A DNA stretch of 64,000 nt from Mycolicibacterium chubuense NBB4. Its GTDB lineage: Bacteria > Actinomycetota > Actinomycetes > Mycobacteriales > Mycobacteriaceae. The stretch covers positions 1,240,001-1,304,000 of the forward strand of contig NC_018027.1 of the NCBI RefSeq assembly GCF_000266905.1. Direction: 5' to 3'. Both the position numbers and the translations under genes were made by a program. Shown here piece after piece: positions 1 to 64,000 of the stretch (positions are counted from its first letter, which is position 1; every line of letters begins with the position of its first letter). Under the pieces are notes generated by a model. The model was not told the DNA's origin and searched no databases. It saw only the letters and a list, made by a program, of their open reading frames with translations.

Positions 1-1053
1 GACGTCGCCGGAATGGCCCACCACCGGGTCCGGGTCACGACGCCGGACGGCAAGGTCGGTGTGCTCAAGGCCGACGTCGTGCTGATCGCCACCGGCGCCA
101 GCCCACGCGTGCTGCCGGGCGCGGTGCCCGACGGCGAGCGCATCCTCACCTGGCGGCACGTCTACGACCTCGACGAGCTGCCCGAGCACCTGATCATCGT
201 CGGCTCGGGGGTGACAGGCGCGGAGTTCTGCAACGCCTACACCGAACTCGGCGTGACGGTGACGGTCGTCGCGAGCCGCGATCAGATCCTGCCGCACGAG
301 GACTCCGACGCCGCGGCCGCGCTCGAGCAGGTGTTCGCCGAGCGCGGCGTGACCCTGGTCAAGAACGCCCGCGCGGAGTCGGTCAAGCGCACCGAGAAGG
401 GCGTGCGGGTGACGATGGCCGACGGCCGCGTCGTCGACGGCAGCCACGCGCTGATGACCGTCGGGTCGGTGCCCAACACCCGCGGTCTGGGCCTGGAACG
501 GGTCGGCGTCGAGCTCAACCCCGGCGGCTACATCCCCGTCGACCGGGTGTCCCGCACGCCCGCGTCCGGCATCTACGCCGCCGGGGACTGCACCGGGCTG
601 CTGCCGCTGGCGTCGGTGGCCGCCATGCAGGGCCGCATCGCGATGTACCACGCGCTCGGGGAAGGCGTGTCCCCGATCCGCCTGCGCACGGTCGCGGCGG
701 CGACGTTCACCCGGCCCGAGATCGGCGCGGTGGGCATCCCGCAGTCGGCGATCGACAACGGCACCGTGCCCGCGCGCACCCTGATGTTGCCGCTGAACAC
801 CAACGCCAGGGCGAAGATGTCGCTGCTCCGGCACGGTTTCGTCAAGATCTTCTGCCGGCCCGCCACCGGTGTGGTGATCGGCGGTGTGGTGGTGGCGCCG
901 ATCGCCTCGGAGCTGATCCTGCCGATCGCGCTGGCGGTGCAGAACCGCATCTCGGTGACCGATCTGGCCCAGACGCTGTCGGTGTATCCGTCGCTGTCGG
1001 GGTCCATCGTGGAGGCCGCCCGCCGACTCATGACGCACGACGATCTCGACTGA
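1..1053 (+). CDS. lpdA: NAD(P)H quinone reductase / dihydrolipoamide dehydrogenase-like flavoprotein, 5' partial
   Basis: The frame is open from base 1, so about 350 C-terminal residues are visible and the FAD-binding N-terminus lies upstream of the window. A second Rossmann motif (GSGVTGAEF, about residue 68 of the visible part) binds NAD(P)H. The GDCTG motif near residue 197 closes the FAD site. The C-terminal dimerisation domain ends at TGA 1051-1053. It belongs to the pyridine nucleotide-disulfide oxidoreductase family. Synteny with glpD2 just downstream matches mycobacterial lpdA (Rv3303c), which is described as a quinone reductase rather than a true lipoamide dehydrogenase. The redox-cysteine region is outside the window, so that point cannot be checked here. 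Confidence 0.88.
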   Translation, partial: DVAGMAHHRVRVTTPDGKVGVLKADVVLIATGASPRVLPGAVPDGERILTWRHVYDLDELPEHLIIVGSGVTGAEFCNAYTELGVTVTVVASRDQILPHEDSDAAAALEQVFAERGVTLVKNARAESVKRTEKGVRVTMADGRVVDGSHALMTVGSVPNTRGLGLERVGVELNPGGYIPVDRVSRTPASGIYAAGDCTGLLPLASVAAMQGRIAMYHALGEGVSPIRLRTVAAATFTRPEIGAVGIPQSAIDNGTVPARTLMLPLNTNARAKMSLLRHGFVKIFCRPATGVVIGGVVVAPIASELILPIALAVQNRISVTDLAQTLSVYPSLSGSIVEAARRLMTHDDLD

Positions 1054-1106
1054 CACGTAGCCTGGGGACGACAACCGTACTGACGAGTAACGAGGAGCCG
1101 GTCCAC

Positions 1107-2852
1107 GTGAGTGACCTGATCCCCGCTTCGGGTGACGGCGAGACGTTCCTGGGGCCCGACCAGCGCCGGCACGCGTGGGAGCGGCTCGGGAGCGAACAGT
1201 TCGACGTCGTGGTGATCGGCGGCGGGGTCGTCGGCGCCGGCGCGGCCCTGGACGCGGCGACCCGCGGGCTGAAGGTGGCGCTGGTGGAGGCCCGCGACTT
1301 CGCGTCGGGCACCTCGAGCCGCAGCAGCAAGATGTTCCACGGCGGTCTGCGCTACCTCGAGCAGCTGGAGTTCGGTCTGGTGCGCGAGGCGCTGCACGAG
1401 CGCGAGCTGTCGCTGACGACGCTGGCGCCGCATCTGGTCAAGCCGCTGCCGTTTCTGTTCCCGCTGACCAACCGGTGGTGGGAGCGGCCCTACATCGCCG
1501 CGGGCATCATGCTCTACGACCAGCTGGGCGGCGCGAAATCCGTTCCGGCGCAGAAACATCTGACGCGGGCGGGAGCGTTGCGGCTCTCACCGGGGTTGAA
1601 GCGCTCGTCGCTGATCGGCGGAATCCGTTACTACGACACCGTCGTCGACGACGCCCGGCACACGATGATGGTGGCACGCACCGCGGCGCACTACGGCGCA
1701 GTGGTGCGGACATCGACGCAGGTCGTCGCGCTGCTGCGCGAGGGTGACCGGGTGACCGGGGTGCGGGTGCGTGATTCCGAAGACGGTGCGGTGACCGAGG
1801 TCCGCGGCCACGTCGTGGTCAACGCGACCGGGGTGTGGACCGACGAGATCCAGGCATTGTCCAAGCAGCGCGGCCGGTTTCGCGTGCGCGCGTCCAAGGG
1901 CGTGCACGTCGTGGTCCCGCGCGACCGCATCGTCAGCGAGGTCGCGATCATCCTTCGCACCGAGAAGTCGGTGCTGTTCGTCATCCCGTGGGGCACGCAC
2001 TGGATCATCGGGACCACCGACACCGACTGGAATCTCGACCTGGCGCACCCGGCGGCCACCAAGGCCGACATCGACTACATCCTCGGCCATGTCAACAAGG
2101 TCCTCGCGACGCCGTTGACGCACGACGACATCGACGGCGTCTACGCGGGTCTGCGGCCGCTGCTGGCCGGCGAGAGCGAGGAGACCTCCAAGCTGTCCCG
2201 CGAGCACGCCGTCGCGGTGCCGGCGCCGGGCCTGGTCGCGATCGCCGGCGGTAAGTACACCACCTACCGGGTGATGGGCGAGGACGCGATCGACGCCGCG
2301 GCGGAGTTCGTCCCGACGCGGGTGGCGCCGTCGATCACCGAGAAGGTGCCGCTGATGGGCGCCGACGGCTACTTCGCCCTGGTGAACCAAACCCAAAGCG
2401 TCGGAGCGCGTTACGGCTTGCACCCGTATCGGGTGCGGCATCTGCTCGACCGGTACGGCTCGCTCATCCACGAGGTGCTCAGCCTCGCCGAGGACCGGCC
2501 GGAGTTGCTGGATCCCGTCACCGCCGCGCCCGTCTACCTCAAGGTGGAGGCGGCCTACGCGGCCGCGGCGGAGGGGGCGCTGCACCTCGAGGACATCCTG
2601 GCGCGCCGCATGCGGATCTCGATCGAATACCCGCACCGCGGTGTCGACTGCGCCCGCGAGGTCGCCGGAATCGTTGCGCCCGTGCTGGGTTGGAGCGCCG
2701 AGGACGTCGACCGTGAGGTGGCGACCTACCTCGCCCGGGTGGAGGCCGAGGTGCTCTCCCAGGAGCAGCCCGACGACGAGTCCGCCGACGCGCTGCGGGT
2801 CGCGGCGCCGGAGGCGCGCGCCGAGATCCTCGAACCGGTGCCGCTGAATTGA
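1107..2852 (+). CDS. glpD2: FAD-dependent glycerol-3-phosphate dehydrogenase
   Basis: 581 aa with a GTG start 53 bp after lpdA, preceded by a GAGGAG ribosome site. The N-terminal FAD-binding motif GGGVVGAGAALDAATRG (about residues 38-54) is followed by the family signature SRSSKMFHGGLRYLEQ, where a flavin-contacting segment sits. GTTDTDW and GGKYTTYR in the middle are also typical of GlpD. The C-terminal about 130 aa form the helical DAO_C cap. It oxidises sn-glycerol 3-phosphate to dihydroxyacetone phosphate and passes electrons to quinone at the membrane. Its placement after lpdA and before a pseudouridine synthase gives the mycobacterial glpD2 neighbourhood. The last codons overlap the TTG start of the next gene, suggesting co-translation. 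Confidence 0.92.
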   Translation: MSDLIPASGDGETFLGPDQRRHAWERLGSEQFDVVVIGGGVVGAGAALDAATRGLKVALVEARDFASGTSSRSSKMFHGGLRYLEQLEFGLVREALHERELSLTTLAPHLVKPLPFLFPLTNRWWERPYIAAGIMLYDQLGGAKSVPAQKHLTRAGALRLSPGLKRSSLIGGIRYYDTVVDDARHTMMVARTAAHYGAVVRTSTQVVALLREGDRVTGVRVRDSEDGAVTEVRGHVVVNATGVWTDEIQALSKQRGRFRVRASKGVHVVVPRDRIVSEVAIILRTEKSVLFVIPWGTHWIIGTTDTDWNLDLAHPAATKADIDYILGHVNKVLATPLTHDDIDGVYAGLRPLLAGESEETSKLSREHAVAVPAPGLVAIAGGKYTTYRVMGEDAIDAAAEFVPTRVAPSITEKVPLMGADGYFALVNQTQSVGARYGLHPYRVRHLLDRYGSLIHEVLSLAEDRPELLDPVTAAPVYLKVEAAYAAAAEGALHLEDILARRMRISIEYPHRGVDCAREVAGIVAPVLGWSAEDVDREVATYLARVEAEVLSQEQPDDESADALRVAAPEARAEILEPVPLN

Positions 2853-3697
2853 GAGCGCCGCCGCCGCTGCCGGTGCGTGACGGCCTGGGGCCGGCGCGGG
2901 TGCGGGTGCAGGGCGGCAACCTCGCCGAGGAGTTCGAGCGACGCTGGGGTTCTGGCGCGAAAGTGCTTGCCGGAGAGGTGTTCTGCGCGGACGGCACGGT
3001 GGCCGACGCGGCGACGGTGTTGCGGCCGGGCGCCCACGTGTTCCTGTACCGCGAGCTGCCCGACGAAGTCCCGGTCCCGTTCGACCTGCCCGTCCTGCAC
3101 CGCGACGAGGATCTCGTCGTCGTCGACAAGCCGCATTTCCTCGCCACGATGCCGCGGGGACGCCACGTCGCGCAGACGGCGCTCGTGCGGTTGCGCCGCG
3201 AGCTGGGGCTGCCCGAGCTCAGCCCGGCGCACCGGCTGGACCGGCTGACGGCCGGGGTACTGGTCTTCACGGTGCGACGCGAGGTCCGCGGCGCGTATCA
3301 GACGCTGTTCGCGCAGGGCCGGGTGCACAAGACCTACCTGGCGCGGGCCGGTGTGGACCCGTCGCTGGACTTCCCGCGCACGGTGCGGAGCCGGATCGTC
3401 AAGCGCCGCGGCTGCCTGCAGGCCGTCGAGGAGCCGGGGGAGCCCAACGCCGAGACGGTCGTCGAGCACTCCGGCGACGGACGCTACCGGCTGACGCCCC
3501 GCACCGGTCGCACGCACCAACTGCGGGTGCACATGGCGTCACTGGGGCTACCGATCGCCGGCGACCCGCTGTATCCCCGGGTGATCGACGTCGCGGCCGA
3601 CGACTTCTCCACGCCGCTGCAGCTTCTCGCGCACCGGCTGGAATTCGTGGATCCGCGCAGCGGTCAGATGCGGGTGTTCACCAGCACCCGCACATAG
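2849..3697 (+). CDS. RluA/RsuA-type pseudouridine synthase
   Basis: 282 aa from a TTG start that overlaps the glpD2 stop (TTGA). A GTG further in could be the true start, because the first 20 residues are proline-rich and not conserved-looking. The catalytic segment AHRLDRLTAGVLVFT (about residues 129-143) holds the invariant Asp in the HRLDR motif. The RTGRTHQLRVHMASLGLPIAGDPLYP stretch near residue 215 is the second hallmark of the RluA family. It should isomerise uridine to pseudouridine in rRNA or tRNA. The target cannot be told from sequence. Equivalent to Rv3300c by position. It ends directly at a 61-bp hairpin-forming repeat. Confidence 0.88.
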   Translation: MRAPPPLPVRDGLGPARVRVQGGNLAEEFERRWGSGAKVLAGEVFCADGTVADAATVLRPGAHVFLYRELPDEVPVPFDLPVLHRDEDLVVVDKPHFLATMPRGRHVAQTALVRLRRELGLPELSPAHRLDRLTAGVLVFTVRREVRGAYQTLFAQGRVHKTYLARAGVDPSLDFPRTVRSRIVKRRGCLQAVEEPGEPNAETVVEHSGDGRYRLTPRTGRTHQLRVHMASLGLPIAGDPLYPRVIDVAADDFSTPLQLLAHRLEFVDPRSGQMRVFTSTRT

Positions 3698-3758
3698 GTG
3701 TGCGCTCAGATCGCAATTCCCCTCGGGCTCTCACGCGTATTGCGATCTGAACGCACAC
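3698..3758. repeat. Intergenic palindrome (different arms from the 63-bp family)
   Basis: A 20-bp arm at 3698-3717 (beginning GTGTGCGCTCAGATCGC) is repeated inverted at 3739-3758 with one mismatch, around a 21-nt spacer. It starts one base after the TAG of the pseudouridine synthase. The stem could act as a transcription terminator, but there is no clear T-run. The architecture resembles the 63-bp repeats further on, but the arm sequence is unrelated. Only one copy was seen in this window. Confidence 0.8.
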
Positions 3759-3861
3759 GGTGCGGGCGGCAACGCTGCTTGTTGTGCCCGCCCACGGCGG
3801 CGGCGCTTGCGCTCCCCCGCCCGCTTCCGTGGCCGTGCGGTCCCCGATCCGCACAGGAGGA

Positions 3862-4035
3862 ATGTACGACATCGTCAGGGAGTTCGCTGAACGAATTGTG
3901 GAACTCACGAAGAACTTTTTCACGTGGGAATCTGTAGGCAATACGAATGTATTACGTCTTTGCCCACTGGTCCGCCGTGACCGCTACGAAATCAGTTGGG
4001 GCCGATGCGAGGTTGGGGGGCCCGTCGTGCTGTGA
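3862..4035 (+). CDS. Possible small protein (57 aa)
   Basis: An AGGAGG ribosome site lies 4-5 nt before ATG 3862. The reading frame runs 57 codons and begins MYDIVREFAERIVELTKNFF, which could form an amphipathic helix. Base composition here is less GC-rich than the neighbours, and codon use after residue 25 looks unlike a highly adapted gene. I recognise no family. It occupies an otherwise empty 490-bp gap, so it may be a real small gene, a decayed gene or chance. Confidence 0.25.
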   Translation: MYDIVREFAERIVELTKNFFTWESVGNTNVLRLCPLVRRDRYEISWGRCEVGGPVVL

Positions 4036-4186
4036 CGATGGTGCGGACCGGCACGCGAACGGGGCAGTCTGGCAAATCCTCGATGGGTCCTGACCCCCAG
4101 ACTTGGGCGCGTTCGAGCCTCGGCCGGGCGCTCCGGCTGCCACAATCGGCAGGGTCTGCGGCGCGGTCGCAGGGAACGGAGTGGAT

Positions 4187-4525
4187 GTGCGCAGAACCTG
4201 GCTCGTCGCGGTGGCCGCGGTGATCGTCGGCGGGTCGACACCCGTGCTGATCCCCGCGCCGGCCGCCCACGCGATCTGCGGCTCGGTCGGAGGCGTGCAC
4301 GTCGACGTCTCGGGCTGCTCGGACCCGCTGTACGAGCTCAACGACGTCTACGACACGCCACCGCCGCCACCGCCGCCCCCGCCGCCGCCGGGCGCCCCGC
4401 CGCCCCCGCCGGGCGAGGCGCCGCCTCCGCCGCCTCCACCACCACCCCCGCCGCCGCCTCCACCACCCGACGTCAGCGTGTGCGCCGACGTCGGCCGCCG
4501 GATCAGCGTGAGCGGGTGCGTGTAG
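4187..4525 (+). CDS. Exported proline-rich small protein
   Basis: About 112 aa from GTG 4187, with GGAG five bases upstream; GTG 4181 is an alternative. A signal peptide (MRRTWLVAVAAVIVGG, ending near PAAHA) is followed by a short Cys-containing segment and then about 50 residues that are almost all proline with a few Gly, Ala and Glu. A closing segment (DVSVCADVGRRISVSGCV) has a VxVSGC motif resembling the HVDVSGCSD before the proline tract. The four cysteines could form disulfides outside the cell. The stop codon TAG overlaps the GTG start of the following SDR gene. Function unknown. Confidence 0.7.
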   Translation: MRRTWLVAVAAVIVGGSTPVLIPAPAAHAICGSVGGVHVDVSGCSDPLYELNDVYDTPPPPPPPPPPPGAPPPPPGEAPPPPPPPPPPPPPPPPDVSVCADVGRRISVSGCV

Positions 4526-5295
4526 TGGATCGCGCATCGTTCGACCGGCTGTTCGACATGACCGACCGGACCGTCATCGTCACCGGCGGCACCCGGGGGA
4601 TCGGGCTGGCGCTGGCCGAGGGCTACGTGCTGGCCGGCGCGCGCGTCGTCGTCGCGAGCCGCAAGGCCGACGCCTGCGAGCAGGCGGCCCAGCATCTGCG
4701 GGGTCTCGGCGGCTCGGCGATCGGCGTGCCGACGCACCTCGGTGCCGTCGACGACCTCGGCGCCCTGGTGGAGCGCACCGTCTCGGAGTTCGGCGGCGTG
4801 GACGTCCTGGTCAACAACGCCGCCAACCCGTTGGCGCAGCCGCTGGGGCAGATCACCGTGGACGCGCTGACGAAATCGTTCGAGGTGAACCTGCAGGGGC
4901 CGGTGCTGCTGGTGCAGGAGGCGCTGCCGCACCTGAAGGCCAGCCCGCACGCCGCGGTGCTGAACATGGTGTCGATCGGGGCGTTCATCTTCGCGCCGAT
5001 GCTGTCGATCTATGCGTCGATGAAGGCCGCGCTGATGTCGTTCACGCGGTCGATGGCCGCTGAGTTCGTGCACGACGGCATCCGGGTGAACGCGCTCGCG
5101 CCGGGGCCGGTGGACACCGACATGATGCGCAAGAACCCGCAGGAGGCCATCGACGGCATGGTGAACGGGACGCTGATGCGCCGGCTCGCCACGGCCGACG
5201 AAATGGTAGGCGCCGCACTGTTGTTGACCTCCGACGCGGGCAGCTACCTGACGGGCCAGGTGATCATGGTCGACGGCGGCGGCACCCCCCGCTGA
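4525..5295 (+). CDS. Short-chain dehydrogenase/reductase
   Basis: 256 aa. The GTG start shares its first base with the preceding TAG (TAGTG), so the two genes are translationally linked. The cofactor motif TGGTRGIG (about residues 18-25), NNAA (about residue 93), the catalytic Ser in MVSIGAF and the Y-x3-K pair in YASMKAA identify a classical SDR. The tail TGQVIMVDGGGTPR is typical of the FabG-like branch. NAD(P)H-dependent oxidoreductase of unknown substrate. Conserved-looking over its whole length. A 63-bp palindrome separates its 3' end from a convergent TetR gene. Confidence 0.9.
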   Translation: MDRASFDRLFDMTDRTVIVTGGTRGIGLALAEGYVLAGARVVVASRKADACEQAAQHLRGLGGSAIGVPTHLGAVDDLGALVERTVSEFGGVDVLVNNAANPLAQPLGQITVDALTKSFEVNLQGPVLLVQEALPHLKASPHAAVLNMVSIGAFIFAPMLSIYASMKAALMSFTRSMAAEFVHDGIRVNALAPGPVDTDMMRKNPQEAIDGMVNGTLMRRLATADEMVGAALLLTSDAGSYLTGQVIMVDGGGTPR

Positions 5296-5308
5296 GCGGC
5301 CCGGTTCC

Positions 5309-5371
5309 CGCCGAACTTGCATTCCGCGCGGTGCTCACTCGATTTTTGCCGCGTGGAATGCAATTTCGGCG
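5309..5371. repeat. 63-bp palindromic repeat, copy A
   Basis: The left arm (5309-5331, beginning CGCCGAACTTGCATTCC) and right arm (5349-5371) pair with two mismatches in 23, around a 17-nt spacer containing CACTCGATTTTT. It lies between the convergent ends of the SDR and TetR genes, where a two-way terminator would be useful. Confidence 0.9.
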
Positions 5372-5374
5372 CGG

Positions 5375-5980
5375 TCAGGGGCGCCGGCGTCGGTGGTCGA
5401 TCGCGGTGCCGTCCCAGCGGCGCAGGTAAGCGCGAAGTTCCTCGCCGGTGCGCGGCGGGCGGCCCGGGTCGATGACGAACGACTGCAGGGTGCGCAGCAT
5501 GTGCTCGGCCACGTCGGCGATGTCGGCCTCGGTGAATCCTTCGGCGGCCCAGTCCACGCTGAAGCGGTGGAGGATCGAGCGGGCCAGCTCCAGTGCCGTG
5601 TCGGACGTGACGCTCGCACTGAAGGATCCGGTGTGCTCGGGCGTGAGCAGCAGCCGGATGTAGGGGTCGTGCGGAAGCGCCTCGAGCGTGTAGGCGATGC
5701 CCTCGACCACCGCGGCGGACGGATCGGTGATCCCTGCCAGGTGTCCGGCCAGCAGGTCCAGGAAGCCCGACGCCGAGTCCAGCGCGGCGGCCTCCAGCAG
5801 TGCGTCGGTGCTGGGGAAGTAGCGGTAGACCGTCTGGCGGGTGACGCCGACGGCTCGGGCGATGTCGGCGATGTTCACGGCGCCGCTGCGGTCGATCGAG
5901 GTCTTGGCGGCCGCGAGGATGCGTGCGGCCGCCTCCTCGTCGGAGGCAGGCGTGTTTCCCGACCAACCGTGGCTTCGCAT
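5375..5980 (-). CDS. TetR-family transcriptional regulator
   Basis: 201 aa. ATG 5980 is chosen because GGAGGAG lies just upstream; the longer frame reads back through a palindromic repeat. The N-terminal helix-turn-helix (INIADIARAVGVTRQTVYRYFPSTDALLEAA region, about residues 38-67) is typical of TetR. The C-terminal ligand domain is not recognisable further. It is divergent from the Rieske oxygenase gene at 6100, so it probably controls that gene and itself. The 63-bp repeat copy B lies in the shared promoter region. Confidence 0.88.
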   Translation of the reverse strand: MRSHGWSGNTPASDEEAAARILAAAKTSIDRSGAVNIADIARAVGVTRQTVYRYFPSTDALLEAAALDSASGFLDLLAGHLAGITDPSAAVVEGIAYTLEALPHDPYIRLLLTPEHTGSFSASVTSDTALELARSILHRFSVDWAAEGFTEADIADVAEHMLRTLQSFVIDPGRPPRTGEELRAYLRRWDGTAIDHRRRRP

Positions 5981-5991
5981 ATCTCCTCCTT

Positions 5992-6054
5992 CGCCGAAAC
6001 TGTATTCCACGAGGGGTTTTGTCGAGTTTCGCCTCCGTAGATGCAATCTCGGCC
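5992..6054. repeat. 63-bp palindromic repeat, copy B (degenerate)
   Basis: Left arm 5992-6014 begins CGCCGAAACTGTATTCCAC. Right arm 6032-6054 is diverged. The 17-nt spacer keeps TCGAGTTTC, as in copies F and (nearly) G. It sits between the divergent TetR and Rieske genes, where it occupies the 5' leader of the regulator. Confidence 0.75.
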
Positions 6055-6099
6055 GCCAATGCTGGCCATACGCTGCGAGCAATGTGTATGGTCACTTCT

Positions 6100-7257
6100 A
6101 TGGCGACGCAGACCCCGCTGGACCGGACGCTCACCGAACGAGGCCTCGCGCTCGTCAACGGCCGGACCACCGACATGGCGGAATCGGTGCTGCGCGTGCC
6201 GTTGCACTACTACCGCGACCCGAAGATCACCGAGATCGAAGAGTCGGCGATTCTGCGGCGCACCCCGCTGGCCATCGTGCCCAGCAGCCAGCTGCCGCAC
6301 GCTCACGACTACCTGGTGCGCTCGGTGCTGGGGGATTCACTGCTCGTCACGCGCGACGCCGACGGTCGCGCCCATGTGTTCCTCAACTACTGCCGGCACC
6401 GCGGCGCGATGCCGGCATGCGGCAGCGGCAACACCCGCCGCTTCGTATGTCCTTATCACGCATGGAATTACGACAGCGCGGGGCGCTTGGTGCGCATTCC
6501 GGGCCGCGCAGGCTTCGCCGGCACGGACCTGAGCGCCTACGGGTTGGTCGAGTTGCCGAACGAGGAGCGCTTCGGCTTCGTCTGGGCGGTGCTGACCGCG
6601 GGTTCGGAGATCGATCTCGACGCCCACCTCGGCGACTTCGCCGCGGAACTGCAGCAGTGGGACTACAGCTCCTACGGCTACCACGACGACCGCGAATTCG
6701 AGTCGGAGACCAGCTGGAAGGGGGCCCTCGAGGCGTTCGCCGAGGGCTATCACTTCCCGTTCGTGCACGGCCAGAGCGTCATCGGACTGAACACCGTCGC
6801 CAACACCCACGTCTATGACGAGTGGGGCCGTCATCATCGGATCGGCTTCCCGTTCAACAACATCGCCGATCTCAACGACAACCCGGCCGAGGACTGGAGC
6901 CCGCTCGCCCGGATGGGCGTCATCTACTGGGTCTATCCCAATCTCATCCTCGCCAACAGCCCGGTCGGCGTGGAGGTCATCGACATCCTGCCCGCCGGTG
7001 CCCCGACCCGGTGCACGGTCCGGCACAGCTGGATGGCGCGCTACCCGGCCACCGACGACGCCCAGCGGGTCTTCTACGACGAGGTCTACCGCCAGGTGCA
7101 CGCCGCCGTGCGCGACGAGGACTTCGTCATGCTCCCGCAGTGCGGCGAGGGCGTGCGGCACGGCCAGCACGACCACATGCTGATCGGCCGCAACGAGATC
7201 GGCGTGCAGCACATGATCCGGGTGCTCGCCGGCGATCTCGGCGTCGCGCTGGCCTGA
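6100..7257 (+). CDS. Rieske [2Fe-2S] ring-hydroxylating oxygenase alpha subunit-like protein
   Basis: About 385 aa from ATG 6100 (in-frame ATGs at 6082 and 6088 are possible; no clear ribosome site decides). Rieske cluster ligands are visible as C98-x-H100 and C117-x2-H120 in NYCRHRG...CPYHAWNY. The mononuclear iron site is suggested by EGYHFPFVH, giving His-x4-His, in the catalytic domain. Such proteins hydroxylate aromatic or steroid substrates using electrons from a separate reductase. No reductase is adjacent here, though a ferredoxin reductase lies 2 kb downstream. Probably regulated by the divergent TetR. Substrate unknown. Confidence 0.88.
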   Translation: MATQTPLDRTLTERGLALVNGRTTDMAESVLRVPLHYYRDPKITEIEESAILRRTPLAIVPSSQLPHAHDYLVRSVLGDSLLVTRDADGRAHVFLNYCRHRGAMPACGSGNTRRFVCPYHAWNYDSAGRLVRIPGRAGFAGTDLSAYGLVELPNEERFGFVWAVLTAGSEIDLDAHLGDFAAELQQWDYSSYGYHDDREFESETSWKGALEAFAEGYHFPFVHGQSVIGLNTVANTHVYDEWGRHHRIGFPFNNIADLNDNPAEDWSPLARMGVIYWVYPNLILANSPVGVEVIDILPAGAPTRCTVRHSWMARYPATDDAQRVFYDEVYRQVHAAVRDEDFVMLPQCGEGVRHGQHDHMLIGRNEIGVQHMIRVLAGDLGVALA

Positions 7258-7261
7258 TCTC

Positions 7262-7324
7262 CGCCGAACTTGCATTCCGCGCGGCGCTTTCTCGCATTTT
7301 TGCGCGTGGAATGCAATTTCGGCG
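7262..7324. repeat. 63-bp palindromic repeat, copy C
   Basis: Left arm 7262-7284 is identical to that of copy A. Right arm 7302-7324 is nearly identical. The 17-nt spacer is TC/T-rich (CTCGCATTTTT). It lies between the convergent Rieske and enoyl-CoA hydratase genes. Confidence 0.9.
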
Positions 7325-7337
7325 CCTGGGCGCCCGC

Positions 7338-8120
7338 TCAGGATTTGCGCAGGATCTTCGACGCCGCTTCGCGCATCTCTCCACTGGTCGACGCGACGAT
7401 CTGGCTGCGGTTCTCCAAGTGCAACGCGGTCTCCAGCGACGACGCCTCCAGGTTCGCCCACAGCACCTGCTTGGTCGACTCGACCCCGAACTTGCCGTAG
7501 CCGCAGAGGGTTTCGGCGATGACCAGCGCCTCATCGACCGGCGATTCGACGATCCGCGACACCAGGCCCACCCGCAGCGCTTCGTCGGCGTCGACCGTGC
7601 GTGCCGTCAGGATCATGTCGAAAGCCGCTCCGGCGCCGATGATGCGCGGCAGCGTGTAGCTCACGCCGATGTCGCAGCCACCGAGGCCGAGCTTGATGAA
7701 CTGCGTGCAGAACCGTGCCGTCGGCGCCGCGACCCGGATGTCGCAGGCCGCGGCGATACCGAGGCCGCCGCCGTAGGCGACACCGTTGACCGCCGCGATC
7801 ACCGGCTGACGCAGCCGGTGGATTTTCGCCGTCAGCTCGGCGATGCGTTCCTGCCAGCGCATGCCCGACCGTGGGAACTCCACGCCGCTGCCGGCTTCCG
7901 CTGGATTCGGCGCGGTCAGATCCAGGCCCGAGCAGAAGCCGCGACCCGCGCCGGTCAGCACGATCACCCGCGTGACGTTGTCGGCGGCTGCCAGCGCATC
8001 GAGCGCGGCGTGCAACGCTTCGACGAGTTCGTAGGACAGCGCGTTGAGCTTCTCGGGCCGGTTGAGGGTGAGGACGGCGATCTCCGGCTGGGGGTGTGTC
8101 ACTTCGAGAACGGCAGCCAT
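7338..8120 (-). CDS. Enoyl-CoA hydratase/isomerase family protein
   Basis: 260 aa from ATG 8120 (MAAVLEVTHPQPEIAV). The crotonase fold is shown by LNRPEKLNAL, GRGFCSGLDL and the oxyanion-hole segment AAVNGVAYGGGLGIAAACDIR. The region usually carrying catalytic Glu reads LGLGGCDIGVSYTLPR, with Asp where many hydratases have Glu. That favours an isomerase- or hydrolase-like activity or a less typical hydratase. It would act on a CoA-thioester in fatty acid, sterol or related breakdown. A TetR gene lies upstream on the same strand, separated by repeat copy D. Exact substrate unknown. Confidence 0.88.
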   Translation of the reverse strand: MAAVLEVTHPQPEIAVLTLNRPEKLNALSYELVEALHAALDALAAADNVTRVIVLTGAGRGFCSGLDLTAPNPAEAGSGVEFPRSGMRWQERIAELTAKIHRLRQPVIAAVNGVAYGGGLGIAAACDIRVAAPTARFCTQFIKLGLGGCDIGVSYTLPRIIGAGAAFDMILTARTVDADEALRVGLVSRIVESPVDEALVIAETLCGYGKFGVESTKQVLWANLEASSLETALHLENRSQIVASTSGEMREAASKILRKS

Positions 8121-8153
8121 GCGTTTCACGCTAGTCAGTTTCGGGCGCGTCGC

Positions 8154-8216
8154 CGCCGAAACTGTATTCCACGCGGTCTTTTCGGCGTCTCGGCAACAGC
8201 GATAGCAGTCTCGCGG
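8154..8216. repeat. 63-bp palindromic repeat, copy D (right arm decayed)
   Basis: Left arm 8154-8176 shares its first 19 bases with copy B (CGCCGAAACTGTATTCCAC). The right-arm position 8194-8216 matches the consensus at only about half of its bases. It lies between a TetR stop codon and the enoyl-CoA hydratase start, both on the minus strand. Confidence 0.65.
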
Positions 8217-8224
8217 CAGGCGGG

Positions 8225-8923
8225 CTAACTGCTGCGCCACCCCGCGACGCCGACGGTGATCATCCGGAGCTGCTTGATCGCGATCCGCCGGATCTCGGCG
8301 ATGCTCGCGGCGTCGGTGGCGTCCTCGAGCGACTCGGCGATCACGATCATCGAATTGACGAACACACTGGCCAGGATGTTGAGGTCCTCGCCGCTCCACG
8401 TGTTCAGCCCGGGGAAGCGGGCGAGATCGATCGCCAACTCGGAGGTGATCAGCCGGATCTCGGTGCGGATGGCGTAGCGCAGGACGGTCACCCCGCTGGA
8501 GCGTTCCCGGCCGATGAAACGCCAGTGCTCACGACGCTCCTGCACGCCCTCGATGAGGATGTCGACCGACGACTCGATGACGCGGTTCGGGTCGAGCTTG
8601 CCGGCGCGTGCGCCGCGAAGCATGTCCCGCAGGGCGCGGAACGACTCGTCGATGAGCACCAGCCCGAGCGCTTCCATCGACTCGAAGTGACGATAGAACG
8701 CGGCGGGCACGATACCGGCTTCGCGCGTTACCTCGCGCAGGCTCAGGGCGCTGAAGCTGCGCTCGGCGAGCAGGTGCAATGCGGCGTCGACGATGGCGCG
8801 CCGGGTGGCTTCCTTGCGTTCCTCGCGAGTTTGGGTGTCTTTGCCCCTGCTCCGGTCGTGCCTGTCAGCGCCCCGCGACGGCTTGCTCGACCGTGACCGT
8901 GAGCTGGGCGCACGACTGTTCAC
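8225..8923 (-). CDS. TetR-family regulator divergent from the desaturase genes
   Basis: About 232 aa from GTG 8923. The first about 25 residues are Arg/Ser-rich and the true start may be later, near RGKDTQTREERKEATRRAI. The helix-turn-helix (SLREVTREAGIVPAAFYRHFESMEALG) is clear and the C-terminal part is a TetR ligand domain. It is divergent from the ferredoxin reductase-desA3 pair, a layout typical of a local repressor of acyl-CoA desaturation. A palindrome TTCAC-TGT-GTGAA overlaps the proposed start, which fits autoregulation. Confidence 0.85.
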   Translation of the reverse strand: MNSRAPSSRSRSSKPSRGADRHDRSRGKDTQTREERKEATRRAIVDAALHLLAERSFSALSLREVTREAGIVPAAFYRHFESMEALGLVLIDESFRALRDMLRGARAGKLDPNRVIESSVDILIEGVQERREHWRFIGRERSSGVTVLRYAIRTEIRLITSELAIDLARFPGLNTWSGEDLNILASVFVNSMIVIAESLEDATDAASIAEIRRIAIKQLRMITVGVAGWRSS

Positions 8924-8931
8924 TGTGTGAA
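8919..8931. promoter_or_regulatory. Candidate TetR operator
   Basis: Perfect 5-bp inverted repeat TTCAC-TGT-GTGAA in the divergent region between the TetR gene and the ferredoxin reductase gene (start 8993). A related GTTCAC half-site follows the reductase start codon at 8995-9000. Inferred only from symmetry and position. Confidence 0.4.
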
Positions 8932-8992
8932 ACCTACCACAACCTGCACGTATCTGTTGACGGGCTGCGGCATCAGCGCGCACGGTATACAC

Positions 8993-10060
8993 ATGTTCAC
9001 TCAAACTTTGACGCGGCAGGTGTCGGGGCGGGTGCGGCGCTCCGCGCTACTGGACCTGCTGACCGGGCCGCACGGCGTCGACCGCTACACCGAGCTGGTC
9101 GACCCCGTCTGGACGCGGGGCGACGCCCGCGCCCGCGTCGTGGCGGTGCGGCGCTCGACGCCGCGCAGCGTCACGCTGACGCTGGCGCCCAACCGGGCCT
9201 TTTCCGGATTCCGGGCCGGCCAGCACATCAATCTGTCCGTCGAGATCGACGGGCGCCGGCGCGTGCGGCCGTACTCGCCCGCCAACGCCGAGACCGACAC
9301 CCACCTCGAGCTGACCGTCGGACGCCACGACGGCGGGCTGGTGTCGAACTTTCTGTTCGAGCACGCCCGTCCGGGCATGGTCGTCGGCCTCGACTCCGTC
9401 GCCGGCGAGTTCACCCTGCCCGAACGGCTGCCCGACCGGTTGCTGTTCGTCTCCGGCGGCAGCGGCATCACCCCGGTGATGTCGATGCTGCGCACCCTGC
9501 GGGCCCGCGGCCATCGCGGCGAGGTGGTGTTCCTCCACTACGCGCGTTCAGCCGAAGAGGCCTGCTATCGCGACGAACTCGCCGAGATCGCACGGACGAT
9601 GCCGAACGTGACGGTGTCGCACGGCTATTCGCGAGTTGCCACGGGTTCGGACGTGCACGGCCGGTTCTGTGCCGAGCACGTCGCGACGGGCGATCCCGAC
9701 GCGGTGTTCGTGTGCGGGCCGCCCGCGCTCGTCGACGCCGTCCGCGTCGTGTTCCCGGACGCGGCGTCGGAGAGCTTCGTGCCGCCGGTTTTCGAAGGTG
9801 AATCATCGGGTGGCCGAGTCACTTTCAGCGACAGCGCAGTGGAGCTCACCGATGACGGCCGCCCGCTGCTCAACCAGGCCGAGGATGCCGGCCTGACACC
9901 GGAGAGCGGTTGCCGCATGGGCATCTGCTTCTCGTGCACCCGTCGCAAGAACAGCGGCGTGGTGAGGAATGTGATCACCGGCGCGCTGTCGTCGACCGAG
10001 GCCGAGGACGTGCAGATCTGCGTCTCCGCCCCCGTCGGCGACGTCGACGTCGCCCTGTAA
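8993..10060 (+). CDS. Ferredoxin reductase with C-terminal 2Fe-2S domain (desaturase electron donor)
   Basis: 355 aa from ATG 8993. Order: FAD-binding barrel with RPYSPAN (flavin-binding RxYS type), NAD(P)H-binding domain with SGGSGITPVMSMLRTL, and a C-terminal plant-type ferredoxin domain with CRMGICFSC and a later Cys (C-x4-C-x2-C then C in VQICVSAP). The chain NAD(P)H to FAD to 2Fe-2S would feed a di-iron enzyme. It is followed by the DesA3-type desaturase, matching mycobacterial Rv3230c-Rv3229c, where the reductase partners the stearoyl-CoA delta-9 desaturase. It ends seven bases before repeat copy E. Confidence 0.92.
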   Translation: MFTQTLTRQVSGRVRRSALLDLLTGPHGVDRYTELVDPVWTRGDARARVVAVRRSTPRSVTLTLAPNRAFSGFRAGQHINLSVEIDGRRRVRPYSPANAETDTHLELTVGRHDGGLVSNFLFEHARPGMVVGLDSVAGEFTLPERLPDRLLFVSGGSGITPVMSMLRTLRARGHRGEVVFLHYARSAEEACYRDELAEIARTMPNVTVSHGYSRVATGSDVHGRFCAEHVATGDPDAVFVCGPPALVDAVRVVFPDAASESFVPPVFEGESSGGRVTFSDSAVELTDDGRPLLNQAEDAGLTPESGCRMGICFSCTRRKNSGVVRNVITGALSSTEAEDVQICVSAPVGDVDVAL

Positions 10061-10066
10061 CCCCCC

Positions 10067-10129
10067 CGCCGAAATTGCATTCCACGCGGGAAATCACGAC
10101 GAAATGCCGCACAGGATGCAATCTCGGCG
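10067..10129. repeat. 63-bp palindromic repeat, copy E
   Basis: Left arm 10067-10089 (CGCCGAAATTGCATTCCAC...) and right arm 10107-10129 pair imperfectly around a 17-nt spacer. This copy is inside the reductase-desaturase operon, ending about 5 bases before the GAGGAGG ribosome site of desA3. It could affect message stability or the ratio of the two proteins. Confidence 0.85.
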
Positions 10130-10145
10130 ACACCGAGGAGGAACC

Positions 10146-11273
10146 ATGACCGACACCCTGGAAACCCCCGAAACCCTGGAAGCGCCCGAGCAGCGGACGC
10201 TGTCCAAGACCGTCGCAGGCAAGACCGTCACTCTGACCCCCGAGCAGGCGGAGGCGTTCGGCCGGGAACTCGACGCGCTCAAAGAGAGCGTCATCGCCGA
10301 TCTGGGTGAGCGTGACGCCGCCTACATCCGGCGGATGATCAAGGCGCAGCGCGGGCTCGAGATCGGCGGCCGCGCACTGCTGTTCGGCGGCATCATCCCG
10401 CCGTTCTGGCTGGCGGGCACCGCGATGCTGGGTCTGTCGAAGATCATCGACAACATGGAGATCGGCCACAACGTCATGCACGGCCAGTACGACTGGATGG
10501 GTGACCCGGCCATCTCGTCACGGGGCTTCGAGTGGGACACCGCCTGCCCGGCCGAGCAGTGGCGGCATTCGCACAACTACATGCACCACACGTACACCAA
10601 CATCGTCGGGCTGGACCGCGACGTCGGCTACGGCATCCTGCGGATGAGCCCCGACCAGAAATGGCACCCGTACTACCTGGGCAACCCGCTGTGGGCCTTC
10701 CTGCTGATGGTGCTGTTCCAGTACGGGGTGGCGCTGCACGAGCTGGAGAGCGAGAAGATCGCCTCCGGTGAGATCACGCTGGGCGACAAGCGCGAGATCC
10801 TCGAGGGCATCTGGCGCAAGACCAAACGGCAGACGCTGAAGGACTATGTGGCCTTCCCGTTGCTGGCCGGTCCGTTCGCGCCGTGGGTGTTCGCCGGCAA
10901 TCTGACCGCCAACCTGATGCGCAACGTGTGGTCGTACATGATCATCTTCTGCGGGCACTTCCCGGAGGACGTGCAGGAGTTCTCGATCGAGGAGACGAAG
11001 GCCGAAACGCGCGGCCAGTGGTACTTCCGTCAGATCCTCGGATCGGCGAACCTGACCGGCGGGAAGCTGTTCCACATCTTGAGCGGCAACCTCAGCTTCC
11101 AGATCGAGCACCACCTGTTCCCCGACATCCCGGCGTTCCGGCACGCGGAGATCGCGCCGAAGGTGCGGGAGATCTGCGAACGCTACGGCGTGCCGTACAA
11201 CACCGGGCCGCTGCCCCGGCAGTTCGCCACCGTGGTGCGCAAGATCGTCCGCCTCGCCCTGCCCTGGAGCTGA
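10146..11273 (+). CDS. desA3: Membrane acyl-CoA delta-9 desaturase
   Basis: 375 aa from ATG 10146 with a strong GAGGAGG ribosome site. The three histidine boxes of membrane di-iron desaturases are present: H108NVMH112, HSHNYMHH (141-148) and QIEHH near residue 325. Hydrophobic spans flank box 1 (IIPPFWLAGTAML) and lie around residues 185-205 and 240-275. It should introduce a cis double bond into stearoyl-CoA, giving oleate for phospholipids and triacylglycerol, at the inner face of the membrane. Partner: the upstream ferredoxin reductase. Probably controlled by the divergent TetR. Confidence 0.93.
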   Translation: MTDTLETPETLEAPEQRTLSKTVAGKTVTLTPEQAEAFGRELDALKESVIADLGERDAAYIRRMIKAQRGLEIGGRALLFGGIIPPFWLAGTAMLGLSKIIDNMEIGHNVMHGQYDWMGDPAISSRGFEWDTACPAEQWRHSHNYMHHTYTNIVGLDRDVGYGILRMSPDQKWHPYYLGNPLWAFLLMVLFQYGVALHELESEKIASGEITLGDKREILEGIWRKTKRQTLKDYVAFPLLAGPFAPWVFAGNLTANLMRNVWSYMIIFCGHFPEDVQEFSIEETKAETRGQWYFRQILGSANLTGGKLFHILSGNLSFQIEHHLFPDIPAFRHAEIAPKVREICERYGVPYNTGPLPRQFATVVRKIVRLALPWS

Positions 11274-11283
11274 CCTTCTCCCG

Positions 11284-11346
11284 CGCCGAACTTGCATTCC
11301 GCGCGCGCCTCACTCGAGTTTCCGCGCGTGGAATGCAAGTTCGGCG
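11284..11346. repeat. 63-bp palindromic repeat, copy F
   Basis: Left arm 11284-11306 and right arm 11324-11346 are nearly perfect complements. The 17-nt spacer contains CACTCGAGTTTC. It lies between desA3 and the arylsulfatase gene, about 100 bp before the latter's start. Confidence 0.9.
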
Positions 11347-11444
11347 GGAGGGTTTTCGCGGAAGGCCAGGAATCCCGGCGCCGCCGGCGCGAGAATCGTG
11401 GCACGGTGGCCCGTCCGTGCCGCCGCTCTCGCAAGGAGGTGGCC

Positions 11445-13853
11445 ATGGCCTGGCCCGATCGCACCCGCTTACCGATCGCCGACCCAGGTTTCGGCGGGAC
11501 CGCCGGACGCACGCTCGGCGAGTCTAAAGGCGACTGGTCGATGCTGGCGCACGTCGCGCCGCCGGCCGGTGCGCCCAACGTGCTGATCGTGCTCATCGAC
11601 GACGCGGGGTTCGGCGGCCCGACCACGTTCGGCGGCGCGATCAACACCCCGACACTGAGCCGGCTGGCCGCGAACGGATTGACCTACAACCGCTTTCATG
11701 TGACGGCCGTGTGTTCGCCGACCCGCGCCGCGCTGCTCACCGGCCGCAACCACCACCGCTGCGGGTTCGGCTCCATCGCTGAGTATCCGGGCCCGTATCC
11801 GGGGTACTCGTCGGCGTTGCCCCGCAGCATCGCGCCGTTGCCGCGGGTCCTGCGGGACAACGGCTACGTCACCGGTGGCTTCGGCAAGTGGCACCTCACA
11901 CCGGACAACGTGCAGGGCGCGGCGGGGCCGTTCGACCGCTGGCCCGCCGGGTGGGGCTTCGACCACTGGTGGGGGTTCCTGTCCGGGGCGGCCGGCCAGT
12001 ACGACCCGATCATCACCCAGGACAACGGCGTGCTCGGCGTCCCGACCGAAGGCCGCGACGGCAGGCAGTACTACTTCCCCGACGACCTGACCGACAAGGC
12101 CGTCGAATGGCTGAACGCGGTCCGCGCGCAGGACCCGGCCAAGCCGTGGATGATGTACTACTCGACCGGCGCCACCCATGCGCCCCACCACGTCTTCGCC
12201 GAGTGGGCCGACAAGTACCGCGGGCAGTTCGACGACGGCTGGGACGTCTACCGGGAGCGGACGTTACAGCGGCAGAAGGACCTCGGCATCGTCCCGCCCG
12301 ACACCGAGCTGACGCCGCGGCCGGACCTGTTCCCGGCCTGGGACAGCCTCACCGACGACCAGCGCACGCTCTACGCACGGCAGATGGAGGTGTTCGCCGG
12401 GTTCAGCGAGAACGCCGACTGGAACGTCGGCCGGCTGATCGACGCCGTCGACCGCCTCGGCGATCTGGACGACACGCTGATCTTCTACATCTGGGGCGAC
12501 AACGGAGCCTCGATGGAGGGCACGATCACCGGCTCGTTCAACGAGATGACGTTCCTGAACGGAATCGTGCTGGAGGCCGAGCAGCAGCTGGCGCTCATCG
12601 AGCAGTACGGCGGCATCGAGGCTCTCGGCAGTGAGCACACCGCGCCGCACTTCGCGGCGGCGTGGGCGCACGCGAACAACACGCCGTTCCAGTGGGGCAA
12701 GCAGATGGCCAGCCACCTCGGCGGCACCCGCGACCCGATGGTTGTGCACTGGCCGGCGCGCATCAGCCCGGACACGACGCCGCGCACGCAGTTCACCCAC
12801 TGCATCGACATCGCGCCCACCGTGCTGGAGCTCGTGGGCATCCCGGCGCCCGCCAGCGTCGACGGGTTCGACCAGGCGAACATGGACGGTGCGAGCTTCG
12901 CCGCCAGCCTGCGCGACGGCGTCGCCGCAGAACACCGCACCGTGCAGTACTTCGAGATGTTCGGCAGTCGGGCGATCTATTCCGACGGCTGGTGGGCCTG
13001 CACCCGGTTGGACAAGGCGCCGTGGGACTTCTCTCCCGAGACGATCGGCCGGTTCGGGCCAGGGAGCGACTACAACCCCGACGACGACGTCTGGGAGCTC
13101 TACTACCTGCCCGACGACTTCTCCCAGGCCCACGACGTCGCCGACCAGCACCCCGACAAGGTCGCCGAACTCGTCGCGCTGTGGTGGGCCGAGGCCGAGC
13201 GCAACCAGGTGCTGCCCCTGCTGGGCGGGATGTCAGTGCTGCTGGGCGATCTGCCGCCGCTGCCGCCGGTGACGCGCTTCGCCTATCAGGGCGGGGTGCA
13301 GAACATTCAGCGCGGCATGACGCCACGCATCCAGGGCCGGTCCTATGAGATCAGCGCCGACATCCACGTGCCCGACGGCGGGGCCGAGGGCGTGCTGGTC
13401 GCCAACGCCGACTTCATCGGCGGCTACGCGCTGTGGGTGGACGGGGAGGGCCTGCTGCACCACACGTATTCGATGCTCGGCGTGGAGACCTACGAGCAGA
13501 CGTCGTCGAAACCGATCCCGACCGGCGAGGTCACGGTGCGCATGCTGTTCGAGATCGCCCAGCCCGCCCCGGGTTCGGGTGGCCACGTGACGTTGTTCGC
13601 CGGCGACGAGGTGATCGGGGAGGGGGACATGCCGCACACGGTGCCGGTGGCGTTCTCGTCGTACGCCGGCCTGGACGTCGGACGCGACAACGGGCTGGTC
13701 GTCGACCGCGCGTACGAAGACAAGGCGCCGTACGCGTTCACCGGGACGGTGCACCGGGTGGTCTTCGATCTGCAGCCCGTCGACCCCGACACCGAACGGT
13801 CGCTGCAGCATCACGCCGCCGTGCAGGCGGTCGCCGACGGGGCTGCCGGATGA
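11445..13853 (+). CDS. atsB: Arylsulfatase
   Basis: 802 aa from ATG 11445 with AAGGAGG upstream; the longer frame runs back through a palindromic repeat and is not credible. The sulfatase signature C90-S-P-T-R94 (VCSPTRAALLTGRN) marks the cysteine converted to formylglycine. Metal ligands are suggested by IDDAGFG (Asp52, Asp53) and GDNGASMEG, with FGKWHL as a further active-site Lys/His motif. Length suits the large mycobacterial AtsA/AtsB/AtsD group. It hydrolyses sulfate esters. A C-terminal beta-rich domain of about 190 aa follows the sulfatase core. No signal peptide is seen. The symbol rests on family and position relative to nei/lhr. The end overlaps the next gene (ATGA). Confidence 0.88.
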   Translation: MAWPDRTRLPIADPGFGGTAGRTLGESKGDWSMLAHVAPPAGAPNVLIVLIDDAGFGGPTTFGGAINTPTLSRLAANGLTYNRFHVTAVCSPTRAALLTGRNHHRCGFGSIAEYPGPYPGYSSALPRSIAPLPRVLRDNGYVTGGFGKWHLTPDNVQGAAGPFDRWPAGWGFDHWWGFLSGAAGQYDPIITQDNGVLGVPTEGRDGRQYYFPDDLTDKAVEWLNAVRAQDPAKPWMMYYSTGATHAPHHVFAEWADKYRGQFDDGWDVYRERTLQRQKDLGIVPPDTELTPRPDLFPAWDSLTDDQRTLYARQMEVFAGFSENADWNVGRLIDAVDRLGDLDDTLIFYIWGDNGASMEGTITGSFNEMTFLNGIVLEAEQQLALIEQYGGIEALGSEHTAPHFAAAWAHANNTPFQWGKQMASHLGGTRDPMVVHWPARISPDTTPRTQFTHCIDIAPTVLELVGIPAPASVDGFDQANMDGASFAASLRDGVAAEHRTVQYFEMFGSRAIYSDGWWACTRLDKAPWDFSPETIGRFGPGSDYNPDDDVWELYYLPDDFSQAHDVADQHPDKVAELVALWWAEAERNQVLPLLGGMSVLLGDLPPLPPVTRFAYQGGVQNIQRGMTPRIQGRSYEISADIHVPDGGAEGVLVANADFIGGYALWVDGEGLLHHTYSMLGVETYEQTSSKPIPTGEVTVRMLFEIAQPAPGSGGHVTLFAGDEVIGEGDMPHTVPVAFSSYAGLDVGRDNGLVVDRAYEDKAPYAFTGTVHRVVFDLQPVDPDTERSLQHHAAVQAVADGAAG

Positions 13854-14203
13854 ACGGCGAACGTCCCGACCTGGAAGCGCTGTCGCGGCTCCCGGCCGAT
13901 CGGCCGGTCGTGATGGTCAACCTGATGAAGTTCACCGCGCAGGGCCGGGACGGCTACCAGCGTTACGTCGACGAAGCGACGCCGCACCTGAAGCGGATCG
14001 GTGCCAGGGTCCGCTACGCGGGTGACAGGCGTGAGAGTGTGCTGGGCAGTGACGTGTGGTGGGACGCGATCATGGTGGTCGAATACCCGTCGCCGCAGGC
14101 GTTCATCGACATGGTCACCGATCCCGGATATCGCGACGCGCACCGTCTCCGCAACGACGCGCTCGAACGCCATGAGCTGATCGCCACGACCGCCTGGTCG
14201 TAA
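13850..14203 (+). CDS. DUF1330 family protein
   Basis: 117 aa. ATG 13850 overlaps the arylsulfatase stop (ATGA), implying coupled translation. The sequence VMVNLMKF...Y..Y...A.P.....GARVRYAGDR and the closing VVEYPSPQAFIDMVTDPGYR..H.LR are typical of the DUF1330 ferredoxin-like (dimeric alpha/beta barrel) fold. Its role is unknown. The overlap suggests it works with the sulfatase, perhaps on the same substrate. Followed by repeat copy G. Confidence 0.8.
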   Translation: MNGERPDLEALSRLPADRPVVMVNLMKFTAQGRDGYQRYVDEATPHLKRIGARVRYAGDRRESVLGSDVWWDAIMVVEYPSPQAFIDMVTDPGYRDAHRLRNDALERHELIATTAWS

Positions 14204-14211
14204 ACCCCCCT

Positions 14212-14275
14212 CGCCGAACTCGCATTCCACGCGGTCACTCACCCGAGTTTCCGCGCGCGGAATGCAAGTTCGGCG
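14212..14275. repeat. 63-bp palindromic repeat, copy G
   Basis: Left arm 14212-14234 (CGCCGAACTCGCATTCCAC...), right arm 14253-14275, spacer containing CACCCGAGTTTC. The right arm and part of the spacer are translated as the last codons of the minus-strand endonuclease gene, whose stop (14239-14241) lies in the spacer. Confidence 0.88.
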
Positions 14276-15162
14276 AGGTGGCGGGAGTAGGCGTACGCGT
14301 AGCGCGGTATCTCGATGCTGCCCCGCCAGCCCCGCGCGACCATCGCTTCGCGCAGGCGCACGATGACGTGGATCGGGTCGTCTTCCTTGACCACGGTGAT
14401 GACGTGCCAGCCGAGCTGACGCAGGACGGGCATGACGCGGCGGTCCTTGAGGTACTGCGCGCGATCGGCCTGGTGTTGGTCGCCGTCGTACTCGAGGGCG
14501 ACCTGATATTCCTCCCAGCCGAAGTCGAGCGTGCGCACGTGCCGCCGGTAGTCGTCCCGGACGGTTATCTGGGTGGCCGGGATGGGAAAGCCGGACTCGA
14601 TGACGAGCCGGCGCCACCAGGATTCGCGTGGCGACTCGGCGCCGCCGTCGACGAACGGCAGCACCGCCTTGAGCAAAGCCACCCCGCGGGCGCCTTTGTA
14701 GCGCTGCGTCAGCATCAGGACGTCGTCGGTCGAATAGGGCTCCGCACGCATCAGCGCGTCCAGGCGGCCCAACGTGTCATGGCGCTGGAAGCGGCCGAGA
14801 TCGAACGCTGTTCGCGCGGGCGTCGCGACGGGCAACCCGTTCAGGACCTGCCATTCGTCGGCCTCGATGCGCTCGGCCCGGGCGACGATGCCGCGGGGTG
14901 CGCGAGGGAACTTGTAGACCAGTTCGATGTCGATGTCAGTGTCGACCCACGACGAACCGTGCAGTGCGGCGGCCGCGAGACCGGTGACGATGCCGCAGCG
15001 CCTGGAGAACAGCCACGCGCCGACGGTCCGGTCGCGCAGGGTGATCACCCGGTTCGTGGGTGCGTGGACGTTGCGGTAGATCGGCCGATACCAGCGCCGG
15101 AGTTCATGTGCGGTGACGACGCCGTTCGCGACGGCCTCGGTGCCGATGATGATGTCTTCCAT
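14239..15162 (-). CDS. DUF559/Vsr-like endonuclease domain protein with AbiEi-like N-terminal region
   Basis: 307 aa from ATG 15162. The N-terminal half (ANGVVTAHELRRWYRPIYRNVHAP ... GAWLFSRRCGIVTGLAAAALHG) resembles the winged-helix/AbiEi-type region common in solitary actinobacterial genes. The C-terminal half has the Vsr/DUF559 PD-(D/E)XK pattern YQVALEYDGDQH...D..R...L..LGW.VI.V. The last about 12 residues (HLAELAFRARKLG) are encoded by repeat copy G, so the original C-terminus was probably replaced or extended. Copies G and H of the palindrome bracket the gene. Many such genes exist in mycobacteria without a known role. Function inferred from fold only. Confidence 0.72.
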   Translation of the reverse strand: MEDIIIGTEAVANGVVTAHELRRWYRPIYRNVHAPTNRVITLRDRTVGAWLFSRRCGIVTGLAAAALHGSSWVDTDIDIELVYKFPRAPRGIVARAERIEADEWQVLNGLPVATPARTAFDLGRFQRHDTLGRLDALMRAEPYSTDDVLMLTQRYKGARGVALLKAVLPFVDGGAESPRESWWRRLVIESGFPIPATQITVRDDYRRHVRTLDFGWEEYQVALEYDGDQHQADRAQYLKDRRVMPVLRQLGWHVITVVKEDDPIHVIVRLREAMVARGWRGSIEIPRYAYAYSRHLAELAFRARKLG

Positions 15163-15195
15163 GGCCGAATGATCGGCAGCATGCCCGACACCTTC

Positions 15196-15258
15196 CGCCG
15201 AGATTGCATGCAGCGCGGGAGTTATCCACAGGTTCGCGCGTGGAATGCAAGTTCGGCG
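15196..15258. repeat. 63-bp palindromic repeat, copy H
   Basis: Left arm 15196-15218 (CGCCGAGATTGCATGCAG...) and right arm 15236-15258 (...GGAATGCAAGTTCGGCG). The 17-nt spacer (GTTATCCACAGG) differs from other copies. It lies between nei (upstream on the minus strand) and the DUF559 gene. Confidence 0.85.
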
Positions 15259-15264
15259 AAGAGG

Positions 15265-16017
15265 TCAGCGTTGGCAGGTGGGGCACCAGTAGGTGACCCG
15301 GTCGCCGTCCTTGTCCGTCTCGATCGGCGTGCCGCAGCGGCGGCACGGCAGGCCGGCCCGGCCGTACACCCAGACGTCCTGGCCGGGCCGGGTGTTTCCG
15401 GTCGTGGTGCGGTTCACCCGTAAGCGGTTGAGCCACAACATCTGCTGTGCCCGGGTCGCGACGCGCAACGGGTCGCCGACCTCGCCGACGGGTGTCTCGG
15501 GACGCAGCCCGAACACGAACGACAGCTCGTTGGCGAAGACGTTGCCGACGCCGGCCATCACCCGCTGGTCCAGCAGCGCCTCGGCGAACGGCCGCGACGG
15601 GTCGGCCCTCAGGTTCGCCGCGGCGGTCTCGGCCGACCAGTCCTCGCCGAGCAGGTCCGGCCCCAGGTGCGCGACGGCGTCCATGTCGGTCGCCCGGTCG
15701 AGCACCTCGAGCACGCCGAGGTCGATGCCGGAGGCGACGGAGTCCTTGGTGCCCAACACGATCCGCACCTTGTACGCCGGAACCCGCACCCGCCCGATCA
15801 CCCACGCGCCGTCCATCTTCAGATGCGAGTGGATGCTGGCCGCGCCGACGCGGATGAACAGGTGCTTGCCGCGGCTCAGCACCTCGTCGACGACCTCACC
15901 GCGCAGATCCACCGCCGCATAGCGCGGCACCCGCACATCGCAGCGCGTCAGCGTCTTGCCCACGAGTGCCTCTCGCAGTTTCGCCGCGGTGCGAAAGACG
16001 GTGTCGCCTTCGGGCAT
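15265..16017 (-). CDS. nei: Endonuclease VIII / formamidopyrimidine-DNA glycosylase family DNA repair enzyme
   Basis: 250 aa. The start [11 protein letters not shown] exposes the catalytic Pro2-Glu3 pair of the Fpg/Nei family once Met is removed. The H2TH segment ([19 protein letters not shown]) and a C-terminal zinc finger (CRRCGTP...YWCPTC) are intact. It removes oxidised bases and nicks abasic sites by beta/delta elimination. It overlaps lhr (TGATG), so the two are co-translated, linking base excision repair with the Lhr helicase. The same pair occurs in M. tuberculosis (Rv3297-Rv3296). Confidence 0.93.
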
Positions 16018-19000
16018 CAGCGCATCCGCAGCCCGCGCGGTGTTCTGGAGAACCCGGCCTGCACCAGCGACTCGGCCACCACCGAGTCCCGCTGCTCCAG
16101 CACCGGCACCCCGTCGACGCGCTCGACGAGCAGCGCCGGGACCCGTTGGCGGGTGACCAGTTCGGCCAGCGCGGCCGCGGCGGCGTTGTGCGTCTCGGTG
16201 TCGCCGGTGAAGCTCAGCAGCGAGCGGCCGCCCCGCTCGACGAACCAGGCCAGTTCACCGTCGACCAGCACCACCAGCGCGCCGGCTTTGCGGCCGGGCC
16301 GGTGCGCCGAGTCGGTCTCGCCGTCACGCGTCGGCCACGGCAGCGCGGCGCCGTACGGATTCGCCGGGTCGGTGGCCGCCAGCGCGAGTGCACGGAAGCT
16401 CTGCTGCTTGTCGTCGATGCTGTCGGCGTGGGTGCGCAGCCTGTCGACCGTGCTGGCCGTCGCGAACTGCGCACCACCGAGCGACTCAACGAAATAGCCG
16501 CGCTGACAACGCCCCGCGTCCTCCATCGTCGTCAGCACCTTGTACATCGACGCGAAACCACCCGGAATGTTGCCGCGGGTGTTCTCGGTGGCCACCGCGC
16601 CCTTGGTGAGCACGCCGTGGCGGGCCAGCAGCTGGTCGGCCTGGAACGACGCCCGCACCGTGGTGTCCACCTCGGCCGTCGGCAGCGCCGACCACCGGCC
16701 GGCGACGGTCGGGTCGGAGTCGCGGTGAGCGCTCAGGCCCGCGCTGGTCATGCTGTAGCGGCTCAGCCGCGGGGCCCGCCGGTGCCGGTGCGACGGTGTC
16801 GCCGCCCGGCGCGGACCCGGCCCGCGCGTGCCGGCCAGCAGCGCGCGCACCGGGGCGAACGTGTCCCCGCCCACGTATCCGGCCCAGATCAGTTGCCACA
16901 GCGCCTCTTTCAGCGCCTCCGTGCTGACGCCGTCGACCGAGATCTGCCGGAAGAAATACGCCCCGCCGCCGCTCAGCGCCCCCAGGATCGCGTGGTGCAC
17001 GTCAGTGAGGTCCAGTTCGCCGGGCGGGATCAGCGACAGCGGCGCGGTGTCGGCAGGGTGGAACGCGACCCAGCCGTCGGCCGCCGAGAGCGAACCGGCG
17101 CCCGACCACACCACCTCACCGGAGGCCAGCAACTCGTCGAGCATCCCGGGCTGGTAGTCGCGCACCCGCTGCCCGAAGATCAGCGGCTCGACCGCCGACG
17201 CCGGCATCGGCACCCCGGCGAGCTGGTCGATGACCGCGGCCAGGCCGTCCACACCGGACACGCTGTCGCTGCCCAGCATCTGCCACGCCGGCAGGAACCG
17301 CCCCAGCGCCGCGGTGCTGACGGGTTCGATCTGCGCCCGCAGCGCCGCCAGCGACCGCCGGCGCAGGATGCGCAGCACCTCGGCGTCGCACCACTGGTCA
17401 CCGGAATCGGTTGGCGCGTCGGTGAACTCCCCGCGCACCAGCTTCCGGTCGGCGGCCAAGCGGCCGAGCACGTCGGCGGCCACCCGCAGACCCAGGCCGA
17501 AGCGCGTCGCCGCATCGGCCGTGGTGAACGGACCGCGGGTGCGCGCATACCGCGACAGGAGTTCACCCAGCGGGTCGACGACCGGCTCTAGGAACGCCAT
17601 CGGCACGCCGACCGGGACCGCCACCCCGACGCCGTCGCGCAACCTGCCGATGTCCTCGATCGCGGTCCACCACGTCCGCCCGGCATAGGACACCGTCAGC
17701 ACCCGGCGCGCGCTCAGCAGCCCCTCCAGCCATCCGCCGACGTCGTCGGCGGATGACCGCGCAGCCACTTCCTCGGCGGTCATCGGGCCCAGCAGCCGCA
17801 GCAGGTCGGCCACCCCTTCGGCGTCGCGGGCCAGCCGCTCGGGGGACAGGTGCTGCAACTGCCGCGTGGTGGTGGCGACGACGTCGGCGTCGAGCAGTTC
17901 CCGCAACTCGACGCGGCCCAGCAGCTCCGCCAGCAGCGTGGGGTCCAATGCCAGTGCCGCGGCGCGTCTTTCGGCCAGCGGACTGTCGCCCTCGTACATG
18001 AACGCGCCGACGTAGCCGAACAGCAGCGACGCCGCGAACGGCGACGGGGTCGGGGTCTCCACCTCGAGCAGCCGCACCCGGCGCTGAGCGATGCGGGCCA
18101 TCAGCTCGGTCAGCATCGGCACGTCGTAGACGTCCTGCAGACACTCGCGCACCGCTTCGAGCACGACCGGGAAGTCGGGGTAATTGCGCGCCACGTCCAG
18201 AAGTTGCGCGGCGCGCTGGCGCTGATGCCACAGCGGTGAGCGCTTACCCGGATGCCGGCGCGGCAGCAGCAGCGCCCGGGCGGCGCACTCCCGGAACCGC
18301 GACGCGAACAGCGCCGACGAACTGACCTCCGTCGTCACCAGCGGTTCGATCTCGTCGGGCTCGAACACGAAGATGTCGGCGCCGGGGGCGGTGTCGTCGG
18401 TGTCGGGGAGCCGCACGATGATGCCGTCGTCGGAGGCGGTGGGCTTCTCGTCGATACCGAACCGTTCGTAGAGCCGCTTGCCGACCGCCAGCGCCAGCGG
18501 CCCGTGCACCCGCAGGCCGTAGGGCGAGTGCAGGATCACCCGCCAGTCGCCGAGTTCGTCGCGGAAGCGCTCCACCACCAGGGTCGTGTCCGACGGCACC
18601 GCCGTCGTCGCCGCGCGCTGTTCGTCGATCAGCTGCCACAGGTTGTCGGTCGCGAACGCGTCGAATCCGACCTGCCGGCACCGCGCCTCGAACGCCGCGC
18701 GATCCAGGCGCGCCAACTCGCCGTTGAACGCGCCGATCGCCGCGCCCAGCTCGGCGGGGCGGCCCACCCCGTCGCCGCGCCAGAACGGCAGCCGGGCCGG
18801 TTCGCCCGGTGCGGGGATCACGAGCACCCGGTCGTGGGTGATCTCGGTGATCCGCCAGCTCGTCGCACCCAGGGAGATCACGTCGCTGGGCCGGGATTCG
18901 TAGACCATCTCCTCGTCGAGTTCGCCGACCCGCGAAGGCTTTTCGGAGTCAGCGCTGGAGGCCAGGTACACCGTGAACATGCCGCGGTCGGGTATCGCGC

Positions 19001-20567
19001 CGCCGGAGGTGACGGCCAGCCGCTGCGCGCCGGGACGCGCGGTCAGCGTGCCCGCGTCGCGGTCGTAGACGATGCGGGGCCGCAGCTCGGCGAACTCCGT
19101 CGAGGGATACTTGCCCGACAGCAGGTCCAGCGTCGCCTCGAACGCGCTGCGCGGCAACGTCGCGAACGGCGCGCTGCGGCGCACGGTGTCGAACCACGCG
19201 TCGGCGTTGATCGGCTCCAGCGCGCAGGCTGCGACCGTGTGCTGCGCCAGCACGTCGAGCGGGTTGGCCGGCACCTTCATGGTCTCGATCTGGCCGCCCA
19301 GCATCCGCTGCACACTGACCGCGCACCCGATCAGATCGGTGCGGTGCTTCGGGAACAGCACCCCCTGGCTGATCTCGCCCACCTGATGGCCGGCCCGGCC
19401 GATGCGCTGCAGCCCGCTGGCCACCGACGGTGGCGTCTCGACCTGGATCACCAGATCGACTGAGCCCATGTCGATTCCGAGCTCGAGGCTCGAAGTCGCC
19501 ACGACCGCCTTCAGGCGTCCGCTCTTCAAAGCGTCCTCGACCTCGGCGCGGGCTTCCTTGCTGACCGAGCCGTGATGCGCGCGGGCGAGCAGCGGCTCGG
19601 CGCCGAAGGTCTGGCCGCTGCCCATCAGGTGCGCGGGCGCGCCGCCGGCCACGCCCGGGTTGGCGCCACCCAGCTCGACGCCGGCGCGTTCGGCGTGAAT
19701 CTCGTTGATGCGGGCGGTCAGTCGCTCGGCAAGCCGCCGCGAATTCGCGAACACGATCGAGGAGTTGTGCGCCTCGATCAGGTCGACGATGCGCTCCTCG
19801 ACGTCGGGCCAGATCGAGTTGTTCTCCAGGTTCGCCATGTCCGGCACCGGAACCTGCACGGTGAGGTCGAATGTCTTGGCGGCCGGCGGGGCGACGATGG
19901 TGGTGGGTGCCGAGCCGGACAGGAAACGCGCGACCTCCTCGGGTGGGCGCACCGTCGCCGACAGCCCGATGCGCTGCGCGGGCCGCTCGAGCAGGGCGTC
20001 GAGACGCTCCAACGACACCGCGAGGTGCGTGCCGCGCTTGGTGCCCGCCACCGCGTGCACCTCGTCGACGATCACCGTGTCGACACCGGTCAGCGTCTCG
20101 CGCGCCGCGGAGGTCAGCATCAGGAACAGCGACTCGGGCGTGGTGATCAGGATGTCCGGCGGTTTGGTGAGCAGCTCGCGGCGCTTGCTCGGCGTGGTGT
20201 CGCCGGACCGCACGCCGACGCTGATCTTGGGCGGCTCCACGCCGGTGCGTTCGGCGATGCGCGAGATGCCGGTCAGCGGTGTGCGCAGGTTGCGTTCGAC
20301 GTCGACGGCCAGCGCCTTGAGCGGGGAGACGTACAGCACGCGGGTGCGCGGCTCGGTCCGCGGGACCCGGGCCAGGCCGTCGATCGCCCACAGAAACGCC
20401 GCGAGCGTCTTGCCCGACCCGGTGGGCGCGATGACCAGCGTATTGTCGCCGTTGGCGATGGCGGTCCAGGCCTGGGCCTGCGCCGGGGTGGGCTCGACGA
20501 AAGTGCCGGCAAACCACTCCCGCGTCAGTGAACTGAAGCGGGACAGCGGATCGGTCGTCGCGGGCAC
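16017..20567 (-). CDS. lhr: Large ATP-dependent helicase Lhr
   Basis: 1,516 aa from GTG 20567, the usual length of actinobacterial Lhr (about 1,510 aa). The N-terminal superfamily 2 helicase core shows Walker [15 protein letters not shown] (about residues 45-58), the DEVH box in [14 protein letters not shown] in [10 protein letters not shown], and the motif VI region QRIGRAGH (about residue 390). A winged-helix and Lhr-core region follows, and then a long C-terminal domain characteristic of Lhr. It unwinds RNA:DNA and DNA duplexes 3' to 5' in DNA repair; in mycobacteria it is linked to the mitomycin response. It overlaps nei and is divergent from the LuxR-type gene. Confidence 0.95.
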
Positions 20568-20678
20568 CCGTCCATGGTGCCAACCGGCTCCGACAACTCA
20601 CCGTCACCGTGTCAACGGCCCAGTTCAGAGGGTTCGCAATCTGGCGCATCGCTGCGCGATCCGGCTTACGATCGTCCC

Positions 20679-22877
20679 GTGGTCGCGGGGGATTGGCAGC
20701 CCTACATTCCGGCCGCCACGATCGGGCGGCCGCGGATCGTGCACGGCGTCGTGCGCAGGCCGGAGGTCCTCGAACGCCTGCGGGTCGCCGGTGCCGGCGA
20801 CCTGGTGACCGTCACCGCCCCCGCCGGCTACGGCAAGACCACGGCCGCAGCCCTCTGGGACGAGGCCGACCCGCGACCGTTCGCCTGGCTCCGGGTGGAT
20901 CACCTGGACAACGACGCCTCTCACCTGCTGGTCCACGTCGTCGCAGCGCTCGATCAGCTCCGGGACGGCGACAGCGACGAGCTCCGGTACATGCGCGGAG
21001 CCGGCCGGGACCCGCTCACGCACCTGCTGCCGGCGGCGATCCGGGCGCTCGACGCGGCCGGACCGCTGGTCGTCGTGGTCGACGACGCCCACGCCCTGAC
21101 CCGGCCCGAGACCATCACCGCGCTGCGCGCGCTCATCGACGCGGCCCCGGCGACCACGACGGTCGCCGTCCTCGGCCGCTTCCTGCTGCCGCTCGACATC
21201 GCCCGCCGCCGGCTGCACCGCACGGTCGTCGAGCTCGGCCCGAACGAACTGCGCTTCTCCAGGCACGAAGCGGCCGCGACCGTGGAGTCGCTGGCTGCGC
21301 GCAGCGACGACCCGACCGTGTCGGCGGTCCTGGACCTCACCGAGGGCTGGGCGGCGGGCGTGACCCTGGCGGCGATGGCCCTGCGGGACGGCGTCGCGCT
21401 CGACGACATCACCGGCCGGCACGACTCCGTCGTCGACTATCTGGTGGAGGAGGCGCTCTACGGCCTCGACGAGGACACGGTCACCTTCCTGGTGGAGTCG
21501 GCCGTCTTCGATCGTTTCACCGCCCAGCAGCTCGACACGGTGCTGGGACGCGGCGACTCGGCGCACCTGCTGGAAAAGCTGTCGAGCTCCGGCAACCTGT
21601 TCCTGATCCCCCTCGACCACCACCGCGGATGGTACCGGTACCACCGGCTGTTCGGCGACGTGCTGCGCGGCCGGCTGCGCACCGCAGCCCCCGGCAGATA
21701 CCGCAGCCTGCTGTGCCGCGCGGCCGACCAGCTGGAGAACGACGGTGACATCGACGGCGCGCTGATCAAGGTGCTGGAAGCCGGCGACCGGGCCCGCGCG
21801 GCCCGGCTCGTGGGGCGCGAAGCCGTCCGGCTGGGTTTCGACGGACGTGTCGGAGTGCTGGCGCGGCGGCTGTCGCTGCTGGACTCGCGCGTGTTCGCCG
21901 AGCATCCGGATGCCGCGGTCGCCCGCGCGTGGCTGGGGGTGACGACCGGCGACGCGGAGCTCATCCAGCGCTCGCTGATGCTGGCACAGCAGGCCGACCG
22001 CGGACAGCGCCTGTCGGACGGCACCCCGTCGGTGGCCGTCGCCGCGGCGCTGATCAGTTCTCTGGTCGGGATCGACGGTGTGCACGACGTGATCCGCCAC
22101 GCCGACGTCGTCCGCGCCGCCGGGGACTACCTCGTCAACCCGTGGTGGGGCGCGGCGACCGTGATGAAGGGCGCAGCCGAAGCCATGCTCGGCTATGTCT
22201 CGCGGGCCCGCGTGCTGTTGGAGTCGGCGCTGCCGGTCACCGAGGACCTGCCGGGGTTCCAGGCCGCTGCGCTGGCGCACCTGGCGCTGATCGATCTCGG
22301 CGCCGGCGACGACGAGGGGGCGATTCAGTGCAGTGAGGCCGCGCGGACGCTCGTCGACAAGTACGACCTGTGCGACGTCGTCCCGGTCGTGGTCGTCTAC
22401 GCCGTGAGCGCGGTCATGTCGGCGCGCACCGGGGACGGCGACGGGGCCAGAGAGGCGATCGGCGTCACCGAGAAGCTGCTGGACCGCCTCGGTCATCTCG
22501 CGGCGCGCACCGCCCTGCTGGGCCACGGCCTGCTGGCGTGGACCGCTGCGGTGCTTCAGGATTCGCGGCTGCTGAGCAAACACCTCGATGCGGCCGAACG
22601 AGCCCGCCGCCGTGAGCCCGACGCGGTGGCGCTGTCTCAGCGCATCGATCGCGTGCGGGCCATGGCCGCCGGGGGGAGCAGGCCGCTGACCGCCGCCGAG
22701 TTGCGGTTGCTGCCGTATCTGGCCACCCATCTGTCGCTGCAGAGAATCGCGCAGGAATTGGTGATCGGCCGCGAGACCGCCAAGAGCCAGGCGACGTCGA
22801 TCTACCGCAAGCTGGGGGTGTCGTCGCGCGGGGAAGCGGTCAGCGAGGCGAGGCGGGTCGGCCTGATCGCGGAGTGA
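20679..22877 (+). CDS. MalT/LuxR-family ATP-binding transcriptional regulator
   Basis: 732 aa from GTG 20679 (VVAGDWQPYIPAATIGRPRIVHG). The N-terminal NTPase has Walker A APAGYGKTTAA (about residues 49-59) and a Walker B-like LVVVVDDAHALT near residue 133. A long helical repeat region of TPR/MalT type fills the middle. The C-terminus carries a LuxR helix-turn-helix (LTAAELRLLPYLATHLSLQRIAQELVIGRETAKSQATSIYRKLGVSSRGEAV). Such signal-transduction ATPases usually activate nearby or distant operons on ligand binding. It is convergent with the peroxidase operon. Targets unknown. Confidence 0.88.
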   Translation: MVAGDWQPYIPAATIGRPRIVHGVVRRPEVLERLRVAGAGDLVTVTAPAGYGKTTAAALWDEADPRPFAWLRVDHLDNDASHLLVHVVAALDQLRDGDSDELRYMRGAGRDPLTHLLPAAIRALDAAGPLVVVVDDAHALTRPETITALRALIDAAPATTTVAVLGRFLLPLDIARRRLHRTVVELGPNELRFSRHEAAATVESLAARSDDPTVSAVLDLTEGWAAGVTLAAMALRDGVALDDITGRHDSVVDYLVEEALYGLDEDTVTFLVESAVFDRFTAQQLDTVLGRGDSAHLLEKLSSSGNLFLIPLDHHRGWYRYHRLFGDVLRGRLRTAAPGRYRSLLCRAADQLENDGDIDGALIKVLEAGDRARAARLVGREAVRLGFDGRVGVLARRLSLLDSRVFAEHPDAAVARAWLGVTTGDAELIQRSLMLAQQADRGQRLSDGTPSVAVAAALISSLVGIDGVHDVIRHADVVRAAGDYLVNPWWGAATVMKGAAEAMLGYVSRARVLLESALPVTEDLPGFQAAALAHLALIDLGAGDDEGAIQCSEAARTLVDKYDLCDVVPVVVVYAVSAVMSARTGDGDGAREAIGVTEKLLDRLGHLAARTALLGHGLLAWTAAVLQDSRLLSKHLDAAERARRREPDAVALSQRIDRVRAMAAGGSRPLTAAELRLLPYLATHLSLQRIAQELVIGRETAKSQATSIYRKLGVSSRGEAVSEARRVGLIAE

Positions 22878-22890
22878 GTCGGCTGCCCGG

Positions 22891-23292
22891 TCAGTGTCCC
22901 TTGGCCCAACTCCACGCTGCGAGTCGCCATCGCCCGGCCACCCGTCGCAGCGCAACGGTGAAGACCGAACCCGCCTGGGTATGGCGTGTCCCGTCTTTGT
23001 CAAAACTCATCGACGCCGGGTACACCAGGTACGCGGATTCACCGTGCACGTCGGCGTGGCGGGGCTCGTCGAGAAGTATGCGGTAGTTGCCCACGCCGAG
23101 ATGCGCACTCTCGGCCTGGACGTCGCGCCACCACTGCTCGGTGGCCGACTCACCTTGCCACACATGCGGTGCCATCCCGTCGAGAATCTGCATGGGATCG
23201 GCGCATTCATCGGTCATTGCTGACGCATCTGCTCGGTTGAAGGCATCGACGTACCGCCGGACTGCCTCCATCGCCTCCTCGGTCTCAGACAA
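22891..23292 (-). CDS. NTF2-like (SnoaL/DUF4440-type) protein
   Basis: 133 aa from ATG 23292. The fold signature is an N-terminal helix pair (EAMEAVRRYVDAFNRADASAMTDECAD) followed by beta-rich sequence ending GSVFTVALRRVAGRWRLAAWSWAKG, as in NTF2-like pocket proteins. These bind or isomerise small hydrophobic molecules. Last gene of the four-gene peroxidase operon, 15 bp after the 336-aa gene. Substrate unknown. Confidence 0.72.
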   Translation of the reverse strand: MSETEEAMEAVRRYVDAFNRADASAMTDECADPMQILDGMAPHVWQGESATEQWWRDVQAESAHLGVGNYRILLDEPRHADVHGESAYLVYPASMSFDKDGTRHTQAGSVFTVALRRVAGRWRLAAWSWAKGH

Positions 23293-23307
23293 GGCGCACT
23301 GCTCCTC

Positions 23308-24318
23308 TCACGTCATCGTCGCCACATTGCGCCACAGGTTGTTCAGGCTCGCCGTACCGCCGAACAGCGTCGTGAAGTGGGTCGAGTCGATGAGCAGGAT
23401 GTGGCCTGCGCGTTCGCCTTCCGGCGGCATCCAGATCACCGAGTTGAACTCCGTATTGCCGGCCGCGGTGAACGGATGCGGCCGGAACGGGTCGACCCGT
23501 TGGCGCGCCAGCACCCGCACGCCCGGGCTCTCCGGTTCGGTGAGCGCGTAGTGGGGCAGATGCTGGTGGAAGCTGAGCGTCGGCACGCCCTCGAGTAGTC
23601 CGAGCTCATCGAGGTCGTGGTAGGACGTCAGGGGCGCAATGTCTTTCGTGCCGTCCACGACGGCGGGCCTCAGCCCCCACGTGTTGTGCACCGGCACGTC
23701 CAGCGCGCGCATCAGCGCGCGGGTGTAGTGACTGAACCGCTGCTGCCGGGGCACCAGCCGGTCGCCGTGGTGCTCGTATTCCATCTGCCGTTGCGCCAGG
23801 TCGTCGGTGAAGCCCACGTCGTGATGCGGAGCCAGCAGCAGACACGTGCCCTCGATGCCCAGCCACTCGCGGATCGCCTCCACCTCGGCGGGTTCCACCT
23901 CCAGGCCCGAGGTCAGATGGTCGAGGCCGAACACCATCAGCGTGTCGGTGTCGTCGAGAATCCGTTCGTCGATCGGTTGCGGGTAGCCGGCTTGGTCGAC
24001 ACGCTGGAACACCGCCACCGGATGCCCGGTCGCCTCACCCACGAGGTGTTGGAACGACAGGGTCGATCGGTGGAAGAGTTCGAGGGTGCCGGCGATGCCC
24101 TGGAGGAAGTTCGCCGCGGTGAATTCCGGTGTCTCATACGCGGGATACACCACGTTGCGGACTTCGGTCATGGTGGAGAAGCGGTTCTCCATCGCGGCCG
24201 GATCCCGTTGCGCCTCCCACGGATAGCTCCACGTCCAGTAGATGCTCACTCGCCGGCGTCCATTGTGCGGCCGCGCGATGTGATCCTGGTTGTAGGTACG
24301 GGCGGATCGTGCGGTCAT
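23308..24318 (-). CDS. Uncharacterised 336-aa protein in the peroxidase operon
   Basis: ATG 24318, nine bases after the peroxidase stop. No signal peptide or membrane segment. The centre (DTLMVFGLDHLTSG..VEPAEVEAIREWLGIEGTCLLLAPHHDVG) reads like a ThuA/class I amidotransferase-like alpha/beta fold in which a named 'day' is set aside by a strand-loop, but I see no clear catalytic Cys. Histidine-rich loops (APHHDVG, YEHHGDR, FHQHLPHY, STHFTTLFGG) could bind metal. I do not recognise the family. Function should be sought with the neighbouring peroxidase. Confidence 0.7.
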   Translation of the reverse strand: MTARSARTYNQDHIARPHNGRRRVSIYWTWSYPWEAQRDPAAMENRFSTMTEVRNVVYPAYETPEFTAANFLQGIAGTLELFHRSTLSFQHLVGEATGHPVAVFQRVDQAGYPQPIDERILDDTDTLMVFGLDHLTSGLEVEPAEVEAIREWLGIEGTCLLLAPHHDVGFTDDLAQRQMEYEHHGDRLVPRQQRFSHYTRALMRALDVPVHNTWGLRPAVVDGTKDIAPLTSYHDLDELGLLEGVPTLSFHQHLPHYALTEPESPGVRVLARQRVDPFRPHPFTAAGNTEFNSVIWMPPEGERAGHILLIDSTHFTTLFGGTASLNNLWRNVATMT

Positions 24319-24327
24319 CGTCGCTCC

Positions 24328-25650
24328 CTAACCGCCGAGTGTGGCGAGATAGCGCAGGGCGGTCAGCCCCGGCAGAAAGAAATAGGCACCGCCGCGCAGC
24401 GTGGTGAAAGCCGGGATACCCTTGTGCACCTTGCGGATCGGACGCTTCGGGACGGTGAAATCGAGGGTGCCGTCCTGGGTGCCGCAGATCGGGTCGTGCT
24501 CGTTGCCCAGTTCGTGGAAGGTCTTGTCGTTGATCCAGACGTTCTGCGCGAACTCGAACTGGCGCACCAGGCTCGCGCAGATGATGAAGGCCGCGATGCC
24601 CCGGTCGACGCCGTCGTCGGGGGCGCCGTCGGGCAGTGCGGGGCCGTACGTGGCGCCACGCCGGATCATCCGGCGCCGGTTCATGTTGGCCGCGGTGTCT
24701 CGCGGGTTCAGCCGCCGTGCGTGAGAGCCGAGCGGACACGCGTAGCCCAGCGGATCCATTTCCTCGTAGTTGAAGTCGTTGTTGCGCATCGGGTCCGCCC
24801 CGAGCTCCGGGTCGTCGGCGTGCGGCGCGAGCACCAGGGGCGCACCGCTGCGCCAGCGGCCCATGAACTTGGCGGCCAGCAGTTCCTGTTCCTCTGCGGT
24901 CCCGGCGTTGTCGGCCAGGTACTCGCGGAACGTCCCGACGTGCTCCTGGAGCCTGCGATACGCCATGAAGCTGCCGTTGCGGGAAAGGACCTCCGGCTGA
25001 GGCGGATTCACGGGGGGCCCGTATTCGTCGGGATAGCCGAGGATGAACTCTCCCGGCTCCAGTGCGCCGCCGGAACCGGGGGTCGGTTCTTCACCGGCGC
25101 CCTTCATCACCGGCTGCGACAGCCGGTCGCGGAACCCGAAATGGTCGTGGGCGTAGTCGAACGGCGGGTTGGCGTTGAGGTCCAGGTAGGACAGCGTGCG
25201 AACACCGTCGCAGCGCGCGACCAGCTTGTCGTGTTCGCCGACGCAGCGTCGGTGCTCGGCGTCGTCGCGCGCGAACAGGATCGCGATGGCGTGCACGTCG
25301 TCGCCCGCCAGTCCGCCCACCCAGTGTTCCGGTGCGTTGGCGCCGGTGTCTCCCAGGATGTCGGCCCGCGCCGCCATGCCCTCTGAGAACTCGTCCGGGA
25401 AACTGGCCAGTGCGTCGGCCGGAACGCCGAGGGCGCGTAGTCCAGTCCACGTGAACGCCAGCGTGATCCAGCGCTTCGAGCTGTCCATGGTCCGGCTGAC
25501 GTCGGCTGCGGACTGGACGCGGTCGATCAGCTCCGACAACCAGGCCCGGCCGCCCTCGGCGGTGTCGAACGTCAGGAACTCGTAACGCCCCGTCATGGCC
25601 GGGGTGCGGGTCACCAGGATGTGCTGGATGTCGTCGAGTTCGAGGGTCAC
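24328..25650 (-). CDS. DyP-type (dye-decolorising) heme peroxidase
   Basis: 440 aa from GTG 25650, which overlaps the preceding stop (GTGA). The second half has DyP hallmarks: FGFRDRLSQP at 171-180, GEFILGYPDEYG at 200-211, FMGRWRSGAPLVLAP near 262, and CPLGSHARRLNPRD, in which His310 is the expected proximal heme ligand. Arg330/331 in RMIRRGATYG follow. The distal GxxDG motif reads GFRDR: the catalytic Asp (Asp175) is kept but the final Gly is Arg176. No Tat or Sec signal is visible, so it should be cytoplasmic or encapsulated. It would oxidise substrates with H2O2. Confidence 0.85.
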   Translation of the reverse strand: MTLELDDIQHILVTRTPAMTGRYEFLTFDTAEGGRAWLSELIDRVQSAADVSRTMDSSKRWITLAFTWTGLRALGVPADALASFPDEFSEGMAARADILGDTGANAPEHWVGGLAGDDVHAIAILFARDDAEHRRCVGEHDKLVARCDGVRTLSYLDLNANPPFDYAHDHFGFRDRLSQPVMKGAGEEPTPGSGGALEPGEFILGYPDEYGPPVNPPQPEVLSRNGSFMAYRRLQEHVGTFREYLADNAGTAEEQELLAAKFMGRWRSGAPLVLAPHADDPELGADPMRNNDFNYEEMDPLGYACPLGSHARRLNPRDTAANMNRRRMIRRGATYGPALPDGAPDDGVDRGIAAFIICASLVRQFEFAQNVWINDKTFHELGNEHDPICGTQDGTLDFTVPKRPIRKVHKGIPAFTTLRGGAYFFLPGLTALRYLATLGG

Positions 25651-26201
25651 TGCATCTGGTCGAGCATGGTCGAGAACGCGGCCTTGAGCCGCAGGGCCTT
25701 CTTGATCTCGTCGGCGGTGACGTACGGGTACTCGCCGTACTCGAGGAAGCTGGGGAATTGGTGTTCTCGCACGAACTTGATGAACGATTCGGGGTTGGTC
25801 TTCCAATCTTCCGGAAAGCCCTCGAGATTCGTGAAGACCGTGGTGATACCGGTCTCGCTGAACAGCCTGACCGCGTCCTCGGTGTACTTGTCGAAGTCGG
25901 TGTCGAAGATGCCCTGGTATTGGAAATGCAGTCCGGAGCCGACGTCGAACAGCACCCAGCGCAGGTAGTGCAGCCGCAGGGGCTTCAAGACGTCGGGGCT
26001 GGCCGCGATCGCTTCCTCGATCTGCTTGCCATAGGCGCGGACCGCCTCTTCGCGGCCCTCTTTGACCTTGGCGATGATCGAGAACCCGTAGCAGGCCGGC
26101 GTGCGCGGGAAGACCGGCCCGTACCGACCGCGTTCGAGGGTGTCGTACCCCTCCGGAGGGATGGCTTTCGCCGCCGGCGTGGACCAGGCTTCGTCGCTCA
26201 T
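25647..26201 (-). CDS. Uncharacterised first gene of the peroxidase operon
   Basis: 184 aa from ATG 26201. The sequence YGFSIIAKVKEGREEAVRAYGKQIEEAIAASPDVLKPLRLHYLRWVLFD followed by HFQYQGIFDTDFDKYTEDAVRLF looks like a ferredoxin-like (dimeric alpha/beta barrel) fold, the same fold class as DyP and chlorite dismutase halves. No export signal. Its stop overlaps the GTG of the peroxidase gene, so the two are coupled and probably act together, for example as accessory subunit or partner oxygenase. Family name not recognised. Confidence 0.75.
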   Translation of the reverse strand: MSDEAWSTPAAKAIPPEGYDTLERGRYGPVFPRTPACYGFSIIAKVKEGREEAVRAYGKQIEEAIAASPDVLKPLRLHYLRWVLFDVGSGLHFQYQGIFDTDFDKYTEDAVRLFSETGITTVFTNLEGFPEDWKTNPESFIKFVREHQFPSFLEYGEYPYVTADEIKKALRLKAAFSTMLDQMQ

Positions 26202-26514
26202 GACTCGAACGTTAGGGCGATCGCTGCGCACTGTCGTCCCCCGAAACGGGGGAATCCGGTGCCGACAGGGGCGAAAGGAAGGGCCTGGGGTCAAGCCGGT
26301 GGTCTAGCTGCAAGGGAAGGAGCGGACCGGGCGGCGCTGACCCCAGGCGATGCGAACGCTACTCGCGGGGCGTCTGCCGCACAGCGTTTTCGACGCGGCA
26401 GTCACAAGATTTCCCCCGATGTGGGGGATGCCCGCACGAGCTTGCATTCATAGGCTCCGTTCAGCGAGCCGTGGATTCACGACTACGCGCGAAACGACGC
26501 ACGAGGAGTGAGCG
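26202..26514. promoter_or_regulatory. Divergent intergenic region with two CCCCC-N5-GGGGG palindromes
   Basis: The 313-bp gap separates the peroxidase operon (minus) from the exported-protein cluster (plus). It holds CCCCC-GAAAC-GGGGG at 26238-26252, about 37 bp upstream of the operon ATG, and CCCCC-GATGT-GGGGG at 26413-26427, about 88 bp upstream of the exported-protein gene. A third similar site lies at 39961-39974. These look like binding sites for one regulator. Confidence 0.5.
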
Positions 26515-26886
26515 ATGCGGCTGGCATATCTGCTCGGCGCACCGGTGATGGTGATCGCCGGCATCACTGTCTTGCCGACTTTTGCTGCGCCGACTGCCAG
26601 GGCCGACTGTGTCGCGACGCGCGGGACGATGATCTGTTCGGACAACCCGGGCGCGGGCGACAACGGCAACCTGGGGCCGATGACGCCCTATCCGTGCGAC
26701 CTCGATTGGTACTGCGACATCGGCGGGTCCTGGGATCTGGGAGACGAGGACGTCGTCGGGAATCCTCCCGGCGGGCCTCCTGACATCGGTCGGCCGGGCC
26801 GGCCGGATATCGGCCGACCGGGTTCGCCGGGCAACAGGCCGGGCGGCGGCGGAGGTTCATCCGGCGGCGGCCCCGGCGGACGTTGA
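26515..26886 (+). CDS. Small exported Gly/Pro-rich protein with YPCDLDWYCD motif
   Basis: 123 aa. A signal peptide (hydrophobic about residues 4-24, cleavage near TARA-D) is followed by DCVATRGTMICSDNPGAG, then PYPCDLDWYCD, then a Gly/Pro-rich tail with a DIGRPGRP-type repeat. It is a paralog of the protein at 27348. Cysteines after the signal could form disulfides. Function unknown. Short gaps and parallel orientation put it in one unit with the next two genes. Confidence 0.75.
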   Translation: MRLAYLLGAPVMVIAGITVLPTFAAPTARADCVATRGTMICSDNPGAGDNGNLGPMTPYPCDLDWYCDIGGSWDLGDEDVVGNPPGGPPDIGRPGRPDIGRPGSPGNRPGGGGGSSGGGPGGR

Positions 26887-26914
26887 GTCAGAGAAATCGA
26901 TCGAGGAGAACGAA

Positions 26915-27289
26915 ATGTCATCTCATTCCATCTCCCCGCGGCGTGTGCTCGCGGCGGCCCTCGGCGCCGGCGCCGTCCTGCTGGCAGGGGGCTTCGCGCA
27001 GGCTCAGCCGCCGGAGCCGACTCCGCCGCCCCCGCCGCCATCGGCGCCCTCACCGCCGAACTGCACCGCGGCGGATCTGGCGGGTGTCATGTCCGGCGTC
27101 ACCGCGGCGACGTCGGCGTATCTGTTCACCCATCCGGCGGTGAACGACTTCTTCACCTCGCTCAAGGGCAAGACGGCTGACGAAAAGCGGGCGGCATTGC
27201 AGGAATACCTGGACACGAATCCGCAGGTCCAAGCGGAACTCCAGGGTATCCGTCAGCCGGCCAAGGACTTCCGGGCCCGCTGCGGCTAG
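26915..27289 (+). CDS. Hemophore-related exported protein
   Basis: 124 aa from ATG 26915. Signal peptide with cleavage near GFAQA-Q, then a proline-rich linker. A compact domain of about 80 aa follows: CTAADLAGVMSGVTAATSAYLFTHPAVNDFFTSL...R..LQEYLDTNPQVQAELQGIRQPAKDFRARC. That pattern (CTAADLA, SAYLFTHPxVN, YLDxNPxVxAEL, C near the end) matches the mycobacterial hemophore-related family (Rv0203-like). Such proteins bind heme outside the membrane and hand it to transporters. No heme transporter gene is adjacent. Confidence 0.8.
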   Translation: MSSHSISPRRVLAAALGAGAVLLAGGFAQAQPPEPTPPPPPPSAPSPPNCTAADLAGVMSGVTAATSAYLFTHPAVNDFFTSLKGKTADEKRAALQEYLDTNPQVQAELQGIRQPAKDFRARCG

Positions 27290-27347
27290 ACCGCCGGGCC
27301 GTCGGCGTCCGGTGCGACGCGCGGCAGCCGGCAGAAGGAGTGTTGTG

Positions 27348-27680
27348 ATGCGATTGCCGATTGTGCTGGTCGCACCGATGGTCGTGATCTCGTATCTCTT
27401 CATCGCCCCCGAGGCCGAGGCCGATTGCACGAGCTCGGCCGGGACCACGATCTGCTCCCAGGGCGACGTCCGCGGTGCGAACACCGGTCAGGGTCCGGGA
27501 TCGGGGCCATCGGTGCCCTATCCCTGTGACTACGACTGGAACTGCGACCAATGGGGCTGGGATTGGGACGTCAACGTCGACTGGAATCCGGGGGGCGGCA
27601 TCGGGGCGCCGGGCCGTCCGGGGAACCGGCCGGGGGCCGGCCGGCCCAGTACCGGTGGGGGCCGCGGCGGTCGGCGGTGA
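27348..27680 (+). CDS. Small exported Gly-rich protein, paralog of the 26515 gene
   Basis: 110 aa from ATG 27348 with AAGGAG upstream. Signal peptide ending near AEA-D, then DCTSSAGTTICSQGDVRGANTGQGPG and VPYPCDYDWNCDQW, with the same order of Cys residues as the protein at 26515, and a Gly/Arg/Pro-rich tail. The two paralogs flank the hemophore-like gene. Function unknown. Confidence 0.75.
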   Translation: MRLPIVLVAPMVVISYLFIAPEAEADCTSSAGTTICSQGDVRGANTGQGPGSGPSVPYPCDYDWNCDQWGWDWDVNVDWNPGGGIGAPGRPGNRPGAGRPSTGGGRGGRR

Positions 27681-27813
27681 CGTCGCGAGCACCGGAGCGG
27701 TCGAGGAGTGTAGGGACTTTGGTCCTCACTTGAACGACTCGCGCCGCGAACGGCCTTGTGATGCGACGCGGAGGACTAACGTCGACGACGTTCGAGAGAC
27801 GCGGGGGGCAGTC

Positions 27814-28806
27814 ATGAGGGTTCTGCAGTCGGTGTGCACGGCCGGGGTGACGGCCGTGCTCGGTGCGTCGATCGCGCTCGCACCGGCCGATCACAGCCCG
27901 CCGCGGGCGCCGATTGCCCTCGGCCGCAGCGTCTTCCCGGTCGCGCTGTCGTCCGCGACGCTGCCCGTGCCCCTGTCGTTGTTGCCGATCCGCCTGCTGG
28001 ACAAGCCGGCCGACGTGGCGCGCTCGGTTCCGCCGCGTCCGCACGCTCTGGTGACCGTGACGCCGTCGGTCGCTCCCGAGGCGTCGGTCGACGTCGCCGC
28101 AGCTTCGGTCGGCAACGCCATCATCAACGTGTACAACGCCGTCGAGCCGTGGGTGAGGTGGGGCTTCGACGTCGCGCAGTACGCCGTCGGCTGGATTCCG
28201 GTCGTCGGATGGCTGGCGCCGCAGATCGGCATCTTCTACGACTTCTTCGAGAGCATCGCCCAGAGCGCCACCTACAACTTCGCCTACTGGATCGACGGCA
28301 GCGTCACCTTCGGCGAGGGGGTGCGCAATGTGGCGCGGGACAGCTGGAATGCGCTCGTGCAGTTGGGCCGTGACGAGCTGAACTGGATCCTGCCGCCGCT
28401 GCCGCCGTGGCCCCCGGTGTTCCGCTCCTCAGCGGTGGCCACCGAGCAGACGATGGCCGCCGAGCAGGCGGTGCAGACGGACGCCGCGCCGGCGCACCCC
28501 CTGAAGTCCCGGCTGGCCTCGCTACGCGACTCGGTCCGCGCCGCGAAGGCGGCTGGAGACACACCGGCGGAGCCCGCCGACGCGACGACGTCGACGGCAC
28601 CGAAGCAGGCCGATACCCCCACGGAGACAGCCGAACCGGTGACGAAGGCCGACAAGCACACGACGCGCGCACAGAAGGCCGACGCCACAGCGCCCGACAC
28701 CGGTACCAGCACGACCGCGTCACCCAAGCCGAAGAAGTCCAGCGATCGCGGCGCGAAGGGCACGCACCGGGTCTTCGGACACGGGGTGGCGGCCTCAGCG
28801 CGCTGA
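27814..28806 (+). CDS. Exported protein with a hydrophobic core domain and Ala/Lys/Thr-rich tail
   Basis: 330 aa from ATG 27814 (MRVLQSVCTAGVTAVLGASIALAP, a signal peptide). The conserved part is NAIINVYNAVEPWVRWGFDVAQYAVGWIPVVGWLAPQIGIFYDFFESIAQSATYNFAYWIDG (about residues 104-165), a module seen in many mycobacterial exported proteins. The last 130 residues are low-complexity (Ala, Thr, Lys, Glu, Pro), as expected for a cell-wall-spanning or disordered tail. It ends 12 bp inside the convergent TetR gene. Function unknown. Confidence 0.75.
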   Translation: MRVLQSVCTAGVTAVLGASIALAPADHSPPRAPIALGRSVFPVALSSATLPVPLSLLPIRLLDKPADVARSVPPRPHALVTVTPSVAPEASVDVAAASVGNAIINVYNAVEPWVRWGFDVAQYAVGWIPVVGWLAPQIGIFYDFFESIAQSATYNFAYWIDGSVTFGEGVRNVARDSWNALVQLGRDELNWILPPLPPWPPVFRSSAVATEQTMAAEQAVQTDAAPAHPLKSRLASLRDSVRAAKAAGDTPAEPADATTSTAPKQADTPTETAEPVTKADKHTTRAQKADATAPDTGTSTTASPKPKKSSDRGAKGTHRVFGHGVAASAR

Positions 28807-29445
28807 GGCGGCCACCGCGTCGGAGAGCGCGGCCGGGATGCCGGGCACCCGTTCGACGGCGTCCATCAGCGCGTGCGCGCACAGGTCGGCGATGAGGTCC
28901 GCGTCGATCGACGGGTCCTTCAATCGCTGACGGCACATCTCCAACGTGAAGGCCAGCCAGCCGTAGACGATCGCGCGCAGGTCCCGCTCCACCTTCGCGT
29001 CGATCTCCCCGCCGACGGTTTTGACCATCCGGTCGAGGATGCGGTGGGCCTGCCGGTCGTTGTCGGTGTCCTCGATGCCGCGCAGCACGGGATCCGACCG
29101 CCCGAGCACCATGTACGCCGCCCACGCGCCGTGCGGATGTTGTTCGTCGTAGCGCAGGTAGGCGAGCACGCCGGAGCGGACCTGGCCGAACAGCGTCTGA
29201 TCCGGCTGGGCGGGGGTGTTCGTGGCCTCGAACAGTCGCTCGCCCTCCGCACGCACGACCGCGGCGAAGAAGGCCCGCTTGTCGGGGAAGTAGTGGTACA
29301 TCAGCGCGCGGGAGACGCCTGCGCGCTCGGCGATCTCGTCGATGCGCACCTCGTCGTAGGGGCGGTGACCGAACACCTCTGCACCCAAACCCAACAACTC
29401 GTTCCGGCGATCATCGGGCGAGAGGCGGCGCCGTGCTCGAGCCAT
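28795..29445 (-). CDS. TetR-family transcriptional regulator
   Basis: 216 aa from ATG 29445 (MARARRRLSPDDRRNELLGLG). The N-terminal helix-turn-helix is clear (VRIDEIAERAGVSRALMYHYFPDKRAFFAAVV, about residues 33-64). The C-terminal part is a generic TetR ligand domain. It stands alone on the minus strand, its 3' end overlapping the exported-protein gene by 12 bp. Target genes are not evident. Confidence 0.85.
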   Translation of the reverse strand: MARARRRLSPDDRRNELLGLGAEVFGHRPYDEVRIDEIAERAGVSRALMYHYFPDKRAFFAAVVRAEGERLFEATNTPAQPDQTLFGQVRSGVLAYLRYDEQHPHGAWAAYMVLGRSDPVLRGIEDTDNDRQAHRILDRMVKTVGGEIDAKVERDLRAIVYGWLAFTLEMCRQRLKDPSIDADLIADLCAHALMDAVERVPGIPAALSDAVAASAR

Positions 29446-29493
29446 GCCCGAATACTACGGAGCGCGCACCGACGTTCGCGCGCAGACCCGGGG

Positions 29494-30195
29494 TCACGCG
29501 ACGTCGGCGGCCTCGCGCTCGTCGTGCTCCTCACCGCCGGGCAGCTCGCGGTCCTCGCGCTCGGAACAGCGCCGCAGTGCCGCGAGGTCGCGGATCACCA
29601 CCTCGTTGTCATAGACGGCGATCCAGCCGCGCGCCACGAACTCGCCGAGTGCGTCACGGCCCGACGTGTGGCCCGCGCCGGCGAGCTGGGTGAGGTCCTC
29701 GGGCAGCAGGCTGTACCCAAGGTGGACGGTCCCGTCGTCGCCGGCGTCGAATCGGCTTGCGAGCGAAACCAATTGGCGGGCGATGCGCCCGGCGACATCG
29801 GTCGAGACGAAGTCGACGAGCTGTTCCTCGACCGTGTCGACCCGGCGGGCCAGCCGCTGCAGCAGGTGCCAGCCCAGCGCCGGGCGGGCGGCGATCAGCG
29901 CGCGCAGCGCCGACCGCGTCACCTCCGTCGCGGTCACCGGGGTCAGCGCCGTGGCGGTGCTCGTCCGCGGTCCGGGGTCGAACACGGCGAGTTCCCCGAG
30001 CACGTCGCCGGGTCCCAGGACGGCCAGCAGGAGTTCGCGGTCGTCGTAGCCGCGCCGGGACAGCCGGACGTGGCCGCTGTGGATGACGAACATGCGGTCG
30101 CCCGGATCGCCCTCGCAGAAGATGGTGGCCAGCGTGCCGAACGTGACGTCGGCGAGGGCGTCGCCGGCGGTCTCCTCACGCACTGCGACGGTCAT
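29494..30195 (-). CDS. Crp/Fnr-family cyclic nucleotide-binding regulator
   Basis: 233 aa from ATG 30195, overlapping the stop of the PAS gene (ATGA). The cNMP-binding fold shows FCEGDPGDRMFVIHSGHVRLSRRG and the phosphate-binding cassette GELAVFDPGPRTSTATA. A long helix and a C-terminal winged helix follow (LPEDLTQLAGAGHTSGRDALGEFVARGWIAVYDNEVVIRD). The tail is acidic (EREDRELPGGEEHDERE). The N-terminal strand of the barrel is short. Coupled with a PAS sensor, it is probably the output of a small sensing unit. Confidence 0.82.
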   Translation of the reverse strand: MTVAVREETAGDALADVTFGTLATIFCEGDPGDRMFVIHSGHVRLSRRGYDDRELLLAVLGPGDVLGELAVFDPGPRTSTATALTPVTATEVTRSALRALIAARPALGWHLLQRLARRVDTVEEQLVDFVSTDVAGRIARQLVSLASRFDAGDDGTVHLGYSLLPEDLTQLAGAGHTSGRDALGEFVARGWIAVYDNEVVIRDLAALRRCSEREDRELPGGEEHDEREAADVA

Positions 30196-30827
30196 GGGCC
30201 CGGGGCCGCCGGACGCACGTCGAGCTGGATTCTGGCCAGCGTCTGAGCCTGCTCGGCGTCCGGTCGGCCGAGTTTCTCCATGACCACTCGATAGGACTGG
30301 ACCAGCACGGCCAGGATCTCGTCGAAGCTGTGCTGCGTCAGGCGGCGGTGCATGTCCTCGGCTTGTTCGCGGAGATCGGCAAGGGCCGGCGCGGATCTCT
30401 GCGGACCGTCGGGCGACAGCACGGGCGTCACGTCCTGGGTGTGGTGGAGCACCCCGACGGTCTTGCCCCGCTCGGCGATGGGCCAGTTCACCGGCGTCCA
30501 CACCTTGTCGACGAAGGCGCCGGGTCGCGTGGTGTCGGGGATGTCGTAGCGCTGCACGCCCATGCAGTGCCGTCTACCTCGGCGCAGCACCCAGTCCAAC
30601 GACGTCGTCAGCCGGGCTGCTCCGTCGTCGGGGTCGGCCGGGTTGTGCGGGAACGCCTCGAACAGCATCTCGCCGACCAGGCTCTCCCTCGGCTGCTGGG
30701 ACGCCTGCTCGAACGCCGCGTTGACGGCCCGGATGCGGAGGTCGCGGTCGATCAGCAGGTAGGGAGCCCACCTGCGCTGGAACCAGTTCGATTTCTCGAT
30801 GCCCGATACCTGCGTATCCGACAACAC
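30192..30827 (-). CDS. PAS-domain sensor protein
   Basis: 211 aa. GTG 30827 is chosen because AGGAGG lies seven bases upstream; a TTG at 30845 is less likely. The PAS fold is recognisable: PYLLIDRDLRIRAVNAAFEQASQQPRESLVGEMLFEAFPHNPADP, then GVLHHTQDVTPVL. The C-terminal 70 residues are helical, with no kinase, GGDEF or phosphatase motif. It would sense a ligand, redox state or light through the PAS pocket and act by protein contact. Its overlap with the Crp/Fnr gene suggests the two work together. Confidence 0.78.
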   Translation of the reverse strand: MLSDTQVSGIEKSNWFQRRWAPYLLIDRDLRIRAVNAAFEQASQQPRESLVGEMLFEAFPHNPADPDDGAARLTTSLDWVLRRGRRHCMGVQRYDIPDTTRPGAFVDKVWTPVNWPIAERGKTVGVLHHTQDVTPVLSPDGPQRSAPALADLREQAEDMHRRLTQHSFDEILAVLVQSYRVVMEKLGRPDAEQAQTLARIQLDVRPAAPGP

Positions 30828-30963
30828 GTTCCGACCTCCTGGCAATGTCGCGCGGCCCCCCGCACCATCGAGTCATCGTGCCCGCGGGGTGGCCGGCGCC
30901 GCCAGGGACCTTGGTCATCAGCTGCGCAGCGACGGTCCACCGAGCTGCGTTCGCGGAGGGGCG

Positions 30964-31773
30964 TCAGCGCGCCCGCAACGTCCGTTGATACCGGCGCATC
31001 CCGCTGATCCAGCGGTCGTAGTCGCCGCCCTTGTGCCGGTACATCTCGAGCAGTTCGGGATGCGGCAGCACCATGAACCGCCCCGCTCGCACCGCGTCGA
31101 CCGTCACCCGGGCCACGTCGGCCGCGCTGATCACACCGGCCGAGTGCTCGATCGAGGACGCGCCGAGCTGCGCGTCGGGATCGTCGGTGCTGCGCACGGC
31201 GTGCAGCAGGGGGGTGTCGACGCCGAGCGGGCACACGCAACTGACGCCGATGCCGTCGTCGCCGTAGGTGATCGCCAGCCACTCCGCGAATCCGACCGCC
31301 GCGTGCTTGCTGACCGCGTATCCCGCCGCACCGAGCTGTGTCAGCAGGCCCGCGGCCGACGCCACGGACACGAAGTGGCCCGACCCCCGCGACTGCCAGT
31401 GCGGCACCAGCAGCCGGGCGGCGCGGACGTGCGCGCGCAGATTGACGTCGAGGATGACGTCCCAGTCGGATTCCGTTCCGAGGCCGGTCTTCCCGATGAT
31501 GCCGGCGTTGGCGACGTAGATGTCGACGGGGCCGAACTCGCGGGTGGCGAGGGTGATCAGCCCCTCGATGTCGACGACGTCGGCCGCGTCGGCGCGCAGA
31601 CCTGCCGCCTCCCCGCCGGCCGCGCGGACGGCCCCGGCGGTGTCCAGAGCGCCCACCTCGTCGAGGTCGCCGACGACCACGCGCGCGCCCTGGGCGGCGA
31701 GTTCGTGTGCCAGCGCCTCGCCGATGCCCGACGCTCCGCCGGTGACGATCGCGACCTTGCCCTGTACATCCAT
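30964..31773 (-). CDS. Short-chain dehydrogenase/reductase
   Basis: 269 aa from ATG 31773 (MDVQGKVAIVTGGASGIG). TGGASGIGEA binds NAD(P), NAG follows near residue 85, and the catalytic Ser-Tyr-Lys lies in SVASAAGLLTQLGAAGYAVSKHA. C-terminal sequence (PHPELLEMYRHKGGDYDRWISGMRR) resembles mycobacterial SDRs annotated as acting on long-chain alcohols or steroids. Substrate unknown. It lies downstream of pcd on the same strand, separated by a 113-bp gap with hairpins, so it may be transcribed separately. Confidence 0.87.
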   Translation of the reverse strand: MDVQGKVAIVTGGASGIGEALAHELAAQGARVVVGDLDEVGALDTAGAVRAAGGEAAGLRADAADVVDIEGLITLATREFGPVDIYVANAGIIGKTGLGTESDWDVILDVNLRAHVRAARLLVPHWQSRGSGHFVSVASAAGLLTQLGAAGYAVSKHAAVGFAEWLAITYGDDGIGVSCVCPLGVDTPLLHAVRSTDDPDAQLGASSIEHSAGVISAADVARVTVDAVRAGRFMVLPHPELLEMYRHKGGDYDRWISGMRRYQRTLRAR

Positions 31774-31845
31774 GTGACGATTGTCGGCCCCGAGCGTGCG
31801 CGGAATGTGCGCGGGTGGCGGCGTGTCGACGTGCAGACCCGCTCC

Positions 31846-31886
31846 CCCGCAAGCGGGAGGTGCCCCCAGCTCGCGGCAAAAGGGGG
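31846..31886. terminator. Hairpins immediately downstream of pcd
   Basis: CCCGC-AA-GCGGG at 31846-31857 and CCCCC (31863-31867) pairing with GGGGG (31882-31886) directly follow the pcd stop on the minus strand. Position fits a terminator or message end, without a T-run. Confidence 0.45.
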
Positions 31887-33431
31887 TCAGCCGAAGTGGA
31901 CGCCCTGGGCCAGCGGCAGGTCCGCGGAGTAGTTCACGGTGTTGGTCGCGCGGCGCATGTACGCCTTCCACGCGTCCGACCCAGACTCGCGTCCGCCGCC
32001 GGTCTCCTTCTCGCCGCCGAACGCACCGCCGATCTCGGCGCCGGAGGTGCCGATGTTGACGTTCGCGATGCCGCAGTCGCTGCCCTCGGCGGAGCAGAAG
32101 CGCTCCGCCTCGCGCAGGTCCAGCGTGAAGATTGCCGACGAAAGACCCTGCGGGACAGCGTTGTTCAAGGCGATCGCCTCGTCGAGCGAGTCGTAGGTGA
32201 GCACGTAGAGGATCGGGGCGAACGTCTCGAGGTGCACCACCTCGCTCTGGCCGGGCATCCGCACCACCGCGGGGGTGACGTAGAAGGCGCCCTCGTCGCC
32301 GACGTCGACGCGCTCGCCGCCGAGCACCTCACCGCCCTCGGCGCCGGCCTGCTGCAGCGCGCCGACCATGTCGCGGTAGGCGGTCTCGTGGATCAGCGGG
32401 CCGACGAGCGTGCCGTCGGCCAACGGGTCGCCGACGGGAAGCTGCCGATACGCCGAAACGATTCGCGACACCACGTCGTCGGCGATCGAGGAGTGAACGA
32501 TCAACCGCCGCAACGTCGTACACCGCTGACCCGCGGTGCCCGCCGCCGAGAACACGATGCCGCGCACCGCGAGGTCGAGGTCGGCGGCCGGTGTCACGAT
32601 GGCCGCGTTGTTGCCGCCGAGTTCCAGCAGCACCTTGCCGAACCGCTGCGCCACCCGCGGCCCCACCTCGCGGCCCATGCGCACGGACCCGGTCGCGCTC
32701 AGCAGCGCGACCCGCGGATCGTCGACCAGACGCTCGCCGACCTCGCGGCCGCCCTGGATCAGGCGACTGACCCCGGCCGGCGCGCCGACGTCGGCACACG
32801 CCCGTTCCAGCAGGGCCTGACAGGCGATCGCGGTCAGCGGCGTGAGCTCCGAGGGCTTCCACACCACGGTGTCACCACAGACCAGCGCGATCGCGGTGTT
32901 CCACGACCACACCGCGACCGGGAAGTTGAACGCCGTGATGACCCCGACGACGCCGAGCGGATGCCACGTCTCCATCAGCCGGTGCCCGGGCCGCTCGGAG
33001 GCGATCGTGCGGCCGTACAGCTGCCGCGACAGCCCGACCGCGAAGTCGCAGATGTCGATCATCTCTTGCACTTCGCCGAGCGCCTCGGAGGTGATCTTGC
33101 CGGCCTCGATCGTCACCAGCGTCGCGAGATCGGCCTTGTGCTCCACCAGAAGCCGGCCCAGCCGCGCCACCAGCGCTCCTCGCACCGGCGCCGGGGTCAG
33201 CCGCCACGCCGTGAACGCCTCTGCCGCTTGGGCTATCGCCTCATCGGCCTGCTCGACGGTGGACTCCGGGACGGTGAACAACACGTCGCCGTTGATGGGT
33301 GTGCTGGCCGTGACGCCGCCGGCGTTGGGTTCACCGAGGTCGACGCGGGCGCCGACGGCGGCCAGCGCGTCGCGGACCCGGGCGCGCAGCGCGTCGGAAG
33401 TCGGAAGTGCGGACGTCACAACGGTGGTCAT
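31887..33431 (-). CDS. pcd: L-piperideine-6-carboxylate / alpha-aminoadipate semialdehyde dehydrogenase
   Basis: 514 aa from ATG 33431. Aldehyde dehydrogenase features: FNFPVAVWSWN (about 169), KPSELTPLT, ATGSVRMGREV, general base Glu270 in LELGGNN and nucleophile Cys304 in AGQRCTTLRR. Length and sequence match the ALDH7/Pcd group. It oxidises the semialdehyde (or cyclic piperideine-6-carboxylate) made by lysine 6-aminotransferase to alpha-aminoadipate. It is divergent from lrpA and lat, reproducing the pcd/lrpA/lat cluster of mycobacteria, and is presumably regulated by LrpA. Confidence 0.92.
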   Translation of the reverse strand: MTTVVTSALPTSDALRARVRDALAAVGARVDLGEPNAGGVTASTPINGDVLFTVPESTVEQADEAIAQAAEAFTAWRLTPAPVRGALVARLGRLLVEHKADLATLVTIEAGKITSEALGEVQEMIDICDFAVGLSRQLYGRTIASERPGHRLMETWHPLGVVGVITAFNFPVAVWSWNTAIALVCGDTVVWKPSELTPLTAIACQALLERACADVGAPAGVSRLIQGGREVGERLVDDPRVALLSATGSVRMGREVGPRVAQRFGKVLLELGGNNAAIVTPAADLDLAVRGIVFSAAGTAGQRCTTLRRLIVHSSIADDVVSRIVSAYRQLPVGDPLADGTLVGPLIHETAYRDMVGALQQAGAEGGEVLGGERVDVGDEGAFYVTPAVVRMPGQSEVVHLETFAPILYVLTYDSLDEAIALNNAVPQGLSSAIFTLDLREAERFCSAEGSDCGIANVNIGTSGAEIGGAFGGEKETGGGRESGSDAWKAYMRRATNTVNYSADLPLAQGVHFG

Positions 33432-33494
33432 GAGCAGACGACTTTCTGATAGGAGGTGTGGAACGCGGAGACCTCTGCGCCGTACAGTGCGGCC

Positions 33495-33953
33495 ATGACC
33501 GACCCCGAGCTCGACGAGATCGATCGCGTGCTGGTCCGTGAACTCGTCGCCGACGGCCGTGCGACGCTGGCGCACCTGGCCGCGACCGCGGGGCTGTCGG
33601 TGTCGGCGGTGCAGTCGAGGGTGCGACGGCTGGAGTCACGCGGAGTGGTCGCGGGGTACACGGCGCGGATCAACCCGGAGGCCGTGGGCAGCATGCTCTC
33701 CGCGTTCGTCGCCATCACCCCTCTCGATCCCTCTCAACCCGATGATGCACCCGCGCGGCTCGAACACATCCCCGAAATCGAGGCGTGCTATTCGGTCGCC
33801 GGTGAGGACAGCTACGTGCTGCTGGTGCACGTCGAGTCGGCCCGGGCGCTCGAGGGCCTGTTGCAGCGCATCCGCACTGCAGCCGACGTGAAGACGCGCA
33901 GCACGATCATCCTACATAAATTCTACGACGGTAGACGTCACATACCGGATTAG
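33495..33953 (+). CDS. lrpA: Lrp/AsnC-family regulator
   Basis: 152 aa from ATG 33495. The N-terminal winged helix (LDEIDRVLVRELVADGRATLAHLAATAGLSVSAVQSRVRRLESRGVVAGYTARI) and C-terminal RAM ligand domain (AFVAITPL...IEACYSVAGEDSYVLLVHVES...LLQRI) are complete. M. tuberculosis LrpA (Rv3291c) controls lat and is tied to starvation and persistence. It lies 49 bp upstream of lat and is divergent from pcd. A palindrome in the lrpA-lat gap is a likely operator. Confidence 0.93.
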   Translation: MTDPELDEIDRVLVRELVADGRATLAHLAATAGLSVSAVQSRVRRLESRGVVAGYTARINPEAVGSMLSAFVAITPLDPSQPDDAPARLEHIPEIEACYSVAGEDSYVLLVHVESARALEGLLQRIRTAADVKTRSTIILHKFYDGRRHIPD

Positions 33954-33987
33954 TTATTGCTTAGACGTGGATATACCGTAATAACTG
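33953..33987. promoter_or_regulatory. Candidate LrpA operator upstream of lat
   Basis: AGTTATT at 33953-33959 and AATAACT at 33981-33987 form a perfect 7-bp inverted repeat, 21 bases apart, in an AT-rich 49-bp gap just before lat. The half-site centres are 28 bp apart, the scale expected for Lrp-type wrapping. Inferred from symmetry and neighbours. Confidence 0.5.
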
Positions 33988-34002
33988 CGATAACCTGGCT
34001 GT

Positions 34003-35352
34003 ATGACTGATGTTCTTCCGGCGCGCGCCGAAGCTGCAGGCTATGACGTCACACCCGACGATGTTCGTCCGGTGTTGGCCCGCAGCATCCTGGCCGACGG
34101 ACTGGACCTGGTCCTCGACATCGACCGCTCCCGGGGCTCCTGTCTGAGGGACGCCCGCACCGGCCGCGGCTATCTCGACATGTTCACGTTCTTCGCGTCC
34201 TCGGCGCTGGGCATGAATCACCCGGCGCTGGCCGACGACCCGCAGTTCCGCGACGAACTCGCCGCCGCCGCGCTGAACAAGCCCAGCAACTCCGACGTCT
34301 ACTCCGTGCCGATGGCCCGCTTCGTCGACACGTTCGTCCGCGTGCTCGGCGACCCCGGCCTGCCCCACCTGTTCTTCGTCGACGGCGGCGCGCTGGCCGT
34401 CGAGAACGCGCTGAAGGTCGCCTTCGACTGGAAGAGCCGCCTCAACGAGTCCCGCGGCATCGACCCCGCACTGGGCACCAGGGTGCTGCACCTGACGGGC
34501 GCCTTCCACGGGCGCAGCGGTTACACGATGTCGCTGACGAACACCGACCCGAACAAGGTCGCGCGGTTCCCGAAGTTCGACTGGCCGCGCATCGACGCGC
34601 CGTACCTGCGGCCGCACGCCGACATGGACGCGCTCGAAGCCGAGTCGATCCGTCAGGCGCGCGCGGCGTTCGAAGCCGCTCCGCGCGACATCGCGTGCTT
34701 CATCGCCGAACCGATCCAGGGCGAGGGCGGCGATCGGCACTTCCGTCCGCAGTTCTTCGCGGCGATGCGCGCGCTGTGCGACGAGTTCGATGCGCTGCTG
34801 ATCTTCGACGAAGTGCAGACCGGCTGCGGGATCACCGGAACCGCCTGGGCGTACCAGCAATTCGGGGTCGCCCCCGACGTCGTCGCGTTCGGCAAGAAGA
34901 CCCAGGTGTGCGGCGTGATGGCCGGCCGGCGGGTCGACGACGTCGCCGGCAACGTGTTCACCGTCAGCTCGCGGATCAACTCCACGTGGGGCGGCAACCT
35001 CGTCGACATGGTTCGCGCGCGCCGCATTCTCGAGGTCATCGAGGCCGACGGATTGTTCGCCCGCGCAACCGAATGCGGACGCTACCTGCTCGACCGGCTC
35101 GGCGAACTCGCCGACGATTTCCCCGGCCTGGTGCGCGACGTCCGCGGCCGCGGCCTGATGTGCGCGTTCAGCCTGCCCAGCGCCCAGCAGCGCGACACAC
35201 TGATCGCCGGCCTGTGGGAGCGCGGGGTGATCATGCTCGGCTGCGGCGCCGACAGCGTCCGGTTCCGGCCCGCCCTGACGGTGTCGCACAGCGAGATCGA
35301 CGCCGCGATCGACGCCGTGCGCGCGGTGCTCAGGTCGATGCGGTCTGCGTGA
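34003..35352 (+). CDS. lat: L-lysine 6-aminotransferase (PLP)
   Basis: 449 aa from ATG 34003, the length of mycobacterial Lat. A class III aminotransferase: TGAFHGRSGYTMSLTN (about 165-180), the PLP-contacting Asp in LIFDEVQTG (Asp269), and the Schiff-base Lys in the GKKTQ motif (about 298-299). It moves the epsilon-amino group of lysine to 2-oxoglutarate, giving glutamate and the semialdehyde that Pcd oxidises. Its last 23 bp overlap a convergent membrane nuclease gene. Confidence 0.95.
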   Translation: MTDVLPARAEAAGYDVTPDDVRPVLARSILADGLDLVLDIDRSRGSCLRDARTGRGYLDMFTFFASSALGMNHPALADDPQFRDELAAAALNKPSNSDVYSVPMARFVDTFVRVLGDPGLPHLFFVDGGALAVENALKVAFDWKSRLNESRGIDPALGTRVLHLTGAFHGRSGYTMSLTNTDPNKVARFPKFDWPRIDAPYLRPHADMDALEAESIRQARAAFEAAPRDIACFIAEPIQGEGGDRHFRPQFFAAMRALCDEFDALLIFDEVQTGCGITGTAWAYQQFGVAPDVVAFGKKTQVCGVMAGRRVDDVAGNVFTVSSRINSTWGGNLVDMVRARRILEVIEADGLFARATECGRYLLDRLGELADDFPGLVRDVRGRGLMCAFSLPSAQQRDTLIAGLWERGVIMLGCGADSVRFRPALTVSHSEIDAAIDAVRAVLRSMRSA

Positions 35353-35881
35353 GCCGGCGGATCGTCGCCCGCAGCCACGGCAGGTCCGCTCCGCCCACCA
35401 GTTCGCACCCGTGCAGCTCGGCGAGTTTGCGTGCCGCAGGGGTGAACCCGCCATTGGTGACCACCATCGTCTGCGTGCAGTCCTGCATCGGGGCGCCGGC
35501 CACCACCTCCTGCACCGCGCCGGCCCCGACCGGGCGTGAATGTCGCTTGCACTGCACCGCCAGGCGGTTCGGGCGGTGGCCCACGATCAGGTCCACGCCC
35601 CAGTCGCCGGTGATCGACGTCATGATCACCGGGACGCCCGCCGACCGGGCGATCCGCGCGACGTAATCCTCGAACTCGGTGCCCGACATCTGGTCACCGG
35701 CCGACTGTTCGCGGGCGCCCGGGGTGAGAGCGCCGGCGAGTGTGGCCATCAGGAAGGTCGGCACCGCCGGCGCCAGCAGCCCCGCCACGACGCTCCAGAC
35801 CGGGCCGGCCCCCCAGAGATACGCGCCCACGCCCACGGCGATCGCCAGCACCGCACACAGCTTCCAGCGCGACCACGTCAC
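35330..35881 (-). CDS. Membrane-anchored Mrr-like restriction endonuclease domain protein
   Basis: 183 aa from GTG 35881; the longer frame adds an unlikely N-terminus. Two hydrophobic segments (about residues 8-22 and 28-50) precede a Mrr-type PD-(D/E)XK nuclease domain: GTEFEDYVARIARSAG, then GDWGVDLIVG (Asp97) and VQCKRHSRPVG (Gln110-x-Lys112). Mrr-like enzymes cut modified or foreign DNA. A membrane tether would put the nuclease at the inner face of the membrane. The 3' end overlaps lat by 23 bp on the opposite strand. No methylase partner is nearby. Confidence 0.8.
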   Translation of the reverse strand: MTWSRWKLCAVLAIAVGVGAYLWGAGPVWSVVAGLLAPAVPTFLMATLAGALTPGAREQSAGDQMSGTEFEDYVARIARSAGVPVIMTSITGDWGVDLIVGHRPNRLAVQCKRHSRPVGAGAVQEVVAGAPMQDCTQTMVVTNGGFTPAARKLAELHGCELVGGADLPWLRATIRRLTQTAST

Positions 35882-35943
35882 GGGGGGATCGTAGGGCGCA
35901 GCCCCGACAAACCTCCGCCCCCGACAAACCTCCGCCACATCAC

Positions 35944-35968
35944 GTTTACCTAACTCGGCGTGCGGGAA
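35944..35968 (+). promoter_or_regulatory. Candidate SigF promoter
   Basis: GTTTA (35944-35948), 15 bases, GGGAA (35964-35968), close to the mycobacterial SigF consensus GGTTT-N15-17-GGGTA. It lies 36 bp upstream of the membrane protein gene at 36004. Confidence 0.5.
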
Positions 35969-36003
35969 TGTCGCTGTCACCTGCACAAAGGAGCGAACGA
36001 ACG

Positions 36004-36372
36004 ATGGCGGACCTGTCTCACGGCGGGCAGCGGCTACGCAATGGCACCGTTATCGACCGCGGTGGTGTCCGGGAGGCCGTGCGCGTCGGACTGGGATTCG
36101 CGGTCGCGGGTGTGCTGGCTCTGCTGACCGCGTCGGTGTGGATGAGCACGTGCACCGGGTCGACGGTCGACGCGCTGGCGTGCGGTGCGCCGCAGCGGGC
36201 GGTCTCCGCCCTGGCCGCACCGGCCATCTTCCTGGCGGGCGCGGCGTGGGCGGTGACGCGCAGCGTCCGGATGCGGCGCGACCAGCCCGCCTGGTGGGCA
36301 TGGTCGGTCGGGGCCGCGATCCTGCTGGCGCTCACGGTGATCAGCGCGCTCCTCGGCATGCCGTCGCTGTAG
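36004..36372 (+). CDS. Small membrane protein of the SigF locus (Rv3289c-like position)
   Basis: 122 aa from ATG 36004, with AAAGGAG upstream. Three hydrophobic spans: about residues 27-43 (VGLGFAVAGVLALLTASVW), 66-84 (APAIFLAGAAWAV) and 97-115 (AWSVGAAILLALTVISALLG). It occupies the place of Rv3289c upstream of usfY in M. tuberculosis. A SigF-like promoter precedes it. Function unknown; a stress-related membrane role is inferred from context. Confidence 0.75.
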   Translation: MADLSHGGQRLRNGTVIDRGGVREAVRVGLGFAVAGVLALLTASVWMSTCTGSTVDALACGAPQRAVSALAAPAIFLAGAAWAVTRSVRMRRDQPAWWAWSVGAAILLALTVISALLGMPSL

Positions 36373-36489
36373 CGGCGCGCGGACTCTTACGCACCGCCGA
36401 AAAGCGGCCTACGCTGGGGAAAGGCGAGGTCCCGCGCCGAAAGCCTGCCGTCCCTGCCGGGGCGGTGGCCCCTGAATTGGGAGTCAGAG

Positions 36490-36798
36490 ATGAAAGGACC
36501 GAGAGACCCGGTCGACCACGTCCGAACGACGCGGACGCACGCCGGGGAGTCGATGACAGACAACTTGATCATGCCGGCGTTGGTGGTGATCGGCTTGGGG
36601 CTGGTGGCGTTTGTCGCCATGCTGACCGCCTTCGCCACCAACCACGACGGCAGCGGCGTGGCACTGGCGGTGCTCGCCTGTGTCGCGTTCATCGTCGGGA
36701 GCGGCTGGCTGGTAGTCGAGCACCATCGGGTGCGCCGGCTCGAACAGCGTTGGTACGCCGACCATCCCGGCACCACGTGGCAGCCGCCCTGCAGCTGA
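36490..36798 (+). CDS. usfY: UsfY protein
   Basis: 102 aa from ATG 36490. The N-terminus MKGPRDPVDHVRTTRTHAGESM is the distinctive start of mycobacterial UsfY. Two membrane helices follow (LIMPALVVIGLGLVAFVAML and SGVALAVLACVAFIVGSGWLV), then a charged C-terminus (VEHHRVRRLEQRWYADHPG). It lies upstream of rsbW-sigF, as in M. tuberculosis, though here a CsbD gene on the other strand separates them. Role unknown; part of the SigF locus. Confidence 0.88.
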   Translation: MKGPRDPVDHVRTTRTHAGESMTDNLIMPALVVIGLGLVAFVAMLTAFATNHDGSGVALAVLACVAFIVGSGWLVVEHHRVRRLEQRWYADHPGTTWQPPCS

Positions 36799-36870
36799 CA
36801 CAGTTGACCGGCCGCTTCGCAGATGCACCCACAATCGCTGGGCGCACGGTGAGCGGCGGCCTCACACGGC

Positions 36871-36904
36871 AGTGGGCCCAGCCGGTGTTCCGGCTGGGCC
36901 CACT
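36871..36904. terminator. Strong bidirectional terminator hairpin
   Basis: Perfect 15-bp stem (AGTGGGCCCAGCCGG, 36871-36885) with loop TGTT and its complement at 36890-36904. It lies between the convergent ends of usfY and the CsbD gene. Confidence 0.85.
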
Positions 36905-36916
36905 GTGTGGAGGGTC

Positions 36917-37153
36917 TTACTGGTTCGACTCCTGGCGCTTCTCGGCGGCCTTCGCGCCGGCGCGGGCCGACTCGGCCTCGGCTTCCTTCTCCGCGGCATC
37001 GCGCTGAGCGTCGGCCTTGTCCTGCTGGGCCTTGCCCTCGCGGACCATGTCGTCACGGCCGGCGACGGTGCCGATCGTTTCCTTGGCCTTGCCCTTGACG
37101 TCCTCGACGACGCCCTTGATGCCTTCTTCGGGACCACTGTTCTTGTCGGTCAT
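36917..37153 (-). CDS. CsbD-family stress protein
   Basis: 78 aa from ATG 37153. The sequence GPEEGIKGVVEDVKGKAKETIGTVAGRDDMVREGKAQQDKADAQRDAAEKEAEAESARAGAKAAEKRQ is the charged, helical pattern of the CsbD family of general stress proteins. In Bacillus, CsbD is SigB-controlled. Here a SigF-like promoter (GTTTA-N15-GGGAA) lies 84 bp upstream, so it is likely a SigF target. Confidence 0.88.
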   Translation of the reverse strand: MTDKNSGPEEGIKGVVEDVKGKAKETIGTVAGRDDMVREGKAQQDKADAQRDAAEKEAEAESARAGAKAAEKRQESNQ

Positions 37154-37237
37154 GGTTACCTTCCGCTGATTGGGAGAGAGGGTCTGTCCGCCTGTTCGAG
37201 GCTGACGTCCGGACTCCAAAGCCGGATGCGTTGAGTC

Positions 37238-37262
37238 TTCCCGCCGATGTGAGGGGCTAAAC
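37238..37262 (-). promoter_or_regulatory. Candidate SigF promoter for the CsbD gene
   Basis: On the minus strand GTTTA (37262-37258), 15 bases, GGGAA (37242-37238). It has the same form and spacing as the site at 35944. The 383-bp gap 37154-37536 otherwise holds only this site and the rsbW promoter. Confidence 0.55.
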
Positions 37263-37481
37263 GAGTGACGCCCGTCTCACCGAAAACACTCAGGGACAAC
37301 GATATTCGCTGCTCTGACCAGTGGTTTGCCGATATGGCGGAGGGCCGGGCCACCCGCCGTACGACGGCGCAGAACCCTGGTTTGGCCATGACGCGTCGCG
37401 GGGTATGACACCCGGACCATGACGTCACTGCATCGACGGCGCCTAGCCACTGTCACTCAGATCATTCGCCGAGACGCCCGT

Positions 37482-37507
37482 GGTTAGCAGGGGTGCGTAC
37501 TGGGGTA
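37482..37507 (+). promoter_or_regulatory. Candidate autoregulatory SigF promoter of rsbW-sigF
   Basis: GGTTA (37482-37486), 16 bases, GGGTA (37503-37507), matching the SigF consensus closely. It lies 29 bp upstream of the rsbW ATG. In M. tuberculosis the same operon is SigF-autoregulated. Confidence 0.65.
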
Positions 37508-37536
37508 GTCTCGCGGGGAAGTTTTCAGGAGGTCAG

Positions 37537-37944
37537 ATGGGTCAGCGCCACAGCGCTCAGTCAGTGGAACTCCGCGTGTCCGCCACGCTGGAGAACCTGG
37601 CGGTGCTGCGCACGCTGGTGGCCGCGATCGGGACCTTCGAGGACCTCGACTTTGACGCGGTCGCCGATTTACGGCTCGCCGTCGACGAGGCCTGCACGCG
37701 GCTGATCAGGTCCGCGCTTCCGGACTCGACGCTGCTGCTCGTGGTCGATCCGAAGCCTGACGCCCTGGTCGTGCACGCCTCGACCACCTGCGACAGCCCC
37801 GACATCCTCGCGCCGGGCAGCTTCAGCTGGCACGTGCTCAGCTCGCTGACCGATGACGTCACGACCTTCAACAACGGCCAGTCACCCGATGGTCAGGTAT
37901 TCGGGATAACGATGACGACGAGACGAGCGAGTTCCTTGCAGTGA
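37537..37944 (+). CDS. rsbW: Anti-sigma factor RsbW (UsfX)
   Basis: 135 aa from ATG 37537 with AGGAGG upstream. It has a GHKL/HATPase-like fold (LENLAVLRTLVAAIGTFEDLDFDAVADLRLAVDEACTRLIRSALPDSTLLLVV), ending with the PGSFSWHVLSSLTDDVTTF and FGITMTTRR segments. It binds and silences SigF. Where Bacillus-type RsbW/SpoIIAB has an N-box Asn (DEAxTNxI) this protein has Arg (DEACTRLI). The glycine-rich ATP lid is also weak, so kinase activity is doubtful. Its stop overlaps the sigF GTG (GTGA). Confidence 0.92.
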   Translation: MGQRHSAQSVELRVSATLENLAVLRTLVAAIGTFEDLDFDAVADLRLAVDEACTRLIRSALPDSTLLLVVDPKPDALVVHASTTCDSPDILAPGSFSWHVLSSLTDDVTTFNNGQSPDGQVFGITMTTRRASSLQ

Positions 37945-38732
37945 CGCGTTCGTCCTCGCAGGGTTCGTCGTCACGACCGAGCTCTGAATATGCGGACGTC
38001 GCCGACATGTTCCGCGAGTTGGCTCAACTCGACGAGGGTACGGCGACGTTCCAGCGGCAGCGTGACCGCATCGTCGAGCGCTGCCTGCCGCTGGCCGACC
38101 ACATCGCCCGCCGGTTCGACGGCCGCGGGGAGCCCCGCGACGATCTGGTGCAGGTCGCCCGCGTCGGCCTGGTGAACGCCGTCATCCGGTTCGACGTCAC
38201 CGCCGGGTCGGACTTCGTGTCGTTCGCCGTGCCCACGATCATGGGCGAGGTCCGCCGGCACTTCCGCGACAACAGCTGGTCGGTGAAGGTGCCGCGGCGC
38301 CTCAAGGAGCTGCACCTGCGGCTGGGTGCGGCGACCGCGGAGCTTTCTCAGCGGCTGGGCCGCGCCCCGACGGCGACCGAACTCGCCGCCGAGCTGGAAA
38401 TGGACCGTGACGAGGTCATCGAAGGTCTCGTCGCCGGCAGTTCCTACAACACGCTGTCGATCGACAGCGGCGGGGGCAGCGGCAACGAGGACGCGCCGGC
38501 GATCGCCGACACGCTGGGCGACGTCGACATGACGCTCGACCAGATCGAGAACCGCGAAGCGCTGCGGCCGCTGCTGGAGGCGCTGCCGGAGCGGGAGCGC
38601 ACCGTGCTGGTGCTGCGGTTCTTCGAGTCGATGACGCAGACTCAGATCGCCGAGCGGGTCGGCATCTCGCAGATGCACGTGTCCCGCCTGCTGGCGAAGT
38701 CGCTAACTCGTCTGCGGGACCAGCTCGAGTAA
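37941..38732 (+). CDS. sigF: RNA polymerase sigma factor SigF
   Basis: 263 aa from GTG 37941, overlapping rsbW. Group 3 sigma factor: region 2 (PLADHIARRFDGRGEPRDDLVQVARVGLVNAVIRFDVTAGSDFVSFAVPTIMGEVRRHFRDNSWSVKVPRRLKE), region 3, and region 4 with helix-turn-helix (LPERERTVLVLRFFESMTQTQIAERVGISQMHVSRLLAKSLTRLR). It directs stationary-phase, cell-envelope and oxidative-stress genes in mycobacteria and is held off by RsbW. Its 3' end overlaps the convergent STAS gene by 30 bp. Confidence 0.96.
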   Translation: MTRSSSQGSSSRPSSEYADVADMFRELAQLDEGTATFQRQRDRIVERCLPLADHIARRFDGRGEPRDDLVQVARVGLVNAVIRFDVTAGSDFVSFAVPTIMGEVRRHFRDNSWSVKVPRRLKELHLRLGAATAELSQRLGRAPTATELAAELEMDRDEVIEGLVAGSSYNTLSIDSGGGSGNEDAPAIADTLGDVDMTLDQIENREALRPLLEALPERERTVLVLRFFESMTQTQIAERVGISQMHVSRLLAKSLTRLRDQLE

Positions 38733-39152
38733 CCGCGGCGGGTCGTTGTGCACCGTGGTCATGGCGGTGGACACGTCGACGCAGATCGGCAGGGTCGAGT
38801 CCGGATCGCAGATGCGCAGCAAGCGGTCGACGGCCAGGCTGGGCACGAGCGCCCAGCGGATGTCGTTGCCCGCGCACTGCACGTTGAGGGTGTGCAGCGC
38901 TGAGAATCCGGCGCTGCCGAAGAAGCTCAACCCGGACAGGTCGATGATCAGCCACTGGGTGGTGGCCGGGTCGCGCAGCGCGTAGTTGACGAACTCGTTG
39001 CCGTTGGCTGCGTCGAGCTCACCCTTGGCTGACACGACCGCGGTCGACGGCTGCGGCCAGCGCGTTTCGAAGCGCGCGGAACGGCAGGTGACCTGGTCGG
39101 GGATCAGCTCGCCGGGTGGCTTGTCGGGGGCATAAGGCACTGTTGGCTCCAT
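38703..39152 (-). CDS. STAS-domain anti-sigma factor antagonist
   Basis: 149 aa from ATG 39152; a GTG at 39140 with GGAG upstream is an alternative. After an N-terminal extension of about 30 residues comes the STAS fold (AVVSAKGELDAANGNEFVNYALRD...WLIIDLSGLSFFGSAGFSALHTL). Ser80 in FFGSAG aligns with the phosphorylatable Ser of SpoIIAA/RsbV-type proteins. The residue before it is Gly rather than Asp. By family, it would bind an anti-sigma factor such as RsbW and free SigF. Its 3' end overlaps sigF by 30 bp on the opposite strand. Confidence 0.82.
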   Translation of the reverse strand: MEPTVPYAPDKPPGELIPDQVTCRSARFETRWPQPSTAVVSAKGELDAANGNEFVNYALRDPATTQWLIIDLSGLSFFGSAGFSALHTLNVQCAGNDIRWALVPSLAVDRLLRICDPDSTLPICVDVSTAMTTVHNDPPRLLELVPQTS

Positions 39153-39385
39153 CCACTAGTCGAAATGAATTTCGTGCTGTGGTGTACGCGCCAAGGTGGG
39201 CCCTGGGTCTTAAAGCCTGCACGGGGGAGATGAGCCCCGAGTGACGATGACGTGTTCCGTAAAAGGCTGTCAGTTTCAACCCCTGTCTGAACCATACGCC
39301 CCTGTGGTGATCATGGACAACGATTATGGGTGGTTGGTAACAATTGACACCTGTGGCAGTGACTGTCACGTCGAGCGATGGGGAG

Positions 39386-39952
39386 ATGGCGGCGATTTCC
39401 GAAGTGAGGCAACAGGATTCGGCTGCCGGCGTGGTTCTGGCGGCGGGTGGTGGTTCGCGTTACGGAATGCCGAAGGTGCTGGTGGAAGACGGTTTGTGGC
39501 TGAGGTCTGCGGTGGCCGCACTTGGGGACGGCGGCTGCGGCGACGTCGTGGTCGTCCTCGGCGCCGCGGTGGTCGATGTTCCGGCGCCCGCCCGCGCCGT
39601 CGTCGCCGAGGACTGGGCGGCCGGAATGAGCGCTTCCGTGCGGGCCGGCCTGCGGTCGCTGCGCGACGACGCGGGCTACGCGGTGATCACCACCGTCGAC
39701 ACCCCCGACGTGAATTCCGAAGTCGTGCAACGGGTTCTGGCCGCGGCTCGCGCGTCGTCGTCGGGTCTGGCCCGTGCCCGCTACGACGGCCGGCCGGGAC
39801 ATCCCGTGGTGATCGCTCGTCGGCACTGGCCGCTGCTGCTCGACAGCCTCGGCGGCGATACGGGAGCCGGACCGTTCCTGCGGGCGCGCGACGACGTCGT
39901 CGCCGTCGACTGCGCGGACCTGGCGACAGGACGCGACATCGACACACGATGA
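39386..39952 (+). CDS. MobA/MocA-like nucleotidyltransferase
   Basis: 188 aa from ATG 39386; upstream TTG 39344 or GTG 39353 are possible starts. The NTP-binding motif GVVLAAGGGSRYGMPKVLVEDGL (about residues 14-36) and VITTVDTPDVNSEVV are typical of the MobA-like NTP transferase fold. The GxPK motif and HPVVIARRHWP near residue 145 match MocA-type molybdenum cofactor cytidylyltransferases. It may finish a molybdopterin cofactor. No molybdoenzyme gene is adjacent. The gap 39153-39385 shows nothing else I can support. Confidence 0.8.
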   Translation: MAAISEVRQQDSAAGVVLAAGGGSRYGMPKVLVEDGLWLRSAVAALGDGGCGDVVVVLGAAVVDVPAPARAVVAEDWAAGMSASVRAGLRSLRDDAGYAVITTVDTPDVNSEVVQRVLAAARASSSGLARARYDGRPGHPVVIARRHWPLLLDSLGGDTGAGPFLRARDDVVAVDCADLATGRDIDTR

Positions 39953-39960
39953 CACCCGTT

Positions 39961-39974
39961 CCCCCGATCGGGGG
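39961..39974. promoter_or_regulatory. CCCCC-GATC-GGGGG palindrome
   Basis: A perfect 14-bp palindrome 117 bp upstream of the exported-protein gene at 40091 and just after the nucleotidyltransferase stop. It resembles the two CCCCCGA-GGGGG sites at 26238 and 26413, but with a 4-base centre. Confidence 0.45.
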
Positions 39975-40038
39975 ACACGGGAATCCACCGGGGGACGGCC
40001 TGATCGCCCGACAGACGAAAACCCGCTGACCAGCGAGA

Positions 40039-40087
40039 GTTACCTCAACCGACGAACCGGCATCGGCCGGAACCGCAGAGAGGTAAC
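40039..40087 (+). promoter_or_regulatory. 5' leader hairpin covering the ribosome binding site
   Basis: GTTACCTC (40039-40046) is the exact complement of GAGGTAAC (40080-40087), which contains the GAGG ribosome site of the gene starting at 40091. The 33-base loop holds a smaller CCGG/CCGG hairpin. If it forms, the stem would hide the ribosome site, suggesting control of translation by RNA structure. Seen in sequence; function inferred. Confidence 0.5.
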
Positions 40088-40090
40088 ACC

Positions 40091-40339
40091 ATGACCCGCT
40101 TCACCCGCCTGATCGCCCTTCCCACCCTGTCCGCCGGGATCATCGGCGGCGCCGCGCTCGGCCTGGCCGGCACCGCCGGCGCCGCGATGACCGTCAACGA
40201 CGACGGCAGCATGGTCGCCACGCCGGACACCGTCGCCCAGCCGTGGACCGGCTGGCCGCGCCGCGGCTACGGCTACTACTACTGGCCGCAGCAGGGCTTC
40301 ACCCCGCATATGGACACCACGGTCCAGCAGAGCCGCTGA
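40091..40339 (+). CDS. Small exported protein
   Basis: 82 aa from ATG 40091. Signal peptide (LIALPTLSAGIIGGAALGLAG) with cleavage near AGA-A. The mature part is short, about 50 residues, with TPDTVAQPWTGWPRRGYGYYYWPQQGF, rich in Trp and Tyr. It carries no cysteine. A hairpin in its leader may control translation. Function unknown. Confidence 0.75.
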   Translation: MTRFTRLIALPTLSAGIIGGAALGLAGTAGAAMTVNDDGSMVATPDTVAQPWTGWPRRGYGYYYWPQQGFTPHMDTTVQQSR

Positions 40340-40491
40340 TCGCACACCGTTTGCTTGCCGGCCACGCCGTCGCCGACGCGTGCTCGAGGACATCGGCAGA
40401 CCAACCGTTTTGCGTCGGATGCATCCAAACCGTGTCTGGCAAACGAATTTGCCGTAGGCTCCCTCAAAATAATTGACGAGGGGGTCAGGCA

Positions 40492-42219
40492 ATGGCGGTT
40501 CGGAGTCATCGGCGTGCGCAGCAGTTCGGGGTCAGGCAGTGGCTGGCGTTGGGAGCGGCATCGGCGGGGGTGAGCGCAGCGTTGCTGGGCTTCGCGCTGA
40601 CCGGTCCGCAGGTCGGTGTCGCCGCGGCGGACAGTTCCTCCGCTGCGTCGTCGGCGTCCTCGCATGCGTCGACCGACCGATCTGCGAGAGCGGACGCGCG
40701 CAAGGCCGCCCGCGCCGAACGCCACCGGAGCACCGGTGACTCGGCCGGCCGCACACCGAAGGCGCAGGAAGCTCCGAAGGACGACACTCCGAAGGCCGGC
40801 GCCAAGGCCGACACCTCGAAGGACGACGAGGACCAACCGTCCGCTCGCCGGCGGTCCGCCGCGACGCCGGTCGAGGCCGCCGTGCCGGTGAAGACCGTCA
40901 GCACCCTCGCCGCACCGGACTCGCCCGCCCCGGCCGACGCGTCGCCGCCGAAGCCCTCGCACGAGGAGCGCGTCGCGCAGGTGATCGCGGCGATGAGCGC
41001 GTCGGCTCAGGCCTGGATCGACGGTCGTCCGGTCAGCGACGCGCGCAAGCAGCACCTCGAGAAGGTCTGGAACGAGGTGCGCCGCACTCTGCTCAACCAG
41101 GCGCCGACGGTGACTCCGGTGCAGGTCGGCGGCGTGATCGACGGACCCGTCACGGGCACCTTGAACGGGCAGGATCCCGACGGCGACCGGATCGTCTACC
41201 GGGTGGCGAAGCGGCCGGAGAACGGCACGGTGCACCTGAACAAGGACGGCACCTACACCTACACACCGGGTGCGGGCTTCAACGGGGTGGACACGTTCAC
41301 GGTCAAGGCCGCAGATCCGGGTCTGCATGTGAACGTCATCGACTGGTTCCAGCCGGCCGCCACGCGTGCGGTCGCACTGGTCAATCACGACGCGATCAAG
41401 TTCGACTTCCAGTACACGACGGGCGCCGAGTACTGGACGCCGGACCGCCGCGCAGCGCTGCAGGACGCCGCCAACGCGCTGGCCGCCTACTTTCGGGTCA
41501 CCGCTCCGGTGGTGCTGAGCTATGACATCGAGGGAGTGGACAATTCGAGCGTCACCTGGCTGGCGGGCGCCTCGAGCGACCTCATCAGCGAGGATCCCGG
41601 CTACTGGGCGACGGTGATCCAGAACAAGATGCAGGGCGGTGGCGACTCCAACGGCACGAAGGCCGACGGCTCGATCGAATGGAACTTCAGTTACGCGTGG
41701 GCGCTGGGCGACACCGTCGACACCGGTCAATACGACTTCAAGAGCACCGCGATGCACGAGTTGATGCACTCCTTCGGCTTCTCGTCGGAGACGGTTGCCC
41801 CCGGGAAGAACACCCAGCAGGTGTGGAGCACGTTCGACAGCTTCCTTCGGGCGGCCGACGGCTCGACGGTGATCGGCGACGACCTCCGGTGGCCCACGAG
41901 CGCGAACCCGTATCTGGTCGGAGGCGACGGCGGGTTGTTCTTCGGCGGCGCCAACGCGGTCGCGGCCTACGGCGGCAAGCTCGTCCCGCTGTTCACGCCC
42001 AACCCGTGGAAGGACGGCAGCTCGGGGTCTCACCTCGACGAGAACACGTTCACCGGCGACGACTACCAGATGATGAACCCCAACAGCAGAGGCATCGGGC
42101 TGGTCGATCCCCGGACGCTGGGCCCGATCGAACTCGGCATCCTGATGGACATCGGCTACACGGTGGTGCCGGTGCCGTCGAACCAGCCCTCGTTCGCCCT
42201 GGTTGGCGGAGTCGTGTGA
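40492..42219 (+). CDS. Secreted VCBS/cadherin-like protein with HExxH metallopeptidase-like domain
   Basis: 575 aa from ATG 40492. Signal peptide (WLALGAASAGVSAALLGFALTG... AAA-D), then a low-complexity Ala/Lys/Asp-rich region to about residue 165. One VCBS/cadherin-like repeat follows (NQAPTVTPVQVGG...GTVHLNKDGTYTYTPGAGFNGVDTFTVKA, about 202-276), then about 300 residues with HELMHSFGFSS at 422-432. His422, Glu423 and His426 fit a zinc site of HExxHxxG type. The usual third ligand three residues after Gly is Ser rather than His or Asp. Likely a surface or secreted zinc hydrolase with an uncertain third ligand. Confidence 0.72.
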   Translation: MAVRSHRRAQQFGVRQWLALGAASAGVSAALLGFALTGPQVGVAAADSSSAASSASSHASTDRSARADARKAARAERHRSTGDSAGRTPKAQEAPKDDTPKAGAKADTSKDDEDQPSARRRSAATPVEAAVPVKTVSTLAAPDSPAPADASPPKPSHEERVAQVIAAMSASAQAWIDGRPVSDARKQHLEKVWNEVRRTLLNQAPTVTPVQVGGVIDGPVTGTLNGQDPDGDRIVYRVAKRPENGTVHLNKDGTYTYTPGAGFNGVDTFTVKAADPGLHVNVIDWFQPAATRAVALVNHDAIKFDFQYTTGAEYWTPDRRAALQDAANALAAYFRVTAPVVLSYDIEGVDNSSVTWLAGASSDLISEDPGYWATVIQNKMQGGGDSNGTKADGSIEWNFSYAWALGDTVDTGQYDFKSTAMHELMHSFGFSSETVAPGKNTQQVWSTFDSFLRAADGSTVIGDDLRWPTSANPYLVGGDGGLFFGGANAVAAYGGKLVPLFTPNPWKDGSSGSHLDENTFTGDDYQMMNPNSRGIGLVDPRTLGPIELGILMDIGYTVVPVPSNQPSFALVGGVV

Positions 42220-42282
42220 TCCGGTCGCCACGCCGAGTTCGCCCGACCGGGCACCTCGGTCACCCCGTGAAGCCCACGCAGA

Positions 42283-42600
42283 TCAGCTGAGCATCGCGTC
42301 GGCGAGCCGTTGCACCGCGTCCGCCCCGGTCCGAGCCGCCTGCTCGTGTCCGGGGCGGCAGCGCGTTGCGATCGTGCGGGTGGACGGATCGAGCGTCACC
42401 TCTGCCAGCAGTTCACCCGTCGTCGGCTCGCAGACCGCCCATGAGTACAGCGTCTCGGAATCCCACTGCGCGGCAAGGGAACTCACGTAGTCGCGGCGGT
42501 GTTCGCCGAGGTCGGCCAGCGCGGGCCGGTCGTCGACGCGGTCGTCGGCCCGCAGCGCGCGCAGATACCAGGCGCCGGCGTTGATTTCGACGGGTTCCAC
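42283..42600 (-). CDS. Short GNAT-like protein fragment or small domain
   Basis: 105 aa from ATG 42600. The N-terminus MEPVEINAGAWYLRALRADDRVDDRPALADLG resembles the beginning of GNAT acetyltransferases, but the acetyl-CoA binding motif is absent and the protein is about half the usual length. It ends TGADAVQRLADAML. It may be a stand-alone domain or a remnant. It is on the same strand as accA3 but separated by 262 bp containing a strong hairpin. Confidence 0.55.
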   Translation of the reverse strand: MEPVEINAGAWYLRALRADDRVDDRPALADLGEHRRDYVSSLAAQWDSETLYSWAVCEPTTGELLAEVTLDPSTRTIATRCRPGHEQAARTGADAVQRLADAMLS

Positions 42601-42630
42601 GCGATCAGCCTGTCATGGGACTTGGTCCGG

Positions 42631-42667
42631 CCCCGCGACCGCCGGCAGCGCGCCGGCGGAAGCGGGG
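42631..42667. terminator. Long GC hairpin downstream of accA3
   Basis: CCCCGC, two mismatched bases, CCGCCGG (42631-42645), a 7-base loop, then CCGGCGG, two mismatched bases, GCGGGG (42653-42667). It lies in the 262-bp gap after accA3 (minus strand) and before the GNAT-like gene, so it could terminate accA3 transcription. Confidence 0.55.
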
Positions 42668-42862
42668 TCGTACCACCCCTCGGTCTTCGTCATCACCGTT
42701 TATTGACGGCCCGGCAAACGATGTCACTCACCCACTGGCACGAACTGTATACCCGTCCGGAGAACACGAGCAATCTTTGCCTGAACTGCTGCTTTCACCG
42801 CGCCCAGCGAACCGCGGCCGCGTTACGGATAGCCGTCACACAGGGACGTGCAGCAAAAGGAG

Positions 42863-44865
<2,003 letters not shown>

Positions 44866-45864
44866 GTGGCGGAGTTGTTGATCGCGGTCAACCCCGACGA
44901 GAACTCTCGGCTGCCCTATCTCATGCGAATCCCGCAGCCGGGCGGTGACCTCGTGTTCCGGACATCGGGCACCTGGCCGCGGGTGAAGGCGCTGTACTGC
45001 CACCCGGTGGGCCTCGACGAATGGCCGCGCGATGCCGAGATCGTCGAGCGGCTGGCGCTGCGATCGTGCCGGCGCTCGGGTGCGGCGATCGACGTGATCG
45101 TCGAGCGCGCCCGTGAGAACCGCTCCCAGCTGGTCTTCACCTCTGCGAGGGGCCGGGATGCGGTGTTCTGGCAGTCACCCCGTACTCGCAAGCAGGCGCG
45201 GCCGAGCGTGCGCACCCCGACCGCCCGGGCTCACGGCCTCGATGAGCTGCAGATCGTGGTCGATGCGCATGAGCGGTACGCCTACCGGTTTCAGAACCAG
45301 CAGGCGGGGGTCCAGCAGCAAGCGCTGCCGTGCGGGGACTACGGGGTCGTCATCGACGGGCGTCTGGTCGCCAGCGTCGAGCGCAAATCTCTGAGTGATC
45401 TGGTCGGGAGCCTGACCAGTGGTCGGCTCCGCTATCAGGTCGCCGACCTGGCCGCGCTGCCGCGCGCGTCGGTCGTCGTCGAGGACCGCTACTCGCAGGT
45501 GTTCAAGCTCGAGCGGGTTCGGCCGGCCCTGATCGCCGACGGTCTGGCGGAGGTGCAGGTCCGCTGGCCGAACGTGCCGATCGTGTTCTGTGAGACCCGG
45601 CAGCTCGCCGAGGAGTGGACCTATCGATTCCTCGCCGCGGCGTATACCTGGGCTACCACGGAAGATGCTGCACTGCAGCGAATTTCGTCAGGAGGGGCCG
45701 ACTCCCCGGTGGTCGACGATAAGACTCCGGCGCCGGGACCGAGCTCCGCCGAGGTGCGTGCGTGGGCCCGTGCTGCGGGCCTGCCGGTATCCGACCGCGG
45801 CCGGCTCCGCCCGGAAGTGTGGGAGGCCTGGCGCGCCGCGAAGTGCGCGGACCAGAGCTGGTGA
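44866..45864 (+). CDS. ERCC4-type nuclease fused to an Lsr2-like DNA-binding domain
   Basis: 332 aa from GTG 44866. An N-terminal region of about 125 aa has no recognised domain. Residues about 126-220 carry the XPF/ERCC4 nuclease core: VVDAHERYAYRF, LPCGDYGVVIDG (Asp158) and VASVERKSLSDLVGSLTSGRLRYQVADLA, with the ERK catalytic triad at 172-174. The C-terminal about 38 residues (SAEVRAWARAAGLPVSDRGRLRPEVWEAWRAA) match the DNA-binding domain of Lsr2, which binds AT-rich, often foreign DNA. Unlinked to other repair genes here. The combination suggests structure-specific cleavage guided to particular DNA. Biological role unknown. Confidence 0.82.
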   Translation: MAELLIAVNPDENSRLPYLMRIPQPGGDLVFRTSGTWPRVKALYCHPVGLDEWPRDAEIVERLALRSCRRSGAAIDVIVERARENRSQLVFTSARGRDAVFWQSPRTRKQARPSVRTPTARAHGLDELQIVVDAHERYAYRFQNQQAGVQQQALPCGDYGVVIDGRLVASVERKSLSDLVGSLTSGRLRYQVADLAALPRASVVVEDRYSQVFKLERVRPALIADGLAEVQVRWPNVPIVFCETRQLAEEWTYRFLAAAYTWATTEDAALQRISSGGADSPVVDDKTPAPGPSSAEVRAWARAAGLPVSDRGRLRPEVWEAWRAAKCADQSW

Positions 45865-45865
45865 C

Positions 45866-46171
45866 TTACCAGCCGCCGATGGGCGGTCCGACCCGCACGC
45901 CTTTGAAGCCGCGGGCCTTGGTGCCCGGCACCGCGATGGGGGACTCGGTGACCGACCCGCCCGCAGGGGCGAGGACTTCGCCGCCGCGCACCTCGCCCTG
46001 GGTCGCGTTCTTGCGGACCTTGCCCTGGGGGCTGTCCACCCACGGGTCGGGCTTGATGTTGGTGTTGTCGGCGCTGGCCAGGCCGCTGCCCAGTCCGACG
46101 ACGCCGGCGCCCAACGCCGCCGCGAGGAGTGCGACCGTGAAGGCCGATCGTTTGGTCAGTGTGATCGCCAT
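45866..46171 (-). CDS. Small exported protein
   Basis: 101 aa from ATG 46171. Signal peptide (AFTVALLAAALGAGVVGLGSGLASA-D), then a short mature part with DPWVDSPQGKVRKNATQGEVRGGEVLAPAGGSVTESPIAVPGTKARGFKGVRVGPPIGGW. No cysteines and no recognised domain. Its stop is one base away from the convergent nuclease gene end. Function unknown. Confidence 0.7.
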   Translation of the reverse strand: MAITLTKRSAFTVALLAAALGAGVVGLGSGLASADNTNIKPDPWVDSPQGKVRKNATQGEVRGGEVLAPAGGSVTESPIAVPGTKARGFKGVRVGPPIGGW

Positions 46172-46278
46172 CAGGCGGTTCCCCCCTAGGTGATTGCTGT
46201 CAGTGCTCTGTACGTCGCACCGACGGCGTCGAACGTTACCGGAATGCCCCGGGCTTTCGGCGACGTGGTGGAAGCGAG

Positions 46279-47058
46279 TCAGGCCTGAGCGCCGATTCGC
46301 CCGCCGCGCTGGGAGTTTCGCCGCGCTCGCAACGCCTGTAGGAGTCGGCCTTCGGGGCCGTAGGGATGGCCGTACTGCAGAAGGAGTGTCACCCGCAGCG
46401 TGTTGGATGGCCAGGGCAATGTGGCGTGAAGTGAGCGGTACCCCCGGAACACGTAGACATCGCCGGGCTTGAGCGCAACGGTGCACGCTGACGGCGCGTG
46501 GTCGTAGCGGCGTCGCAGCATCCGGCCGTACAGCGTGTTGTGCACCAGCAATCGCTCCGCCGCGCTGAGCGTCGCCCAGCGTCGATGCGGGCGATGGTCG
46601 GGGAACATCGCGAGATGCCCGGTTCCGTCGGCGGGAATCACGATGGGCACCAGCATGGTCACTGCATTCGCGTCGTAATGCCAGTCGAATGGCGGGGAGT
46701 CGACAGCCGACCCGTCGAGGATTCGGAGCACGCGTTGCCGGTACCCCTCGTAACCCGGTTTCGTGCTGCCGGGGAAAGCGAGCGAGTGCAGGAAGGACTC
46801 GACGCGTTCGTCGACAGCCAGGTCCGCGATGGTGGGGCAGTCCCAGTCGTCGGTGTCGACCAGGCTGTGTTCCCCTGATCCGTGGCGAGCCAGATAACTG
46901 TCCACATCTGCGCGAGCGGCGGCCAGCCAGCCGGGCGGAACCACACCGGTGAGGCGAACAAGCCCGTCGCGATCAAGGTCGCGCCGGATATGACTCTTAT
47001 GGCTCGCGAGGTTGGCCGCAATCGCGCTGCTGCGGCGCTGTTCTTGCGTCTCGGTCAT
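46279..47058 (-). CDS. Phytanoyl-CoA dioxygenase-like 2OG-Fe(II) oxygenase
   Basis: 259 aa from ATG 47058 (MTETQEQRRSSAIAANLASHKSHIRRDLDRDGLVRLTGVV). Iron ligands are suggested by H-x-D in FDWHYDANAVTML (about residue 146) and a distal His in YRSLHATLPWPSNTLRVTLLLQYG, where the following Arg could bind 2-oxoglutarate. DRDGLVRLTGVVP is a typical start of this fold. It would hydroxylate a small organic substrate. No pathway partner is adjacent. The 200-bp gap upstream (47059-47259) shows nothing else. Confidence 0.75.
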   Translation of the reverse strand: MTETQEQRRSSAIAANLASHKSHIRRDLDRDGLVRLTGVVPPGWLAAARADVDSYLARHGSGEHSLVDTDDWDCPTIADLAVDERVESFLHSLAFPGSTKPGYEGYRQRVLRILDGSAVDSPPFDWHYDANAVTMLVPIVIPADGTGHLAMFPDHRPHRRWATLSAAERLLVHNTLYGRMLRRRYDHAPSACTVALKPGDVYVFRGYRSLHATLPWPSNTLRVTLLLQYGHPYGPEGRLLQALRARRNSQRGGRIGAQA

Positions 47059-47259
47059 TTGCCGGAGTGTAAACCCCAAGCCTGTGAACAGTTAATATGT
47101 TCAAGATCAAGTTCGCTGTGTGTTACATCGCGAAAATAGCTCGGGGGATTTCAGCGCACTCGCCGCATCAGCGAAACAGGGCAAAAACGTGCACATGCCG
47201 CGCGAGTGGGCGCGCTCAGCAAACAGTCACCGTTTCCCGAAGGTCGCCCTCTGCGGGGG

Positions 47260-47672
47260 TCATGTCCGCAGTCTGCGCTTGATGCGGGCGAGCATCGCCG
47301 ACATACCGCGCAGCCGCAGCGGGCTGATCAGCTTGGCCAGCCCGAGGTCGGTGTAGAAGTCGTCAGGCACGGCGAGGATGTCGTCGGCCGGCTGGCCGTC
47401 GAGTCCCGTCGCGAGAATGGCCGCGAACCCGCGCGTGGTCGGCGCCTCCGCCGGGGCGCTGAAGTACAGCCGGACGTTGTCGCGGTTCTCGGCGTCGACG
47501 TGCAGGAACAGCGGCGACTGGCACTCGGGTACCGGTTCCATCGCCGCCTCCTCCAAATCCGAAGGAAGAGCCGGTAATTCGTCGGCGAATTCGAGCAGCA
47601 GCGCGAGCTTGTCCTGTCCCTCGACGTCTTGGAAGTCGGAGACCACCTCAGCGAGCGCCGCGGGCATGGTGC

Positions 47673-47676
<4 letters not shown>
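47260..47676 (-). CDS. SufE-like sulfur acceptor protein
   Basis: 138 aa from ATG 47676, overlapping the sseA stop (ATGA). The sequence [27 protein letters not shown], then [11 protein letters not shown] with Cys52, and [46 protein letters not shown] match SufE, which accepts persulfide sulfur from a cysteine desulfurase for Fe-S cluster assembly. In M. tuberculosis Rv3284 likewise accompanies sseA. Co-translation with a rhodanese suggests the pair moves sulfane sulfur. Confidence 0.9.
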
Positions 47677-48569
<893 letters not shown>

Positions 48570-48618
48570 GCCCTCAGCCTACCGGTGGGGCGGTGAGCCG
48601 AGCCTCACTGCAGGCTCA

Positions 48619-49596
48619 CTACAGCGTCAGCGACTGGGCCATCTGGCGGAACGTCGTGATCTGGTCGGCCACCGATTTGTTGGCGGCGCCGCTGAGCAGG
48701 ATGTAGCCGCGGTCGGTGAAGACCACCATCTGGTACAGCGACGCGCTGTCGGAGTCGCCGATGATCTCCCACGCCGGCAGGCCCGCGACCGAGGTTTCGA
48801 GGATGGTGTCGACATGCGGGTTGCCGGGGATCGCGCCGAAGCGCGCTTCGGCCAGCGCGCGGCGGGCGTCGGGAGGCACTGGGCCCTGGTTCTTCGACGG
48901 GGTCGCCAGGAAGATCGGCGCGTTGGGTCCGGGGTCGCCGTGCAGCGCGAACAGCAGCGACCCGCTGCTCGGCATCGGCTTGTAGTCGCCGCTGGGGGTG
49001 ATGTGGAAGCCGAGGTTGGCCTCGGCGCGTTGGTCGAGCCAGCGAGCGCCGCAGTACGTGTCGAGCAGCTGCTGGTTGGTCAGCGGGTCGTTCTGTTCGA
49101 CGGTGCCGGTGAAGGTGACGAAGGAGCCGGGCGCGGCGATGGCGGCCAGCACGTCGCGGAAGCTGCCTTCGGGCCGGGTCTCGGTGGCGGTGACGACGGA
49201 GGCGGGGAAGCCGGCGATCTCGGCGGTCTTGGGCGCGTCGAGCACCAGCCCGGGCTTGCCGGGGCCGGGGGAGCGGCCGAGGGCGTCTTCGAGCTTGCCG
49301 AGCATCTGGTCGGGTGGCGTGCTCCCGGAGGGCTGCGGCTGGTCGACGACCTTGATCGAGGTCCGGGTGTTGGGCCGCACGATCCCCGGAAGTCCCGGGT
49401 CGACCTGCATGCCGTCGGCGACGTGCAGCGCGATCCGCGTGCCGGGGATGGGGGTGGTGTCGCCGGTCGGGTGCTGTGCCGAGCAGGCGTTGGAGGCGGG
49501 CGACGCCGTCGTGTCCTGGTGCTTCCCGCATGCCGTGGCGAGCGTTGCTACCGCCAATGCCGTTGCGAGGCAGGCTTTCCCGCGGTCCACCGTCAT
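48619..49596 (-). CDS. Lipoprotein, second of a tandem pair
   Basis: 325 aa from ATG 49596. N-terminal signal with lipobox-like ATAC, giving a lipidated Cys near residue 23. The mature protein (PIPGTRIALHVADGMQVDPGLPGIVRP... FRQMAQSL) is about half identical to the neighbouring upstream lipoprotein, sharing FVTFTGTVEQNDPLT, GFHITPSGDYK, RWLDQRA and GYILLSGAANK. Its start overlaps the stop of that gene (ATGA), so the two are co-translated. Function unknown; the copies look like a tandem duplication that has diverged. Confidence 0.78.
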   Translation of the reverse strand: MTVDRGKACLATALAVATLATACGKHQDTTASPASNACSAQHPTGDTTPIPGTRIALHVADGMQVDPGLPGIVRPNTRTSIKVVDQPQPSGSTPPDQMLGKLEDALGRSPGPGKPGLVLDAPKTAEIAGFPASVVTATETRPEGSFRDVLAAIAAPGSFVTFTGTVEQNDPLTNQQLLDTYCGARWLDQRAEANLGFHITPSGDYKPMPSSGSLLFALHGDPGPNAPIFLATPSKNQGPVPPDARRALAEARFGAIPGNPHVDTILETSVAGLPAWEIIGDSDSASLYQMVVFTDRGYILLSGAANKSVADQITTFRQMAQSLTL

Positions 49597-50594
49597 TGCA
49601 GCCTCAGCGACTGGGCCATCTCGCGGAACGCCGGAGTCTGGTCGGGGGCGTCGTTGCGGGCCACGCCGCTGAGCAGGATGTAGCCGGTGTCGGTGAAGAC
49701 CATCATCGAATAGTTGGACGCGGCGGGGGAGGAGCCGACGATTTCCACCGCCGGATCGCCCGCGACGGTCGCGTCCTCGACGGTCTGAACTTGCGGGTTG
49801 CCCGGCAGGCCGCGGAAGCGTCGTTCGGCGAAGGCGCGCCGTTCGGCGGCGGGCACCGGGCTCTGGCCCTGCGACGGCGCGGCGAGGAAGATCGGCACGT
49901 CGGGTCCGGTCTCGCCGCGCAGCGAGAACATCAGCGAGCCGCCGCTCGGGACTTCCTTGTAGTCGCCGCTGGGGGTAATGGTGAAGCCGAGCTCGGCGGG
50001 GGCGCGCTCGGTGAGCCAGCGCGCGTCGCAGAACGTCGCGAGGAGCTGCTGATCGGTCAGCGGGTCCTTCTGTTCGGCGGTGCCGGTGAGTGTCACGAAC
50101 GAGTCTGGGGGCGCGATGGCCGCCAGGGCCTTGCGGAAGCTCCCCTCCTTCGCCTCTTGGGTGCCGGTGACGATGGACGCCGGGAACCCGGCGATCTCGG
50201 TGCGTTTGGGAGCGTCGAGTTTCAGACCCTGCTGGCCGGGACCGGCCGACTTGCGGAAGGTGTCCTCCATCTTGGCCAGCGTCTTGTCGGGCTGCTGACC
50301 GGCGGGCTGCTGCTGGTCGACGACCACGATGGTGGTGTTGGTCTTCGGCCGCACGAGCCCGGGCAGCGACGCGTCGACCTGCATGCCGTCGGGGACGCGC
50401 AGCGCGAGGTGGGTGCCGGGAATCGGCGTGAAGTCGGCGGGCAGCGGATCGCCGGGCGAGTGCTTCGCGGAGGAGCATCCCGCGGGCGCCGACGACGTGG
50501 CGGTGTCGCTGCTGTCGCTGCTGCGATGCGTGCAGGCCGTGGTGAGGGCGACGACCGCTAGAGGCACTGCGATCAATCCGCGAATACGCCGCAT
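49593..50594 (-). CDS. Lipoprotein, first of a tandem pair
   Basis: 333 aa from ATG 50594 (MRRIRGLIAVPLAVVALTTAC). Lipobox TTAC places the lipidated Cys at residue 21, followed by a Ser/Thr-rich linker. The domain PIPGTHLALRVPDGMQVDASLPGLVRPKTNTTIVVV ... GYILLSGVARNDAPDQTPAFREMAQSL aligns along its length with the next gene. No recognised enzymatic motif. Anchored outside the membrane. Confidence 0.78.
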   Translation of the reverse strand: MRRIRGLIAVPLAVVALTTACTHRSSDSSDTATSSAPAGCSSAKHSPGDPLPADFTPIPGTHLALRVPDGMQVDASLPGLVRPKTNTTIVVVDQQQPAGQQPDKTLAKMEDTFRKSAGPGQQGLKLDAPKRTEIAGFPASIVTGTQEAKEGSFRKALAAIAPPDSFVTLTGTAEQKDPLTDQQLLATFCDARWLTERAPAELGFTITPSGDYKEVPSGGSLMFSLRGETGPDVPIFLAAPSQGQSPVPAAERRAFAERRFRGLPGNPQVQTVEDATVAGDPAVEIVGSSPAASNYSMMVFTDTGYILLSGVARNDAPDQTPAFREMAQSLRLQ

Positions 50595-50903
50595 TGCCGC
50601 GACGCTAGCACCTCGAAAGAGGGCGGCGACGGCGACGACGTCGTCGGGGACAGGGAGGCGCCAGTGTTCGGTTGGGGCGCGACGCGCTTAGCCGGGTGTG
50701 GCTGGCAGTGTGGCATGCAACTTTGCCAAAACGTCGCTCACGGTCGCATAAATTCAGAGACTCGGCGTAGCGTTTGTGCTGGCAGTGCGTGCCAAATTTT
50801 TCCACATGCAAACAGCTCGACACGCTTTCTCCTTATCTCCAGACATCTTTCGTCGGATCGCGCTAATTTTCGTGCGGGCGGATCCGCGGGGGACCCGGGG
50901 TCA
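50595..50903. promoter_or_regulatory. Gene-free region upstream of the first giant surface protein
   Basis: 309 bp between the divergent lipoprotein pair and the giant protein gene. The part from about 50700 to 50870 is more AT-rich than its surroundings and likely holds the promoter. I could not assign boxes or a regulator site. Confidence 0.35.
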
Positions 50904-53900
50904 ATGGGGGTTGTCATGGGTCATGCGCGCTATATCGGCAGGGTCGGAGCGCTTGCTGTAGCTCTGGGTATCGGATCGGCGATCGCATCGCCAGGGGGCA
51001 TCGCCTGGGCCGAACCCGATTCGGGACCGTCGGCCAGTGCCGACGCATCCGCGGGCGGACAAGCCAGCGGGGGCGCCGGGAGCGACACCTCCGAAAGCGC
51101 CGGCAGCAACGCGCAGTCCGGGTCAGGTGACAGCGACACCGAATCGGCGGCAGACGACGCCGCAGAACCCGACGACGCGGTCACCGACGATGACACGGTC
51201 GCCGACGGTGTCGACTCGGCAGGCGACGCGACCGATGACTCCGCAGCCGACATCGAGGGCGCGGAGGAGCAGCCAGACGTCGAGGACACCGATGTCGCAC
51301 AAGATGATTCGGGCCCGGCAGCAGTCGAGGAATCCACCGATACCGCGGGGGACACCGCAGTCGAACAGGCCCCGACGCGCACCAGCGCCCGTCATCGCCT
51401 CAGCGAGACCACCGCGCCCGTGGCCAAGCACGAGTCGATCGAGTCCTCTGCTCCGGCGACGGTCGAGGCCGCCACCGACGACCAGTCCACGCCGAGCGAC
51501 CCGCCCGCGCCGCTGTCGCGCGTCGCGCCCCTGCCGCGCGCGAGCGTGACCGCGTCCGAGGCCGGCGACTCCGCACCGCTCCCGTCGTCGACGGCGGTGG
51601 AGTCCGGTGCAATGACGACCACGCTGCTCTCGGCGCTGCTGCTGCCCGGCGCTCCCGGAGTTCCCGCAGCGCCCGCGGACACTCCACTGGTATGGGGGCT
51701 GCTCGCATTCGCGCGACGCCAGTCCGGTCAGCAGGCGCGCCAGATCGGCAGTGCGGGAACGCAAGTCACCAGCGGTGAGCTGCTCGACGCCGCGGCCGAG
51801 GACAACAACCCGCCGACCGGTCGCGCGGTCGTCGGCTCACCGTCGTGGTTCTCCGGCAAGGTGACCGGCCGGGTCATCGGCTCCGATCCCGACCGTGACC
51901 GGCTGACCTACTCCGGGTCGACCGACACCGGCAAGGGCACTGTCGTGGTCGCCGCGAACGGACGGTTCACCTACACGCCCACGGCGGAGGCGCGTCACGC
52001 GGCCGCCCAGACCGGCGCCTCCGAGCACGACCTGACCGACACGTTCACCGTGGCGGTCGACGACGGCAACGGCGGCGTCACCCCGGTGAGTGTCACCGTG
52101 CGCATCAGCCCGTTCAACCAGCGACCGACATCCTCGGCCTCGGTCGACCGGCCGGACATGGGCACCGGCGTGGTCACCGGAACGATCGAGACCGCGGACC
52201 CCGACGGCGACTCGGTCACCTATGTGGCGAGCGACCCGGGCAAGGGCTTCGTCGAGATCAACGACGACGGCACCTTCGCCTACACCCCCACCGAGGCGGC
52301 GCGCGAGGCCGCGAGCGCCCGGCCGGGCCGGGCGGCCGACCGCACCGACCGGTTCACGGTCACCGTCGACGACGGGCATGGCGGGTTCCAAACCGTCGCG
52401 GTGACCGTCGCCATCGCCGCGATCGACAACAGCGCGCCGGAACCCGTGCAGGTCGACACCAGTACTCCGAATCCCTTCAGCGGTTCAGTGCGGGGACGCC
52501 TGATCGCCACCGATCCCGACGGCGACCGGTTGACCTTCAGCGGGACCACCAGCACCGCCAAAGGCACGGTCACCGTCGCTCCCTCGGGACGCTTCATCTA
52601 CACACCCACCGCGGCCGCGCGCCACGCCGCCGCGGCCGACGGCGCCTCCGACGAGGACAAGACCGACGTCTTCGACATCACCGTGGTCGACGCGTACGGC
52701 GGGACGGCCGTGGTGCCCGTCGTCGTGAACGTCGCGCCCCTCAACAGCGCTCCCACGCGGGCCCGGGCGAGCGCCGGGGCGCCGGATGCCGACACCGGTG
52801 CGGTCGCCATCACCGTCACCGCGCGGGACGCGGACAACGACGCCTTGTCCGTCAGTGCGCCCGACACCGACAAGGGCGGAGTCGTCGACAACGGCGACGG
52901 CACGTTCACCTACACCCCGACCGTCGCCGCGCGCCTGGCCGCCGGCGCCGATGGGGCGTCGAACGACGACATGCTCGACACGGTGACGTTCACCGTCGAC
53001 GACGGTCACGGCGGAACCGCCACGGCCAGTGTCACGGTGGCGATCGTGCCGCTGGCCGCCGTAGTCAACCACGACCCCACCGACGGTGCTTACGAAGCGG
53101 GAGAACCGGATTCGGACGCCAAGGTCACCGGACAGGTGACCGCCACCGATCCCGACGGCGACGACCTGACCTACAGCGGGCCGGATACCTCCACCAAGGG
53201 CGGCGCGGTCACCGTCAACGCCGACGGCACCTTCGACTACACCCCGAGCGACGATGCGCGGCATGCCGCCTCGGCGCTGGGCGCCTCGACGGCCGACCAG
53301 CAGGACACCTTCACGGTGACGGTGTCCGACGGACAGGGCGGCACGCTGGCGGTACCGGTGACCGTGGCGATCCTGCCGAAGAACACCGCGCCGGACGGCT
53401 CTTATACTGCGGGACAACCGGATTCGAACGGCAAAATCAGCGGTGCGGTCACCTCCACCGACGCCGACGGCGATACCCGCACCTACAGCGCGCCGGGCAC
53501 CTCTGCCAAGGGCGGCACCGTTCACGTCAATGCCGACGGCACGTTCACCTACACCCCGAGCGCCGCGGCGCGTGAGAACGCGGCCAAGGCGGGTGCCACC
53601 ACCGCGGACAAGACAGACAGCTTCGTGGTGACCGTCGACGACGGGCATGTCGGAGGCGCCACCACAGTGACGGTGTCGGTGGCGATCCTCCCCGCGCCCA
53701 ACAGTGCACCCACGAATGGGAAAGCCACTGTGGGACAGCCCGGTACGGACGGCAAAGTCAGCGGCACGGTGACCGCCACCGACGCCAACGGCGACCCGCT
53801 GAGCTACAGCGGACCGGTCACCTCCGCCAGGGGCGGCACGGTGCTCGTCAACGCCAACGGCACGTTCCTCTACAGCCCGAGCGATGACGCGCGGCATGCC

Positions 53901-56057
53901 GCCTCGGCGCTGGGTGCAACGACGGCGGACAAGCAGGACACCTTCACGGTGACCGTCTCGGACGGCCGCGGCGGCACACTGGAGGTCCCGGTGACGGTCG
54001 CGGTCCTGCCGAAGAACGCGGCGCCGACCGGTTCTTATGCTGCGGGAGCGCCGGATTCGAATGGCGTGGTGACCGGCACCGTGACCTCCGCTGACGCCGA
54101 CGGCGACACCCGAACCTACAGCGGGCCGGCCACGTCAGCCAAGGGTGGCACGGTCACGCTCAACCCGACCACGGGCGCGTTCACGTACACGCCGACCGCG
54201 GCGGCGCGTGAGCAGGCGACGCAGTCACCGGGCGTCGACACCGACACGTTCACGGTCACGGTCAGCGACGGCCACGGCGGGTCCACGCCGGTGGAAGTCA
54301 CGGTGACGATCGCGCCGAACGTGGTGACCAGCGACTCGGTCTCCGGGGTGCCCTTCAGCGGCGTCATCGCGGCGCCGGGCGGCACGTTGTACGAGATCAC
54401 CACAGACGCCAGCAGCCTCGCCGGCTCCGGTTCAACCTACGTGAGCGTGCTGACCGCGGACGGCCGGGTGCTGACGACCGCAGAAGTCCCAGGGCAGCCG
54501 GCACATTTGGTCACCGAAGCCCGGCCCGATGGAACCCTGTTGGTGACCACGACCGATGTGCAGGCGCAGAAAACGTACTTCACGGCGGTGGGGTCAGCGG
54601 GGCAGGCGACGACGGTGAAAACCGTCGACGGCGCTTCGTATTACTTTCCAGCAACAGCGAGCAACGGGACCATCTTCACGCTGATCACGTTGCAGGACGA
54701 GCAGAACGCTTTCCACTTCTCCTTGGTCCGTATCGCGCCCGACAACACGGTCACCACCTACGCGCTCAACACTTCGGCGACCGGTCCAGTCGGTGCCTAT
54801 TCTCCACCGGTGGTGGGTCCCGACGGAGCGGCCTATGTCCTTTCGGCCGATGCAGCAACGCAGCAGGCGTCGATCTTCGTCGTCAGGCCCGATGGAAGTT
54901 CGTTCAGTACGTCGCCGATCTCGGTGCTGCAGGCCACGCCGATCGTCGTCGGCGCCGACGGGACGGCGTACGCGGCGGCTCTGACCATCAACGAGGCGGC
55001 GCAGCAGTACGAGACGACTATCGTGACGATCAAGGGCAGCGACGTGACGACACGCAGCGTGGTGGGGCTGCCGGCATCGCAGTTGATTGCTGCGCCTGAC
55101 GGATCGGTTCTGCTGACGGTCACCGATGTCACCTCCGAGCAATACTCCCTGGTCCGCATCACCCCGACGGGCATCACGTCGTCCGCGACTGCTAGCGGTT
55201 TAGTGGAGTCCTGGCCGCAGGTGGCCGCTGACGGGACTGCCTACCTGACCGGGAGCGGCGACGCAGCCCAGGTGACGGTGCTGCGCCCGGATGGAAGCAG
55301 TCTGATAGTGGAGCTCCCGGGTGACCCCATCCAGGGCCAGGTATCTCAGTTCGGCATCACCGGCATCGGACCGGATAACAAGGCGTACATCCCGGTAAGC
55401 CTCGGAGACGGCTTCGGGGTCGCGGTGGTCGGCGCTTCCGGCTTGGAAACTACCTACCCGATCGACGGATTCCCCACTCAGGCACCGGTATTCGATGCCA
55501 ACGGCCACGCCATCCAGACTGTGGACACGGGACTGGGTTCGACCCAGCTCGTGGTCTTGTCCACCGGAGCGACCAGCACCGCCCTCGCGGGCAGCGCGGC
55601 TCAGTCGCAAGGAATCGTTCCTTCTGTCGTCGTCGGGCCCGAGGGAACGGCATTCCTGCTCACCACCTACGCGGACGGCACGGTGCACGGCCTGGCGTTC
55701 AACCCCGACGGCACCACCGTGGGCACTTTCACAGACCACGGAACGGTTGCGCTTGTTCTGAAACTCGGTGGGCTGCAGGGGTATTCCGGCTCTCAATTCG
55801 TGTTCGGACCCGACGGCACGGCCTATGTGACCGTCGACGATGTCGATAACACTAGTTCGACGGCTGCATATACCAAGGCGACGGTCTACGCGATGAACGC
55901 GACGGGAGTGACGAAGGTCGCCGAAGTGGCGGACGCCTACGGGTTGGCGGTCACCGTCGCTCCGGACGGCACGGTCTATCTGAGTACGACCACGGGAGAT
56001 TTGACCGGCGGATTCACCACCACCGTGAGGGCGATCAGCACGACGGACGCGCTGTAG
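50904..56057 (+). CDS. Giant exported VCBS/cadherin-repeat protein with C-terminal propeller-like region
   Basis: 1,717 aa from ATG 50904 (MGVVMGHARYIGRVG; ATG 50916 is also possible). Signal peptide RYIGRVGALAVALGIG... with cleavage near AWA-E. Then about 260 acidic Ser/Asp/Glu/Ala-rich residues, as in wall-spanning linkers. Eight tandem units of about 105 aa follow (nt 51807-54330), each with N-x-x-P at the start, a (T/S)xDxDGD turn, xGTFTYTP and DTFTVTVxDGxGG. The C-terminal about 575 aa have repeated PDGxAY/TAY-type strands, as in beta-propellers (54340-56054). Likely a surface adhesin or matrix protein. The N-terminal motif ARYIGRVGALAVALGIG is shared with the next gene. Confidence 0.85.
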   Translation: MGVVMGHARYIGRVGALAVALGIGSAIASPGGIAWAEPDSGPSASADASAGGQASGGAGSDTSESAGSNAQSGSGDSDTESAADDAAEPDDAVTDDDTVADGVDSAGDATDDSAADIEGAEEQPDVEDTDVAQDDSGPAAVEESTDTAGDTAVEQAPTRTSARHRLSETTAPVAKHESIESSAPATVEAATDDQSTPSDPPAPLSRVAPLPRASVTASEAGDSAPLPSSTAVESGAMTTTLLSALLLPGAPGVPAAPADTPLVWGLLAFARRQSGQQARQIGSAGTQVTSGELLDAAAEDNNPPTGRAVVGSPSWFSGKVTGRVIGSDPDRDRLTYSGSTDTGKGTVVVAANGRFTYTPTAEARHAAAQTGASEHDLTDTFTVAVDDGNGGVTPVSVTVRISPFNQRPTSSASVDRPDMGTGVVTGTIETADPDGDSVTYVASDPGKGFVEINDDGTFAYTPTEAAREAASARPGRAADRTDRFTVTVDDGHGGFQTVAVTVAIAAIDNSAPEPVQVDTSTPNPFSGSVRGRLIATDPDGDRLTFSGTTSTAKGTVTVAPSGRFIYTPTAAARHAAAADGASDEDKTDVFDITVVDAYGGTAVVPVVVNVAPLNSAPTRARASAGAPDADTGAVAITVTARDADNDALSVSAPDTDKGGVVDNGDGTFTYTPTVAARLAAGADGASNDDMLDTVTFTVDDGHGGTATASVTVAIVPLAAVVNHDPTDGAYEAGEPDSDAKVTGQVTATDPDGDDLTYSGPDTSTKGGAVTVNADGTFDYTPSDDARHAASALGASTADQQDTFTVTVSDGQGGTLAVPVTVAILPKNTAPDGSYTAGQPDSNGKISGAVTSTDADGDTRTYSAPGTSAKGGTVHVNADGTFTYTPSAAARENAAKAGATTADKTDSFVVTVDDGHVGGATTVTVSVAILPAPNSAPTNGKATVGQPGTDGKVSGTVTATDANGDPLSYSGPVTSARGGTVLVNANGTFLYSPSDDARHAASALGATTADKQDTFTVTVSDGRGGTLEVPVTVAVLPKNAAPTGSYAAGAPDSNGVVTGTVTSADADGDTRTYSGPATSAKGGTVTLNPTTGAFTYTPTAAAREQATQSPGVDTDTFTVTVSDGHGGSTPVEVTVTIAPNVVTSDSVSGVPFSGVIAAPGGTLYEITTDASSLAGSGSTYVSVLTADGRVLTTAEVPGQPAHLVTEARPDGTLLVTTTDVQAQKTYFTAVGSAGQATTVKTVDGASYYFPATASNGTIFTLITLQDEQNAFHFSLVRIAPDNTVTTYALNTSATGPVGAYSPPVVGPDGAAYVLSADAATQQASIFVVRPDGSSFSTSPISVLQATPIVVGADGTAYAAALTINEAAQQYETTIVTIKGSDVTTRSVVGLPASQLIAAPDGSVLLTVTDVTSEQYSLVRITPTGITSSATASGLVESWPQVAADGTAYLTGSGDAAQVTVLRPDGSSLIVELPGDPIQGQVSQFGITGIGPDNKAYIPVSLGDGFGVAVVGASGLETTYPIDGFPTQAPVFDANGHAIQTVDTGLGSTQLVVLSTGATSTALAGSAAQSQGIVPSVVVGPEGTAFLLTTYADGTVHGLAFNPDGTTVGTFTDHGTVALVLKLGGLQGYSGSQFVFGPDGTAYVTVDDVDNTSSTAAYTKATVYAMNATGVTKVAEVADAYGLAVTVAPDGTVYLSTTTGDLTGGFTTTVRAISTTDAL
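51807..54330 (+). repeat. Eight tandem VCBS/cadherin-like units (about 315 bp each)
   Basis: Unit starts (the Asn codon) at about 51807, 52116, 52428, 52743, 53067, 53382, 53700 and 54015, a period of 309-324 bp. Units 5 and 7 resemble each other more than their neighbours (both have RHAASALGA and PVTVAxLPKN), as do units 6 and 8 (both have DADGDTRTYS and SAKGGTV). A two-unit block of about 630 bp was therefore duplicated. Confidence 0.85.
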
Positions 56058-56122
56058 ACCCGACGTGGCGTTGCGCACAGGGCCGGTCGGGTAGTAGCGC
56101 GCTCAGATCGTGAACTTCTGGC

Positions 56123-56161
56123 CACGGCACCCTTCGCGAAGCAAGCGGTGAGGGTGCCGTG
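56123..56161. terminator. Hairpin downstream of the first giant gene
   Basis: CACGGCACCCT (56123-56133) and AGGGTGCCGTG (56151-56161) form a perfect 11-bp stem with a 17-base loop, 66 bp after the stop codon. Probable terminator separating the two giant genes. Confidence 0.7.
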
Positions 56162-56469
56162 CGGCGGCGGCAAATCGGATCGCTTGCAGTGCGCGCAGAG
56201 GCGGGGGCTACCGCCCTGCCGAATCCTAATGCGGCATTGCTGATTCAGTCGTCTCGCGAAAGTATCGAGTTTGCTGCAGCGGGTGAATCTTTCGGGCCAT
56301 CGAAAGGGTGAGGCAGCGTGTGCACACTCTTGCAGTGTGTTTCAGCCCGAAACAGTTCCTGCATACGCAAGAAGTGCAGCTTTGCTCGAACAATGACGTT
56401 CGCTGAATCTCCACGGCACCGTACTGTTCGACAGTAACCAGCCTGTGAATATGCTTCGGGGGGACTGCC
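56162..56469. promoter_or_regulatory. Promoter region of the second giant gene
   Basis: 308 bp without a gene and less GC-rich. It contains the palindrome TACTGT-TCG-ACAGTA at 56422-56436, 34 bp before the ATG, and ACACT-CTTGC-AGTGT near 56324-56338. Either could be a regulator site. No sure promoter boxes. Confidence 0.4.
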
Positions 56470-59400
56470 ATGGGGTTGCATAGTTCAAGTCGTGCCCGGA
56501 GCGGCGAGGCGCCGAGCGGGGAAGGGCATCTGGCACCGGCAGCGTCGGGCTGTGCCCGATACATAGGTCGAGTCGGGGCACTGGCCGTCGCCCTTGGAAT
56601 TGGGGCGGCGGTCGCCACTACGCCGGGCTTCGCGTGGGCCGACACTACTTCCACCGGGTCGACCACCGACGCAACGCCGGCCAGCGACACTGCCAAGGGT
56701 TCGGAGCCGTCCGGATCCTCGGCTGAGCATTCGACGTCCACCGGAACCGAAGACGCCGACAACGCCGGTACTGCAACGGAAAACAACGCGGACGAAGCGA
56801 CTGCGCAACCGGCGGGCAGTCATGCCACCGCCGGGGCGGACGCACCGGACGAAACCGAGAATGATGCCAGCGAGGCGGTCGAAGTCGAGTCGGCGGAGAC
56901 GACCCCGGTGAGCACTCCGGCCTCAGAACCGTCGCCGAGCCAAACGTCCGGGGGAGCAGATGACGTGCCCGTGGACGCTGTCGAGACAGACGCTCCGGAC
57001 ATCTCGATCCTCGAGGCGTCGTCCGCCGCCGCGGGCACCGCGAGTTCCGGCGCAGGACCTACTGGATCGTCGCCGGTGGCAGACCGCAACAGTGTCTCCG
57101 CGACGGCACGGGAGGTCGACGACAGTCCGGCGGTCTCGGAGAACCAAGACGTCGCAGTTGAGGCGTTCGACTCCACCGACACGACGAACGCGACTCGAAC
57201 AGCGCTCGAGCAGTCACCGGGTGATCCGGCGACAAACTCCGGCGCGACCACCATCACGGCGACCGCAGCCGCTGCGCCAAGCGAGGGTGTGCCTGCCCAA
57301 GGCCCCACCCTCGTTGAATCGCTCCTTGCGTTGGTGGGCAGGTCGTTTGGCGCGACCGGTGATCCCGCCATCCCGATCGAAACCCCCGGCGTCTGGGTGG
57401 CGCTGGCCGCCGCACGCCGCGAGCTGGGCACCCTGCGTTCGTCGGGGCAGAAGGTGGGAACGGCCGCTGCGGGAACACCTACGACGAGCGAGACCATGGA
57501 CGCCATCGCAGCCGCAGCCGCAGCCAACTCGGCGCCCGCGGTCTTCGTCGTTGCCGGTTTCCCGAATACGAGTACCGGGGTGGTCACCGGCTCGGTGATT
57601 GCCCGAGACAAAGATCGTGACCCGCTGACCTACGGCGCTGAGGCGACAAGCGCCAAAGGCGGCTCCGTGGTCATCGACGCCCAAGGCAAGTTCACCTACA
57701 CCCCGACCGCGGCAATCCGTCACGCAGCCGCCGCGACCACCGCCACCGCCGTCGACAAAGCCGATACCTTCACCGTGGCCGTCGACGACGGCCACGGTCA
57801 CACGGTCACCCAGACCGTCACCGTCCGAGTCGGTCCTACGAACGCCAAACCCACGAACGCCGCCGTAACGGATCTGTTCACCAACCCGAACAGCGGTAAG
57901 GTCACCGGCACGATCGTGGCCACCGACGCCGACCATGACGACTTCACCCTCACCGGGCCGACCAGCACCAAGAAGGGTGCGATCACCTACGACAGCGCCA
58001 CCGATTCCTTCACCTACATCCCCACCCAGGCCGCCCGCCAGGCTGCCTCCGCACCCCGCGCCTCTGCGTTGGCCAAGACCGACTCGTTCAGGGTCACGCT
58101 GTCCGACGGACACGGCGGAACTACAGCAGTCACGGTCAAGGTCGACATCGCACCGCTGCCGGGCATCAACACGCCACCGACGATCATCAACGTCGCTGTC
58201 GGGGAACCGGATTCGATGGGCACTGTCACGGGCATCGTCACTGCGACCGACCCAGACCGTGATGACCTCACCTATTCGGCGACGGGCGCCACGGCGAAAG
58301 GCAGCGTCGTCGTCAACTCCGACGGCACTTTCACCTACACACCGACTCAGGCGGCGCGCCTGGTCGCCTTCACAACGGCGGGTGACGACACTGACTCGTT
58401 CACTGTCACCGTCAGTGACGGGCTCGCCACCACCAGCACGACCGTCGCCGCCCCGATCTTGCCGGCGAAGCTCTCGCTGAGCACACCAGTGACCGGGGTG
58501 GACGGGCCCGTCCAGGTCGTCTTCAGTCCGGACGGCGGTCGCGCCTACGTGACAATTGCCCACGAGAATCGCGTCTCTGTCATGGATACCACCACCAATA
58601 CAGAGGTTGAATCAATCGATGTGGGCTACGGCCCGCAGGGAATGGCGCTGAATACCGACGGCACACGGCTTTACGTCGCAAATTCCCGTGGCGGCATCTC
58701 GGTGGTCGACACCGCTGGCAACTCCGTTGTGGACTCGATCGAAGTGCCGGATGGGTCGACCAACATCGCCATCTCGCCCGACGGCACCCGCGGTTATGTG
58801 ACCAATTACGACGCAAACACCGTGTCGGTTCTCGACCTGACCAACGACACCGTCGTCACTACTCTTGACGGTTTCCACCGGCCACTGGATGTGGCGGTCA
58901 GCCGGGACGGCAGCCGGGTATACGTGACGAACGTCGCGAATGGCCCCGGGGAGATCCAAGTCATCGACGCGGCCAGCTACGTCGTCACCGACACGATCCA
59001 TGTGGGTTCTCCCACTTCGGGATTCCAGCCACTCGGCCTCGCGCTGAGCCCGGACGGCGCGCTGCTCTACACCGCGGACATCAGCCACGACAATCTGACG
59101 GTGATCCGCACCTCCGACAACGCCGTCATCGACTTCATCAACGGACCCAGCGAACCCACCGCTCTGTCCCTGAGCCCCGACGGGTCGCTGGCGTATGTCA
59201 CGAGTCAAGGCGACGACAAAGTGTCCGTTATTGATCTCGCCACCAAAGCCACCATCACCTCATTCACCTTCGCCGACCATCCGCTCGGCATCACGGTCAG
59301 CCCCGACGGCACCCAGATCTACGTGAATCGCACCAATGCGGGTGCCGTGTCCGTGCTGTCGCTGGTGCCGGCAACCTCCAACGACGCGCCTACCGCCTCG

Positions 59401-61872
59401 CCCACCGTCACCAACCCCGACTTCGTCACCGGCGCGGTCACCGTGGTCCTCAACGCCACCGACCCGGACGGCGACCCGTTGTCCTATACCGTCAGCAGCG
59501 GACCGGCCCGCGGCACCGTGACCCCAACCGGCGACGGAACATTCACCTACACGCCGAACGGCGCGGCCCGCACTCAGGCCGAGGGGACAGCGGGACCGGA
59601 CTCCGATACGTTCACCGTGTCGGTCAGCGACGGGCAGGGCGCGACGACCGTGGTTCCCGTCACTGTCACCATCGCCCCGGCGCTCATCGTCAATCACACA
59701 CTGACACTGGCCGGGCAGTACCAATACGACGTTGTCAGCCCTGACAAGTCGCGGATCACAGTGAGCACATTCGACACGGATCCCGTCTCAGGTGCAGCGA
59801 CCACCAGGGTGGCCGTGATCGACACCGCGACCGGCACCCAGATCGGCGACACCATCGTGATCGCCGGTGGCGATAGGTACGCCTATCCACTCGTCACGCC
59901 CGGCGGGGACCGTGCCGTGTTCACCACCACGGCAGCCGGCGACGGCCAGTCGACGCTGATCACCGTCGTGGACATCACCACCGGTCAACAGATCGGCAGC
60001 ACCATCACCGTCGCCGGAGCTGCGGGAATCACCAAGGCGCTGAACGCCGACGGCAGCCGTGTCGTGGTCACCGGCGAGACCCGCACCGGCACGCCGAGCA
60101 CCAGCGTGTCGATCATCGACACCACCACCGGCACCCAGATCGGCACCTCCGTCCTGGTTGGCGGAACGGTGTCCGACGTGACAAGCAACCTCGGAAACGA
60201 CGTCGGTGAGGCCCGCACCGGCCTGGCCGTGACACCCGACGGCCAACGCGTGGTCGTCACGACCAACGACGACACCGACTACTCGGCCACCACCCCGGTA
60301 ACCAGCCGGCTGATCGTCGTCGACGCCGCCACCGGCGCCCAGATCGGAACCACCATCACGCTGCGCGGCACCGCAGCCACGCAACTCACTGGCGACGGCA
60401 GCCGCGCCTTGGCTTCCGCCCAGCACGCCTACAACCAGAACGGGACCATCCTCAACGCCGCTTCCCAGTTCGCGGTGGTGGATACCGCAACGGGCGTTGT
60501 GCTGGGGCGAATCGTCGACATCAATGGCTACGCAGTGCCGCGGTTAACCGATGACGGCAGTCGCCTGGTGTTGGTAACAGGAGAGTCGCAGGGCTCGCTT
60601 AAAGTCACCGTTCTCGACGCTGCGACCGGCGGTCAGATCGGTGCCACGGTCATTGACGGCTATTACGAAACTGCGGCTGTGTACGGCAACCGGGTGGTCG
60701 TTACTGCTGGTCCGGGATTTGGCGATGCCAAGAGCATCAGCGTGTTCGACACGGTCACCGGAACTCAGGTCGGCACCACCATCCAAACCGCCGGCACCAC
60801 ATACATCTACGGCCTCCGCCAGGTCGACGACCAGAACAGGCTGCTGGACGTGCGGTATTCGTTCAACGGCGCCGGGGGTACGACGGGAAAGACCTACGTG
60901 TCGGCTATCGACCTCACGACCGGCACGTTGCTCAACCAGACGGTGATCGACGGCCAGCTCTACGGCAGCAAGGTCAGCGGTGACCGCGCCATCGTCGCCA
61001 CCAAGTCCGCGGAGCCGACGGATCCGTCCGCCATCACCCGCGTCGCCGTGTTCGACACCGGCTCAGGCGTTCAGCTCGGCGCGACCCTCGTCACCCCAGG
61101 CGCCCGGGCTTACGCCTACAGCCCTCCCATCACGCTGTCACCCGACGGCCAGCGCGCCTGGATCGTGACCGACCTGGCCGCGAACTCGACGAGTTCTGTT
61201 GCAGTCGTGGCTCTTTCCGGCGGGGCACAGATCGGCACCACCACGACGGTTCCTGGTGTCGACGTCGAGTTCGACTACGCGAATCGGGTGTTCAGTCCCG
61301 ACGGGACGCGGATGGTCCTCGTCACCGACGACAACGGCAGCAAAGTGGTGAGCGTCTTCGACACCTCGGCAGGGGCGCTGGTCGGTGCCCCCGCCGGGGT
61401 GGGCGGCGATTACTTCAGCCAGGCGACGTTCCGGGCTGACGGTGCGAGGGTCATCGTCTCGGTGTACTCAGTGAACGATGCGGGTGACGTCGAGACCACC
61501 GACACCGTCATCGACACCACCACCGGCGCGGCGATCGGACAGCCCGTCACCTTCCCCGGCGCCGACGTCTATTCGCTCGACGGGATTCCTCCGGGGACCA
61601 ACGCGATCGAGTTCGGATACTTCTATTCCGACCGTGAGATGACCTCGGTGACACTGGTGGACACCGATACCGGAGTGGCGCTAGGTGACACCGTCACCTT
61701 CGCCGGGTCGCCGACCTTCTCGCAGTATCGCGCCGGCGACACGTTCGGCACCGTCTTCGGTATCACCGTCGACTACTCCTCCGACACCACGACTTTCAAC
61801 ATCACGCACGTCCAGACAGGTTCGGCGTCGAACGGCGGAGTCGGCGCGGCCAACGCCGCCGATCTGGTGTGA
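56470..61872 (+). CDS. Giant exported protein: VCBS repeats and two beta-propeller-like regions
   Basis: 1,800 aa from ATG 56470. An N-terminal extension precedes the signal core CARYIGRVGALAVALGIG (cleavage near AWA-D), the same motif as in the preceding giant gene. A Thr/Glu/Ala-rich linker runs to about residue 350. Three about 105-aa VCBS/cadherin-like units begin near nt 57526, 57841 and 58168. A YVTN-type propeller follows (58490-59370), with repeats such as SPDGTRGYVTNYDANTVSVLDLTNDTVV, and a fourth VCBS unit starts near 59380. The C-terminal about 725 aa repeat a VDTATGTQIGTTI-like motif, suggesting a further propeller or beta-solenoid. Likely surface protein; ligand unknown. Confidence 0.83.
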   Translation: MGLHSSSRARSGEAPSGEGHLAPAASGCARYIGRVGALAVALGIGAAVATTPGFAWADTTSTGSTTDATPASDTAKGSEPSGSSAEHSTSTGTEDADNAGTATENNADEATAQPAGSHATAGADAPDETENDASEAVEVESAETTPVSTPASEPSPSQTSGGADDVPVDAVETDAPDISILEASSAAAGTASSGAGPTGSSPVADRNSVSATAREVDDSPAVSENQDVAVEAFDSTDTTNATRTALEQSPGDPATNSGATTITATAAAAPSEGVPAQGPTLVESLLALVGRSFGATGDPAIPIETPGVWVALAAARRELGTLRSSGQKVGTAAAGTPTTSETMDAIAAAAAANSAPAVFVVAGFPNTSTGVVTGSVIARDKDRDPLTYGAEATSAKGGSVVIDAQGKFTYTPTAAIRHAAAATTATAVDKADTFTVAVDDGHGHTVTQTVTVRVGPTNAKPTNAAVTDLFTNPNSGKVTGTIVATDADHDDFTLTGPTSTKKGAITYDSATDSFTYIPTQAARQAASAPRASALAKTDSFRVTLSDGHGGTTAVTVKVDIAPLPGINTPPTIINVAVGEPDSMGTVTGIVTATDPDRDDLTYSATGATAKGSVVVNSDGTFTYTPTQAARLVAFTTAGDDTDSFTVTVSDGLATTSTTVAAPILPAKLSLSTPVTGVDGPVQVVFSPDGGRAYVTIAHENRVSVMDTTTNTEVESIDVGYGPQGMALNTDGTRLYVANSRGGISVVDTAGNSVVDSIEVPDGSTNIAISPDGTRGYVTNYDANTVSVLDLTNDTVVTTLDGFHRPLDVAVSRDGSRVYVTNVANGPGEIQVIDAASYVVTDTIHVGSPTSGFQPLGLALSPDGALLYTADISHDNLTVIRTSDNAVIDFINGPSEPTALSLSPDGSLAYVTSQGDDKVSVIDLATKATITSFTFADHPLGITVSPDGTQIYVNRTNAGAVSVLSLVPATSNDAPTASPTVTNPDFVTGAVTVVLNATDPDGDPLSYTVSSGPARGTVTPTGDGTFTYTPNGAARTQAEGTAGPDSDTFTVSVSDGQGATTVVPVTVTIAPALIVNHTLTLAGQYQYDVVSPDKSRITVSTFDTDPVSGAATTRVAVIDTATGTQIGDTIVIAGGDRYAYPLVTPGGDRAVFTTTAAGDGQSTLITVVDITTGQQIGSTITVAGAAGITKALNADGSRVVVTGETRTGTPSTSVSIIDTTTGTQIGTSVLVGGTVSDVTSNLGNDVGEARTGLAVTPDGQRVVVTTNDDTDYSATTPVTSRLIVVDAATGAQIGTTITLRGTAATQLTGDGSRALASAQHAYNQNGTILNAASQFAVVDTATGVVLGRIVDINGYAVPRLTDDGSRLVLVTGESQGSLKVTVLDAATGGQIGATVIDGYYETAAVYGNRVVVTAGPGFGDAKSISVFDTVTGTQVGTTIQTAGTTYIYGLRQVDDQNRLLDVRYSFNGAGGTTGKTYVSAIDLTTGTLLNQTVIDGQLYGSKVSGDRAIVATKSAEPTDPSAITRVAVFDTGSGVQLGATLVTPGARAYAYSPPITLSPDGQRAWIVTDLAANSTSSVAVVALSGGAQIGTTTTVPGVDVEFDYANRVFSPDGTRMVLVTDDNGSKVVSVFDTSAGALVGAPAGVGGDYFSQATFRADGARVIVSVYSVNDAGDVETTDTVIDTTTGAAIGQPVTFPGADVYSLDGIPPGTNAIEFGYFYSDREMTSVTLVDTDTGVALGDTVTFAGSPTFSQYRAGDTFGTVFGITVDYSSDTTTFNITHVQTGSASNGGVGAANAADLV
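57526..58480 (+). repeat. Three VCBS/cadherin-like units in the second giant protein
   Basis: Unit starts at about 57526, 57841 and 58168. Each has the xxATDxDxDxLTY and TFTYTPTQAAR patterns found in the neighbouring gene. A fourth unit (about 59380-59690) is separated from them by the YVTN propeller, so the array was split by insertion or assembled by domain shuffling. Confidence 0.8.
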
Positions 61873-61971
61873 GCGACGCGCCGGCCGGTGAGCTGCGGGA
61901 AGCGCGTTCGGCAGCGCTACCTCGCTCAAGAAGCCCGCGATGCCGATGAACCGATGTCCCAGCGCGCGGCT

Positions 61972-61995
61972 GGCGGATCTGCCCGCAGATCCGCC
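61972..61995. terminator. Hairpin between the second giant gene and the BcsB-like gene
   Basis: GGCGGATCTG (61972-61981), loop CCCG, CAGATCCGCC (61986-61995): a perfect 10-bp stem in the 150-bp gap between two convergent genes. Probable two-way terminator. Confidence 0.75.
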
Positions 61996-62022
61996 CGTGG
62001 AGCGGAGGCGCGCCAGCGGCGT

Positions 62023-63999
62023 CTACGTGCCGTCGGTACCCCGGTCGACTGAGTTCTCCGCGGTGTGGGCGCCGGCCCGGGCGGGTTTGCGCCTCCTCGA
62101 CCACAGCGCCGCCGCGACGAGAGCCAGGGCCACGACCACAGCCACCACCACGACGATGGGCACCCACCGGTTCGACGACTCCGACGTCTGCATCGCGACC
62201 GCCTGAGGACTTCGGTCGGAGTCGGCCCGGATCGCGACATTCGTGGGCACACCGGCCGCGCCGGCAGCGAGCACATCTCCGGTCAGCTCGGACCAGCCGC
62301 CTCGCAGACCTTCGATGTAGTTCAGCAGCGGATCGACCAGACTCCATGACGCGGTCGTCGTGATCAGCACGACCGAACGGTTGTGCGGCCGGTCGGCGAA
62401 GGCCTGGATCGATCCCAGCCCGTCGGTGATGTCGGCGCGCAGCTCGGTGGGGAGACGCACGTCGATCGCGGTGCCGTCACCGCCGACCGGCGGGTTCAGC
62501 GACGTCTTGGCTATCGCAGCGGAATTCGCGACGATCAACGCCCCGGAGTCGCCGTCGACGGCGGTCTTGAGGTCCACCACCTTCGGCGCCAGTTGCTGGT
62601 TCGTCAGACGCGCGATCGCCGAAATCGTCCGAGCGGCGTAGATCAGCTGGTCCGGGCTGCTGCCATCGAACGCGACCATGAAGCTGGGGCTGAACTCCGA
62701 CGGCAGCGCGCCGAAGCCGGCGAGCGGAGGTCCGCCGCGACGCAGAGTCAGCGTCGATTGCGGATCGATCTGGAAGGTGATCGGTGCGATCAACGGTCCG
62801 CACGTCTGGTGTGGCGTGTAAGTCAGGGCCATGTCGAGGTTCAGGTACTGGGTGAAGTCCTGGCTCGGCACGTCGAACGTCGCGTCCAGCCGGCCGGAGT
62901 TGTTGAGAGCGCTCCGATACACGACCGCGTTGTTCGTCCGGATGACGACACTCGCTGCGTCATCGTTGGGAACCGGCGTGTAATCGGCGAGCAGATGAAC
63001 CTGCACGCCCTCCACGCGGCCGTTGCCCAGCGCAGAGCGATCGACGCCCACGCTCACGGTGCTGGTCCGCAGGACGTCGGTCTTGCCGCTCATCTTCAAC
63101 TGGCCGAAGGTCAGGGTGTCGCCGCTCACGACAGGGACGGACCCGGCCTGCTCGATGCGGGATGCCGGTGTCTGAACGAGGGTCTGCAGCTGATTGACGA
63201 GCAGCGAGACCTGGGTGGACAGTTCGTCACCACTGCCGGAGATCCGCATGTGTGCGTCTGGCGTGCCGGGGCTTTCGACCGTCAGGCCGGCCGGTCCGCC
63301 GCGCTCGACGACGATCGCGCGGGCGAGCTGTCCGGCCGGCGGCGGTGCCGCGCCCCGCGGCTGGGCGACGACCCCGATCCCCAGCGGCTGCGCGTGGTAG
63401 AGCCGTGCCAGCGTCGCGACGAGCGACAGGGCCGACTGCTGTTCTGCGGTGTCGGCGTCGGTGGGCACATAGATGCTCACCTGCTGGAGCACCGGTGGGA
63501 AGAAGGTCGCGATCGTCGTCGCGGGCGGCTCGATGCCGGAGAACACCGTCGCCATGTCGCTGAGAGTCAGCTGCTGCAGCGGGCCGCAGAAGCCGTCACC
63601 GCTGCGGGAGGTTCGCAGGGTGAGCGACAGGTCGACCGTCGACGCGCGGGTCCGCGCCGCGGAGATGTCGACGTCCAGAGGTGTCATCGCCTGGGCGGCG
63701 CCCGCAGGAGGCAGGTCGACGGTGCCGAGGAGCTTGCCGTCACTGTCGTCGATCTCGAGATAGCCCCCGTCGATGTTCATCGGGGCGTGCATCATGCCCT
63801 GCAGCCGGACGGCGGTGAGCCCCTCGGGCACCGGCAGCGTGGTCGTCGTCGGGCTGTCGGGGCCGAGGAACACCTCGGAGTTCACGCCGAGCGCCCGCCA
63901 GCCCAGCGTCACCGCGGCCGCGGGAGGCGGCTCGGCGGCATTGCTGGGCTGGGCCTGCGCCGGCCCGGCGACCGTGCCCGCCAGCATTGCTGGGAGGGT
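62023..63999 (-). CDS. BcsB-like exported membrane-anchored protein, 5' partial
   Basis: At least 654 aa are visible. An ATG at 63987 is possible, but the open frame continues upstream (TLPAMLAGTVAGPAQAQ) and the visible hydrophobic core is too short for a full signal peptide, so the real start is probably outside the window. The large exported region has VPEGLTAVRLQGMMHAPMNIDGGYLEIDDSDGKLLGTVDLPP and paired beta-sandwich-like segments, as in the BcsB cellulose synthase regulator family. A single C-terminal membrane helix (WVPIVVVVAVVVALALVAAALW) is followed by basic residues. In enterics BcsB guides exopolysaccharide export. Here no synthase gene is visible; it may lie upstream, beyond base 64000. 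Confidence 0.7.
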   Translation of the reverse strand, partial: TLPAMLAGTVAGPAQAQPSNAAEPPPAAAVTLGWRALGVNSEVFLGPDSPTTTTLPVPEGLTAVRLQGMMHAPMNIDGGYLEIDDSDGKLLGTVDLPPAGAAQAMTPLDVDISAARTRASTVDLSLTLRTSRSGDGFCGPLQQLTLSDMATVFSGIEPPATTIATFFPPVLQQVSIYVPTDADTAEQQSALSLVATLARLYHAQPLGIGVVAQPRGAAPPPAGQLARAIVVERGGPAGLTVESPGTPDAHMRISGSGDELSTQVSLLVNQLQTLVQTPASRIEQAGSVPVVSGDTLTFGQLKMSGKTDVLRTSTVSVGVDRSALGNGRVEGVQVHLLADYTPVPNDDAASVVIRTNNAVVYRSALNNSGRLDATFDVPSQDFTQYLNLDMALTYTPHQTCGPLIAPITFQIDPQSTLTLRRGGPPLAGFGALPSEFSPSFMVAFDGSSPDQLIYAARTISAIARLTNQQLAPKVVDLKTAVDGDSGALIVANSAAIAKTSLNPPVGGDGTAIDVRLPTELRADITDGLGSIQAFADRPHNRSVVLITTTASWSLVDPLLNYIEGLRGGWSELTGDVLAAGAAGVPTNVAIRADSDRSPQAVAMQTSESSNRWVPIVVVVAVVVALALVAAALWSRRRKPARAGAHTAENSVDRGTDGT

Positions 64000-64000
64000 C

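Follow-up and report, generated by a model that had tools for sequence, protein, structure and literature searches.

We propose that the 63-bp palindromes of Mycolicibacterium chubuense NBB4, eight of which are clustered in the window analyzed here (a stretch of 64,000 nucleotides), are probably REPIN-like mobile elements that have a nuclease as their partner, an enzyme that would bind them, cut DNA and bring about their spread. The family suggests that actinobacteria harbour a hitherto undescribed type of mobile DNA.

The dispersal of the element is apparent from the genome sequence. The genome-wide search that the first-pass annotation had suggested finds it well beyond the window cluster: the genome holds about 70 copies, which is a lower bound (at least 70) obtained by scoring 150 of 2148 first-look candidates. 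By hand, 141 matches were merged into 72 places, of which 898402 and 4367172 were removed as a sister arm type, a type also present in one copy kept among the 70 (4275284). The 17-mer CGCCGAACTTGCATTCC, with up to 2 mismatches, occurs at 126 places in the genome, as opposed to none for the reversed control. The starts of the half-sites are 46 bp apart in 60 of the 70 copies, 47 bp in nine and 45 bp in one, and with this spacing the two inverted repeats constitute one dispersed extragenic unit, as in REP/REPIN. The arms retain a mean identity of 0.83 while the spacers drift (mean identity 0.46 vs 0.35 for random 17-mers; 17 pairs agreeing at 14 or more of 17 positions vs 1 among random 17-mers); since the spacers are mostly diverged, most copies look old. 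The chromosomal distribution is biased, with 54 of the 70 copies in one half. Relatives, which the first-pass annotation had also proposed to search, have the element as well, R1 matches being present in 83 of the 118 genomes of the genus (own genome included). Pairs of copies about 1.1 kb apart were considered as marks of further nuclease units and rejected: three such pairs enclose ordinary genes, whose matches are to an AP-endonuclease-2/xylose-isomerase-type TIM barrel, a 2-hydroxyacid dehydrogenase and an SGL/strictosidine-synthase-like family. The half-site strings, searched as literal text, were not found in openly licensed PMC papers.

Eight of the 70 copies lie in a 10-kb stretch of the window, which exceeds the maximum of six in 20,000 random placements; every palindrome of the original report was recovered, all being given here on the forward strand. 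Copies A (5309..5371) and C (7262..7324) occupy gaps between convergent genes (SDR (+) and TetR (-), and Rieske oxygenase (+) and enoyl-CoA hydratase (-), respectively) and copy B (5992..6054) lies in a divergent gap, in agreement with the earlier description. Copy E (10067..10129) has a reductase gene on one side and a desaturase gene on the other, and is followed by copy F (11284..11346). Copy G (14212..14275) contains the stop codon (14239-14241) and the last codons of a nuclease-like gene, and copy H (15196..15258) lies upstream of this gene, 33 bp away from its start codon, in an operator position. The 23-17-23 layout with a length of 63 bp holds for six copies, but G has 64 bp and D (8154..8215) about 62 bp. 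The second subtype, composed of B and D, is real: both have the left arm CGCCGAAACTGTATTCCACG (in B, CGCCGAAACTGTATTCC) and a decayed right arm, and the same arm type is found at the nuclease of the relative G054. The statement that the rest of the window is devoid of copies is correct within this family when up to 3 mismatches per half-site are allowed, but a palindrome of another family, namely the family flanking the nuclease paralogue C3:4301555, is present at 3698..3758 (+). All eight copies are predicted to form strong hairpins on both strands (-17.4 to -49.8 kcal/mol); Rfam contains no family matching window positions 4000-17000 at E<=1.

The nuclease-like gene (14239..15162, minus strand) bracketed by G and H, its 3' end overlapped by G, had not been mentioned in the first-pass annotation. 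It encodes a protein of 307 aa, in which an AbiEi-like N-terminal region (residues 1-172) appears to be fused to a Vsr/EDxHD-type nuclease domain (about 175-280). The former is matched by the PADLOC AbiEi models (best E 1.3e-7); the Vsr-like catalytic fold of the latter is a prediction that rests on VIA-align 2, as Foldseek alone returned no match at E<=0.001. The search of solved structures by sequence gave nothing credible (best E 0.085), and that of NCBIfam no family at E<=0.01 (3 proteins). Four residues, E180, D213, H230 and D240, are invariant in 77 aligned proteins. The neighbouring genes encode an Fpg/Nei-type glycosylase and a DUF1330 protein; thus, neither neighbour is an AbiEii nucleotidyltransferase toxin gene. 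Homologues, annotated as hypothetical, DUF559 or AbiEi-like, occur in all 118 genomes of the genus searched, with 1 to 16 matches each.

The association of palindromes with this nuclease, as judged from sequence comparison, extends to its homologues. The two flanks match each other at 27 of the 39 nuclease loci of the own genome and the genus, with scores above 18, the highest value reached by any of 195 pairs of control windows, and matching flanks are missing at the other 12. At ordinary genes of the own genome matching flanks are rare (7 of 642), and five of these seven genes lie between two copies of the 63-bp element. An upstream palindrome accompanies 27 of the 39 nuclease loci vs 20 of 400 ordinary genes, drawn at random from eligible genes, and a downstream palindrome, which is less distinctive, 18 of the 39 vs 58 of the 400. 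Outside the genus, 13 of 25 nuclease loci exceed the maximum of 200 controls and 12 do not, on a score that reflects flank similarity rather than palindromy, and some of the 13 (e.g. L227 and L229) look like tandem repeats; in Tsukamurella tyrosinosolvens, palindromes are found on both sides of the nuclease gene. An enzyme gene bracketed by its own type of repeat is also a trait of REPINs, except that here the bracketed gene is that of the nuclease and not a RAYT.

The arms at the nuclease gene also tend to agree with those of the dispersed copies. In the own genome, 113 of 136 half-sites are nearest to the arm type of the local nuclease; in a sample of 40 elements from five relatives, hand-picked from the best R1 matches listed, this is true for 15 of 20 half-sites in G054, 22 of 28 in G037/G099 and 21 of 32 (with 10 ties) in G049/G021. 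The outlier G044, queried with its own arm at up to 2 mismatches, yields 11 places as opposed to one in seven other genomes together, a contrast that shrinks at up to 3 mismatches (24 vs 1 to 10); of its five paired palindromes, two flank the nuclease and three are located elsewhere. In G125, which represents another family of the class, 25 half-sites were found vs one for the control, including eight pairs at exactly 46 bp, of which two lie at the nuclease. The search for dispersed copies of eight other own paralogues, covering 28% of the chromosome, gave none for three (L013, L016 and L017). Genomes with a closer nuclease have more R1 copies (median 18 in the 14 genomes with E<=1e-100 vs 2 in the other 103, kinship being ignored and the highest per-genome counts being at least 41), and in G054 three R1 matches, among those listed, lie within 8 kb of the nuclease, around which 8 of the 70 copies are clustered in the own genome. 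Different genomes carry different palindrome populations.

Orthologous gaps without the element, identified by eye from gaps and alignments in 20 regions of relatives chosen from the best matches, indicate that it was gained at some sites, C, D and E, as the proposed check for empty sites had called for. Gap C is element-free in G082, which is alone among the relatives compared in having both flanks. In gap D, for which 17 of these relatives have both flanks, the element is missing from 16, and G095 carries an unrelated palindrome instead; beyond the element, the own sequence of this gap contains further bases that do not align, which leaves the point of insertion ambiguous. In gap E it is missing from 15 of 19 such relatives, three having a related palindrome and one a shorter palindrome. 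At the place of F, G054 has an element with arms of the G054 type, and in this relative the arms have changed jointly at F and at G. The idea that the element inserted into hairpins already present was rejected, as the stems extend outward no further than shuffled pairing allows.

The copies reside at the ends of genes, which is evident from the position of stop codons: the median distance from a copy to a stop codon is 5 bp (against a length-weighted background that includes long gaps, some of them probably missed genes). According to the purpose-made, simple codon-usage caller that supplied the gene calls, 34 of the 70 copies lie between convergent and 31 between codirectional genes, and 66 have their midpoints outside called genes. 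Of the four copies "inside" genes, G and 3427144 are at the very gene end, and the other two may represent calling errors. With such locations the elements could shape the 3' ends of many transcripts.

This position, together with the conserved arm sequences and drifting spacers, the joint difference of arms at F and G in G054 and the crowding in one chromosome half, would also suit sites that serve the host. In such a case the AbiEi-nuclease would be a DNA-binding regulator or a chromosome or 3'-end factor, and its sites, not moved by the protein, would owe their spread to rare recombination or gene conversion, and their retention to selection, being useful at gene ends; AbiEi proteins are indeed described (PMC7319586) as autoregulators, which recognize inverted repeats of 23 bp in the promoter of their own gene. 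We regard this as unlikely, albeit worth serious consideration: it makes the conserved nuclease domain superfluous, and it does not agree well with the presence of a palindrome on either side of the gene, where one even encodes the end of the protein, or with populations that differ between genomes.

Less probable still are vertically inherited transcription terminators or mRNA stabilizers that merely have similar hairpins, a role that had been suggested from the outset. The location at gene 3' ends, mostly between convergent or codirectional genes, and the strong predicted hairpins fit this role. However, a T-tract within 12 nt follows on only 3 of 140 copy sides, unlike the hairpin and T-tract of an intrinsic terminator, and the arms do not covary (fraction of paired arm positions 0.842 vs null 0.833, sd 0.0064), so RNA pairing is not what keeps them alike; they are similar in sequence beyond mere pairing, and relatives have gaps free of the element.

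The PADLOC AbiEi matches could suggest a device for self-recognition or restriction, in which the nuclease would be directed against incoming DNA and the chromosomal copies would serve as its decoys or marks. This is very improbable, as no partner toxin gene is directly beside the nuclease gene, homologues are rare on mobile replicons (found in 5 of 72,556 records from plasmids and in none of 50,697 from phages, each below 60% identity) and the flanking copies are left unexplained. The same record counts led us to reject plasmids and phages as carriers. A MITE of a DDE-type insertion sequence would likewise be short, palindromic, present in many copies and missing from orthologous gaps, yet there is hardly any chance of it: no signal of target-site duplication was found among the family copies (mean direct repeat 4.04 vs null 3.85, sd 0.11, maximum 4.23), nor any other signature of a joining reaction in the target-site analysis, and the arms track a nuclease gene, whose flanks carry them too. 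Finally, classical REP/REPIN moved by a RAYT (Y1 tyrosine transposase) would account for dispersed extragenic inverted pairs and an enzyme gene bracketed by its own palindromes (PMC3116915), but a RAYT is rejected as the mover in this genome and this origin is extremely doubtful, given that the Y1_Tnp profile (PF01797) finds nothing here at E<=0.001 but is matched in 5 of 14 control genomes, and that only 6 of the 70 copies have GTAG or CGTC no more than 6 nt from an end; it would take a Y1 enzyme that has diverged beyond the reach of the Pfam profile. The initial view of a REP/MITE-like mobile palindrome therefore stands in so far as the element is dispersed, REP-like and gained at some sites, but not in the strict sense of either class.

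Returning to mobile palindromes served by a nuclease, we infer the following scenario. The 63-bp element consists of two inverted 23-bp half-sites around a 17-bp spacer and resides at gene 3' ends, and two protomers of the G-H nuclease would bind the two arms through their AbiEi-like regions, with the Vsr/EDxHD-type domains cutting the DNA; for comparison, the inverted repeats described for AbiEi proteins are likewise 23 bp long (PMC7319586), and the EDxHD enzyme I-Bth0305I is described (PMC3943268) as forming a dimer on a target almost 60 bp in length. As suggested by the layout of H, the upstream copy may double as the operator of the nuclease gene. New copies would arise when the cut DNA is repaired or joined, preferentially by stop codons and in the vicinity of the nuclease gene, with arms and enzyme evolving together.

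We lean towards the broader view that Actinomycetota harbour a widespread, RAYT-independent class of REPIN-like elements, in which each AbiEi-Vsr nuclease would bind a palindrome of ~60 bp by its 23-bp arms, spread it to gene 3' ends and switch arms in concert with it, resulting in several coexisting enzyme-palindrome pairs per genome. If true, mobile palindromes served by an enzyme would have originated in bacteria a second time and independently, on a nuclease fold instead of a transposase, and the many proteins that now carry the labels hypothetical, DUF559 or AbiEi-like would be given a testable role. Ready specificity pairs for biochemistry are offered by the arms that have switched in nature (own genome, G054, G037, G049 and G044). 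No link between DUF559/AbiEi-type nucleases and dispersed palindromes was seen in the openly licensed PMC papers searched (CC0, CC BY and CC BY-SA).

Among the known systems, the closest resemblance is to REP/REPIN-RAYT, described as dispersed extragenic inverted palindromes with their own type beside each enzyme gene and clusters near that gene (PMC3116915), all of which, including types that differ from enzyme to enzyme, applies here. On the other hand, the partner is an AbiEi-Vsr-type protein and not a Y1 transposase, most copies are without the GTAG tag described for REP (PMC8266576), and the unit is nearly fixed at 62-64 bp with 23-bp arms. Dispersed hairpin-forming repeats are also known in mycobacteria, including the Myt families of M. 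tuberculosis; these are listed by structure, and in the text available from that source, where the word transposase is absent, no link to a nuclease was seen, which sets them apart by description (PMC2267715). Compared with the AbiEi antitoxins of type IV toxin-antitoxin systems (AbiEi, Rv2827c), the protein has an extra Vsr/EDxHD-type domain and no neighbouring toxin gene, and its palindrome is dispersed over the chromosome and also present downstream of the gene. In contrast to I-Bth0305I and Vsr, the nuclease gene lies, as far as the window shows, outside any intron or intein, and unlike the sites of EDxHD homing endonucleases, which are interrupted, the repeated site is here copied and kept.

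Copies A-H, the eight palindromes in 10 kb of the window, lie at the positions reported by the first-pass annotation, and each has two inverted 23-bp half-sites flanking a spacer of approximately 17 bp. The possibility of one isolated cluster, which that annotation had raised, did not survive a search of the whole genome, which revealed copies outside the window as well. With up to two mismatches, the half-site CGCCGAACTTGCATTCC occurs in the 6.34-Mb NBB4 genome at 61 places on the forward strand and 65 on the reverse strand, and its reversed control at none. A covariance model trained on the eight copies returned 141 matches. Merging these by hand gave 72 places, every one of them on the 5.58-Mb chromosome contig (C3); two represent a sister arm type and were removed, leaving at least 70 copies, a lower bound because 150 of 2148 candidates were scored. 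The 10-kb cluster is far beyond random placement, with eight of the 70 copies versus a maximum of six in 20,000 simulated random placements. Copies B and D, which combine left arms of the type found at the nuclease of the close relative G054 with decayed right arms, look like older copies. At three places (C3:320252/321330, 742226/743323 and 1171921/1173008), two copies roughly 1.1 kb apart enclose one ordinary gene.

Among the 70 copies, 34 lie between convergent and 31 between codirectional genes, four have their midpoint in a called gene, and one is in a divergent gap, versus 25% of intergenic bases in such gaps in an evenly spaced chromosome sample. The median distance to the nearest stop codon is 5 bp, and 62 of 65 copies are within 13 bp of one, versus 10% of points placed at random in non-divergent gaps (a length-weighted background, in which some long gaps perhaps contain missed genes). 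The chromosome half around position 0, near which GC skew suggests the replication origin, holds 54 of the 70 copies, or 47 of 63 when the window cluster is treated as a single copy.

NBB4 has ten nuclease genes of the kind found between copies G and H (window 14239-15162, minus strand), and the flanks of such genes indicate that a nuclease and its palindromes travel together. In 39 loci, comprising the ten own genes and 29 best matches of a homologue search from 29 same-genus genomes, we compared the 220 bp upstream of the gene with a stretch made up of the gene end and the 180 bp that follow it. The flank score exceeded 18, the maximum among 195 control pairs taken from the same loci, in 27 of the 39 (7/10 own, 20/29 others), with medians of 22.5 for nuclease loci and 10.5 for controls. 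Only 7 of 642 ordinary NBB4 genes of 600-1300 bp exceed this threshold, and five of the seven have a copy of the window's element on either side. An upstream palindrome scoring at least 11 was found at 27 of 39 nuclease loci versus 20 of 400 ordinary genes, while the downstream palindrome alone discriminates less (18/39 versus 58/400). The arms vary among nuclease homologues; the spacer motif CTCGnACTTT is common to 29 of 45 palindromes flanking same-genus nucleases, and occurs in 12 of the 70 own copies and 8 of 3000 random windows. Five homologues (L013, L125, L126, L130, L137) have an upstream palindrome only. They look as if they share one conserved locus, which for several of them the flanks seem to place beside recR, and perhaps represent a domesticated, purely autoregulated form.

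A second-family palindrome with arms GTGTGCGCTCAGATCGCAAT lies at window 3698-3758, directly past a TAG triplet, and this family also flanks the nuclease paralogue at C3:4301555 (L014). The string TTATCCACAG lies inside the spacer of copy H (15196-15258), where we take it to resemble a DnaA box, and in that of the upstream palindrome of nuclease locus L012; related TTATCC strings are found in or beside the copy H counterparts of G054, G099 and G027. The gene at window 48619-49596 (minus strand) has no Pfam match, and its upstream flank encodes an apparent tandem paralogue.

Comparison with the arms at the nuclease loci indicates that the arms of dispersed copies follow the enzyme. With the own element R1 as query (a count of 41 per genome standing for at least 41), copy number correlates with the best nuclease match across 117 relatives (Spearman 0.43, uncorrected for kinship), the median being 18 in the 14 genomes with a nuclease at E<=1e-100 versus 2 in the other 103. 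Arms were compared in 40 dispersed copies picked from the best R1 matches in five relatives, a choice that favours own-type arms. The half-sites nearest to the arm at their own genome's nuclease were 15 of 20 in G054, 22 of 28 in G037 and G099 (2 ties), and 21 of 32 in G049 and G021 (10 ties); NBB4 has the own-type arm in 113 of 136. The exception is G044, whose nuclease is 66% identical, yet which has one R1 match. This nuclease is flanked by a different arm, which with up to two mismatches recurs at 11 places in G044 versus one in seven other genomes combined. Five pairs have the same spacing, of which two flank the nuclease and three lie elsewhere; with up to three mismatches the contrast shrinks to 24 versus 1 to 10 per other genome. 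The sister arm type, that of the paralogue at 4415125, recurs in NBB4 as seven pairs 47 bp apart. In 28% of the chromosome, a few dispersed copies each were found for the palindromes of L014, L015, L018 and L020, and none for those of L013, L016 and L017.

The mobility proposed in the first-pass annotation gains support from orthologous gaps, as the element is missing from relatives at C, D and E. Among fetched relatives with both flanks, gap D has no palindrome in 16 of 17 and gap E none in 15 of 19 (a related element in three, a shorter palindrome in one); gap C has none in the single comparable relative. Besides the element, gap D of NBB4 contains further bases that do not align and that blur the insertion point, and gap D of G095 (L154) holds an unrelated palindrome with CCGAGACYACGGTTGTTG-like arms. 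At the places of F and G, G054 has elements, but with its own arms, through either independent insertion or arm conversion. Own copies gave no target-site duplication signal.

Nuclease homologues were found at E<=1e-8 in 100 of 296 genomes drawn from the phylum. Outside the genus, 13 of 25 fetched loci have a flank match above all 200 controls, a test of flank similarity rather than palindromy, in which some loci resemble tandem repeats (L227, L229). The nuclease-side palindrome of G125, from another family of the class, recurs in that genome (25 half-sites versus one control); eight half-site pairs there have a spacing of exactly 46 bp, and the nuclease locus holds two of these. Tsukamurella tyrosinosolvens has a DUF559-annotated gene with near-perfect 56-64 bp palindromes on both sides.

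The simplest account is probably that of a dimeric AbiEi-type protein that would occupy both 23-bp arms and carry the nuclease, with copy H as a putative operator by analogy with AbiEi. The nuclease may make DNA breaks, and their repair with the palindrome as donor, or joining to an excised copy, would yield new copies, placed near gene ends and more often close to the nuclease. We infer binding, cutting and movement by the nuclease; in the leading alternative, the dispersed copies would be binding sites of use to the host, and recombination would have spread them. Identity with REP elements is ruled against by the lack of a Y1 transposase match in the NBB4 genome and by a GTAG or CGTC tag near an end in only 6 of 70 copies. 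The terminator role suggested in the first-pass annotation is made unlikely by T-tracts on only 3 of 140 sides and by arms without covariation. Half-site variants fall on the two arms independently of each other (18/15/15/22 at position 8), and overall arm pairing is 0.842 versus 0.833 expected; because of this independence, the arms are best explained by a recognised sequence rather than by RNA pairing.

No link between these nucleases and dispersed palindromes was found in the openly licensed papers searched. The REPIN and RAYT system, as portrayed in PMC3116915 and PMC8266576, appears similar in its working, but the NBB4 system departs from it in both of the defining features checked, which are the Y1 enzyme and the GTAG or CGTC tag. 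The NBB4 system has parts in common with AbiE systems and with EDxHD homing endonucleases, and is at most a candidate member of either.
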